A stretch of DNA of 52,544 nt from Chrysophaeum taylorii (lineage: Eukaryota; Sar; Pelagophyceae; Pelagomonadales; Pelagomonadaceae). Both the position numbers and the translations under genes were made by a program. Positions 1 through 52,544 of the stretch are shown piece after piece. Position 1 is the stretch's first letter. Every line of letters starts with the position of its first letter. The notes under the pieces are model-generated. The model was not told where the DNA came from. It worked only from the letters and a program-made list of their open reading frames with translations, and did no database searches. Where the stretch lies: assembly GCA_029834535.1 (NCBI GenBank), contig JAQMWT010000281.1:1-52544 (forward strand), given 5' to 3'.

Positions 1-24
1 GTGAACTTACTGGCCTGCACTTGT
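1..24 (+). mobile_element. 3' terminus of a Helitron-derived unit
   Basis: These 24 bases match the last bases of the plus-strand Helitron-derived units elsewhere in the window, ending in GGCCTGCACTTGT. The rest of the copy lies outside the window. Confidence 0.7.
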
Positions 25-193
25 ATATCTCTAACAGGACTCCAATGACTTACGAACGTCGTTTAGGGGGTTCCGCAGCGTGATCAACTAGCTTTAAAAA
101 CACTTCAGATCGTGAGTCGAAAGAACATTTGTTCCCGGGAGAATAGCGTGTCTCGTAGAGTTTTGTGACTACCTTCCAATCAAAGACTTGAGA
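25..193. other. Unassigned spacer
   Basis: I see no gene, repeat or RNA signal between the plus-strand Helitron terminus and the minus-strand Helitron unit that follows. Confidence 0.4.
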
Positions 194-1190
194 ATAAGTG
201 CATGCCAGTAAATTCACCTAGTCCCAATCTCAAACCCCAGTAAGTTTCACCTGGTGCCCAGTAAAAGTATTCATTTAGTTCACCTGTCAGTGAAGTTCAC
301 CTAGTCCGAATCTCTAACCCCAGTATGTTCGGCGTAAACCCACTCGTGCTCAAACCCACTCCTTCGAGCTCGTCGCTCTCGCCTCCGCCGATCTAAGCTG
401 CTTTGATCCGCACACGCCGCCAACCTTTGAGTTTACTCTAAAAGCCCCAGTAAGTTCACCTGGTCCCAGTAAGTTTACCTGGCCACTATATTCACCTAGT
501 CCCAATCTCAAACCCCAGTAAGTTCACCTTGTCCCAGTAAGTTCACCTACAGTGCGCGTGTAGACGCCGGGAGGGGGCTTATCGGTATTCGCAGCACGTG
601 TGGTGTAGGGTGGAGGCGTCGACCCAGATGAGTTTATCCTCGGGGTTGCCGATCGACAGAGAGCCACGTAGAGCTAGACGTGGCAGAAGACGGGCTTGGG
701 CAAGAGGACGCCGACCTCGCGGGGCGTCTGGCCCTGGCTCTTGTTGATCGTTTGGCGTCGGCGGGCCTTAAGGGATACAGGTTGGAGGAGCCTCGGTGAC
801 AACGACACGATCGATCATGTATCTGGTACCGTTGCAGTGGCCGTGGGACGGGTCGAGGTTGCGAAGACTTTAAGCTCGCGATCAAAGCCAGCATGCCGTT
901 GGTTGTCAGGGAGTTGAAAACTCGACTCTTGAGAGCGAGGCGTCGTCTTCCGACCCAACCTAGTCGGCCGAAAAGAACTCCGACGCTTCGTCTCCGGGAA
1001 AAAAAGGCCGCGGTCATGCGCGCGTTGTCAGCATCGACAACATCGTATCGACGGGGCGTGAGAATGGCGCGCTGAAAGAGCCGCCGCGGGTCGTGGAAAT
1101 AGTCTGCGAGGTCGCCGTAGACGGCTTGGAGGATCAATGCCTGGCTCGCGGGCCTACCTGATCCTCACCCTGAATCGGGGAACAAACAGA
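194..1190 (-). mobile_element. Helitron-derived unit, helicase C-terminal remnant
   Basis: A minus-strand copy of the roughly 1-kb family repeated throughout the window. It has the AGGTGAACTTACTGG-type short repeats at its 3' end (low coordinates). Inside is a frame-broken remnant of the C-terminal part of a Pif1-type Helitron helicase, with a DLADYFHDPRRLFQRAILTP segment, an FNSLTTNGM segment and the region around the last helicase motif. Several frames are needed to read it, so it is not coding. Its 5' end runs into an ACAG-type microsatellite and then non-LTR retrotransposon sequence. Confidence 0.75.
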
Positions 1191-1515
1191 CAGTACTTAT
1201 CTCCGCCCGTCAGGCACATCCCTCCTACCCCACAAACCCACCCACATCCTTCATGCCCCCTGTGGCGGTTACTACAGCTTTATGTAGCGAGAAGTGTATG
1301 GTCCAAATAGGCTAATCCGGAGAAGCCGCCCATACACACTTTTGCGACATAAAAGCGATAGTGACCATGAGGCGTTACCGCCCACCCCCCCCACACACCC
1401 CCCTCTTAGCAGTCGACATTCAAAGACAAACAGACAGTCCCCACAAACCCACCCACATCCTTCATGCCCCCCACACACACCCCCTCTTAGCAGTCGACAT
1501 TTAAAGACAAACAGA
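1191..1515 (+). mobile_element. Non-LTR retrotransposon 3' UTR fragments, rearranged
   Basis: The stretch from CTTATCTCCGCCCGTCAGGC to GCAGTCGACATTTAAAGAC is the same 3'-untranslated sequence found (reverse strand) at 24448-24563 and 32235-32336, where it lies beside a nuclease-like coding fragment. Here it is present as a partial copy (1191-1260), an unrelated insert (about 1261-1385), the rest of that copy (to about 1435), and a second 5'-truncated copy (about 1437-1512) that runs into an (ACAG)n tail. The repeated 5' truncation and microsatellite tail suggest target-primed reverse transcription. Confidence 0.55.
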
Positions 1516-1625
1516 CAGACAGACAGACAGACAAGACAGACAGACAGACAGACAGACAGACTGACAGCAGACCACAGACAGACAGACAGGCAGACAGCAG
1601 ACAGACAGACAGACAGACAAACAAA
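1505..1625. repeat. (ACAG)n microsatellite
   Basis: About 120 bases of nearly pure ACAG/CAGA tetranucleotide with a few interruptions. It directly follows the 3' UTR of the non-LTR fragment and probably began as its tail. The open frames across it on both strands are products of the tandem repeat. Confidence 0.9.
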
Positions 1626-3440
1626 ACAGAAACATCTACCGTTATTTAAGTGGGATAGCGCTCGTGTGATCGCGAGGATTAGCATAAGAACGGATAGATT
1701 CTCCTCGTGAGCCTTTTGAGAAGTGGGATTATGGAAATCATTAAATTGGATGATGCTTCATCATTATTTAATGCTTTTCCTGAGTTTGGGAAAGCAAGAA
1801 AGTTGTTCGCAAAACATGGGCATTCCAATTAACATTAAGGACATTCGATAAACTGAGCCATTTAAGCTCAGTGACATCTGTACAAAGACGCTGTCTCATG
1901 AGTAATGGTAGCTAACAGCATTACTGCAACGTAGTTTATTTGGATGTGCAGTACCAAGTGCCTATATCAATTTCTTTATTGAGGCCACATAGCGAGTGCG
2001 GGGCGCTCTTGTGCTGTCTATAGTTAAAGAGGAAGTGGTACAAGAAACCAGCGTAAGTTTCGCAGTGTTTGAATCCATCGGCATTAAGAGGGAGACCCCC
2101 TGTAAAGGATATGTTAGTGTAGCTGATCAAGAATCAGCGTGAAACACGCATTGAGTTACGGAGTCGGTATCTAATAAATTGAGGACCCGTTAACATCCTC
2201 AGTTAATTCAGGCGAACGTAGATTGCTTGACTCTTGGTAGTAAGTCGTTTCAGAATTATTACGACATCAAATGATAGTGATGGGAAGAGTTGACGTGCCA
2301 CAAAGTCCTTTTAAGTTCGGGCCAGGGCATCTTCATTATGCAATGGACGGATGAATACCGGGAACCAGGTTTGGCTTAAATGGGGGGGAGTGTACACTGG
2401 TATGGAGATGTGGTATAACAAGTTTTTCGTTCTTTTTCTCGGATTTCCTCTTGAAAGATGGCAACTACTTCGGTATCAAGGATTTTTGACTGTATTCCGG
2501 AGCATTCCGATATTGATATTTTTAGGAGAAGTATAGTGACTTATCAAGGTAGGTTGGATCGTAGACTTGATCGAGACAGATTCGACCACAATAAAATGAA
2601 GGGCTTCTTGAGTGGCGGTCATATGTACATACCGCTATTTTAAGCGTGGCTTATTTACACGACCCAACAAATCAACATGCTATTTTAAACACAGGATGTA
2701 AGACTCGAACTGAAGAATGGATTAATTCTCGAGCAGTCAGTCTTTTGTTTGGGGAATCGGAGAAAAAACCCGTACAAGTTTCGGGGCTTTGTAGGAAAAA
2801 GAAAAACTTTTAATTTTATTTGGCTATGCGAGTGCATATGACCGTGGCCGACCAACTCGTCCACCAACCCAATAACTGGTGGTCAATCCGTCACACAACA
2901 GATATGTACAGTAGACTACCGCCAAACACTTGTCGCATTGTAGCTCGTAATCAGGCGTAAACGGGACTCACTCACATCCTATACGCTGACAACACGAGTT
3001 GGTTGTGACACACCTACGCATCTGGGGCCCATAACCTGGAGAAGAGATTTGACCTCGCCGGTACGGATAGGTATCTTTAGACGACTGCGTGCATTCTTAG
3101 GCGGTACAGACGCATTCCGATCTTGCACATTTTACTACACAAGGTAGGTAACGAACCCGTAACTCCTTAAGGAAGATTCTATGTCCACAAGACAGACGTT
3201 TACACTGACAACTCAGGAACGAAAGCCTCTCTATTAGCGAAAACCCCGTACCTGACGGTACGCACCGTGGAAGGCTATCCCTTGTTGGAAAGTAAGCTGC
3301 AGATCTAACATTCAATACATAATCTGGATAAAATAGCGGCGGAAGTGGGTAAGGAAGGAAAGAGGGACAAGCGTATTACGGATAGAAAAAACCTCTTCCT
3401 TGGAATAGGTGAGTGGAAACGCGCAAGATTAGGGAATCGT
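1626..3440. other. AT-richer intergenic stretch without recognised genes
   Basis: Base composition is clearly more AT-rich than the flanks. The open frames are all short (60-72 codons), overlap each other on both strands and show no family I recognise. It may be host intergenic DNA or a very old element. Confidence 0.4.
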
Positions 3441-3442
3441 AG

Positions 3443-3808
3443 GTGTGGAGGCGTGAAATGTTCCAGTGTCGTACACATAATAGTGTAGCTCTATGGAAAC
3501 GCGCATGCAGAGAAGGATCCTCAAACCGATTTCGATGCAGACAACAACCCTATATAGCCGTAGACGATATTCGATTTATCATAGAATTCATACCACTCCT
3601 GTTCAGACAAGCTGCACCGTACCCACTTCTAAACAACCCTGACTGCTCTCCCCTTGTAAAGCTCTGTCTCTCGCGGTCAAGATCCAGGGAATATTTGGCA
3701 TTGCAAAGACCCGCGTTTCTTCACGTCCCTGGCAATGTTAATGTTGCTGATGGCTTTACCAAAAAAAAACTCTTGCGCCGACTTTGCTACGTTTGCGTTC
3801 TCTCCTAG
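3443..3808 (+). pseudogene. Copia pol remnant, RNase H end
   Basis: The frame is a mosaic of two pieces of a Ty1/copia polyprotein. The first about 15 residues (FQCRTHNSVALW) recur in the copia locus at 34663-34938. The remainder aligns with the end of the RNase H domain of the minus-strand copia at 30438-31379: an IRFI segment, a block around NNPD, the REYLALQ segment and the closing HVPGNVNVADGFTK motif, which is diagnostic for copia pol C-termini. The catalytic part of RNase H and all of RT and integrase are missing, so this is a deleted, decayed copy. It is followed at once by the third-ORF remnant of the same family. Confidence 0.75.
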
Positions 3809-4330
3809 TTTTATGCCCCATGTCCCCCTGACTCCGACCCAACAGAGAACAACACAGAATAACTGCTAAACCTGGTGACCGTGAAAATGTCCCGTTAAAC
3901 TCGCCCTTAATCCACATAAAAATCATGATACACACTGACCCTCAACTTCGTAGATCCGCCAATGCCTTACTCGGCATTGCTTCCGGCTCTTCCTAAGGAT
4001 ATCACCTGCAATCGTCGGGAGCCCCCTCGCTCTTTTCCTCCTGTCGAGTCGGGACTATACCCCCAGACTCAAATCGCACCCAGGAAGCCTCCTCCGAAGA
4101 CGATGTTCCCAAAGCGTTGTCAGCGCTCTGTTCATCGATACGACGGAACTCTCAACCCCGCTACCTACTCGCGTACGTTCTTACCTCATGATTTCCAACA
4201 ACTTATGCAAACGCTTACCTGTCGATGGCAGCGTCAGAACACCACTCACTAACTTCCTTGCTACGCACGCGCGTAGCGAATTACCATGCAGCCTTGTTAA
4301 ATTGGTTAAAAAAGGTATATAGCGACTAAA
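3809..4330 (+). pseudogene. Copia third-ORF remnant, copy 1
   Basis: Begins just after the pol remnant and aligns at DNA level with 6044-6480 and, more distantly, with the reverse strand of 30435 downward. Shared landmarks are the CTGGTGACCG...GTTAAACT block, the GCCAATGCCTTACTCGGC start region and the block encoding NATGLPVEEAYRTP-like residues. It carries many small insertions relative to copy 2, breaking every frame. The same junction in three places shows this ORF normally lies directly downstream of pol in the family. Confidence 0.6.
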
Positions 4331-6000
4331 AAAAACCTTAAGGGGGGGGCGCGGGAGAGGGGGGGCATCGAAGGGAGAGGACCACGGGGATCTTTGAGGG
4401 GTGGGTATTTTTTTGGATGTGTTCACTGGGGTTTTTGAAATCCAGGATTTGGGGTGAGGTAAGAAGATTTGGGGGTAGGGGTGTAAAGGAAGGAAGACGG
4501 GATAGCAGGTGGTGGTGGATGGGGGTTAGAGGGCAGGGGATGGGGGTGCGGGAGGATGAGATCCTGATGAATGACGATAGAATTCAAACATGTCCGGCTA
4601 GATCATAGAGTGGGACTTTTGCCAAGGTCTGGCTTGTGGGTAGGGGAGGGTGGTGGGTTGGGATCGGGTATGGTGAGTATGGGGAGGTATCCTTAGATGG
4701 AGAGGGTTGGTTACGCTGGTGTGGAGCACAGGATTGGGTAATCAGGTAAAGAAGGGATGGGTGGTCGGGGTTTGACAAAAAGGATGGGCTGTTAGGGGTC
4801 ACAGTCTGTTGAGGCTTTAACCAGGGAGCCTGCCTGATATATATATCACTGAGGGGAGGGGGGGTGCGAATGGTGGCGTCGAGTTGGCTCACTTGTACAG
4901 GACACAGAATTTCGGCAGGGGATCTTGTAAGAGTGTCATCGGACATGTTCGCGACACACAGGCCAAAAATTGGGGACTGGGGAATGGGGTAATGTACTCG
5001 GGGTGGGGTATTTGGTGGGGGGGGAGAGGGGTCGGGGGGGGGGCGGGGGGGGGGGGTAGGAGGATTGTATTTTGGGGGTGTATTGTGTTTGTGGGCTATG
5101 AGTGGGAAGTGTAATGTTGTTGTGGGTGGGTGGGTTGCGGGGAGATTGGTTAGGTAGGGTGTGAGGGTAGGTGATGGGTAGGGAGGGTAGTTTTCTGACG
5201 GTGAGGGGGCAGTTAGTATGCAAGGTGTTTGTGGAAAAAAAGTTGGTTTTACTTTTTGGACAAATGGTACATTGCCTTGTGTGGGGTAGGATTACTGATG
5301 AGTATTGAGGGTTCGGTTTTCGTAGGGGTCAGAACTATTTCGGGTGTGGTGACCTTGGTTGTTTGCGTGTTTTAGTTAGTGTGGGTTATATTTTGATTGC
5401 GAGTCTTATGGGCTGGGGGGGTTTGGATGGGTGCCCCCATGTGAGTGTTGGCGGATTGAGTGGGAGAAAGGACGGTGTATCTAGTGGTGATTGGGTAGTG
5501 TAGGGGTAAACTGTTTGTTGAGCTGTTTGGTTAATACAATGTGGGGGCTGAATGTTGTATCTTGATGGTCATGGTGGCCGGGGGCCTGTTGGATGCATTG
5601 GTTTTTTTTAAAGGTTTTTTTGAGTTGACGGTCGCATTGGGCTTGATGTTGTTGGGTGTTGTTGCAGTGTGGCTCATTATAGGGTTGTTAATGGGAGTGT
5701 GTATTGTTGTGGCTTGTATTGGTGACTCCTTTTGATGAGTAATGGAGTTTGGCTAGGTTAAAGGCGGGTATTTGTGTGCGTTGGAATCGGTTAGGGTTTG
5801 TTGACTTTCTGTTGTTGTCATTAGGTTGGTGTTTTCTATCCTCTTTGTGGATACATTTTTCGTTGTTTATTTTGACTTTGTGGGGTTTTCGCGGTATGAA
5901 TGTTCGTTTTTACTGGTTATTCATACTAAACAATTGTCTGCTCTGTGTAAAGTTCCTGTGTTTGTGTTTTGTGGGTTCTGTGTGGCTTTTGACGTCGCTG
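4331..6000 (+). other. C-depleted G/T-rich tract with long G runs
   Basis: The plus strand here is made largely of G and T (first half G-rich, second half T- and G-rich), unlike any other part of the window. Pure G runs occur, the longest around 5035-5056. Frames on this strand look hydrophobic because of the composition and I do not regard them as genes. The tract is bounded by two direct copies of the copia pol-end/third-ORF junction, and its last 120 bases show weak alignment with the pol end, so it may be strongly and asymmetrically mutated copia sequence. Confidence 0.6.
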
Positions 6001-6619
6001 GGGTCATAAACTCTTGCAGGTGCGAAATTAGCTTTTTTTACGTTTTTCTTTATGCACCATGTCCACCCTGACTCGACCCAAGGAGAAACCTAACTGCTAA
6101 CCCTGGTGACCGAAATGTCGTTAAACTAGCCCTTTCTTTTTACCACTACCTCAACTTGTACGTCGCCAATGCCTTACTCGGCATTGCGTCCGTCTCTTCC
6201 TAGAGGAGTATCACCTGCACGTCGTGAGCCCCCTCGCTCTCTTCCTCCTGTCGAGTCGTGAACTACACCCCCAGACTCAAATCGCAGGAAGCCTACTCGA
6301 GACGATATTACCCAGCTGTTGTCTCGCTCTGTTTCATCGATACGAGCGGAACTCTCAACCCCGCTACCACTCGCCGACGTTCTTACGTTCAATTTCAACA
6401 ACTATGCAAACGGCTTACCGGTCGAGGAAGCGTACAGAACACCACTCACTAACTTCCTTGCTACTTTCGCGCGTATGGAACTACCGTCAGCCTTAGATGC
6501 AGTTTATGTGTCCAAGAACCTTCTCGCTTTCATGGAGCTATCTGCCTTCCTTTCCCATCTGTACACGTGGAAGCAAGAAAGACTCTCAATTGGTTGGACC
6601 TGGTCGCTCTTGGGATTGT
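6001..6619 (+). pseudogene. Copia third-ORF remnant, copy 2
   Basis: Starts with the decayed pol end (AAACTCTTGC block shared with copy 1) and continues into the third ORF. The best-preserved frame, 6319-6619, reads about 100 residues including a TFNFNNYANGLPVEEAYRTP segment and TPLTNFLATFARMELPSALD. These align with the LSMDYALYERGISLLENFRV and FLSSFMRVELITVLHSSMG segments of the intact-looking ORF at 29975-30352. An in-frame stop lies upstream (around 6259), so this copy is broken. It is terminated by a SINE-like insertion at 6625. Confidence 0.65.
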
Positions 6620-6624
6620 GATTT

Positions 6625-6974
6625 ACGGTTGCGATAGAGGACGGTGCCTCATGAATCCTGAGCCTTGCGAGGGCATCCGCCCTCCCGGCGTAGGTTGGCA
6701 CCTATTCGCCTCCCGGGCGGGCCGGTTGGCAGCCGGAACTTTCGCAGTGGGACGGGGTATGGCCGGGGGGCGAGGACGGAAGGTTATCGACGAGTTGGTT
6801 GTCACTCACATCGCGGTCTCCTCGTCGCATGGCGACAAGCTTGATGGTCACTCTCCGCCGACCGACCTTTCGGCGCTCCTCGTCTACAGGCCCGTGATTC
6901 CGGACTGGCTCCTGTCGGTCCGGCCTGGCTCCCATGCTCGGGAGAGGTCTGAAGTTAGTTAGTTAGTTTAGTTA
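6625..6974 (+). mobile_element. SINE-like retroposon with (TTAG)n tail
   Basis: A 350-bp copy of a dispersed short element. It starts near ACGGTTGCGATAGAGGACGG and ends in repeated TTAG. A 5-bp GATTT flanks it on both sides (6620-6624 and 6975-6979). No open frame is conserved between copies. The tail and target duplication point to retroposition using another element's machinery; I could not find convincing RNA polymerase III A and B boxes. Confidence 0.7.
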
Positions 6975-7324
6975 GATTTCGAGATGGCGTGAGTGTTGAC
7001 GCTGAGATCGGGCGTGTGGTGGTATCACCCGCGGTTTGGGCGTTTGGGCTGGGTGAAAGGGCTTGTCGTGACCACCGGTCCGGCCAAGGGGGGCGGGGAT
7101 CAGAGTTACCACTACAGCGTCGCCGTCGATCTTGGGCCTGTTCCTAAAGATCGGCTCCTTCATATGCCACGCGCATGGATATTGGGCCCATGCGTGAGTT
7201 GGCTGGGAATCTCCGAGGAAAGACATTTCAAATGAAGTCAAGAGAAACACGAGCGGTGTTGTCAGACATAACCACTAAACAACCGATTTAAAGCTTGATA
7301 TCGCACGCCTCGCTGGGGTGATTC

Positions 7325-7373
7325 CAGCTCACCGCAGCCAGCTCAATTTTAGTTCACCGCAGCCAGCTCAATT
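7325..7373. repeat. Direct tandem duplication, about 25 bp
   Basis: The sequence TCACCGCAGCCAGCTCAATTTT appears twice in a row. It lies at the downstream end of the minus-strand unknown ORFs. Confidence 0.75.
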
Positions 7374-7878
7374 TTTGTCGACGGCGGGCAAGCGCGGCAC
7401 TGCAAGGCGATACCTGCTCGGGTGATATTTCTGCCGGTGCACCGATCCCCATACACCAGCGAATTCGATGGGAGTTTCGACACAGCGTCCGGGACGCCGG
7501 TGAAGATCGTGCCGAGCGTCGTGACGTTTTCAATCAGTGCCAGAAATTCGACGAGGCCCCTCACATCCCCCTTTCTTAATTCACACCGGACGATGCGAAG
7601 TTTGGAAACGAATTCGAGCGTCTTATCGCGTAGCGCAACTGCTGCCTCTGTGTCGAAGTTGACTACCATTGGCATGAAGTGTGTACCACTTCGACCCGGG
7701 GGTGCTTCGCGGACGGCTGATCAGAAAACGCCTCGTAGGCATTCTCGAACGTGAGGCCGCCTCGAAGTATCTTGCCCGCAAGTTCGCGGGAGAGCTGGCC
7801 CCAAAGAGACCCGCCTAAGAACCGAAGTACCATCGCAAGACGCCAGGGAGCAACTCGCAGGACACAATGACACGACAC
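7349..7878 (-). pseudogene. Unknown gene in two overlapping frames
   Basis: Two minus-strand frames overlap slightly: 7663-7878 (71 aa, with a LRGGLTFENAYEAFSD segment) and 7349-7675 (108 aa, rich in Leu/Val, with EFVSKLRIVRCELRKGDVRG). Both look protein-like in composition and read in the same direction, which suggests one gene broken by a frameshift near 7670. I do not recognise a family. The C-terminal end runs into the 25-bp duplication. A faint resemblance of its helical segment to the 335-aa ORF at 17100-18107 may be chance. Confidence 0.35.
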
Positions 7879-7879
7879 T

Positions 7880-8740
7880 TAGTACAATAAAAGGAAATAG
7901 GCGGGACTGCGTCACACCACGCTCTTCGGGGCAGCGGCCAGCACAGTCTCGCACCGCAAAGCTGCGTTGGTCGTACCGCGCAGTCCGGCGGGGGTGGCGG
8001 ATGCATGCTGCATCTGTGGGTATTGCAGCTGCAGATTCTGCGTTGGGTGCACCCCTGCATCACGTGCATGATCGGGTGCATGATCAGTTGTATCAAGGAA
8101 GGATGCATCCCCTCTGGCATCCACGCCATTCGTACAAATATCCCCCACACACCTAAGGGGATATCTCCGCCCGAATCCCTCCGGTCTCCACACAACCCAC
8201 CGCGCCCCCGTGGCACCACCCCTCTTGGACCAGACTTGGTAGTCGACTTTTAAATTCCCCTGGGTACACGGGCTTCCAGAGGTACTGCATCGACTTCGAT
8301 GCAGCAACCGGTGTCGATGCAGCCGCAGACGTCAAAGTCTGCAACTGCGTAGCCAGCTACGGCTGCTGCGACGCGGGCAGCTGTGCGCACTGCAACGGCA
8401 CCGGCTGTGAGCGGCTGCGGCGGGTACTGCGACGGTACCGGCCATGGGTGCGGCCGCGCCCATGTCTGCGAAGGCGGGTGCGATGGCGGCGGCTCCGCGT
8501 TGTGCTGTTCGAGATCAGGTCCTTCGCCCGCGGTCTCTTCCGAATGTTGGTGGCGCATGATGTTGTGCACTCTTGCTCTCCAGTGGCCTCTGGAGATATG
8601 GAGCTGTTGTTCTCGATGTGGCGAAGCGCAAACCCCTCCTTACGTCATCAAAATTTATGACACGGACGATGCGTCTTGAACGACGTCATCGACAAGAGGT
8701 ATCATGACCTTTTGCGAAGAGCTTTGGTCAACACCTTCTC
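7880..8740. other. Low-complexity repeat-rich stretch, no clear gene
   Basis: Contains small internal repeats of TGCATGATC/TGCATC type (about 8030-8115) and GCTGCGAC/TGCGGC type (8290-8500). Frames on both strands are open because of the GC-rich short repeats; one plus frame is Cys/Gly-rich. I cannot support any of them as a gene. Confidence 0.4.
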
Positions 8741-8944
8741 TTCGAGAGGGCTAGTTTTTGAACCGAAGGATAAGCGAAGAGCGTTGAAAAGAGAAGATTC
8801 CTTGAAAATTCCGCCGCGACCAAAAGTTACGCCGCAGGCGGACCCTTACCCACATGGTACACGGTACACGGTCCACGGAGGTGTCCACGGAGGTGGTGGC
8901 GGGAGTAGTTAGCAAACGAGGAGACAAGGAGGGAGAGCCGCGGC

Positions 8945-9350
8945 TGAGGAGAGACACCTTTGGCGGAAGAGGTCCTCTGCCTTTCAGCTGCGCGCTCGTT
9001 CTCCGATCTGGAGGCCGTGCGAAAGTCGGCGAAGGTTTGGGGAGTGGCCAGAATGGGCAAGTTGCGAGGAGTGTCCTTGAGCTTGTAGAGCTGGTCGAGG
9101 CGGTCCGAGATCCAGTTCATCCCGAACTCGGGGGCAAACGTGGAGGGAGAACCGCGGCTGAGCAGAGACACTTTAGGAAGAGGTCCTTTGCCTTTTGGCT
9201 GCGCGGGCGTTCTCCGACCGGGAGGCCGCGCGAAAGTCGGCGAAGTTGTGGGGAGTGGCCACAATGCGCAAGTTGTGGGGAGGGTCCTTGAGTTTGTAGA
9301 GCTGGTCGAGCCGGTCCGAGATCCAGTTCATCCCGGACTCCTGGTCGAGG
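8945..9350 (-). repeat. Tandem duplication of a gene's 3' end
   Basis: Two direct copies of about 200 bp: the last about 65 codons of the minus-strand gene (from GMNWISDRLDQLYKLKD to the basic tail KRQRTSS) are repeated downstream at about 8945-9145 with roughly 10-15 percent differences. The second copy still has the same reading pattern but lies beyond the stop. Confidence 0.8.
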
Positions 9351-10595
9351 TTCTTGGAAAGGAGAGTATTTGGTAGTTTGAAGCCGGAGTTGGGGTGGTG
9401 TTTGCGGTAGGCGCAGAAGGCGTCTTGGAGGCTCTCGACAATGAGTCGACCGAAGCTCAAGCGCTCGTCATCCGTCGCCATCTTGTCGAACCAATCGACA
9501 ACCAAAGCTGCACGCCTCTCGTCCCTGGGCGAGAGGTTCAGGGGATGGGCGTTCTTTCGGCGCTTGAAATCGAGGTAGTAGTCGATAGCGACGATGCCTT
9601 TCAACGTCTCCACCGGCGTCGGAGCTCGAGCTTGGGCGCGGCAAGGCGGGAGGATGCGCGCAGTCGCGGGCGTGGGGGCAGTAGCGGGCGCAGTCGCAGC
9701 TGGCACCAGGGGTTGTAACACCATTGCGGAAGTAATCGGCACTGATGCACGAGACGGAGAGGAAGACACGGGCGGCCTTGCCGTCGCCGGAGCGGAAGCC
9801 TCAGCCGCAGCCGAGGTCATAGCTGGTCCCGGGGTTCCCCCCTGCATCGAGGACGAAATTGGCCCCAACGCAGGAGACGGAGACGAAGTCGCAGGAAGCA
9901 GCGGCGGTGGTGACGGAGCCTCGGGTACTTGCCACATACTCACAAAGGGCGGCAGAGGGTCGAGCTCCTCTTCTGCAGTGAAGGGAGCAGACGACGGGGC
10001 GGCGACTGGAGGCGACGGGGTGGCTGGGGCGGCGATGATGCCGAGGCTGGGTCGCACGAGGGCTAGTAGCTGCTGAAACTCCGACCGGAGTCCGCGCACC
10101 TCCGCCCGAAGCTCCACCAGTTCCGCTTTCAACGCAGGAGGCGGCACGTTGGCCGGGATCTACCACCCAGTCAGTTGGAGGTTGTCGTACTTGAAGCGAG
10201 CTTGGAGCGCCCGGCTCCAGGCGACGAGGACCTCGTGAGCATTTGCCTCTCCGCCAAAGAAGGTAGCATCGTAATGGCCCCGCATCTTCGCGATGACCGA
10301 AGATGCCTGCCCCGCCCGCTCGCGCTGCTCGTACCAGAGGACAAGAGTCGTGAAGATGGTCTCGGTCATCGGCCAGAGCGACCCAGCCGGCAGGAATTCG
10401 GCCGGACTCGAGCTGTCGAGTTGGAGCAGGTCGATGACCATGCGGCGAACCCTTGCCCCTGTTCACGGGCCCCTCGGACTTGTACACGTTGGCCAGATAG
10501 TGGGCGAGCTCCTGGTACAGCTCTCTACTGCAGGCCGTCGCCTCGTCCAACAAACCCCAAGACGGCATCCCTTTTCCCGCTAGAAACGCGTCCAC
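9173..10595 (-). pseudogene. Unknown coiled-coil/Pro-Ala-rich protein, gag-like, frameshifted
   Basis: Three minus-strand frames appear to form one gene: the start of the frame beginning at 10595 (helical residues MDAFLAGKGMPSWGLLDEAT onward), then 10160-10441 (with LVLWYEQRERAGQASSVIAK), then 9173-10147. The last part has an N-terminal heptad-like segment (ELVELRAEVRGLRSEFQQLL), a long low-complexity Pro/Ala/Ser linker, a folded-looking C-terminal domain and a basic tail. The order small helical domain, linker, C-terminal domain resembles gag-type or structural proteins of mobile elements, but I see no zinc knuckle and no neighbouring pol. Frame changes near 10440 and 10150 mean it is probably inactive, unless small introns remove them. 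Confidence 0.4.
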
Positions 10596-10840
10596 GATTC
10601 GCTTCGTATTGTTTCGTTTGGCGACCGTGCCGTCCGAATCGCCAGCAGAGCCGATGGCGCCGGACGTCTTCGCGTAGAGTCGCCCCCCACTTCCCTGTCG
10701 GTGGACCCCCTCTCACTTATAGTCATTCTAGCGGACGCGGCGGAAATTTCAGGTTTGTGGGATTCCTAGAGAAAAAGTCCGCTGACATAGTTTTCTTTCT
10801 CCACGTCATCATGACCAATCTTCGGGAAGGAACAACAGGG

Positions 10841-10851
10841 AAGAAAGAAAG

Positions 10852-10930
<79 letters not shown>

Positions 10931-10972
10931 AAAAGAGAAAGAGAGAAAGAAAGAAAGAAAGAAAGAAAGAAT
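10841..10972. repeat. (GAAA)n microsatellite
   Basis: About 130 bases of nearly pure GAAA repeats with a few GAGA interruptions. The long plus-strand Lys/Glu frame and minus-strand Phe/Leu frame across it are caused by the repeat. Confidence 0.95.
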
Positions 10973-11140
10973 CAATCCCTTCGGAAGTGGTAGGAGCAGC
11001 GGCCGTGACGATGACACCCCGGGGCAGCAATTCGGATTATTCGGAACTTGGGATGGCGGCCCATAACTCTCCGGCAAAGGCTGTTTTCTCCGGACGGCGC
11101 ACGAAACCAAACAGAGGGCGCTCATTCTGCTCATCAACAT

Positions 11141-11595
11141 GAACCCCCTCGTCATGTTCACCGCCGTCTTAGACGACGACGGCGATTACGAAACAAAGCA
11201 CGACGTGCTGCGGGATATGGTCGAAGCAAATGCCAAGCGGCTCTACGGCTTGCTCGACGGCGCGTCGCAATAAGCTCTGCGGGCGTTTGTTCAGCGGCGT
11301 GTCACCGAACAGACGCATCTCGTCGAAATCTCGAGGGTCTTCGACAACGTCGGCGTCGACAACCACAAGCGCAAGCTCCTCGAGATCATGGTCCCCGGGT
11401 ATCCGGGTTACGATCCCGTCATCGATGACAACGTCCACCTGCCAAACGGCGTGCGACCGTCGCTCGGGAGAGGAACCTCCGAAGACCTCTCAGAATTTGT
11501 CGCGCTCGGCGCGAAATGCTGGATCAACTGGTATCTCCAAGAACACGCTTTTCTCCAGGATCGTATTCTAAATCGCCGCGCTCGTTGGCCAGCTT
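11141..11595 (+). pseudogene. Unknown ORF fused to ankyrin remnant
   Basis: The frame starting at ATG 11141 reads a plausible acidic globular segment (MFTAVLDDDGDYETKHDVLR and onward), is stopped by TAA at about 11270, then continues in the same frame for about 100 more residues with LLEIMVPGYPGYDPVIDD. One in-frame stop in otherwise protein-like sequence suggests a decayed gene. It leads directly into the ankyrin repeats and may be the N-terminal part of the same protein. No family recognised. Confidence 0.4.
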
Positions 11596-12010
11596 GAAGT
11601 CCTCAAGTGGTCTCGGGCCAACGGCTATTATTGGAGCGTACGGACATCGTACAAAGCAGCTCGCAGTGGACATCTCGAGCTCTTGAAGTGGGCGCATGCC
11701 AACGGGTGTCCGTGGGACGAAGAAACGTGCTTCCGGGCAGCCGAGGGAGGCCATTTCGAAATAAATGCTCGAGTGGGCGTGCGACAACGGCTGTCCCCGG
11801 AGCAAAGGAACGTGTTACATTGCAGCTGGAAGCGGCGCCTCGATATCCTCAAGCGGGCGCGCCTCAACGGCTTCCCATGGGACGAATGGACCTGCAGCTT
11901 GGCAGCTCTAGCCGGGAACCTCGAGCTCTTGGAGTGGGCTCGAGCCGATGGCTGCCCGTGGGACAAACACAATGCCTTGTTATCGCCCAAACTCTCCATG
12001 TCCGCGAGTG
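11585..12010 (+). pseudogene. Ankyrin-repeat protein remnant (GCPWDE type)
   Basis: Four to five degenerate ankyrin repeats can be read in shifting plus-strand frames. Recurrent landmarks are GHLELLKWAHANGCPWDEET, LARLNGFPWDEWTCSLAA-like text and LELLEWARADGCPWDKHN. The repeat WA-x-x-x-GCPWDE is the form common in large ankyrin families of algae, other protists and giant viruses, where they mediate protein binding. Frames change at about 11765 and in the third repeat, so the gene is broken. No partner domain is visible downstream. Confidence 0.7.
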
Positions 12011-12943
12011 GATACAATGCCAAGACGGCTAGCGCACGCTCCACCAGACGTCAACAATACACCCCTCCAAGAGAAAGAAATGAAGAAAGAAAGACCTGCG
12101 ACTTTTTACGTCAAATCTTTACGACACACACTCTCGTCTTTACGTATGATGACCCCACCAGAAACCAGCAGCAGCATACTCTCAATTTTTATGATATGAC
12201 CCCACCAGAGAGAGGCACGTTTTTTTATTCCACAACCCCACCAAAAGCTCCTCCGCGCCTGCCCGCCGCCGGCGGCGGCTCGGCCGCGAGCTCCATTGTC
12301 TCGGCCGCGATTTCCATCCACTGTGCTCGCCGTCCTCCCCTTGCTACTTTTAGCAGTCGGCCCTCCTCCCCTCGTTTCTTATCAAAGTCGGCAACTGTTA
12401 TTTCACGGGAAAACGGGATGGAGCGGCGAGGAGGGCCGTTCGCGTTTTGGGTGTCGTATATGGGTTAGGGGTCCAAGTTGTCGGCGAGTTCCGCCTGAAA
12501 ATCACTTAGTGCCGGGTAAAATTCGGCACATCACTCTGTGCGCTTAGTGATATAGTCCCCTTCCTAATAATTCACCCCCACGCGTGGCGAAATCCAAACA
12601 CTGCCGAATTGCCTGTCCAAGATTGCTCGCGCCAGCACGAGGACTTCTATACCGCCGGGTTTAGGTGGCCAGCTGTTCGAGTAGTCCCACGGTATTTAAA
12701 AGCGCGGCCTCGCAAGAGGATTTGTTCGAGGTGGCGCGTCTCTTCACTTCATGAGTCCTTACTGGCGCGCTCCCGCCGAAGGACCTCGATCGGGCCAACC
12801 AGAATGACGAGGTCGCTCGCATGATTCTGGAGACAACCATCTGAATATAAAGAAGAAGAAGAAGAAGAAGACGAAGAAGGAGCCAGGCGATCCTGTTGAT
12901 CGCCGACGAATTCGATTTTTGAGCCGTGCGTCCAGTACGATAC
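12011..12943. other. No supported gene; short AAG tract
   Basis: No recognisable product. Contains two copies of a GACCCCACCAGA-type short repeat (12150-12245) and an (AAG)n run at about 12850-12875. A short plus frame near 12735-12842 could be the end of a decayed gene. Confidence 0.35.
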
Positions 12944-12951
12944 CCGGAATA

Positions 12952-13257
12952 ACTAACTAACTAACAAACTAACTTCAGACCTCCCCCGACCTCTCCCGAG
13001 CATCGGAGCCAGGCCGGACCGGCAGGAGCCGGTTCGGGATCTCAGAGCGAAATCGCGCAATTGGGGCAGAGACGAGGGGCGAGAAGTGTTGATGGCGGAC
13101 CGCCACTGCACACGGTCTTGTGCGAGGTCGTGCAAAAACGTCGCAGGCCGCGAACGTGTTGGTCCACGAACAATCGATCTGTCCGTCTCGTTCTGCTCAA
13201 CCGCGCGAACCCCATCCCAGCGCGGACTTTCCGGTTGCTAACCGGCCAGCCCGATAG
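12952..13257 (-). mobile_element. SINE-like retroposon, 5'-truncated
   Basis: A 306-bp minus-strand copy, closest to the 15847-16246 copy. The (TTAG)n tail appears as AACTAACTAAC at the low-coordinate end. An 8-bp duplication CCGGAATA flanks it (12944-12951 and 13258-13265). It lacks about 90 bp of 5' sequence present in the 400-bp copy; a truncated 5' end with an intact target duplication is typical of target-primed reverse transcription. Confidence 0.75.
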
Positions 13258-13265
13258 CCGGAATA

Positions 13266-13950
13266 TGGGCTACGAAATACCAATTGTCGATCACCTCGAA
13301 TACGATGTATGACACTCGCCACTCCGCTTGGCAGGCAGACCTTATCGTCGATGCGGGGATTGTAGCCCAGATGCCCGGGACCATCAACTCAAAACTCTCG
13401 AGGTGACGAGACTCAATGATGCGGTGAGAGCGGCTTGAGACGCGTCGACGAGGATACCATTTCGTGTCGACCAGGACACCCCGTGTGGTGATTAACCTCG
13501 TGGTCTAAAACGGCGCGTGGGTGGTGACTGGCAAGTACAGAGAAAATTTTGATCGTGGCCTCACTCATCTTGGCCATCATCATGATGCCAAGAACAAAAA
13601 ACTGTGCGTTTTACCGCACGCATAGCCATGCGGCAACATGATTTCTTACGATCCGTGACTGTCCCCGGAACGTACGTACGTTACCCCAGGCAACGCAATC
13701 ACGCAGTTGAAAAACGTATTCCACGCCGAGGCGACTACGTAGTGGTGGATGCGGGTGCCATCATAAATATTTTTGTTCCTTGATCGCCGCCGTGCTTCAT
13801 GGTTTCTGTCGGGCATGTTTGGAAAGTTCGTCTTAGACATCCTCGCTGCTATCGTCGGCAATCAAAGAGCCAACACCGCCATGGGGTGTGGAATCTTGAT
13901 GGTGAGCGCGCATTTAGCAGATGATGGTAGATAAATACAAAATCCAATGC
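13266..13950. other. No gene recognised
   Basis: Frames are short and unconvincing on both strands, and no repeat from elsewhere in the window was recognised. Confidence 0.35.
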
Positions 13951-13959
13951 TTTTTGATT

Positions 13960-14058
13960 AATTAAAATAAGGGAAAAGTCAAGTTTCCAACCACCATGTG
14001 AGTTGGTCACCGTAAACCCTCAAGTTTGGTCACTTAAGTTTGGTCAATCCGTATCCTA
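13960..14058. repeat. AAGTTTGGTCA-type repeat
   Basis: Contains ATTAATTAAAATAAGGGAAA followed by several TCAAGTTTGGTCA motifs. It resembles the reverse complement of 27820-27910 and the series at 26540-26750. In each case a Helitron-derived unit sits beside or inside it, so it is probably an older repeat that served as target. Confidence 0.55.
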
Positions 14059-15015
14059 ACTACTAATCGACAGATGTTTGTTTGTTTGTTTGTCTGTTTG
14101 TCCCTCGATTTAGGGTAAGGATCAGGTAGGCGCGAGAGTAAGGATCAGGTAGGAGCGAGAGCCAGACAGTGATCCTCCAAGCCGTCTACGGCGACCTCGC
14201 AGACTATTTCCACGACCCGCGGCGGCTCTTTCAGCGCGCCATTCTCACGCCCCGTCGAAACGATGTTGTCGATGCTGACAACGCGCGCATGACCGCGGCC
14301 TTTTTTTCCCGGAGACGAGGCGTCGGAGTTCTTTTCGGCTGACTAGGCTGGGTCGGAAGACGACGCCTCGCTCTTTACAGTAGAGTTTTCAACTCCCTGA
14401 CAACCAACGGCATGCTGACTTTGATCGCGAGCTTAATGTCTTCGCAACCTCGACCCGTCGCACGGCCACTGCAACGGAACCAGATACATGCTCGATCGTG
14501 TCGTTGTCACCGAGGCTCCTCCAACCTGTATCGCTTAAGGCCCGTCTACGCCAAACGATCAACAAGAGCCAGGGCCAGACGTCCCGCGAGGTCGGCGTCC
14601 TCTTGGCGAAGCCCGTCTTCTGCCACGTCCAGCTCTACGTGGCTCTCTGTCGATCGGCAACCCCGAGGATATCCTCTTCTGGGTCGACGACTCCACCCTA
14701 CCCCACACGTGCTGCGCAATGCCGATAAGCCCCCTCCCGGCGTCTACACGCGCACTATAGGTGAACTTACTGGGACCACGTGAACTTACTGGGGTTTGAG
14801 ATTGGGACTAGGTGGACTGAGTGACCAGGTGGAACGGGGACCAGGTGAACATACTGGGGTTTTCAGAGTAAAGGGTTTTTAGAGTAAACTCAAAGGTTGG
14901 CGGCGCGTGCGGATCAAAGCAGCTTAGATTGGCGGAGGCGAGAGCGACGAGCTCAAAGGAGTTGGTGTGAGCTAGGTGAACTTACTGACCAGGTGAACTT
15001 ATACGAAACTTACTG
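14059..15015 (+). mobile_element. Helitron-derived unit, 5' part (split copy)
   Basis: Starts ACTACTAATCGACAGATG with TGTT/TGTC repeats, then the helicase remnant and the AGGTGAACTTACTGG short repeats. It breaks off inside GAAACTTACTG; the sequence resumes at 24386 with TACTGGGACAGGTG and ends at 24447, giving the usual unit length when joined. The gap is exactly the 9.37-kb long-TIR element. The helicase segment LRKLDPSHGHCNGTRYM-like text and NKSQGQTSREVGVLLAKPVF are readable in different frames. Confidence 0.85.
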
Positions 15016-15069
15016 TACTGTAGGCCGTTTGGCGAATAGTAATTCTGGGGCCGCAGTACCCTACGTGTC

Positions 15070-15665
15070 CGTTCGCTAAGTATATAGTCGGTTTGTGGGA
15101 GTCAGTACTTTAGGTGCGTGTCCGTTGGCGAAGTATATAGTTGTTTTGTGGGAGTGAGTACTTTAGGTGCGTGTCCGTTGGCGAAGTATATAGTCGTTTT
15201 GTGGGAGTCAGTACTTTAGGTGCGTGTCCGTTGGCTAAGTATATAGTCGTTTTGTGGGAGTCGATACCTTTACGTGCGTGTTCGTCGGCGAAGTATATAG
15301 TCGTTTTGTGGGAGTCAGTACTTTAGGTGCGTGTCCGTTCGCTAAGTATATAGTTGTTTTGTGGGAGTCAATACCTTTACGTGCGTGTTCGTCGGCGAAG
15401 TATATAGTTGTTTTGTGGGAGTCAGTACTTTAGGTGCGTGTCCGTTGGCGAAGTATATAGTCGGTTTGCGGGAGTCAGTTCTTTAGGTGCGTGTCCGTTG
15501 GCCAAGTATAAGTTTAGGTGCGTGTCCGTTGGCGAAGTATATAGTCGGTTTGCGGGAGTCAGTACTTTAGGTGCGTGTCCGTTGGCGAAGTATATAGTAG
15601 TTTTGTGGGAGTCGATACCCTTACGTGCGTGTTCGTCGGCGAAGTATATAGTCGTTTTGTGGGAG
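15070..15665. repeat. 53/54-bp tandem array, left arm
   Basis: About 11 units of 53-54 bp, each containing GTATATAGTCGTTTTGTGGG. Two variants alternate irregularly: one with AGTACTTTAGGTGCGTGTCC and one with GATACCTTTACGTGCGTGTT. One unit near 15505 is shortened. Open frames across it are artefacts of the repeat. Confidence 0.9.
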
Positions 15666-15846
15666 TTACGTAATAGTTCATCGGGGAGTGGTGCTGTAAT
15701 AGTTACTTTTTCGAAAGTCGTGTAATAGTTTATCGGGAGTCAAATAGTTTTGAGAATCGGAGAGAACAAATTGGATGCTGTCCGTTAAGCTGACGCAGCC
15801 GTCCGTTAACGGATCAACTAGGTTTAAGCGTCGGTGTACAGGCCAC

Positions 15847-16246
15847 TACCCTAACCCTCCGATCGCTAACCGCATGGTTGCGATGGAGGACGGCGCCTAA
15901 CACGCTTGCTCCCTGCGGCGGCCCCTGCCGTCCCGGAGTGAGACGGTGCCTCCTCGCCTCCCGGGCTGGCCGGTTAGCACCCGGAAAGTCCGCGCCGGGA
16001 TGGGGTGCGCTCGGTTGGGCAGAACGCGACGGACAGGTCGATTGTTCGTGGACCAACACGTCCGCGGCCTGCGACGCTCTTGCACGACCTCGCACAAGAC
16101 CGCGCGCAGTGGCGGTCCGCCATCAAGGAGTCCTCGTCCCTCGCCTCTGCCCCAACTGCGTGAAGTTTCTCCGTGATTCCGGACCGGCTCGTGCCGGTCC
16201 GGCCTGGCTCCCATGCTCCAGAGAGGTCTGAAGTTAGTTTAGTTAG
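15847..16246 (+). mobile_element. SINE-like retroposon nested in left TIR
   Basis: The longest copy of the family in the window (400 bp), beginning ACCCTAACCCTCCGATCGC and ending GTTAGTTTAGTTAG. The 10-bp target duplication TACAGGCCAC is at 15837-15846 and 16247-16256. The right arm carries the uninterrupted target, which proves the insertion is later than the element. Confidence 0.85.
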
Positions 16247-16305
16247 TACAGGCCACACTCAACACCACGTCAGTTTTTCTTTACGTCAACTTGCAGGCTC
16301 GCAAC

Positions 16306-17050
16306 GGTCTTGGTTTGTGAGGCTCATGATTGTGGGCGACGGGAGGACTGGAAGCTCCAATCGTGGCCCGCGGCGTCTGGCTAGAGGACTGGAAGCGCCA
16401 GTCGTTCGTGGCCCCGACGAATGGGTCCTCGACGAGCACGTGCATGGCGACGGGTGTGGACACTGACGGCCAGAATGGCGAAGCTGCTGAGGTGATGACG
16501 ACCATCTGTGTCAGGCTGCATCGCGACGGCGCCGATCGGTGATCCAAGTCCGCGTCACGAAACGAGCCAGCGACACGGTTGGCAACTCGGTGAAGTTTCA
16601 CGGCGACGCCACGCGATTTTGTAAGCAGCTGGTTAGATGACCTTCGAAGACGTGCGCACGAGGCGCGCGACGACGGCCGCACCGATGTGCTCGAAACCCA
16701 CGGCAATGTGGTGGCTTGTGTTGGGTTCTATATTTGATGACTCCGGTCGGGTGACGCTCCATGCAAGTGGCACGAATGTGGGCGCGCGCTCAACATCTCG
16801 CACGTCAACATCCCTCACTGACGTTCGGGGGCGCACAAACTTCTGTAAAGCCGCCTACGAAGACAACCGGCGGTTTGCATATTGAGACGACGGGCCGATC
16901 AGACCAACACCGTGTGTTCCGCGACGAGCCCAAAGTGTGCCCCCGACCAACCATAAAGCCCAGCGCATTTGTTTCGTTGAAACCACCGTGACGGTGCGGC
17001 TGGTTGCGTATGGTTTACAATTTCATGCCACGTCAAAGGCAGCCTGAACA
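16306..17050 (+). other. Unknown coding-like region inside the long-TIR element
   Basis: Plus-strand segments look protein-like in successive frames: VWLEDWKRQSFVAPTNGSST near 16375, then IQVRVTKRASDTVGNSVKFH at 16540, a segment at 16637-16885 and VTVRLVAYGLQFHATSKAA near 16988. Together they suggest one decayed or intron-containing gene on the plus strand, opposite to the minus-strand cluster. No family recognised. Confidence 0.3.
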
Positions 17051-17099
17051 ATTCAACGCCCGCACCGACACTGACACGCAGCCACTGCCGCCCTGCTCC

Positions 17100-18107
17100 C
17101 TACTTCGTCAGCAACAAGCGGCACCCCATAGAGCACCTCACCATCAAGGGATTTGTCGTCCCAGTCTCGAGGCCAACGCCTGCATCCGTACGCCCGGCCC
17201 CTTGCGGCGTTCTCTTGCGATGATCGTGCGTCTCGCGGGCGATTGCGCGTCGGCACCTGCACACCGCGCCCTCGAGCATTCGCTTCGCTGTCATGTCGAA
17301 GAGGAACTTCGCCACCTCGGCATGGTCCTTGAACCCCGTGGAGATAAAGATCTCGAAACTGCACGTTGCGGCCCAGATCGGCTTGTGCTGCTCCTTCCAA
17401 GGCTTGCCGTGACCATCAACGAGGCGCCAGTTTAGAACCGACGGCTTATGCTTGTCGGGTGGCGAGAGCGTCCCGGTCGTGTATAATATCAGCGCCCGGA
17501 GAGGCGGAAGGACCGGCAGAAATGCCTCTAGGGCTTCTTGCCCATCGTCCGGATGGGGAGCGAAAATTTCGGGGTGATCGCGGTAGTTGTCGAGCAAGCG
17601 TAGCATTTCGTGAATGAATCTCCGGAAGGAACCGGCGTCGAAGATGTCGCGGTGCCATGACTGTGGGCACGCGGAGAAATTGCACTCGGCGACGATGTTC
17701 AGAGGCTTTAATGCCGGGGCACCTTTGCAAATAGCGAGGAGCAGCTCCCTCCGGTACTTGTCGCTAAAGAGCGTCGTCGCGAGCACCGAAAAAACGACGG
17801 CGGCTGCTCTGAAGTCGCAGTTCAGGCCACCTAGGTTTTGGACCTTCTCCAGGGCCTCGACGATGGAGCTGTGTCGCCCTGGGAGCGACAACTCTCGAAC
17901 CTTGGACAGGAAATCGGTGGCTGCACGAAGCATGATGCCTTTTGGGGCATGAGCCGAGCTGTCCGAACCGCCGAACATCAAGCGATCCGCGAAGCTTTTG
18001 GAGAACAAAGTCCCCGTGCCAGCCGATTCGGGTTCAGCCCCTTCATTGGCACCGGCGCCTTCCACGCAGGCAGAAGCGACGGCTTCCAAAAGGAGCAGAG
18101 CCGCCAC
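17100..18107 (-). CDS. Unknown protein, long-TIR element ORF 4
   Basis: A 335-aa minus-strand frame with no intact family signature that I know. The N-terminus has a hydrophobic stretch (MAALLLLEAVASACV) that could be a signal segment, then an acidic linker, then a mostly helical globular region with FSVLATTLFSDKYRRELLLA and a loop FNSACPQSW-like text. A second globular block contains FLPVLPPLRALILYTTGTLS and NWRLVDGHGKPWKEQHKPIW. The last about 60 residues are Arg-rich and an alternative frame overlaps there, so the true end may be earlier or frameshifted. It follows ORF 3 with 20 bases between them, in keeping with a polycistronic layout. Confidence 0.45.
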   Translation of the reverse strand: MAALLLLEAVASACVEGAGANEGAEPESAGTGTLFSKSFADRLMFGGSDSSAHAPKGIMLRAATDFLSKVRELSLPGRHSSIVEALEKVQNLGGLNCDFRAAAVVFSVLATTLFSDKYRRELLLAICKGAPALKPLNIVAECNFSACPQSWHRDIFDAGSFRRFIHEMLRLLDNYRDHPEIFAPHPDDGQEALEAFLPVLPPLRALILYTTGTLSPPDKHKPSVLNWRLVDGHGKPWKEQHKPIWAATCSFEIFISTGFKDHAEVAKFLFDMTAKRMLEGAVCRCRRAIARETHDHRKRTPQGAGRTDAGVGLETGTTNPLMVRCSMGCRLLLTK

Positions 18108-18127
18108 GCACTTACCGTCCAGTTCGC

Positions 18128-18784
18128 CTATTTCACGGTCGCGAGCGAGGAGGCCTGAGGTCGAGATTTCGTGTGAGAATGCGAGCGGATTCTAGCACAC
18201 AGACACATGCTAAAAGCAGATAACGAACATGTGAGAGGAACCAAGGCAGAAACTCGGACGCTGGGTCTTGCCTTCTTCTGCAGGCTCCCTGAAGTCCTGC
18301 ACAAGGCGGAGACCACCATGATCGGACGAAGGCTGGAGCACCTGTTCAGCACGCCGGGTAGCGTCAAGTGGCACCTTGATAGACGCGCGGTACACACCAA
18401 GCTCTCACTCTGCTCAAGCGCGAGGTGCGCAATTGAGACGAGCGTCGCCATCTTGCCTGGGCCTTTACCTGCATTAATCGCGGAAGTTTGAGGACTGTTG
18501 ATTCCGATCTGGCCGGTGAAGAAGAGGCAGAGCAGCGTGAGGAAGGTGATGTATACGATGACCTCGCCGTTCTGCACGTACCCCCCGGAAATTAGAAACT
18601 CTTGGTACGCGATGCCCTCGGGGTTCTTGACCTCGTAGGTGAGCTTCGCGACGAGCCAATCTTCGTTGCTTTGACGGAGAGTTGGCGCGTAGACGTCGTA
18701 GAACTTCTGGTTGAAGATGTCGGCAATGGCGCGGCGAGACAAGGCGACTGTGGTGGACGGCGCACAGTCAACCTGTAGGCTCAT
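18128..18784 (-). CDS. Unknown membrane-anchored protein, long-TIR element ORF 3
   Basis: A 218-aa minus-strand frame whose ATG lies inside the end of ORF 2 (17 bases of overlap). The first about 80 residues look like a small folded domain (SRRAIADIFNQKFYDVYAPT, LVAKLTYEVKNPEGI), followed by one clear hydrophobic segment VIVYITFLTLLCLFF that could cross a membrane. Beyond about residue 105 the composition changes to Ser/Leu/Cys-rich, which may be a spliced-out or wrong-frame extension. Overlapping starts of this kind are usual in viruses and virus-like elements and rare in host genes. Function unknown. Confidence 0.45.
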   Translation of the reverse strand: MSLQVDCAPSTTVALSRRAIADIFNQKFYDVYAPTLRQSNEDWLVAKLTYEVKNPEGIAYQEFLISGGYVQNGEVIVYITFLTLLCLFFTGQIGINSPQTSAINAGKGPGKMATLVSIAHLALEQSESLVCTARLSRCHLTLPGVLNRCSSLRPIMVVSALCRTSGSLQKKARPSVRVSALVPLTCSLSAFSMCLCARIRSHSHTKSRPQASSLATVK

Positions 18785-20567
18785 AAACTTGACTCGAAAT
18801 CACCCACACGTAAGTTGCACGGACCTGCACACTCGTATCAAAGTTCGCCGCAATCGGCAAACAACGCGGGATCCCCCTGGGAGCATTCACCGCCAGCGTC
18901 GTCCGGACCGTGCACGACACGAGGGGCTCGAGGCGGAGCTCCAACTCGAACAGCAGGTTTGGCGGATCCGCTGTGATGTGCATCTCGCTATTGTGGCAGA
19001 AGACTCCCAACGCGGGGGACTGGAAGTTCCCTCCATTTGGAGTGATGACGCGGACGCTGAGGGTCGTCATGCCCCCGAGGACTCCGAGGGCCTCGGCGAG
19101 CCGGTCCTCTGGAAGCAATGCCCGCAACCCGTCGTTGATCTCGAAAAAATCTATGACCGTGACAAGCTTGCCTTCGAAGACGATGCCGCGGCGGAGGATC
19201 GAGGTGGGATCGCGCAACTTGTAGACGCCATTTCCAGACTGCTGCACGATGTCGAAGACTGTTTTCTCCAGGCCGGACGTTTCGTTGACCTCGTCGATGC
19301 GCGGTCGTTGAGGTTGGTGCGCAGGCAGCTGCGTAGGGAAGGTCAATGGCGGCAAAGGGAGTGTACTGTGGCGTACCTCGAACGAGGGGTCGTTGATGGC
19401 AGTGTCGCTGCGACTAGGGGATTGGTTCGGAGCATCGCGCTTTGTAGGGGACGCCCTTGGTGGAGACACATTTTGTTGGACCTCCTTCTCCTGCGCCGCG
19501 CTATCCCTGTCATCCTCGTCGACGTCGTCGACAGCGGAGCCGAAGTCAGACTCGTCGACCTCGATCGGGCAAGCTTCGCGCCCATCCGTGGTGCCATGCG
19601 CGGTTGGTGGGGGGTGCTCGCTTTTGGCCTCAGCAGCGACCGGCCCTTGAAAGGGTCGGTTGGCATGCTGGCCCCATAGTCGCCCGAGGTCGTGCAAGCC
19701 AGGTTCACGAGCCCGACGTGTACGGCGATAAATGGGCTGGCGGCTCTCGTCGTCGTCGTCGTCGTCGGCCTCCTCGTCCATATCTCTCGGGCGCATGATG
19801 GCCCTCATGACGGCCGGCATAATTTCCGGAAAGAGTATCAATACGATTTTCGGGCGTGGGTTGGTCGTTCGATGCCCCAACTGGGACACGAGGCTCGCAT
19901 TCAACCCTGGGCAATGACGTGAGTCGGCAACATAGGACGGGTCCGAATTTGAAGATTTTGAGCTCAACGCAACCTTTAGGCGCCCTTGGAAAGAATCGAC
20001 GCGCACCTCAGGAAGTAGATGTGCGTGGCTGTCGCGGACAAGTTCGCCGGGACGAGAGCGAATCTCGACAAACACGTTGACGAGCGGGTTTGTGTGGCGG
20101 CGGTGCATGATTCCGTTCGCGAACCTCCCATCCGCATCAAGTCCTCGAAGGGTGAACAAGTCGTCGGGGGCGCTCTGTACGCCAAAGAATTCCAGAATGT
20201 TGAACACAGCTTCGTTTACTGTAATAGGATTCCCCTCACGACCTAAAACGAGCGAAAATTCGGTTCGGGTGAGCGTCTGTTCCATAATAGGAAGATCGCC
20301 ATGCAGGATAGTAGCACTCGGCCTCCCCGTTTGTCCTCGAGCTTGTCGGTAAAGGTCCCGTACAGACCACCCGGCGTCTTCTAGGAGCGGACGGACGCAC
20401 AAAACCGCGTTCAACGCGATGCTGCTTGAGTCGTGCCAGCTGGGTTCCCGTTCTTGGTACCGACGTGTGCCTCGACGTCTCGGACCGCCTCGGCCGCGAG
20501 GAAAAGTGCTCGCCCCCCGTTGGCCACTCCCTCCCGACCTCGTAAGTTGTCGGGTCCAAGATTCCAA
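18768..20567 (-). CDS. Unknown 599-aa protein, long-TIR element ORF 2
   Basis: The largest frame in the element. The first about 50 residues are Arg/Gly-rich and probably out of frame relative to the real gene. Recognisable organisation: an N-terminal globular region (NAVLCVRPLLEDAGWSVRDL, GNPITVNEAVFNILEFFGVQ), a central acidic and Pro/Ser-rich low-complexity linker with a run of seven Asp residues, and a C-terminal region rich in beta-type sequence (GIVFEGKLVTVIDFFEINDG, LLFELELRLEPLVSCTVRTT). The two globular regions each have a VFNILEFFGVQ / VTVIDFFEINDG type motif with nearby Leu-Arg repeats, which may reflect an internal duplication. No family recognised. ORF 1 overlaps it by 157 bases in another frame. 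Confidence 0.5.
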   Translation of the reverse strand: MESWTRQLTRSGGSGQRGASTFPRGRGGPRRRGTRRYQEREPSWHDSSSIALNAVLCVRPLLEDAGWSVRDLYRQARGQTGRPSATILHGDLPIMEQTLTRTEFSLVLGREGNPITVNEAVFNILEFFGVQSAPDDLFTLRGLDADGRFANGIMHRRHTNPLVNVFVEIRSRPGELVRDSHAHLLPEVRVDSFQGRLKVALSSKSSNSDPSYVADSRHCPGLNASLVSQLGHRTTNPRPKIVLILFPEIMPAVMRAIMRPRDMDEEADDDDDDESRQPIYRRTRRAREPGLHDLGRLWGQHANRPFQGPVAAEAKSEHPPPTAHGTTDGREACPIEVDESDFGSAVDDVDEDDRDSAAQEKEVQQNVSPPRASPTKRDAPNQSPSRSDTAINDPSFEVRHSTLPLPPLTFPTQLPAHQPQRPRIDEVNETSGLEKTVFDIVQQSGNGVYKLRDPTSILRRGIVFEGKLVTVIDFFEINDGLRALLPEDRLAEALGVLGGMTTLSVRVITPNGGNFQSPALGVFCHNSEMHITADPPNLLFELELRLEPLVSCTVRTTLAVNAPRGIPRCLPIAANFDTSVQVRATYVWVISSQVYEPTG

Positions 20568-20872
20568 TACCGACCCGCGACCCGACTGGTTTCGCGACTT
20601 GCGTCACCACGACGAGGAACGGGCGACTCCCTCAGAAAATCGGCCGACTCTCTCCGGAAATCGTCTTCGCGGCGGGCATCAGGCGTGTCGCTGCGCGAAT
20701 CGAATCTTCGTCTCCCTCTGAGAGCGTTCCCTTCAGACTCTCTCTCGGCGGCGTCACGGACATCATCAGGCGCTTGACTGCTGCGACGCGCACTTTCGAT
20801 CGCGCCCATAAAAGCTTCTAAGCTTAACCCGAAGCGGCGCGCTACTTGCGCCAAATGCGCCGCGTCGTCCAT
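20411..20872 (-). CDS. Unknown acidic/basic helical protein, long-TIR element ORF 1
   Basis: The frame is open from 21058; I prefer the ATG at 20872 (MDDAAHLAQVARRFGLSLEA), with 20926 as an alternative. The product begins with a helical domain, followed by an Arg/Asp/Glu-rich segment with repeated FRRES/DASRE text and a segment GRYWNLGPDNLRG. It overlaps ORF 2 by 157 bases. The join could be a programmed frameshift producing an ORF1-ORF2 fusion, an ordinary mutation, or a removed intron. Confidence 0.4.
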   Translation of the reverse strand: MDDAAHLAQVARRFGLSLEAFMGAIESARRSSQAPDDVRDAAERESEGNALRGRRRFDSRSDTPDARREDDFRRESADFLRESPVPRRGDASRETSRVAGRYWNLGPDNLRGREGVANGGRALFLAAEAVRDVEAHVGTKNGNPAGTTQAASR

Positions 20873-20975
20873 CACGTCGGGCCTACGTGGCACCTCCTGT
20901 GGCTTGTTGAAGTTTGGCGATTTCATCAATATCATTACCACTAGAGTGTGCCAATGCCACAAGAAAACGGGCATC

Positions 20976-21660
20976 TCACGATGCGCGAAAATGCAGAAGA
21001 GGTGGACGCAATGATTCGCAAGCGGAAGGCGGAGGAGGAAGCAGGCGACTCGTACCACCTTCGACTGTCAGAGGCTTCTTTAAAAAGTTGTTGGTGACGG
21101 CGCGGCGCGCGGAGTTGCAGCAGAAGGCGGCGACGTCTGCGGCGGCGTCTGCGGCGGTGCCGACGGAAAAGAAGGAGCGAAAGAGGCGGTCACTGGAGTT
21201 GTTGAACGTGCCAACGAGGTGCCCGTCGCGATACCGGAACGTGCAATCCGTCGTGGGCACCCACGAGTACGTCAATCAATTCGAGGCCGAGGGGCGGTAG
21301 AAAAACGACGAGCCTACCCAGGAGGAGGCGTGCAAAGTCGCGTTCTGAGTAACTGGCGCCGGACGGTCGAGGAGTTGGAAACCAATCTTGCTGCAGCAGG
21401 CACACCTTCCGACCTTCCCGTCACGTACCTCAAGGGCATCATCGTCTCCCGCACTGGCGCATGTCCCAAGGCTAAGAACAACAGGGAGGTCGATGGCCAA
21501 AAGCCCCTTCTCGCAGAATGCGACAGCGCCCTCCGAGTTATCACCAACACGCAATGTCCACCCACCCCCGCGCTGCCGACGCTCGCTCCAAGGCTCCCGT
21601 CGAACAGCAATGCCGACGAGCCCAAGACCCCTATGAAGACCCAGCTGCGTCGACTGTGAC
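20976..21660 (+). other. Unknown coding-like plus-strand segments in the long-TIR element
   Basis: Starting about 20978, a helical highly charged segment (MRENAEEVDAMIRKRKAEEE) leads through changing frames to TARRAELQQKAATSAAASAA, EKKERKRRSLELLNVPTRCP and VEELETNLAAAGTPSDLPVT. This reads as one broken or spliced plus-strand gene. Divergent from ORF 1, with starts only about 100 bases apart, so the space between 20873 and 20975 may hold a bidirectional promoter. Family unknown. Confidence 0.35.
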
Positions 21661-22240
21661 ACCTGCATCCCCAACGTCGCCCGCGATGACGAGGGCTTTT
21701 TCGTCTGACTCGAATGCGGTGCCGTGCAGCTGGAATATACCCGAGTTTGTTGTGGACCCACCCACCGCAAAACGATTGACTTCGAGGGACCACCATCGCG
21801 ATGGATATCATCATTCCCCAAACCCGGCCCAATCCGTACCTCCTGTCCACCACCGTGTCCCTTTATAGATGTGCTTCGCATGGCGGCCAGCCAACCGGAA
21901 AGTCCAGGCGCATCAGACCGCCTGCTGCCACCACGGAGCCTTACGTCCCATTGTTCGGCGCGACACGACGCTCAAACCACCGTGCTCCTCGCGGCTAGCG
22001 GACCAACGGAGCAAGCCATCCAGGTGAAAACAACACGCGAGGGCTCACTGCCCCATCCGGTCTCCTGACTTCGTGAATTGGGCTTCGAATCAAATAAAAA
22101 GCTACAGCCCCAAGCCCACCAACGGAGACCCATATGTTTTATTAGCAGCCGCCGCCCTTGCCCTCGCGGCAGGGTAAAAAATCTTGAACGGGTGATGATC
22201 ATCGCGATTCGAACATTCGGAAGCATGCACAGTCACCGGC
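21661..22240 (+). other. Possible Cys-rich coding remnant
   Basis: Around 21655-21860 the plus strand can be read, with one shift, as CDTCIPNVARDDEGFF, then ECGAVQLEYTRVCCGP and PPSRWISSFPKP, with Cys pairs (C-x-x-C, CC). This might be a small zinc-binding domain. The rest to 22240 shows nothing I can support. Confidence 0.25.
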
Positions 22241-22934
22241 GTGAATAACCTCGAGCTAACTTACTTTACGGCACAAAAATTTACCGCAACGGGAAACAGC
22301 GCGGGGTGTCGCGGGGTGGTCGGCCGAAGGCAGCACGTTCGCGGCAATGTGCCGAAGAGCAACAGGGCCCTCCGCATTCGGGTCAGATCGCGAAGTCGGA
22401 GTTATCGGAGGTGGAGTTGGGGATGTTGGCGTTGGGGATGTTGGAGTCCCAGTCGGCGCAATTGGCATTTTCATCTTGGTCGTGGACGCGCTCGGTTGGA
22501 GCTCAGTGATGAGGGGGCGCCGTGGGGTGTGCTGTTTCGTAGGGCCACGCGGGCTTCTTTCGAGAAAGGTTTTAAGCCTTCTGGCCGTAGACTTCGTCTC
22601 ACCCGCTGCCTCGCAACCGGCGAAGCCACCAAATTCGCCTCCAGAGCGTATGGCTCCGGGTCGCCCGTCTCGACATCTACCTCACGCTTCCTGCGCCCGT
22701 CTCGACGTCTGCCTTACGCTTGCAGAACATCTTCCCAACGTTTTCCACCGTGACCAAGTGGTAAAACCAACTGGTGCCGAAAAACAAGAACATGGACTGT
22801 GTCGCGCCGCACGCGCCAAGACGTAACAATCTCAGCATCACCATCAGCGCCATGTTGCCGGGCCTCATCACCGCCCTGCCAGCTAGCCCGCGCGTGCTCT
22901 GTAGTCTTCCTCACACGTCATCGTGGTTTTCGGG
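22241..22934. other. Unresolved inner end of the long-TIR element
   Basis: Frames overlap on both strands (plus 22241-22753 and minus 22677-22871). The minus frame has a hydrophobic N-terminus and basic C-terminus; a short GATGTTGGCGTTGGG-type repeat lies at 22420-22450. I cannot choose between them. Confidence 0.25.
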
Positions 22935-23018
22935 CCGTTCGATGCAAGTTGACGTAAAGAAAACGGACGTAGTGTCGAGTGGCCTGTACACCGACGCTTA
23001 AACCTAGTTGATCCGTTA

Positions 23019-23374
23019 CCCTGATCGGCGACTGCGGTTGCGATGGAGGACGGTGCCTCATGAATCCTGAGCCTTGCGAGGGCATCCGCCCTCCCGGCGT
23101 AGGTTTGCGCCTATTCGCCTCCCGGGCGGGCCGGTTGGCAGCCGGAACGTTCGCAGTGGGACGGTGTATGGCCGGGGGGCGAAGACGGAAGGTTATCGAC
23201 GAGTTGGTTGTCAGTCACATCGCGGTCTCCTCGTCGCATGGCGACAAGCTTGATGGTCTCTCTCCGCCGACCGACCTTTCGGCGCTCCTCGTCTACAGGC
23301 CCGTGATTCCGGACTGGCTCCTGTCGGTCCGGCCTGGCTCCCATGCTCGGGAGAGGTCTGAAGTTAGTTAGTTA
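23019..23374 (+). mobile_element. SINE-like retroposon nested in right TIR
   Basis: About 356 bp, ending in AGTTAGTTAG. A 9-bp target duplication GATCCGTTA lies at 23010-23018 and 23375-23383; the left arm has the uninterrupted target (CCGTTAACGGATCAACTAGG). It belongs to the same subfamily as the 6625-6974 copy, different from the copy in the left arm, so the two insertions are independent. Confidence 0.85.
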
Positions 23375-23524
23375 GATCCGTTAACGGACGGCTGCGTCAG
23401 CTTAACGGACAGCATCCAATTTGTTCTCTCCGATTCTCAAAACTATTTGACTCCCGATAAACTATTACACGACTTTCGAAAAAGTAACTATTACAGCACC
23501 ACTCCCCGATAAACTATTACGTAA

Positions 23525-24335
23525 CTCCCACAAAACAACTATATACTTCGCCGACGAACACGCACGTAAAGGTATCGACTCCCACAAAACGACTATATAC
23601 TTAGCCAACGGACACGCACCTAAAGTACTGACTCCCACAAAACAACTATATACTTAGCGAACGGACACGCACCTAAAGTACTCACTCCCACAAAACGACT
23701 ATATACTTCGCCGACGAACACGCACGTAAGGGTATCGTCTCCCGCAAACCGACTATATACTTCGCCAACGGACACGCACCTAAAGTACTGACTCCCACAA
23801 AACAACTATATACTTCGCCGACGAACACGCACGTAAAGGTATCGACTCCCACAAAACAACTATATACTTCGCCGACGAACACGCACGTAAAGGTATCGAC
23901 TCCCACAAAACAACTATATACTTGGCGAACGGACACGCACCTAAAGTACTGACTCCCACAAAACGACTATATACTTCGCCGACGAACACGCACGTAAAGG
24001 TATCGACAACGAACACGCACGTAAAGGTATCGACTCCCACAAAACAACTATATACTTAGCGAACGGACACGCACCTAAAGTACTGACTCCCACAAAACGA
24101 CTATATACTTCGCCGACGAACACGCACGTAAAGGTATCGACTCTCACAAAACGACTATATACTTAGCCAACGGGCACGCACCTAAAGTACTGACTCCCAC
24201 AAAACGACTATATACTTCGCTAACGGACACGCGCCTAAAGTACTCACTCCCACAAAACAACTATATACTTCGCCAACGGACGCGCACCTAAAGTACTGAC
24301 TCCCACAAACCGACTATATACTTAGCGAACGGACA
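23525..24335. repeat. 53/54-bp tandem array, right arm
   Basis: About 14-15 units, reverse complement of the left array with the same two variants. One unit near 24005 is shortened. The copy number differs from the left arm. Confidence 0.9.
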
Positions 24336-24385
24336 CGTAGGGTACTGCGGCCCCAGAATTACTATTCGCCAAACGGCCTACAGTA

Positions 24386-24447
24386 TACTGGGACAGGTGA
24401 ACTTACTAGGGTTAGAGATTGGGACTAGGTGAACTTACTGGCCTGCA
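24386..24447 (+). mobile_element. Helitron-derived unit, 3' part (split copy)
   Basis: Completes the copy begun at 14059: TACTGGGACAGGTGAACTTA through GGCCTGCACTTGT. Confidence 0.85.
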
Positions 24448-24835
24448 CTTGTCTTTAAATGTCGACTGCTAAGAGGGGGGTGTGTGTGGGGAGCATGAAG
24501 GATGTGGGTGGGTTTGTGGGGTATGAGGGATGTGCCTGACGGGCGGAGATAAGTACGCGGGACCTAGTCGGGGTCATCGCCGAGGCGTGGGGCAGGCGAA
24601 GAGAGGACGGGCCCCGCCCGTAGGTCGTACGCATGCTGCCGCCGGACGTATGTGCGACGAAGGGTGACGTCCTGCTGGGATCGGGCGGCCTGGGTGGGGT
24701 TCCCCGCGGCGGCGACATGGGTGAGGGCAGTGAGGGCACAGCGAGCCCGGCCTAATGCGTTGGCGATCCCCCACTCACGGTAGATGCGGCGAGTTTGGGC
24801 TGCCTTTGCCTCTGTGAAGTTGGCGCAGCCGCTTG
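24448..24835 (-). pseudogene. Non-LTR retrotransposon 3' end, nuclease-like C-terminus
   Basis: Minus-strand coding from about 24835 to a stop at 24564 gives the C-terminal part of the protein also seen at 31396-32230: SGCANFTEAKAAQTRRIYRE, then ANALGRARCALTALTHV, plus about 45 further residues ending at GDDPD that are missing there. It is followed by the 3' UTR (24563 down to 24448) with GAGGGATGTGCCTGACGGG and ending in CGACATTTAAAGAC on the minus strand. The 5' part is cut off at about 24836. The fragment abuts the Helitron terminus exactly. Confidence 0.6.
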
Positions 24836-24839
24836 TCTT

Positions 24840-26530
24840 ACTCTTAGTGAGCAAACATACGGTTCGGTGACAAAACAGGGCGCGCCGTGATCAAGCTTTC
24901 AGCGGTTCTGCATATCGCGCTGTGACTCCGGAGCGTCCTTCGACTTCGAAACGAACGATGATGAGGACGGTATCGATGTGGGCTTCGCTCAGGTCGAGCG
25001 GGAGCGTGGTGGTAACACGCCGACGTCGGTTGACCACGACGCCGATAAAGAAAACAAGAAGTCGCGTGTTCTGACGAAGGTAAACGATTATGAGAGATCG
25101 CCGCGTACGCTGTCGCAGCTCAGAGCGTGCAAACACGAGGCTCCACTTTACTCAACCTAGCCGAACAATGCCAAGTTCAGCATGTGTGTTCTCGAGGCCG
25201 ACTTGCAGCAGATGATGTTCGACACGGGCGGCAAGTTGACGGCGTGTACAACATGGTCTACAGCGCGACAGCGCTGTCGTTCAAGTGCTATATGCAAGGT
25301 GCAGCTTTTATGTGCGCGCTGCCCGTTGTGATGTGCAAGTAGACAATATCGTCACGTGTGCTAAAAGGCACACCTGCTCCGAACCTTCGTGCCGACAAAG
25401 ATCCGGCTATCGCGCGAAGCACTTCTGCGAGGCCGTGTCGGTCCTCATCAAGGGCTTTATGGAGGGCAAGTCAGGCGGCTCTTCTCGGCGTATGCGTTTG
25501 ATAGACATCTGCAACAATGTCATCCGCCAAAGGCACGAGATGACGAACCGGGATCGTTCGCTGCAGTCTGCCATAAACATCGAACTAATAAGGCGCATCC
25601 GAATAATCTTGGGCGACGAAAGAGCGTGGTATCAGCGCTGTCTTACGTAGGCCTTGTTTGTGGATGTTGTTCTGCGAGTATTCGCATGTTGATGTCGTAC
25701 TGATGACTGGGTTAGAATTACAGGGGTGGTGTCAGCGATCTTCCCGGAGCGAGGCTGTCGGCGTCTTGACATCCCTTCGCGCCGCAGCTTGTATTTGCCG
25801 ACTTTCTCGTACAGTTCTCGACGGTGCAGCAGCAGCGGGAGATCTTGCGGCGGGGCGGGGTTGTCGAGATGCTCGAGGAGGAGGAGGAGGATAAGGAGGG
25901 GTTCACTTACGGTCGTGCGAGTTGTTTATGCAGGCGTAATGGCACGTGTTCGCGTTGCCGTCCCATGTCCAAGCTGGACAGCTAACTCCGGATCGGGTAC
26001 GCGAAGGTGAGGAACTCCCGAACGTGGTCCTGTACGGTCCCGCACAAGTGTGGGACTACACTCTTTGGGTGCGCCAGGGGCGTTGCTCGCGTAGTTTCTC
26101 GAGGTCGTCGAGTTTCGCGTTCTCGACCCCGAGTCGATTATCAAAGACGCGCTCTCTCTCGGATTTTGGGATGCAGAATGGGGTGATCCGTCTCACGCAG
26201 ACCATGTAAGTCTGGTGTCCGATGTCCGCTTGTTGCTGAAGAATGACGTACGATCACGGGAACACCACCGTGGTGAGTCGCGGTTTGGGTGGCTTCTACG
26301 AACGATGAAAGGTACGAGAATGGGCCCAGCTTAAGTACGCCAAGCCGTGGGAATCTGCTCTCGAGGCCGCGTGTCGCTGCCCGCTCTCCTTGCGTATCGC
26401 CGCGCTGTCTTAGGATGGACCTCCTTATAAGGCGGTCATGGGGGGGTGCCCATGCCGCGCGTGTAACGCCACGGTAGATTCTGCGCAGCTGCACCACCTA
26501 GCTCTCGTTTTTAAAGCATTTTCGCACCAA
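24840..26530 (+). pseudogene. Decayed unknown coding region
   Basis: A series of plus-strand segments with protein-like text in changing frames: DFETNDDEDGIDVGFAQVE near 24945, NAKFSMCVLEADLQQMMFDT at 25165, a longer stretch 25330-25640 with AKHFCEAVSVLIKGFMEGKS, QFSTVQQQREILRRGGVVEM near 25810, and FRVLDPESIIKDALSLGFWD near 26110. Direction and spacing are consistent with one or two genes that have lost their frame, or with introns I cannot place. No family recognised. None of this recurs elsewhere in the window, so it may be host or captured sequence. Confidence 0.35.
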
Positions 26531-26539
26531 AAGCGCTCA

Positions 26540-26758
26540 CGCGCCCCCTAAAAAAGCCTCCTTAAGTTTGATTTAATAAGCCAAAGTTTGGTCAATACCG
26601 TGGAAGTTTGAGGAACAGTGATCAAACTTGTTGACCAAACTTACAAGGTTACTAATCAAACATAAAGGGTTGATTGATCAAACATAATGCAACTTCGGAG
26701 TGACCAAACTTAACTGATCAAACTTCTATTACAAGTGACCAAACTTGTGAATCTTCTT
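26540..26758. repeat. Cluster of AAGTTTGGTCA / TGACCAAACTT motifs
   Basis: At least eight motifs in both orientations, AT-rich, without open frame. It continues at 27820-27910 on the other side of a Helitron unit, and relates to 13960-14058. Confidence 0.7.
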
Positions 26759-26759
26759 A

Positions 26760-27819
26760 ACTACTAATCGACAGATGTTTGTCTGTCTGTCTGTTTGTTT
26801 GTTTGTCTGTCCCTCGATTTAGGGTAAGGATCAGGTAGGCGCGAGAGTAAGGATCAGGTAGGCGCGAGAGCCAGACAGTGATCCTCTAAGCCGTCTACGG
26901 CGACCTCGCAGACTATTTCCACGACCCGCGGCGGCTCTTTCAGCGCGCCATTCTCACGCCCCGTCGAAACGATGTTGTCGATGCTGACAACGCGCGCATG
27001 ACCGCGGCCCTTTTTTCCCGGAGACGAGGCGTCGGAGTTCTTTTCGGCTGACTAGGTTGGGTCGGAAGCCGACGCCTCGCTCTTTACAGTCGAGTTTTCG
27101 ACTCCCTGACAACCAACGGCATGCGGACTTTGATCGCGAGCTTATAGTCTTCGCAACCTCGACCCGTCGCACGGCCACTGCAACGGTACCAGATACATGA
27201 TCGATCGTGTCGTGTCACCGAGGCTCCTCCAACCTGTATCCCTTAAGGCCCGCCGACGCCAAACGACCACCAAGAGCCAGGGCCAGACGCCCCGCGAGGT
27301 CGGCGTCCTCTTGGCGAAGCCCGTCTTCTGCCACGTCCAGCTCTACGTGGCTCTCTGTCGATCGGCAACCCCGAGGACATCCTCTTCTTGGTCGACGACT
27401 CCACCCTACTCCACACGTGCTGCGCAATACCGATAAGCCCCCTCCCAGCGTCTACACGCGCACTATAGGTTAACTTACTGGGACCAGGTGAACTTACTGG
27501 GGTTAGAGATTGGGACTAGGTGAACTTAGTGACCAGGTGAACTTACTGAGACCACGTGTGAACTTACTGGGGTTTTTAGAGTGAACGCAAAGGCTAGCGG
27601 CGTGTACGGATAAAAGCATCTTAGATTGGCGGAGGTGAGAGCGACGAGCTCGAAGGAGAGTGGGGTTAGTGGGTGTGAGCACGAGTGGGTTTACGCCAAA
27701 CTTACTGGGGTTAGAGATTGGGACTAGGTGAACTTACTGACCAGGTGAACGTAACGGGACTAGGTGAACTTACTGGGGTTAGAGATTGGGACTAGGTGAA
27801 CTTACTGGCCTGCACTTGT
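26760..27819 (+). mobile_element. Helitron-derived unit
   Basis: Complete single copy from ACTACTAATCGACAG to GCCTGCACTTGT, inserted into the AAGTTTGGTCA repeat without visible target duplication, as expected for Helitrons. The helicase remnant has NKSQGQTPREVGVLLAKPVF and HVQLYVALCRSA in one frame and FHDPRRLFQRAIL in another. Confidence 0.85.
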
Positions 27820-28370
27820 TTTCCCTTAAACATACATCATATCGAGCAAACTTGAAAGAAATTGACCAAACTTGTTGACCAAACTTGAACGATCCCTTTT
27901 ATTAATTAATGAAACTGCCGAGCATTTAGCATGCAGTGGTAAGTCACCTGGGAAACCATCCCGTCTCATCATGAACGTCTGGAAGGTTAATTCGGGGAAT
28001 GAAAGGTTATGTTCCCTATATCCTCAGAACACGGCAGGCGGCATCTAGAACTACTCGAGAAAGGTTAAGTGTGTAGTGCTACACACCTCGGGACGCGCTA
28101 GACCATGATGATGAGCTTGAGCACAAATCAGAGGACTAATTGGCTGTGTAGAAAGGAAGAAGAAGGGCAAGGAAGAGATCACGTTCTCAACGAACGGATA
28201 AGGGTAAGAGGCAGCAGATTTCTCTGCACCCCCTCGAGATGTCTTAAGCGCAAGGTGCGACTATAGAACACCTCTGGAGAAAGATGATGATGAAGGAAAG
28301 AAAAAGGAGAATACAGTCTTGATGGTCGCAGAGGTCACATACGAAGCATCAAGAGTATAGAAGGGGTGTC
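27820..28370. other. Repeat remainder and possible copia 3' end
   Basis: 27820-27910 completes the AAGTTTGGTCA repeat. 27920-28370 is where the 3' LTR of the minus-strand copia would be expected; there is a purine-rich GAGGGGGTGCAGAGAAA on the minus strand near 28220 and a TGTGTAGC/GCTACACA-like palindrome near 28075, but I found no second copy to prove an LTR. Confidence 0.4.
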
Positions 28371-29960
28371 TTAGGGCTTGGACTTGGTGGAGCTGAGTGT
28401 AGACTTGAAGCTTTTGACCAGAACGTTGCGAAACACAGGTACGACAGACAGTGTGTTAGGGCTATCTGAGGTGGTGGACATCGTTACTGGTTCGAGAGTA
28501 TTGGTATCGTCGTCGTCAGCTTCTGCCGTAAGGTGGTGAACACCAATAGCAGAATGGTGCGGTACCATGCGAAACGTGAGTGCAAGTAAAGCATTCAGTA
28601 TGGATGGCACCAGCGAGTCGAGTTGTAGGGTGTCCAGTTGGTTTTCCAAGAAGTTGGACTCAGCGAACGGATCCGAGAAGATAGAAGAGTCTTCCGATTC
28701 ACATGAGAGCGGAATGCTCTGAATGCATGAGAGCAACTTGTCACGCAGATGAAGGAGGTGATCGTCCGGGGAGGAGAGGCTGGCGGCATATTGGTCATGA
28801 GCGGTAAGAGTTAAGCGAGACAACAGCTCAGTGATCTTGTACAGTGTTATAAGTAACACGTGGGCGTTGGCTGTAGGAGGAAAGAGCCGGTTCTCCAGGG
28901 AGGTGATTGAAGCAATGGCAGCCTGTAGATCTGTGCGTAGAGATAGATTCTCAGCACTGAGAGTGTTGACCTTGCGGATGTGTATTCGAAGAGTTTCCTG
29001 GAGTTGTTCGACTTGTTGACGCAGGGCATCGAAATCATCAAGCGAAGCAGAAGGCGCAGGGTGTGTCGATGGCGAAGACATCTCCAGAGTAGGGTCTGAT
29101 GTGGAGAGTGAGTAGTTTAACGACGTTTCGGCCAACACATACTGTGCAAGTAGGGGGTGTTTCGCGTTTAAAAAGCGCAGAAAGTCTTGGTGTTCTGCCT
29201 GAGTATAAGTGGGGCCGAACATTACATCCAGGAGTGACGGACGTTTTGTATCTTCTGAAGATGATACGTAGTCGTCAAGATGTTGTACCCACGATTGGGC
29301 AACAGTAGTAACCACATGTTGGAATTTTGAGGGCTTGAACATAGCCTGAGCTTTGCGACTCTGTGTTCGAACAAGAGTCACAAGGAAATTAAGATGCTCA
29401 AGGTGCATCTGTGTTACAAGCCGAATATCCCGTGCTAATGGTAGTTGTGTGGTGGGATCTGTGGCTGTATCGGATACGGATAAGACCAAGTTAACAAGTG
29501 ACGGGTGTTGAGCTAGCATACTTGTCAAAAGAGTGTACAACTCCCTTGGCAAATGATAGATGCGTATGAGGGTAGCGCGTATATGACCAGCTGAGCGCGC
29601 ATCACAAGGGAATTGGAAGGAAGTATCATTGCGAGCACATACGGTAGGTTGTGTAGGCACCTGATCAGTATTTTGACACGCGAAGCACAGACCCATAGTA
29701 ATAGCCGAGATGGGGATGTGACCATTCTTCTTATGGTCGTCCGTGTTGAGGTGACTCAGCACTTCGGTGGGGAGTTCACGAGGTGTTTGCGCCTTGGAAC
29801 TGTACGTGGTCGAGTCGAGGAAAGTCGGTTGTCCAAGATCATTGAGGCATTGCGTACAAAAGGACGACAAAATGAAACGCTCGCGTTTGGGGCCTCTATA
29901 GCAGCCAATAGAAGCAATAGCAGGAGCAGCTTCCCAAGGTATAGTAATGGGTAAGCGCAT
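28371..29960 (-). CDS. Copia third ORF, main frame (529 aa)
   Basis: A long clean minus-strand frame downstream of copia pol. It shows two C-x-x-C pairs near the N-terminus (FCTQCLNDLG and LCFACQNTDQ), which could form one zinc-binding unit; a middle helical region; a strong coiled coil at about residues 305-355 (DALRQQVEQLQETLRIHIRK, NTLSAENLSLRTDLQAAI); and a C-terminal helical domain with acidic tail. The N-terminal frame at 29975-30435 probably belongs to the same protein, offset by a frameshift or small intron near 29970. Coiled coil plus possible zinc unit would suit a gag-type assembly protein, but its position after pol is unusual. It has no zinc knuckle. Confidence 0.6.
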   Translation of the reverse strand: MRLPITIPWEAAPAIASIGCYRGPKRERFILSSFCTQCLNDLGQPTFLDSTTYSSKAQTPRELPTEVLSHLNTDDHKKNGHIPISAITMGLCFACQNTDQVPTQPTVCARNDTSFQFPCDARSAGHIRATLIRIYHLPRELYTLLTSMLAQHPSLVNLVLSVSDTATDPTTQLPLARDIRLVTQMHLEHLNFLVTLVRTQSRKAQAMFKPSKFQHVVTTVAQSWVQHLDDYVSSSEDTKRPSLLDVMFGPTYTQAEHQDFLRFLNAKHPLLAQYVLAETSLNYSLSTSDPTLEMSSPSTHPAPSASLDDFDALRQQVEQLQETLRIHIRKVNTLSAENLSLRTDLQAAIASITSLENRLFPPTANAHVLLITLYKITELLSRLTLTAHDQYAASLSSPDDHLLHLRDKLLSCIQSIPLSCESEDSSIFSDPFAESNFLENQLDTLQLDSLVPSILNALLALTFRMVPHHSAIGVHHLTAEADDDDTNTLEPVTMSTTSDSPNTLSVVPVFRNVLVKSFKSTLSSTKSKP

Positions 29961-29974
29961 GGATATGAATGTGG

Positions 29975-30435
29975 TCAGTTACACAAATAATGAAAAGTCA
30001 GTAGACCCATAGACGAATGTAGGACAGTGATGAGTTCCACTCGCATAAAAGAAGAGAGAAATGGGGTGACAGGGACACGGAAGTTCTCAAGGAGAGAGAT
30101 TCCTCGCTCGTACAAAGCATAGTCCATGCTGAGGCCGTCCTGGAGCGTTAGCGACTGAGGTGAGATATGTTCGGCTGGTGTCGGTGCAACAGCAGCAGCC
30201 TGTGGGGTAGCAGTGGTAGCAGTCATGGGTTGTCGCTTTTGCGACAACCTGGGAGAAGGTTCGGCCGTGGAGAGCGAGCGTGGGACTGTCTTTCGAACGA
30301 CTGGGGAGATGCCGCGGCCACGGGAGTGCCAAGAAAACGACATAAGCAACACTCACACGCGCACAAAAAATTTGTGGCAAAAGAAGGTAGGGCCAGGGCT
30401 AGTTTAACGACGTTGCGGTCAGTAGAGTTAGGCAT
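29975..30435 (-). CDS. Copia third ORF, N-terminal part
   Basis: ATG at 30435 lies three bases after the pol stop (TGA 30440-30438). The first frame reads MPNSTDRNVVKLALALPSF; about 80 bases later the protein-like text is in the frame 29975-30352 (RGISPVVRKTVPRSLS, then SLTLQDGLSMDYALYERGIS, FLSSFMRVELITVLHSSMG). The second half aligns with the remnants at 3962-4290 and 6319-6619. A GT...CCCCAG pair between about 30365 and 30295 would allow an intron here; otherwise it is frameshifted. Confidence 0.55.
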
Positions 30436-30437
30436 CT

Positions 30438-31379
30438 TCAATCCTGTAAAGACCTGTCATCAGAGGCATGATGCATACCGAGTAGAGAACGAAAAGTGGA
30501 GAACTCAGCAGCAAGTGGCTTTGTAAAACCATCAGCCACGTTTAGCTTGCCGGGAACATGATGGACTCGAATTTTCTGTAGCGAGATGTACTCACGGATC
30601 TTAAACCATCTGGTCGACAGTGCCTTGGATCGAGAGGATCCATCTGGGTTATTAGAGGTGTGAACAGCAGCAGCATTGTCAGACAAGAGAGGTAGGCTTC
30701 TGATGAAGCGCATATCTTCAGCAATGGGGTTGTCATTGTCATCGAAATCAACAGGATCAGCGGTGTTCTCACCATTAACATTGTTGACGTAGAAGGTGGG
30801 GTTGACGACAAAGGAGAGTTCCAACTGCAGTTTGCTTAGCCAAACAGCTTCATCAGCACAAATACTGAGGGCAATCAACTCAGCTTCGTGAGTTGAGCAG
30901 GGGACAATCGGTTGTAGCTTGCTTTTCCAACAAATAAGGCAGTTGAAAAGATAGAAGACAAACCCGGTGGTAGATTTCCTATCTTCCTGTGCTAAGGAAG
31001 GGGCGTTGTCAGCGTCGACCATGGCTACTAAGGGATCAAACTGTCCAGTGGATACATCCTGCGGTTGGTAGTCGACCACAGTGGAGAGATCGATTCTATT
31101 AGCGGAAACAGTGCGAAGGTGAGCTTCAATAGCATTACCTTTAGGATGGAACCAGAGGCGAAGTGAGCGGTTTTCCGGCTTCCTCAGGTAGCGGAGCAGG
31201 TGTTCTAGCATTTGGACGTGAACATACGTGGGTGCATGCATACCACGCGAACATCTGCCCAAGGCTTGCGAGAAGTCAGGTCTGCAGGCCACTTGCATGA
31301 ACACCAGCTTGCCAAGGAGGGTGGCAAAGTGCGAGTTGATGTACAACTCTGCTTCAGAGCTGGGAGTGCCATCTTCCTT
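30438..31379 (-). pseudogene. Copia pol, RNase H domain and C-terminus
   Basis: Minus-strand coding resumes at 31379 after the Helitron insertion. It contains the linker between RT and RNase H (LLGKLVFMQVACRPDFSQAL, HLLRYLRKPENRSLRLW), the RNase H core with MVDADNAPS, EDRKSTTGFVFYLF, CWKSKLQPIVPCSTHEAELI and LLSDNAAAVH, and the typical end HHVPGKLNVADGFTKPL. The catalytic acidic residues of the domain (D, E, D) can be placed. On its own this part is undamaged; the element is inactive because of the insertion and the frame breaks upstream. RNase H removes RNA from the RNA-DNA hybrid during reverse transcription. Confidence 0.9.
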
Positions 31380-31395
31380 ACTACTAATCGACAGA

Positions 31396-32230
31396 CATGG
31401 GTGAGGGCGGTGAGGGCACAGCGAGCCCGGCCTAATGCGTTGGCGATCCCCCACTCACGGTAGATGCGGCGAGTTTGGGCCGCCTTTGCCTCTGTGAAGT
31501 TGGCGCAGCCGCTTGCCACCCAGGTTCGCGCAGCGATGCGCTCTGCGCATGTTTGGGCGAGAGCGTGGCACGCCGCGCTGGCCTCACCGAAGGCACCAAA
31601 GACGAGGCCGGCGACGGTGCCGTAGCTACGTAGCCGCTGTTCGACAGGGCCCAAGAAGCCAGGCGGTGGTGCTGTACCCGGCTGGGGGATGATGGCGTCG
31701 ATGCCGCGGGCGTGAGCGAGGTATTCGGAGTGGACTTGCACTGCGCGCCGATCGACAGGCGACGGGTGGGAGGGATGGAGGGCTTGGGCGGTGTATAACG
31801 AACCCCAAGCGAGGGTTTTGATGTCGTAGAGTTGCTCCTTGTTGTCGAGCGTGGTGAGGATGTCTGGGACGACGTGGCGACGGGCGAGATTGCCTCGGTA
31901 CCGGCCGTAGAGGCGCGTGCGAATAGTAGGGGCGACGACGTCAGCAAAGATGCCGAAAACCTCGGACAGGGCTAGGATGCCGGCCTCTTTGACGCTGCAG
32001 AGGACGCACTCGAGCTGGCCGTCATGCCAGGTGGTCCGCGCTCCTCCGCGGTTGACAAGGTTGGCCTGCGTGAGAAGCACCTTGCCGTGAGCGTCGAGAG
32101 CGACGTCAGTGCCCAGAATGCGAGTGCCCACGAGGCCCGAACAAGCTGGAGAGGGGTAGCCAAAGTACTGGGCACACATCTCAGCCCAGCAGCGGTTGGG
32201 GATTTGAAGGGCGGAGCTGGGCCACGTCTG
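31396..32230 (-). pseudogene. Non-LTR retroelement C-terminal nuclease-like domain
   Basis: About 275 residues read cleanly on the minus strand, open at both ends: QIPNRCWAEMCAQYFGYPSP, LVGTRILGTDVALDAHGKVL, then VPDILTTLDNKEQLYDIKTL and later VFGAFGEASAACHALAQTCA. The VPD...YDIK arrangement fits a PD-(D/E)xK nuclease fold. From memory, domains of this look sit at the C-terminus of reverse-transcriptase proteins of non-LTR elements in protists, where they would cut target DNA; I cannot verify this here. No RT sequence is present. The last about 45 residues, preserved at 24564-24700, are deleted at the 31396 edge. The automatic frame continues into copia by chance. Confidence 0.5.
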
Positions 32231-32234
32231 TCTG

Positions 32235-32337
32235 TCTGTAAATGTCGACTGCTAAGAGGGGGGTGTGTGTGCGGAGCATGAAGGATGTGGGTGGGTTTGT
32301 GGGGTATGAGGGATGTGCCTGACGGGTGGAGATAAGT
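32235..32337 (-). mobile_element. Non-LTR retrotransposon 3' UTR piece
   Basis: The same 3' UTR as at 24448-24563, here separated from its coding part by a TCTG run and placed on the wrong side of it, so the two pieces were inserted or rearranged separately. Confidence 0.6.
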
Positions 32338-33311
32338 CTGTCTGTCCCTCGATTTAGGGTAAGGATCATGTACGCCCGCAAGCCAGACATTGATCCTCCA
32401 AGCCGTCTACGGCGACCTCGCAGACTATTTCCACGACCCGCGGCGGCTCTTTCAGCGCGCCATTCTCACGCCCCGTCGAAACGATGTTGTCGATGCTGAC
32501 AACGCGCGCATGACCGCGGCCTTTTTTTCCCGGAGACGAGGCGTCGGAGTTCTTTTCGGCCGACTAGGTTGGGTCGGAAGACGACGCCTCGCTCTTTACA
32601 GTCGAGTTTTCAACTCCCTGACAACCAACGGCATGCTGACTTTGATCGCGAGCTTAAAGTCTTCGCAAACTCGACCCGTCGCACGGCCACTGCAACGGTA
32701 CCAGATACATGATCGATCGTGTCGTGTCACCGAGGCTCCTCCAACCTGTATCCCTTAAGGCCCGCCGACGCCAAACGATCACCAAGAGCCAGGGCCAGAC
32801 GCCCCGCGAGGTCGGCGTCCTCTTGGCGAAGCCCGTCTTCTGCCACGTCCAGCTCTACGTGGCTCTCTGTCGATCGGCAACCCCGAGGATATCCTCTTCT
32901 TGATCGACGACTCCACCCTACCCCACACGTTCTGCGCAATACCGATAAGCCCCCTCCCGGCGTCTACACGCGCAGTGTAGGTGAACTTACCGGGCCAGGT
33001 GAACTTACTGGGGTTTGAGATTGGGACTAGGTGAACTTAGTGACCAGGTGAACTTACTGGGACCAGGTGAACTTACTGGGGGTTTTAGAGTAAACTCGAA
33101 GGTTAGCGGCGTGTGCGGATTAAAGCAGCTTAGATTGGCGGGGGTGAGAGCGACGAGTTCAAATGAGAGTGGGGTGAGTGGATGTGAGCACGAGTGGGTT
33201 TACGCCGAATTTACTGAGGTTAGAGATTGGGACTAGGTGAACTTAACGGGAACAGGTGAACTTACTGGGGTTAGAGATTGGGACTAGGTGAACTTACTGG
33301 CCTGCACTTGT
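32338..33311 (+). mobile_element. Helitron unit within the composite
   Basis: From CCCTCGATTTAGGGTAAGGAT to the common 3' end. It has the longest single-frame helicase remnant: 32390-32758 covers DLADYFHDPRRLFQRAILTP, VVDADNARMTAAFF and VFNSLTTNGMLTLIASLK in one frame. The LDPSHGHCNGTRYM-type and KSQGQT motifs lie in other frames. Confidence 0.8.
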
Positions 33312-33969
33312 TATACTTGAAGGACGAGGACATAGGATATTTAAGCGGAGTTAGTTGCTGCAAGACAGGATGATCAGCGAAGAGTTCATCAAGCTTGGCT
33401 TGCACATCCAGAGAAATGGATCCATCAGATGTGCGACACACACGCATGCCTATGAGGGTATGGACAGGTTCAAACTGCTCTACAGCATACCGTTTGTGGA
33501 GGGCATCCTGTAACTCAGTACGAAGAGTGTCATCATTGGACACAATAACAATGTCGTCTACAGACAGACTGCATACGACGAACTTAGCATGTGCGGATAC
33601 TCGAGCATATAGGCAAGAGTCCGAACGCAGGCGCTTGTAGCCAAGGCTACGGACGAAGCCGTCTATCTCTTTGTTCCAAAGAGATGGCGATTGACGAAGT
33701 CCACAAAGTGACTTCAGCAGTTTCGGTAGGCGTCGGCCCTTGTACTTAGCGTCATCGGGGTCGATAAGCTTGATGCCGTCTGGTAACTGAACATAGACGT
33801 TGGCATCAATGTCAGACTGAACGAAGGCGTTCGGGACGTCTGCGTGGTAGACAGGCAGTTGCTTGTATGATGCAATAGCCAGTAGTACCCGGATTGCGGT
33901 CATTGTGGCCATTGGGCTGAAGGTGCCAAAGAAATCGGCGCCAAGGGATGCTAGGAAGCCACGTAGCAC
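33312..33969 (-). pseudogene. Copia pol, reverse transcriptase palm
   Basis: Minus strand, with LVLRGFLASLGADFFGTFSP, MTAIRVLLAIASYKQLPVYH, DVPNAFVQSDIDANVYVQLP and the segment PKLLKSLCGLRQSPSLWNKE, all typical copia RT blocks. The catalytic loop reads LSVDDIVIVSND, so the usual Tyr of YVDD is Ser here, which fits decay. The frame runs into the Helitron at 33311. Upstream, a two-base loss near 33955 separates it from the preceding RT part. Confidence 0.9.
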
Positions 33970-34673
33970 GAGGCGTGCTTAACGTATTCGCCTGTAGAGT
34001 CTGTTTTAATCTTCAGCACCATCCTGCTGTCAATAGGGCGAGAGACACCGTCGGGTAATGAGAGTTTGAAGCAGCCAAAGCGGATAATGTCGTGGAGTTC
34101 CTTGGCGATGGCCTTGAGGTAGGCGTGCCTGTCTTCAGGCGACATACCGTGGAGGCACTTAAGTTTATATTCGTTAATGGAAACGTCCGCTTCTTGGACC
34201 TTATATTCGTCAGGACCAACAGTGGCTGGTGAACTATAGTTTAACGACGCTGCTGTCGAGGCAGTGTGCGCGACTTCGGGATAAGCGGAAACAGCGTCAG
34301 TAGGTGGGGTAGAGGAAGCAAATTCCAGGTGAATATGGATAGTAGGGTCGGCATGTAAGACCTGAGTGATATACTCTGTAGAGACCAGACGGTATTCCTC
34401 CAAGTCAGACAGAGATGCAGAATTAGCGCCAAACTCGGAGGAGTTGTGATCGATAAAGCTGGTCGGCGCCAGATACGTAAGTGCATACAGTAACGAAGAG
34501 ATGCCAAAGGCAGCAGCGTGCTCAGTGAACGCAGCTAGAAGAGGCTGAGAAATGGGGCGCGTAGGTGAACCGTCAGCAGTTAGAAAGGTTGCGGCTGGGA
34601 TGCTGGATGCGCACTTAGCGTGGGCGAAGTAACCATAGACGTGAGGGTAACGGGCAAGTAAGTCAGTGCGCAA
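33951..34673 (-). pseudogene. Copia pol, integrase-RT linker and RT start
   Basis: 240-codon minus frame. The C-terminal 70 residues are the start of a copia RT: SPEDRHAYLKAIAKELHDII, FKLSLPDGVSRPIDSRMVLK, IKTDSTGEYVKHA. The rest is the poorly conserved linker. The frame should continue directly into LVLRGF but two bases are missing at the overlap, giving a wrong ending. No integrase core is seen upstream. Confidence 0.8.
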
Positions 34674-34940
34674 CGGGAGAAGAAGACGAGCTCAAACGCA
34701 TGTTCCCCCTCGAGCAGATAGCAGACCAGAGGATACCACCATTGATATGAAGGGCGGAGAGGGTGGACACTTGAACGTAAGAAAGTGGTGGCGAAGATCC
34801 CAGTGGAAATCGGCGAGTTTGCCACCAGCGGCTTTGTAAGCACCAATAGTAGACGCTTGCAGCCGGGCTTGGATGTTTTTCATGGATCCAGAGAGCTACA
34901 CTATTATGTGTGCGACACTGGAACATTTTCACACGCATTA
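34663..34940 (-). pseudogene. Copia pol, truncated 5' edge
   Basis: Shares the FQCRTHNSVALW segment with the pol remnant at 3443, and leads into the linker by frameshifts. The frames here (34580-34846, 34663-34938) are mutually exclusive and none is long. Protease, integrase and 5' LTR are absent, so the element is 5'-truncated about 34940. Confidence 0.6.
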
Positions 34941-34949
34941 ATCATCCGA

Positions 34950-35231
34950 AGAGCTGTGGCAAACAGGCCTCTCTTCGAGAGGGCTAGTTTTTCAACCGAA
35001 GGATTATTTCTGAGACATGGGCGTCATTGAGAATCTCGACGGTGAAATCCGAAGACGGGCGCCGGAAGTTGGGGCTCGGCTGATTATTCGTCAAGTACGA
35101 TGACGGCTTCGGTGGATGGCTAAAGGCGGATCGTCCAGTGTTCTTCAAAGGGACCAAGCCCGGCTCCTGGCGCTTTGACTCGGAGGACAATGGATACGAT
35201 TATGAGGTCGAGGGGCTCGCGAGTTTTAAAT
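34950..35231 (+). pseudogene. Unknown gene fragment
   Basis: A short motif CTTCGAGAGGGCTAGTTTTT shared with 8739-8758 lies at 34974. From about 35090 the plus strand reads a folded-looking segment: FVKYDDGFGGWLKADRPVFF, then KGTKPGSWRFDSEDNGYDYE. The SINE-like insertion at 35239 interrupts it; a stop would follow soon after the target even without the insertion. Family unknown. Confidence 0.35.
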
Positions 35232-35238
35232 TGGATGG

Positions 35239-35514
35239 TTGGCACCTGTTCCCCTCCCGGGCGGGCCGGTTGGCAGCCGGAACGTTCGCAGTGGGACGGG
35301 GTATGGCCGGAGGGCGCAGACGGAACGTTATCGATGAGTTGGTTGTCAGTCACATCCCTGCCTCCGCGTCGCATAGCGACAAGCCTGATGATTACTCTCC
35401 GCCGACTCACCTTTCGGCGCCCCTCGTCTACAGATCCCCGTGATTCCGGACCGGCTCCTGTCGGTCCGGTATGGCTTCCGTTCTCGGGGGAGGTCTGAAG
35501 TTATTTAGTTAGGG
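35239..35514 (+). mobile_element. SINE-like retroposon, 5'-truncated
   Basis: 276 bp, starting inside the family at TTGGCACCTGTTC and ending TTTAGTTAGGG. A 7-bp duplication TGGATGG flanks it (35232-35238 and 35515-35521). Confidence 0.75.
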
Positions 35515-36232
35515 TGGATGGATGACGAACTGATTGAAGAGACGGCGACCGCGGATGTCTTGCGGGCCTGCTTCACCAGTCCAATTGGTCGAAGTTCGAC
35601 GCAAGCGACGTCTCATTGAACCCTGAAGACCCGCGGACCACCCTGGATGTGCGTACCGCTCCTCATAGCTCATCCGCCCCCCCTTTCATAGCTGCGTGTG
35701 ACGGCCCCAACCCACGCGCGGGACATAATACGTAAGCCCCCGACAAACTTTCTCAATTCGGCAGGTATGGATGTCGTTCCGATGCAGATCGGGGCCATTT
35801 GGGATGTGTTTCAGCATCATATTAAAAGCCGGTCGACCCTTGGGGGGGGTGGCCCCGGAGCGGGACTCCACGCTTCTTATCCGACCCTACTGTCGGCTAT
35901 AGAGTGGCTGACTGCGAACTATCGCGCATCTTTGGGTAAGATACTACTATCGACTATAGAGAGGGTGAATGTGCACCGTTAGCATGGGGCCAGCGAAACT
36001 CTAGCTGCATCGCACACGAGACTATCGTCACCGACACCCCTGCAGCACAGTTTTTGACTGCAATGAAAGTCGCACATCCGGATGGCATAGATGTAGGAGA
36101 AGCGCTCTCAACCACTTTTTGATTTTATTTTGCAGAACGGCCCACGTCCATAAACATTGCAGTAGGACACGCACGTGGGCACTGCAGTAGGACACGCGCA
36201 ATTAACTCTTGGAAACTTGGCATGCAACAGAG
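35515..36232. other. Spacer downstream of CTR9
   Basis: Short plus-strand coding-like text near 35585-35670 (KFDASDVSLNPEDPRTTLDV). At 35878-35892 the sequence CTTATCCGACCCTA equals one end of the MITE at 41853-42111, but I found no matching second end. A GCAGTAGGACACGC direct repeat lies at 36150-36200. No gene supported. Confidence 0.4.
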
Positions 36233-39200
36233 TCACTGATCTGAAGGCCCAACAATATTACGGTCGGTGAAGATACATTTCAAATGCGACTGTCGCTCTC
36301 GTGCTCTCGAGGCATGAAGCTGCGCAAACGCAGTTTCAGACGCTTGTTCTGCTTTGTCTCTGTCACGGCGATCAGCAATAACACGCTCAAGCCTGCACCA
36401 GACGTACGCACGCAGCTGCTGACCACAAATAAAGACTATCAACACAACATAAGTGCATGAAAAGTTTGCACACCGGGAGACACCGTGCTTTTTGCAAATC
36501 TCGCAGTTCACTAGCAGCAACCTGATTACTTTCGAATTCGGATTGCTGTCCGCAGTATTTCATCTGGTGCTTGCGTTTAAGTTGGGTTGCGCGTTCTATC
36601 AGGACTCGACTAGATGTCCGAACCCATTCTGCCAAGCGGCTCGCAAGCTGGTGTGGTGGATGAAGTTTCAGAGCAGACCTGCGAAGCAAGTGCTCAGATA
36701 TCATTTCCTTGCTTACAATGATTTTAAGCTCGAAACCTCAACAAGGACTGGCAAACACAATCAAGAGTAGACTAAAGAATCACATGGTAACACATCGAAG
36801 ACTGGCAAACACATCCAAACACATCGAAGACTGGCAAACACAATCCAAAGTACACTAAAGAATCACATGGTAACACCGCTCAGCGACGCTTCTAAACTAA
36901 GTGCTGCCATATCACACCAAAGCTCCAAGCTGTCTGGGCTCAAATGAATAGCTGCAGCAAGCGCACGTGTGCTACCTTCCTCGGTGCGTGCTGCGAGAAG
37001 CGCATGGGCTAAGCAGCGATAAACTTCGTGGCGACATGTTTGTTCGTAGGGCGGTGATAAGGCGAAAGAGCCAATCAGACCCCGGCACATCGCTCTTTTG
37101 AGGCTTCCAGTATATGCAGCAGCAGCTTGAGTCCATCGCTGCACAAGCGCATGTCCATGAGCGATGTTGACGTCAACATTGATCAAAGTTCCACACGTCG
37201 CGCCTTCTCGCAATAAACAACTGTGAGAAACATTCAAACATTCAGTATCATATCCAGTGTCATAACGCAGAGAGCACGAAGTACACATCACAAAAACCAG
37301 ACGGCCGACAGCCAGGCTTAAGTACTTCGCAGGATATTTCGCATGACATTTCTAAGGACACAGGACTTAACATCGAGCTCCGTGTAGGCGCCGCAGATGT
37401 ATCAGTATTTACTAAATTTTCAGAAGCTGTACTGGACGTGTGTTGATAGATTGCCTCTACAACTCGCTGAAATAATGATACTGCAAACTCAGCGCAACCA
37501 AGACCGAGTAGCGCCACACCAAGGAGATTCGCCCCCTGCGGATACCAGGTTAGTAAGAAAATCACGCAACTATGAAAACCACGCAACTATGAAGTTAAGT
37601 CACTGCAGCCTCGCAATACTACAATTTTTTTTTCTCTTCATCACGAAGCGCGCCGCGTCAGAGGTTTCGTTTAAATCGTGTAGAAGCTCACGAGGCTTAA
37701 GAGAAAGCTGACCATGACAGTCGTTGATGTGGGACACAGCCTGTAAAACTTGAAGAGAGACCTCTAAGTCCTCGTTGTTGACGATCTTCAAACACGTTAG
37801 TGCAGCTTTGTGGTCACCAAGCTCAGCCAGCAGAGAAGCAACAACCGACAATGCATCCAGTGGGAGCGTTGAATGATGAAGCGTGGATTTGGTATTCAGC
37901 GAACTCATCAAGTAACTCCTAATTGCCAAGAGGGCAGCTTCGATGTGCTTATGAGCCTTCACTTCCTCACACATGTTGACTGCGAGGCGAGCCGCAATGA
38001 GGTTGCAACGCACATTGAGAGGGTCCATCTTCAATAGTGCGCTACCAAACTCTGAAGCTTTCTCTATATCGCCAATTGACGCGTGAAGTTGGACAATGTT
38101 GGCATATATCGCTGTGAGCCTTTGCTGATGTACAGCACAAGTAGCAGAACTCAAATTCACGTGTCCGTGTTTATTGTGCCACAGTTGCATTTGCATTTGT
38201 CTTGCAGCATCCGACCGTGACAACTTATCTGCTAAACCAGCACATGCATGTGATTCAAACACACAAGCTAGCGCAACCTTCGCTATGCGCTCGTCGCCAA
38301 GGTGTGAACGAACAACTCCAATATTATTCCAGAGCTCAGGGGGGAGTTTTGCGCCTGCGCACTGCAGCAGAGTTGCTGCAGCTTCGTATGCTCCTGCTGC
38401 TGAAGCTAAGGCACGTCGATCGCCACACGCAGCCAGCTTCTCCTGTGCAGTACCCAGTGCAATTAAGGTCATGGGATCGTCATTGAGACTAGAAACTTGT
38501 CGAAACGTTTGAGTTGCTTCATCTAGTAGGTTTCTCTCGAGTTCAAGTATGCCACGGAGCTGCAACACCTGTTTCAAAAGCAAAAATACCACACTAAAAA
38601 GGCTGAAACACGTACGAAGACAACTCCTACTAGTGCACTAAAGCCTAAGTTTAAGCGACATGCGATACCTCATACCTCGGGTGCCTCTGGTACAAGCTCA
38701 TATGCCACTCGAGCTGTGCGAAGCGCCGCTTCGACATCACCTGAACAAGCGCGGTGAATGCGGTGGAAGAATTCATAGATGCACAGATTCTAAAGATACT
38801 TATAATATAAAGTATATTCGTTATACACACAAATGATATTAATAATCGTTTAAACTTCAAGATAACTAAAAAATCGTATGGCTCAGTAGGAGACCAACAG
38901 CAGCTTGGATTTGAGCTAATCGAAAATGAGCCAAGGCGAAGTTAGGAGCCAGCTCACACGCATGAGCATAAAAAGGCAATGCGCCAAGAGGATCACAATA
39001 CACATGACGGTTGCGGCCAAGGATGAAGTAAGATTCGGCTCGTGTTCCTGGTGTAGCAGTGCCGTGGTATGCACGGGCAGCCAATTTGTCAATTTCAGGA
39101 GTGTCGCGCCAGAAGAGAGGAATCGCAACTGTAGTGCTTCTCTCGGGGCCGTCCCCGATGTGAATATAAGGAGAGGAAAGTTCAATGACCCATACACGTG

Positions 39201-40617
39201 TTAAGTCGTACCGCAAGCACAGGATCCTTGCTTCGCAGGCATCATCACCCTTATGTTTGAGCCGTATGTCAACCCCTGCTGAAAGAAATTGCCTTGGATC
39301 TTCACGACACGAAATGATGTTGCAATTATGAGTCGCATCCACAAAGAACGGAAGCTGTTCCCAATTCCAAAACAAAACATGTGCAAGCTGATTCAAGACT
39401 CCTGAATTCAGAGGTTCAATATCTGCTGCCTTCAGTATCATTTTGGTGCCAGTATCATCGACGCTACCCTGATCAACGGCCTGAAAACCCACGTTAGCTT
39501 CACATCTGTGATTCAGACAATGCAGGCAAAGAAGATAAACACACTTGATTCGCGCGCAAGCAGGCAGCCAGTACTAGACCATCGGTGTTCATCGGTTGCA
39601 GCGTGAGTGCCCGCTGGGCCGCAGTAACAGCCTACCGGCTCGCGGTCAAGGAAATTATGCCGACACCAATGCACACGCGAACCAGGGGGCAGGGAAAGGG
39701 CTGGAAGAGAATAAACTAGTGGGCTACGCGTAGCTAAACCGCTACAACCCTCATTTGATTTTCGGAAACGCACCAGGTAATGCGATCCAAGTCGATCCGC
39801 GGCAAGACTGATGCCGATCCGCAAAGCAGCATCGCAACAAGCACCCCCGTTCATTGCAGACAAGTACAGCTTCAGAACCTCTTTGTAGTTGCCTTCATGG
39901 TAAGCCAAAATGGCACACAGTATGTTAGCGGCACGCGACCCTGAGAAAGCTAAGGTAATTCGCAGATACAGAGAATAGTTGCATAGTTTCACTTATTTGT
40001 TCAGGAAAGGCACTGAGTTGACGTAGATTCGTATGGGATGCCATTTCCGCGTAATAGCGTGCATTGCGAAGAGCGTTCGAGTCGTAATACAACTCAGCAA
40101 TCCAATACAATGCTTTGCATATGTTGGTTTCCGCACAGTTCATGTCAATCTTGTCAGCACGTCCGATGTACTCGAGAGCTTTTCGCTTCCACATACTTCG
40201 AGTGTCTTTCTGATATGGCTCAGAAAATGCTAACGTTGCTGACGCAGCCAGTAAATTAAGGACATGCAAACGGTCAACGGCAAATTGTGTCTGCTTTTGT
40301 CTGTAGAAGTCTTGCATCTCATACAAGTCGAACGCATCGACAACACCCGAAAGAATCTCACCTGGAATTTGTTGTGGATTGACGATTACACATAAACAGC
40401 AAGATGGCAATTAACCGAAACACTGTAATCTACGAAATTTCTCGCGCTCACCGCGTCCATTATACGCAAGCGCGAATTCACACCATATGTCCAGTGGAGC
40501 GAGCTCGGCTCGCAACATCTCAATCACGTCAGTTGGGTCATCAGGCAATTCGTGAGGAAACACCTCAATCAAGTCTGTTCTTCCTCGCACGTTTACGACA
40601 ATGGACTTGTGCGTCAT
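36233..40617 (-). CDS. CTR9: CTR9-like subunit of the PAF1 complex (multi-exon gene)
   Basis: Tetratricopeptide scaffold of the PAF1 complex, which travels with RNA polymerase II and is needed for histone modification during elongation. ATG at 40617. Exon 1 (40617-40416) gives the CTR9 N-terminus: a short acidic start, then VIEMLRAELAPLDIWCEFAL, which aligns with the family's start. A 54-bp intron (40415-40362) has GT...AG ends and keeps phase. Later exons carry DRLHVLNLLAASATLAFSEP, EPLNSGVLNQLAHVLFWNWE, AESYFILGRNRHV, then exon 38789-38676, a 107-bp intron (38675-38569), and KLPPELWNNIGVVRSHLGDE, the most diagnostic block. Then ANLLGVALLGLGCAEFAVSL, a repeat ending LSPDSLELWCDMAALSLEAS, and a charged coiled-coil end (DRRDRDKAEQASETAFAQLH) stopping at 36233. 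Other exon joins are approximate. A 240-bp in-frame stretch near 39350-39110 has no counterpart in CTR9 as I know it; it could be an intron or an insertion. The animal-type Lys/Ser-rich tail is missing. Confidence 0.85.
38569..38675 (-). other. CTR9 internal intron
   Basis: 107 bp, 5' GTATGAGG and 3' TTTGAAACAG on the minus strand. Joins VAYELVPEAPEV to LQLRGILELERNL in frame. Confidence 0.75.
40362..40415 (-). other. CTR9 intron 1
   Basis: 54 bp, 5' GTTAATTGCC and 3' AACAAATTCCAG on the minus strand. Removing it joins a codon split after its first base and continues the TPR frame. Confidence 0.7.
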
Positions 40618-40682
40618 GGCTGCGAAGCTACTCGTAAAAAGGTTGTTGCAGCACGCGGACAGCGGAGCGTTCGTTAATTTGA

Positions 40683-40835
40683 TATGGTCTTTAAAAGTAG
40701 CGTGCCGACGCGTCTTTAAAAGTAGCGTGCCGACGCAACGCAATCTCGTCTGAACAGAAGTTTCGACGCAAGGCTATCTCGTCTGAGCAGAAGTTTCGGC
40801 GCAGTCGATCCGCTGTCACGGCCGTGGTCTTCTTA
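40683..40835. repeat. Short direct duplications upstream of CTR9
   Basis: CTTTAAAAGTAGCGTGCCGA occurs twice in tandem (40687 and 40712), followed by two copies of a block containing TCTCGTCTGA(A/G)CAGAAGTTTC. They lie just before the CTR9 start on its minus strand, in the probable promoter zone. Confidence 0.7.
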
Positions 40836-41784
40836 ACTACTAATCGACAGATGTTTGTCTGTCTGTCTGTCTGTCTGTTTGTTTGTCCCTCGATTTAGGG
40901 TAAGGATCAGGTAGGCGCGAGAGTAAGGATCAGGTAGGCGCGAGAGCCAGACAGTGATCCTCCAAGCCGTCTACGGCGACCTCGCAGACTATTTCCACGA
41001 CCCGCGGCGGCTCTTTCAGCGCGCCATTCTCACGCCCCGTCGAAACGATGTTGTCGATGCTGACAACGCGCGCATGACCGCGGCCTTTTTTTCCCGGAGA
41101 CGAGGCGTCGGAGTTCTTTTCGGCTGACTAGGTTGGGTCGGAAGCCGACGCCTCGCTCTTTACAGTCGAGTTTTCGACTCCCTGACAACCAACGGCATGC
41201 TGACTTTGAGCGCGAGCTTAAGGTCTTCGCAACCTCGACCCGTCGCACGGCCACTACAACGGTACCAGATACATGATCGATCGTATCGTGTCACCGAGGC
41301 TCCTCCAACCTGTATCCCTTAAGGCCCGCCGACGCCAAACGATCACCAAGAGCCAGGGCCAGACGCCCCGCGAGGTCGGCGTCCTCTCGCCCAAGCCCGT
41401 CTTCTGTCACGTCCAGCTCTACGTGGCTCTCTGTCGATCGGCAACCCCGGGGATATGCTCTTCTGAGTCGACGACTCCACCCTACCCCACACGTGCTACG
41501 CAATACCGATAAGCCCCCTCCCGGCGTCTACACGCGCACTGTAGGTGAACTTACTGGGACCAGGTGAACTTACTGGAACCAGGTGAACTTACGGAGGTTA
41601 GAGATTGGGACTAGGTGAAATTAGTGACCAGGCGAACTTACTGAGACCAAGTGAACTTACTGGGGTTTTAAGAGTAAACTCAAAGGTTAGCGGCGTGTGC
41701 GGATCAAAGCAGCTTAGATTGGCGGGGGTGACGGCGACGAGTTCAAAGGAGAGTGGATGTGAGCACGAGTGAGTTTACGCCGAA
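40836..41784 (+). mobile_element. Helitron unit 1 of the array, 5' part
   Basis: Contains the helicase remnant (minus the usual frame) and 3' short repeats, up to TACGCCGAA where the TRIM is inserted. It resumes at 43493 and ends at 43567. Confidence 0.8.
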
Positions 41785-42383
41785 TGTGGTGGAAACTCAG
41801 CTCACCCGCCCCTCTTCGCCTAACCGTCGGTCACAACGTGACCGCTCAACGGTAGGGTCGGATAAGAAAGTTCGTACGAGCCGTTAACTATGTTTCAGTT
41901 TGTACTAAGACATACTCAACGGATCGCTGAGCTATGTTCATTTGTACTCAAGCAGTATGTGCCGCCACGCCGCGAGATCGTCGCGATGGAACTAGTCCCC
42001 ATAGTGAAGTCGGCATCCTTTCGTCCCCTCACGCAAAAAAAGGGAAAAGCCCACGCGTTGTAGGACCCGTCGTTGCGGCGCGGGCTAGTCTCGTTTTCTT
42101 ATCCGACCCTATCAACGGTCCTGAACCACGGGTGGTTCCACCACACGTCCAACCAAGCGCTCACACTCCGCTCACGCCATGCTGTCGAACATTCAATTGA
42201 GGGTAATTTCAAGAAGACAGCAAGAAAGCAATACAAATGCCCGGTACATAGGGTTCAGTGGAAGCGCAGGTGAGGGTGTCAAGATGACACCCCCCCCCAT
42301 AATTGCAAGGTCAGTACCAGGGCAACAACCAGGGTAAGTCATGTGGCAGGCACGCAAGTGGGGGAATGGGCGTTACTGCCACA
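41785..42383 (-). repeat. TRIM 3' LTR (interrupted by MITE)
   Basis: 333 bp after removal of the 259-bp MITE and one 7-bp target copy. It includes a palindrome GGTGTCAAGATGACACC. Confidence 0.85.
41853..42111. mobile_element. 259-bp MITE, hAT-like
   Basis: Terminal inverted repeats TAGGGTCGGATAAGAAA (17 bp perfect) and a 7-bp duplication TCAACGG (41846-41852, 42112-42118; 8 bp if the terminal T is counted with the target). The matching site in the other LTR is empty. TIRs beginning TAGGG with a 7-8-bp duplication fit the hAT superfamily. No ORF. Confidence 0.85.
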
Positions 42384-42386
42384 TCA

Positions 42387-42403
42387 GCCCCCTACTTGAG
42401 ATG
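42387..42403 (-). promoter_or_regulatory. TRIM polypurine tract (probable)
   Basis: Minus-strand TCTCAAGTAGGGGGCTGA directly precedes the 3' LTR. Short and imperfect, but in the position where plus-strand DNA synthesis is primed. Confidence 0.5.
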
Positions 42404-43141
42404 AAGTCGTCCTCGACTTCAAAGGGTGACGAAGGTCACGCTCACGAATGGTACGATAAGCTCGGTGAGCTACATCAGCAGGAACTTTGTTGCTGTGGAG
42501 GCCGAAGTTACTGACGAGGACGTCGATTTCATCCGGGCGAAAGTCAGCCACAAGGTTCACTGCCGTCCATATTCGTTCGTAGACGAGTGAAGCTACCTCC
42601 GTCAGGGTCTTTGTCTTCTGATCTTAAGTGTCGCTCTTCAGCAGAAGCGGTCGCAAAACAAACGTCAAACTCCTCTAGTTTCCATGGTGCGGTTTCTCTC
42701 GGATATCAACGGCTATCTCGAACACCAAAACTTCTCGTCGAGCAGCAAAATTTGCCGGCTACTGTTCGACTCGCGCGGTTGACCGGTGCGACGGACTTAC
42801 ACGGCACAAGCCTTTTGCCTCGCCAGAGACTATGGTTGGTCTCCGAGACTATGGTTGGTCTCTCCGGCCTTCTTTCTGCCTCTTTTTGGAGACTGTGGGT
42901 GGTCTCCTGGGCTCGCTTTTTGTCTTGAGACGCACGAAAATCCGCTCGACGTTCGAGTAGTAATCCGTCAACCGTTTATTCCGATTCACGTAAAGAGCAC
43001 TCAGTCGCTCTTCCGATCCTTCGAAACCGCCTACCAACACGTCGGCTTCGCACTCGCTCAAAGCCTGAACACCGATTCGCCGCCGAGCGCGGGAGACTGA
43101 CAGTCCGGGATTCGCGTAACAACAACCCCGGAAACTGTCAG

Positions 43142-43159
43142 TTCCCGTTTCTGAGACCA
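43142..43159 (-). promoter_or_regulatory. TRIM primer binding site (probable)
   Basis: Minus-strand TGGTCTCAGAAACGGGAA, two bases from the 5' LTR. The TGGT-x-TCAGA pattern is that of sites pairing with the 3' end of initiator methionine tRNA in many LTR elements. Confidence 0.65.
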
Positions 43160-43161
43160 CC

Positions 43162-43492
43162 TGTGGTGGAAACTCAGCTCACCCGCCCCTCTTCGCCTAA
43201 CCGTCGGTCACAACGTGACCGCTCAACGGTCCTGAACCACGGGTGGTTCCACCACACGTCCAACCAAGCGCTCACACTCCGCTCACGCCATGCTGTCGAA
43301 CATTTTATTGAGGGTAATTTCAAGGAAACAACAAGAAAGCAATACAAATGCCCGGTACATTGGGTCCAGTGGAAGCGCAGGTGAAGGTGTCAAGATGACA
43401 CCTCCCCATAATTGCAAGGTCAGTACCAGGGCAACAACCAGGGTAAGTCATGTGGCAGGCACGCAAGTGGGGGAATGGGCGTTACTGCCACA
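43162..43492 (-). repeat. TRIM 5' LTR
   Basis: 331 bp, uninterrupted; shows the empty site for the MITE in CTCAACGGTCCTGAACC. Confidence 0.85.
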
Positions 43493-43568
43493 CGAATTTA
43501 CTGGGGTTAGAGATTGGGACTAGGTGAACTTAACGGGGACTAGGTGAACTTACTGGCCTGCACTTGTA

Positions 43569-44546
43569 ACTACTAATCGACAGATGTTTGTTTGTTTGTC
43601 TGTCTGTTTGTCTGTCTGTCTTTAAATGTCGACTGCTAAGAGGGGGGGGGGGTGTTTGTCTGTCTGTCCCTCGATTTAGGGTAAGGATCAGGTAGGCGCG
43701 AGAGTAAGGATCAGGTAGGCGCGAGAGCCAGACATTGATCCTCCAAGCCGTCTACGGCGACCTCGCAGACTATTTCCACGACCCGCGGCGGCTCTTTCAG
43801 CGCGCCATTCTCATGCCCCGTCGAAACGATGTTGTCGATGCTGACAACGCGCGCATGACCGCGGCCTTTTTTTCGGAGACGAGGCGTCGGAGTTCTTTTC
43901 GGCTGACTAGGCTGGGTCGGAAGACGACGCCTCGCTCTTTACAGTAGAGTTTCCAACTCCCTGACAACCAACGGCATGCTGACTTTGATCGCGAGCTTAC
44001 AGTCTTCGCAACCTCGACCCGTCGCACGGACACTGCAACGGTACCAGATACATGATCGATCGCGTGTCACCGAGGCTCCTCCAACCTGTATCCCTTAAGG
44101 CCCGCCGACGCCAAACGATCAACAAGAGCCAGGGCCAGACGCCCCGCGAGGTCGGCGTCCTCTTTCCCAAGCCCGTCTTCTGCCACGTCCAGCTCTACGT
44201 GGCTCTCTGTCGATCGGCATCCCCGAGGATATACTCATCTGGGTCGACGACTCCACCCTACCCCACACGTGCTGCGCAATACCGATAAGCCCCCACCCGG
44301 CGTCTACACGCGCACTGTAGGTGAGCTTACTGGGACCACGTGTTTAGAGTAAACTCAAAGATTGGCGGCGCGTGCGGATCAAAGCAGCTGAGATTGGCGG
44401 AGGCGAGAGCGACGAGCTCAAAGGAGTTGGTGTGAGCTAGGTGAACTTACTGACCAGGTGAACTTATATGAAACTTACTGGGACCAGGTGAACTTACTGG
44501 GGTTAGAGATTGGGACTAGGTGAACTTACTGGCCTGCACTTGTCCT
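43569..44546 (+). mobile_element. Helitron unit 2 with non-LTR 3' UTR scar
   Basis: Within its TGTT/TGTC tract this unit has CTTTAAATGTCGACTGCTAAG plus a G run, the extreme 3' end of the non-LTR element, flanked by TGTC repeats on both sides. It is therefore intermediate between plain units and the composite at 31380. Its helicase remnant has one frame 43735-43947. Confidence 0.8.
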
Positions 44547-44547
44547 A

Positions 44548-45577
44548 ACTACTAATCGACAGATGTTTGTTTGTTTGTCTGTCTGTCTGTCTGTCTGTCC
44601 CTCGATTTAGGGTAAGGATCAGGTAGGCGCGAGAGTAAGGATCAGGTAGGCGCGAGAGCCAGACAGTGATCCTCCAAGCCGTCTACGGCGACCTCGCAGA
44701 CTATTTCCACGACCCGCGGCGGCTCTTTCAGCGCGCCATTCTCACGCCCCGTCGAAACGATGTTGTCGATGCTGACAACGCGCGCATGACCGCGGCCTTT
44801 TTTTCCCGGAGACGAGGCGTCGGAGTTCTTTTCGGCTGACTAGGCTGGGTCGGAAGACGACGCCTCGCTCTTTACAGTAGAGTTTTCAACTCCCTGACAA
44901 CCAACGGCATGCTGACTTTGATCGCGAGCTTAATGTCTTCGCAACCTCGACCCGTCGCACGGCCACTGCAACGGTACCAGATACATGATCGATCGTGTCG
45001 TTGTCACCGAGGCTCCTCCAACCTGTATCCCTTAAGGCCCGCCTACGCCAAACGATCAACAAGAGCCAGGGCCAGACGCCCCGCGAGGTCGGCGTCCTCT
45101 TTCCCAAGCCCGTCTTCTGCCACGTCCAGCTCTACGTGGCTCTCTGTCGATCGGCATCCCGAGGATATAATCATCTGGGTCGACGACTCCACCCTACCCC
45201 ACACGTGCTGCGCAATACCTATAAGCCCCTCCCGGCGTCTACACGCGCACTGTAGGTGAACTTACTGGGACCAGGTGAACTTACTGGGGTTGGAGATTGG
45301 GACTAGGTGAGCTGAGTGACCAGGTGAAACTGGGACCAGGTGAACATACTGGGGTTTTTAGAGTAAAGGGTTTTTAGAGTAAACTCAAAGGTTGGCGGCG
45401 CGTGCGGATCAAAGCAGCTTAGATTGGCGGAGGCGAGCGACGAGCTCAAAGGAGTTGGTGTGAGCTAGGTGAACTTACTGACCAGGTGAACTTATATGAA
45501 ACTTACTGGGACCAGGTGAACTTACTGGGGTTAGAGATTGGGACTAGGTGAACTTACTGGCCTGCACTTGTTTCTTC
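44548..45577 (+). mobile_element. Helitron unit 3
   Basis: 1033-bp period. Has a doubled GTAAGGATCAGGTAGGCGCGA block near the start, as in the dispersed copies at 14059, 26760 and 40836, whereas units 4-7 have a single block. Confidence 0.85.
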
Positions 45578-45580
45578 TTA

Positions 45581-46582
45581 ACTACTAATCGACAGATGTT
45601 TGTCTGTTTGTTTGTCTGTCTGTCCCTCGATTTAGGGTAAGGATCAGGTAGGCGCGAGAGCCAGACAGTGATCCTCCAAGCCGTCTACGGCGACCTCGCA
45701 GACTATTTCCACGACCCGCGGCGGCTCTTTCAGCGCGCCATTCTCACGCCCCGTCGAAACGATGTTGTCGATGCTGACAACGCGCGCATGACCGCGGCCT
45801 TTTTTTCCCGGAGACGAGGCGTCGGAGTTCGTTTCGGCTGACTAGGCTGGGTCGGAAGACGACGCCTCGCTCTTTAAAGTAGAGTTTTCAACTCCCTGAC
45901 AACCAACGGCATGCTGACTTTGATCGCGAGCTTAATGTCTTCGCAACCTCGACCCGTCGCACGGCCACTGCAACGGTACCAGATACATGATCGATCGTGT
46001 CGTTGTCACCGAGGCTCCTCCAACCTGTATCCCTTAAGGCCCGCCTACGCCAAACGATCAACAAGAGCCAGGGCCAGACGCCCCGCGAGGTCGGCGTCCT
46101 CTTTCCCAAGCCCGTCTTCTGCCACGTCCAGCTCTACGTGGCTCTCTGTCGATCGGCATCCCCGAGGATATACTCATCTGGGTCGACGACTCCACCCTAC
46201 CCCACACGTGCTGCGCAATACCGATAAGCCCCCTCCCGGCGTCTACACGCGCACTGTAGGTGAACTTACTGGGACCAGGTGAACTTACTGGGGTTGGAGA
46301 TTGGGACTAGGTGAGCTGAGTGACCAGGTGAAACTGGGACCAGGTGAGCATACTGGGGTTTTTAGAGTAAAGGGTTTTTAGAGTAAACTCAAAGGTTGGC
46401 GGCGCGTGCGGATCAAAGCAGCTTAGATTGGCGGAGGCGAGAGCGACGAGCTCAAAGGAGTTGGTGTGAGCTAGGTGAACTTACTGACCAGGTGAACCTA
46501 TATGAAACTTACTGCGACCAGGTGAACTTACTGGGGTTAGAGATTGGGACTAGGTGAACTTACTGGCCTGCACTTGATTCTT
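45581..46582 (+). mobile_element. Helitron unit 4
   Basis: 1006-bp period; single GGATCAGGTAGGCGCGA block; helicase remnant with NKSQGQTPREVGVLFPKPVF. Confidence 0.85.
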
Positions 46583-46586
46583 CTTA

Positions 46587-47581
46587 ACTACTAATCGACA
46601 GATGTTTGTCTGTTTGTTTGTCTGTCTGTCCCTCGATTTAGGGTAAGGATCAGGTAGGCGCGAGAGCCAGACAGTGATCCTCCAAGCCGTCTACGGCGAC
46701 CTCGCAGACTATTTCCACGACCCGCGGCGGCTCTTTCAGCGCGCCATTCTCACGCCCCGTCGAAACGATGTTGTCGATGCTGACAACGCGCGCATGACCG
46801 CGGCCTTTTTCCCGGAGACGAGGCGTCGGAGTTCTTTTCGGCTGACTAGGCTGGGTCGGAAGACGACGCCTCGCTCTTTAAAGTAGAGTTTTCAACTCCC
46901 TGACAACCAACGGCATGCTGACTTTGATCGCGAGCTTAATGTCTTCGCAACCTCGACCCGTCGCACGGCCACTGCAACGGTACCAGATACATGATCGATC
47001 GTGTCGTTGTCACCGAGGCTCCTCCAACCTGTATCCCTTAAGGCCCGCCTACGCCAAACGATCAACAAGAGCCAGGGCCAGACGCCCCGCGAGGTCGGCG
47101 TCCTCTTTCCCAAGCCCGTCTTCTGCCACGTCCAGCTCTACGTGGCTCTCTGTCGATCGGCATCCCCGAGGATATACTCATCTGGGTCGACGACTCCACC
47201 CTACCCCACACGTGCTGCGCAATACCGATAAGCCCCCTCCCGGCGTCTACACGCGCACTGTAGGTGAACTTACTGGGACCAGGTGAACTTACTGGGGTTG
47301 GAGATTGGGACTAGGTGAGCTGAGTGACCAGGTGAAACTGGGACCAGGTGAGCATACTGGGGTTTTTAGAGTAAAGGGTTTTTAGAGTAAACTCAAAGGT
47401 TGGCGGCGCGTGCGGATCAAAGCAGCTTAGATTGGCGGAGGCGAGAGCGACGAGCTCAAAGGAGTTGGTGTGAGCTAGGTGAACTTACTGACCAGGTGAA
47501 CTTATATGAAACTTATTGGGGTTAGGTGGACTTACTGGGGTTAGAGATTGGGACTAGGTGAACTTACTGGCCTGCACTTGT
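46587..47581 (+). mobile_element. Helitron unit 5
   Basis: 1004-bp period; differs from unit 4 by a shorter T run in GCGGCCTTTTTCCCGG and by a changed 3' short-repeat block (TTATTGGGGTTAGGTGGA) shared with unit 6. Confidence 0.85.
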
Positions 47582-47590
47582 TTCTTCTTA

Positions 47591-48587
47591 ACTACTAATC
47601 GACAGATGTTTGTCTGTTTGTTTGTCTGTCTGTCCCTCGATTTAGGGTAAGGATCAGGTAGGCGCGAGAGCCAGACAGTGATCCTCCAAGCCGTCTATGG
47701 CGACCTCGCAGACTATTTCCACGACCCGCGGCGGCTCTTTCAGCGCGCCATTCTCAAGCCCCGTCGAAACGATGTTGTCGATGCTGACAACGCGCGCATG
47801 ACCGCGGCCTTTTTTTCCCGGAGACGAGGCGTCGGAGTTCGTTTCGGCTGACTAGGCTGGGTCGGAAGACGACGCCTCGCTCTTTAAAGTAGAGTTTTCA
47901 ACTCCCTGACAACCAACGGGATGCTGGCTTTGATCGCGAGCTTAATGTCTTCGAAACCTCGACCGGTCGCACGGCCACTGCAACGGTACCAGATACATGA
48001 TCGATCGTGTCGTTGTCACCGAGGCTCCTCCAACCTGTATCCCTTAAGGCCCGCCTACGCCAAACGATCAACAAGAGCCAGGGCCAGACGCCCCGCGAGG
48101 TCGGCGTCCTCTTTCCCAAGCCCGTCTTCTGCCACGTCCAGCTCTACGTGGCTCTCTGTCGATCGGCATCCCCGAGGATATACTCATCTGGGTCGACGAC
48201 TCCACCCTACCCCACACGTGCTGCGCAATACCGATAAGCCCCCTCCAGGTGTCTACACGCGCACTATAGGTGAACTTACTGGGACCACGTGAACTTACTG
48301 GGGTTTGAGATTGGGACTAGGTGAGCTGAGTGACCAGGTGAAACTGGGACCAGGTGAACATACTGGGGTTTTTAGAGTAAAGGGTTTTTAGAGTAAACTC
48401 AAAGGTTGGCGGCGCGTGCGGATCAAAGCAGCTTAGATTGGCGGAGGCGAGAGCGACGAGCTCAAAGGAGTTGGTGTGAGCTAGGTGAACTTACTGACCA
48501 GGTGAACTTATATGAAACTTATTGGGGTTAGGTGGACTTACTGGGGTTAGAGATTGGGACTAGGTGAACTTACTGGCCTGCACTTGT
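47591..48587 (+). mobile_element. Helitron unit 6
   Basis: 1006-bp period. Shares private changes with unit 7, for instance CCGTCTATGGCG, ATTCTCAAGCC, ACGGGATGCTGG and CCTCCAGGTGTC, showing recent duplication of one parent unit. Confidence 0.85.
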
Positions 48588-48596
48588 TTCTTCTTA

Positions 48597-49593
48597 ACTA
48601 CTAATCGACAGATGTTTGTCTGTTTGTTTGTCTGTCTGTCCCTCGATTTAGGGTAAGGATCAGGTAGGCGCGAGAGCCAGACAGTGATCCTCCAAGCCGT
48701 CTATGGCGACCTCGCAGACTATTTCCACGACCCGCGGCGGCTCTTTCAGCGCGCCATTCTCAAGCCCCGTCGAAACGATGTTGTCGATGCTGACAACGCG
48801 CGCATGACCGCGGCCTTTTTTTCCCGGAGACGAGGCGTCGGAGTTCGTTTCGGCTGACTAGGCTGGGTCGGAAGACGACGCCTCGCTCTTTAAAGTAGAG
48901 TTTTCAACTCCCTGACAACCAACGGGATGCTGGCTTTGATCGCGAGCTTAATGTCTTCGAAACCTCGACCGGTCGCACGGCCACTGCAACGGTACCAGAT
49001 ACATGATCGATCGTGTCGTTGTCACCGAGGCTCCTCCAACCTGTATCCCTTAAGGCCCGCCTACGCCAAACGATCAACAAGAGCCAGGGCCAGACGCCCC
49101 GCGAGGTCGGCGTCCTCTTTCCCAAGCCCGTCTTCTGCCACGTCCAGCTCTACGTGGCTCTCTGTCGATCGGCATCCCCGAGGATATACTCATCTGGGTC
49201 GACGACTCCACCCTACCCCACACGTGCTGCGCAATACCGATAAGCCCCCTCCAGGTGTCTACACGCGCACTATAGGTGAACTTACTGGGACCACGTGAAC
49301 TTACTGGGGTTTGAGATTGGGACTAGGTGAGCTGAGTGACCAGGTGAAACTGGGACCAGGTGAACATACTGGGGTTTTTAGAGTAAAGGGTTTTTAGAGT
49401 AAACTCAAAGGTTGGCGGCGCGTGCGGATCAAAGCAGCTTAGATTGGCGGAGGCGAGAGCGACGAGCTCAAAGGAGTTGGTGTGAGCTAGGTGAACTTAC
49501 TGACCAGGTGAACTTATATGAAACTTACTGGGACCAGGTGAACTTACTGGGGTTAGAGATTGGGAGTAGGTGAACTTACTGGCCTGCACTTGT
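48597..49593 (+). mobile_element. Helitron unit 7, end of the array
   Basis: Nearly identical to unit 6 up to its final 90 bases, where it has the ACTTACTGGGACCAGGTG form of unit 4. This switch suggests gene conversion or unequal crossing-over at the array edge. Confidence 0.85.
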
Positions 49594-49700
49594 CTACTTA
49601 CTAGGTAGACATTTTTACCGTTGAAAATATGATAAGTATTGAGAAGTATTGAGAAGTTTTGAGAAGTTTTGAGAAATTTTGAGAAGTTTTGAGAAGTTTA
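49594..49700. repeat. Short GAGAAGTTTT tandem repeat
   Basis: About seven units of a 9-10-bp repeat (GAGAAGTATT/GAGAAGTTTT) at 49637-49700, just before the ORF start. Confidence 0.75.
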
Positions 49701-50441
49701 AAGAAGGATTTTGTTGCTGAGTCAGCACGTTCCGAAACAGAACACGGACTCGGCGCCGCCAAGGGGCACGAAGCGCGGCACGGGATCTCTAGAAGATTGC
49801 ATTCATTTGCTCCTCTCCTCACAGGCTACCTGTGGGCCCTTTCTACTGAGAGAACTCGGTTTTGGGAACCTTGTCGTTCGCGACTCGCCGCACGCGATGC
49901 CAAAATAGATGATGAAGAGGGGAATGGCGAAGAGAAAGTGTACAAGCGCGCTGTTGATGCGTGGAAGCGCTTGTGGCGTGTTGGAGATGATCGCTTTCTC
50001 GAGCGCGAACGTGCGGTCCTTCGCGACAAGATGGGGCGATTGCGGGCCGCTCGTCGTGAAGCTCTTACCGCCGGCGACGAGGATGCGGCGATGCTGCTTG
50101 AGCGTCAACGCGAGGCCAAGCGTATTGCAATTGCAGAGCGGCGTGATGATCGTCTAGAAGAAGCGCACGCCGGCGACGATGACGCGATGCGCGCGCTCGA
50201 GGACGAACGCGAGGCTGATCGTCTGCGCCACGTCGCAAGGCGCGACAAACGCTCAGAAGAAGCGCACGCCGGCGACGAGGACGCGATGCGCGCGCTCGAG
50301 GACGAACGCGAGAGTGATCGTCTGCGCCACGCCGTATGCCGCAAGAGTCGCAGGGGAGCTAAACGAGCTCCTCGTAGTCACCAGCAGCACTCCTCCCCCC
50401 CTTTTCTAACTTTTTTTTCCAACCTAAGCCCTGGGCCTTAA
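49689..50441 (+). CDS. Unknown charged helical protein with 33-residue repeats
   Basis: 250-aa plus-strand frame. Residues 1-90 include a basic start and a helical segment (EEKVYKRAVDAWKRLWRVGD). From about residue 120 there are two clear and one weak copies of a 33-residue unit with the core EEAHAGDDDAMRALEDEREA and DRLRH, continuous-helix type, very rich in Glu/Asp/Arg. The third, most N-terminal unit reads EALTAGDEDAAMLLERQREA. The tail is basic (KSRRGAKRAPRSH) and then Phe/Pro-rich. The 99-bp DNA repeats are nearly identical, so they arose recently. It starts in a short tandem repeat and has no visible promoter. Could be a real gene or a repeat-born frame. Family not recognised. Confidence 0.5.
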   Translation: MRSLKKDFVAESARSETEHGLGAAKGHEARHGISRRLHSFAPLLTGYLWALSTERTRFWEPCRSRLAARDAKIDDEEGNGEEKVYKRAVDAWKRLWRVGDDRFLERERAVLRDKMGRLRAARREALTAGDEDAAMLLERQREAKRIAIAERRDDRLEEAHAGDDDAMRALEDEREADRLRHVARRDKRSEEAHAGDEDAMRALEDERESDRLRHAVCRKSRRGAKRAPRSHQQHSSPPFLTFFSNLSPGP

Positions 50442-50509
50442 TGACGCGCTCTTGACCCTTACCCTGTTTGTACACTCAACCTATAAGTCTCTCATAGCGC
50501 CATACTTTT

Positions 50510-50753
50510 TGCGATGGAGGACGGTGCCTTCTGAACCCGCTCCTTGTGACGGAATCGGTCCTCCCGGCGTAGGTTGGCACCTGTTCGCCTCCCTTGCGAG
50601 GGCACCGGTCCTCCCGGCGTAGGTTGGCACCTGTTCGCCTCCCGAACGGGCCGGTTGGCTTCGGGAACGTTCGCAGCGGGACGAGGCATGGCCGGGGGGC
50701 GTGGAAGGAAGTTGACGACGAAGTTGACAGTGAGTCCGAATGTCCGCGGTCTC
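50510..50753 (+). mobile_element. SINE-like retroposon, 3'-truncated, internally duplicated
   Basis: Starts GCGATGGAGGACGGTGCC like other copies, contains two tandem copies of about 60 bp around CGGTCCTCCCGGCGTAGG, and loses similarity after CCGCGGTCTC. No TTAG tail. Confidence 0.65.
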
Positions 50754-50985
50754 AAAAACGAGGCGAAGATAGTTCACGTACGGCCGGGTCTCATCAAGGC
50801 ACTCCGAATATTTTACATAAGCACGAAGATATGGTACTCCCTCGCTCAAGACCGTGACAACTGGCGACAGACCATCTACGTGCCCTCTGACCACCCGGCG
50901 ACTCTGATTGCACGCACCACGGTACTGGGAGTAATTAGCCGACGCCCCATGCATCGGGCCGGCCTTTAGTTTATTAGATAGTGGT
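50754..50985. other. Unassigned stretch
   Basis: Short plus-strand frames only; a coding-like segment with YSLAQDRDNWRQTIYVPSDH lies near 50830-50900. Nothing recognisable. Confidence 0.3.
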
Positions 50986-50999
50986 GACAGCTGCCAGAT

Positions 51000-51576
51000 A
51001 CACGAGGAGGGCGCGAGGAGCGAGAGGCAAAAGTACGCCCGCGAGAATATCAAAAAACGGCTTGTCGTGAAGTTCAAGAATCAGCTGAACGGCGGTGAGC
51101 TGCTGTAGCGGCCGGTCAACTACGTCGAGATCGGCTGGAAGAAGCTCGACGCCTTCCTCGACCAGTTCGAACACAAGTATGCCAGGGTCAAGTGGTTCAA
51201 GCCCTCGGCGCCGCAGCCTTCGACGGGCGAACGGCTTGCTGCTCAGGAGGCCACCCGAGATGCCCAACGTGATGCCCTCGCGGCCCTGTGCGAGGAGCTG
51301 CCGCCAACGTCAATCGAGATCGAGACGGCAAAAAGGATGGACCTCGTGCGAAGGGCCAAGCTGATGGGCCTCAAGCTCCAAGTCCCTAGGACCGACGGCA
51401 AGCCCGGCATGCGCCAGATGAAAGTCGCCGAGCTCCGCAAGGCTTTCCTCGGGACACTCCGCCCCTTGGCCAAAGCCGCGGCGCCCGCTCCGTTCGCTCC
51501 CGCGCCCGCGCCCGCCGCACCGTCCCCGCCCACCTCACCTTCAACCGCTTCCGACGTCGATATGGCCGCGTCTTAA
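51000..51576 (+). pseudogene. Unknown protein remnant with one in-frame stop
   Basis: Plus-strand coding-like text runs from about 51000 (RQKYARENIKKRLVVKFKNQ) to TAA at 51574-51576, with a single TAG at 51107-51109 in the same frame. After the stop: NYVEIGWKKLDAFLDQFEHK, then a helical block (LAAQEATRDAQRDALAALCE), then GLKLQVPRTDGKPGMRQMKV, which has the look of a small DNA- or protein-binding motif (LMGLKL...MKVAELRKAF, SAP-like spacing), and an Ala/Pro-rich tail. SAP assignment is tentative. The next possible ATG after the stop is 51337. Confidence 0.45.
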
Positions 51577-51747
51577 ACGCAACACCTTTGCGGGCGCTTG
51601 ACTGCCCGAGGGCGCCAAGCGGACGAACCCGTCAAGCCAGAGCGCATAGGAGTAGTTCGTCTATATGTACGTCATTTGTACAAGTGTAGTATGTAGGCAA
51701 ATCAAGTTGCGTTCGTTCCGTTGAGAAGGGAGAGAGAGAGATTATCT
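51577..51747. other. Spacer
   Basis: No gene; a short (GA)n run near 51728-51742. Confidence 0.4.
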
Positions 51748-52455
51748 GCAGCAAGCTCACCTAGTCCAAATCTCTAAACCCAGTAAGTTCGGCGTAAACC
51801 CACTCGTGCTCACGCACACTCCTTTGAGCTCGTCGCTCTCACCTCCGCCAATCCAAGCTGCTTAGATCCGCTCGCGCCGCCAACCCTTGAGTTTACTCTA
51901 AAACCCCCAGTAAGCTCACCTGGTCTCAGTAAGTTCACCTGGTCACTATAATCACCTAGTCCCAATCTCAAACCCCAGTAAGTTCACCTGGTTCCAGTAA
52001 GCTAACCTACAGTGCGCGTGTAGACGCCGGGAGGGGGCTTATTGGTATTGCGCAGCACGTGTGGGGTAGGGTGGAGTCGTCGACTCAGAAGAGCATATTC
52101 TCGGGGTTGCCGATCGACAGAGAGCCACGTAGAGCCGGACGTGACAGAAGACGGGCTTGTGGGCAAGAGGACGCGGACCTCGCGGGGCGTCTGGTCCTGG
52201 CTCGTCGTCTTCCGACCCAACCTAGTCGGCCGAAAAGAACTCCGACGCCTCGTCTCCGGGAAAAAAAGGCCGCGGTCATGCGCGCGTTGTCAGCATCGAC
52301 AACATCGTTTCGACGGGGCGTGAGAATGGCGCGCTGAAAGAGCCGCCGCGGGTCGTGGAAGTAGTCTGCGAGGTCGCCGTAGACGGCTTGGAGGATCAAT
52401 GTGTGGCTTGCGGGCCTACATGATCCTTACCCTAAATCGGGGGACAAACAAACAA
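51748..52455 (-). mobile_element. Helitron-derived unit, internally deleted
   Basis: Minus-strand copy with 3' short repeats (CACCTAGTCC, AGTAAGTTCACC) at low coordinates and the helicase remnant. About 220 bp of the central part is missing: the KSQGQT-side text joins directly to the VGRRR-side text near 52204. The extreme 3' terminus (ACAAGTGCAGG) is also altered. Confidence 0.75.
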
Positions 52456-52544
52456 ACGGGCGGGGCCCGTCCTCTCTTCGCCTGCCCCACGCCTCGGCGA
52501 TGACCCCGACTAGGTCCCGCGTACTTATCTCCGCCAGTCAGGCA
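52456..52544 (+). mobile_element. Non-LTR retrotransposon 3' fragment
   Basis: Reads GGGCGGGGCCCGTCCTCTCT through the nuclease-protein stop (GATGACCCCGACTAG) into the 3' UTR, equal to the reverse strand of about 24530-24620. It joins the Helitron unit at its ACAAACAAAC tract and runs off the window end. Confidence 0.65.

Follow-up and report, generated by a model that had tools for sequence, protein, structure and literature searches.

The DNA at positions 15016..24385 of the window (the whole analysed stretch of 52,544 nucleotides from the pelagophyte alga Chrysophaeum taylorii) is a genuine mobile DNA element. Its sequence points, with a probability of about 0.86, to a non-autonomous deletion derivative of a large cut-and-paste transposon family of C. 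taylorii related to IS3EU/GingerRoot. The ends, the target duplication, the empty site, the family of copies, the common deletion and the DDE transposase of the relatives were each observed directly. The available text of the C. taylorii genome paper does not mention transposons.

Element ends, empty sites and related copies

The element is 9,370 bp long (no strand) and its termini are TACTGTAGG..CCTACAGTA, inverted and of the TA..TA type: the left tip TACTGTAGGCCGTTTGG starts at 15016 and its reverse complement ends at 24385, and over the outer 383 nt the left and right arms are 98% complementary. Directly outside the ends lie the two copies of the target site duplication TACTG, at 15011..15015 on the left, where empty sites also define it, and at 24386..24390 on the right (no strand for either). 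To recover unoccupied targets, both window flanks were fused with one TACTG into a 148-nt query, which gave 1,516 candidate places. Forty of these were scored and all 40 match over 147-148 of the 148 nt at 98-99% identity, with two partial matches besides among the places listed. One empty-site match lies inside the window itself (44396-44544), and a single TACTG is found at the junction there and in all four empty loci that were fetched. The limits that the preliminary description had drawn to the base from the inverted ends, the TACTG duplication and the comparison with empty sites are thus exact.

Allowing up to two mismatches, the 17-mer end occurs at 33 places in the genome, as against two for the reversed control. 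Two of the 33 (C520:8342 and C596) have a single sequence in common, in which no arm can be recognised, and seem to be fortuitous; at some other places the tip is present with a different continuation. Nine copies have two ends and occupy eight distinct sites, C268 and C6 having common flanks. At four of these sites the duplication is perfect and 5 bp long (GAAAC, AAAAG, GAGAT and TACTG), at another it is perfect and 6 bp long (CTGCAC), and at a further one four of five positions match (GTCGA/GTCCA); C333 and C677 have none. For the C113 copy an empty target is found at 2,516 places with at most one mismatch. The interior of C62 was considered as a possible subfamily and rejected, as visual inspection of its ORFs points to the insertion of a Copia-type retrotransposon into the left arm of that copy.

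A complete form and a common deletion

The complete form of the element is best seen in the 13.7-kb C53 copy, which contains the window interior plus 4.6 kb. Its two long inverted arms enclose a DDE transposase gene running inward from the left and an orphan gene that converges on it. The left interior of the window copy (16296..17291, no strand) is common to C53, C113, C684, C6, C268, C62, C333 and C199 and ends at the deletion junction (17291..17292, no strand), where the 4.6 kb carrying the transposase gene in C53 is absent. A tblastn search of the window revealed no part of the transposase (best E about 1), and the 4.6-kb piece matches the window only through SINE-like sequence; the earlier proposal that the element might be non-autonomous is borne out by this and by the presence of the missing piece in C53. 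The layout with two genes is the older, because both are retained in the degraded remnant C48, in the order and orientation of C53, and because the orphan gene of C416 extends beyond the junction, as it does in C53.

The same junction is present in the window copy, C333 and C199, and the flanks of the three differ. That one deletion recurs at three loci with different flanks suggests movement of the enzyme-less form after the loss of its transposase, presumably by means of the transposase of intact relatives. If the enzyme-less form never moved, a deletion that arose once could also have reached several loci through gene conversion or segmental duplication. Among the three loci only the window has a clean target duplication, C333 being a rearranged composite with none and C199 having one end resolved, and the C6 and C268 contigs are an example of duplicated loci in the assembly. 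Copying of this kind is nevertheless improbable, as the outer flanks differ at the three loci and the window copy has a target duplication and an empty site of its own.

The transposase of related copies

The 4.6-kb piece of C53 encodes a DDE transposase. The transposase sequence P0001 matches PF24764, which we take to be the Pfam family of IS3EU enzymes, with an E-value of 3.2e-17 over residues 153-333, and its D162, D220 and E269 are conserved in P0002. Matches of P0001 to the NCBIfam models for IS481 (1.5e-5) and IS3 (2.4e-4), and of P0002 to the IS3 model (2.1e-8), all fall under the curated cut-offs of the models, as does that of P0002 to the rve model (4.5e-4); the transposase matches rve with an E-value of 0.18. 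All six PF24764 matches in the genome lie inside these elements, and the reading frame of exon 1 has a rounded identity of 100% among C6, C268, C53 and C684. Scans of viral contigs, phage records and prokaryote genome contigs found no relatives of the transposase.

Membership in IS3EU is described by TA..TA termini, the absence of an HHCC motif and a first catalytic Asp that lies between 100 and 300 residues from the N-terminus (PMC10045372). In P0001 the first catalytic Asp is D162, within that range, and one simple pattern for the HHCC zinc motif gave no match. The preliminary description had raised the possibility of a new superfamily. The PF24764 match, the weak but significant IS3/IS481 matches, the TA..TA termini and the 5-6 bp duplications speak against this and fit a family related to the IS3EU/GingerRoot superfamily, a call based on PF24764, on the models for IS3 and IS481 and on the termini.

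The orphan gene

The orphan gene of the window copy (17292..21058, minus strand, approximate limits) is made up of several segments with about 1,000 codons in all. Part of it is annotated as the partial NCBI gene CTAYLR_010157, and the deletion has changed the end of the gene. Its longest stop-free run of 611 codons exceeds those of all 1,000 simulated sequences (maximum 550). Between it and the right arm no gene was recognised (21059..22942, no strand). As the preliminary description had noted, no transposase, polymerase or ATPase can be recognised in the interior of this copy. When seven window ORFs were scanned against Pfam, none reached a cut-off (best E 0.23), and an Rfam scan of 14500-25000 gave no match.

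Pairwise pN/pS values for the orphan gene are 1.03-1.59 among the window, C53 and C333, where changes are few and there is no sign of constraint, 0.59-0.78 against the older C416 copy and 0.67-0.75 against the degraded C48, with more than 440 codons set aside for gaps. This pattern fits relaxed evolution after insertion and is no proof of function. Searches with Pfam and NCBIfam models gave no family match for the orphan gene. Among the 8,000 protein-database candidates sharing most words with it were five C. taylorii proteins, including that of the window, from five contigs that each carry orphan-gene DNA; there were no relatives outside C. taylorii among these candidates, a search in which distant relatives may be missed. 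A PDB sequence search with an alignment of the orphan proteins gave a single match (E 0.54), taken as chance.

A protein so isolated could itself be the enzyme of a new superfamily, with the DDE transposase of the relatives a passenger, and window-type copies do have the orphan gene without any DDE gene. We consider this very unlikely, as the C6/C268 and C113 copies have clean target duplications and keep the DDE gene but lack the orphan gene (their interiors are 99.1-99.9% identical to C6), and TA..TA ends with short duplications fit a DDE enzyme of the IS3EU type (PMC10045372).

Arms built from tip-like repeats

Each arm carries one SINE-like insertion. The left terminal inverted repeat (plus strand) has an outer part at 15016..15846 and resumes past an insertion with a TTAG-type tail (15847..16246, plus strand; flanked by TACAGGCCAC at 15837-15846 and 16247-16256) to end at 16295. 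The right terminal inverted repeat (22943..24385, minus strand) is interrupted at 23019..23375 (plus strand) by an insertion whose start and tail are of the same kind and which is flanked by ATCCGTTA at 23011-23018 and 23376-23383. Without these insertions the left arm measures 870 nt and the right 1,078 nt, so that an earlier estimate of about 0.9 kb fits the left arm and is too low for the right.

Each arm contains a ladder of units, mostly of 53-54 bp. With at most one mismatch, the left ladder (15064..15666, plus strand) has 11 cores of AAGTATATAGT and the right ladder (23524..24337, minus strand) has 15. The tip resembles the 53-bp unit with a score of 32, attained by 2 of 5,000 shuffles, and the score of the outer 34 nt alone was reached by 55 of 5,000; both values come from a post hoc test, the likeness having been spotted before the shuffles were run. 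The idea that the arms of one copy evolve in concert found no support: over the outer 300 nt, an arm is closer to an arm of another copy than to its partner in five of seven copies, the remaining two being C268, where the distances are about equal, and C333, where the arms are more alike within the copy.

Comparison with known transposons

None of the superfamilies that had been named beforehand as possible interior matches (Maverick, KDZ and MULE) fits the element. Maverick/Polinton elements are marked by a protein-primed polymerase B, an ATPase, capsid genes and an rve integrase, and MULEs duplicate about 9 bp of target. Descent from a Polinton-like or viral element shrunk to its arms and a few genes, for which the long repetitive inverted arms, the large size and duplications near the 6 bp of Polintons might argue, is scarcely credible given the PF24764 transposase with its poor rve match, the lack of relatives in viral contigs or phage records and the absence of any polymerase B, packaging ATPase, protease or capsid match among the submitted window and C53 ORFs. 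KDZ elements duplicate 7 bp (Kyakuja) or 8 bp (Zisupton) (PMC12730594); KDZ and MULE were both rejected, as the duplications here are of 5-6 bp and none of their transposases is among the Pfam matches.

The element instead looks like a transposon of an already known kind, IS3EU-like, with arms whose repeat units resemble copies of the tip. Shared with IS3EU/GingerRoot are an IS3/IS481-like DDE transposase without HHCC (in the relatives, not in the window copy), TA..TA termini and short duplications, and TET-bearing families likewise carry a further gene, an alpha-kinase, opposite in orientation to the transposase (PMC10045372, PMC12730594). Duplications in IS3EU are usually 6 bp (PMC10045372), and the prevalence of 5 bp here counts against the assignment. 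Unlike the elements described in the available parts of these accounts, those of C. taylorii have mostly 5-bp duplications, arms near 1 kb built from 53-54 bp tip-like repeats, an extra gene without a known domain and a pelagophyte alga as host. Styx of Zymoseptoria (7.9 kb, of IS3EU affinity) has two genus-specific genes and a copy that was still mobilised with a non-functional integrase (PMC10853768). It thus shares with the present family an IS3EU-type enzyme, extra genes and enzyme-defective copies, whose movement here is inferred from sequence, but its duplications are 6 bp and the available text does not mention repeat-ladder arms (PMC10853768). Long, internally repetitive inverted arms are also found in Galileo/Foldback of Drosophila, and in Galileo the tandem repeats contain additional transposase binding sites (PMC3688188). 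Galileo, however, is a member of the P-element superfamily, and its transposase has a THAP domain (PMC3688188), and an assignment to Foldback/Galileo was rejected because the enzyme here is PF24764 rather than of the THAP/P type.

Proposed mode of transposition

If the block is a deletion derivative of an IS3EU/GingerRoot-related family, transposase from intact copies (such as CTAYLR_005536) would recognise the tips, and probably the tip-like 53-54 bp units too, pair the ends, excise the element and join it to a target opened with a stagger of 5-6 bp. Having no enzyme of its own, the window copy would have been moved in trans. The orphan gene may be accessory or a passenger, and would be dispensable in cis because copies of 6.1-6.3 kb that lack it have spread as well. 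More tentatively, and with the balance of our judgement against it, the family could be a distinct IS3EU-related lineage with 5-bp duplications, in which copies of the recognition sequence have built up into ladders, with about 9-15 near-ends in each arm, and a protein of ~1,000 residues has accompanied the transposase since before C48 diverged, helping to recognise the ends or to escape silencing; such a lineage would later have split into an enzyme-only form and a dependent form with the orphan gene only.

The proposed new superfamily is replaced by a testable two-component system of enzyme-bearing and enzyme-less copies, and the orphan gene represents a further protein family, one that had no relatives outside C. 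taylorii among the 8,000 candidates sharing most words. The tip-like ladder lets one ask why long repetitive arms arise in unrelated superfamilies, P-type in Galileo and IS3EU-like here.

Ends, target sites and flanks of the element family

The window element is delimited at 15016–24385 by the inverted ends TACTGTAGGCCGTTTGG, and its arms are 98% complementary over the outer 383 nt. Searching the 70.8-Mb assembly (697 contigs, window included) with the end 17-mer returned 33 matches at ≤2 mismatches versus 2 for the reversed pattern. Nine two-ended copies occupy eight sites, and their flanks show a 5-bp target site duplication (TSD) at four of these; one site has a 6-bp and another an imperfect 5-bp duplication, and two have none. 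Contigs C268 (locus L010) and C6 (L011) carry an identical insertion with identical 20-bp flanks and were therefore tallied as a single site; judging from these flanks, this is a haplotype or a duplicated assembly region. An empty-site query, in which the window flanks were joined through one TACTG, matched all 40 places scored (of 1,516 candidates) at 98–99% over 147–148 nt, one match lying within the window itself (44396–44544). The empty-site junction was read in all four loci fetched and in the window.

The repeat around the element, with GAACTTACTGGCCTGCACTTGTC, occurs at 2,516 genome places at ≤1 mismatch, and in the window occupies 14780–15015, 24391–24450, 27466–27830 and 44396–44544. 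Among the matches listed its spacing is often ~1.03 kb (e.g. on C20), forming tandem arrays. Also outside the element, a 330-residue ORF at 37600–38592 on the minus strand matches a tetratricopeptide repeat (TPR_8, 8.2e-6). Elsewhere in the genome, L023 (C199) and L027 (C529) have a common ~25-bp flank beside an element end and slightly different arms. L049 (C24), L050 (C113, at 33.6 kb), L052 (C96) and L053 (C315) carry the same 10–20 bp tip followed by a different continuation, and may represent sister families or else non-autonomous elements of short length; farther inside, C24 matches the 53-bp unit with a high score.

The window element is a deletion derivative

The 13.7-kb copy on C53 (TSD AAAAG) equals the window element with 4.6 kb more, located at element position 2276/2277 (window 17291/17292). 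The window shares its junction there with C333 and C199. This missing piece codes for a 435-residue transposase, P0001, which matches PF24764 at 3.2e-17. A database search identified P0002, a 437-residue MMETSP/EukProt product 48% identical to P0001, and Asp162, Asp220 and Glu269 are common to both. NCBIfam matches were to IS481 (1.5e-5) and IS3 (2.4e-4) for P0001 and to IS3 (2.1e-8) for P0002, all falling short of the curated cut-offs, as did the rve matches (E 0.18 for P0001 and 4.5e-4 for P0002) with that model's cut-off. All six PF24764 matches in the genome lie inside these elements, and the top protein match of the transposase is Chrysophaeum taylorii CTAYLR_005536 (NCBI). No transposase trace was found in the window (best tblastn E ~1).

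The second, converging gene (about 17292–21058, stop-free up to 611 codons) is NCBI CTAYLR_010157 in the window, where the deletion swaps its original end for sequence across the junction. Five NCBI proteins represent this orphan gene, which matched no Pfam or NCBIfam family and had no relatives outside C. taylorii among the best 8,000 candidates of protein database searches. Genome-wide, its 34 protein matches all fall on 12 contigs with element copies or the degraded C48 remnant; on C416 and C592 the element copies are putative. Young copies give no demonstrable signal of selection on it, and comparison with older ones gives a weak one.

A second short form is found on C6, C268, C684, C113 and C62, which retain 2.8 kb of the 4.6-kb piece (98.8–99.5% identical to C53; 99.1–99.9% between C6 and the other four) and are without the window interior, element positions 2277 to about 7996. 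In C48 both genes are colinear with C53, and the orphan gene of C416 runs beyond the junction as in C53, so the two-gene layout is the older form, and both short forms are deletions.

C62 (L015/L016) appears to have a retrotransposon within its left arm (element positions about 604–5704), with reverse transcriptase and integrase frames that look Copia-like by eye; related pieces occur in C480, C333, C592 and C520. The interior of C677 (L019; about 1288–7366) is an array of ~1-kb repeats in both orientations, and its flanks show no clear target duplication.

Arms built of repeated units

Each window arm contains one SINE-like insertion with a TTAG-type tail, at 15847–16246 (400 nt, 10-bp duplication) and 23019–23375 (357 nt, 8-bp duplication); without them the arms measure 870 and 1,078 nt. 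This ~360–400 bp family gave 41 matches, mostly 93–97% alike, from 40 scored of 1,467 candidates. The left insertion occupies the identical position in C53, C333, C199, C113, C684, C6, C268 and C62, indicating that it was carried along as copies spread.

The arms contain ladders of 11 and 15 units, mostly 53–54 bp, compared with 9–13 per arm in seven other copies (C684, C268, C6, C113, C53, C62 and C333), 11 and 2 in C677 and 3 and 4 in C480. Tip and unit align colinearly, TACTGTAGG with TACTTTAGG and then on through CCGTT-GGCGA and ATAGT; 2 of 5,000 shuffles matched this score (55 of 5,000 with 34 nt only).

Classification and proposed movement

By the criteria of PMC10045372, the family behaves as an IS3EU/GingerRoot element, given its TA..TA ends, the position of the first catalytic Asp, the lack of an HHCC pattern and its IS3/IS481 affinity. 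Because its TSDs are mostly 5 bp and its placement draws on PF24764, the IS3/IS481 models and the termini, we call it IS3EU-like rather than a proven member. Among the papers listed for IS3EU or C. taylorii, no title or abstract opening describes this family, and in its available text the C. taylorii genome paper (71 Mbp, 702 contigs; PMC10366177) does not use the words transpos-, repeat or helitron.

The family structure, the ends, the duplications, the deletion and the presence of a DDE enzyme in relatives are shown. Movement would be by cut-and-paste, catalyzed by the relatives' DDE enzyme, which may bind the tip-like units of the arms; Galileo (PMC3688188) is a precedent for repeated binding sites within long arms. 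The enzyme-less form would then be mobilized in trans, as has precedent in Styx, an IS3EU-related element with genus-specific genes (PMC10853768).
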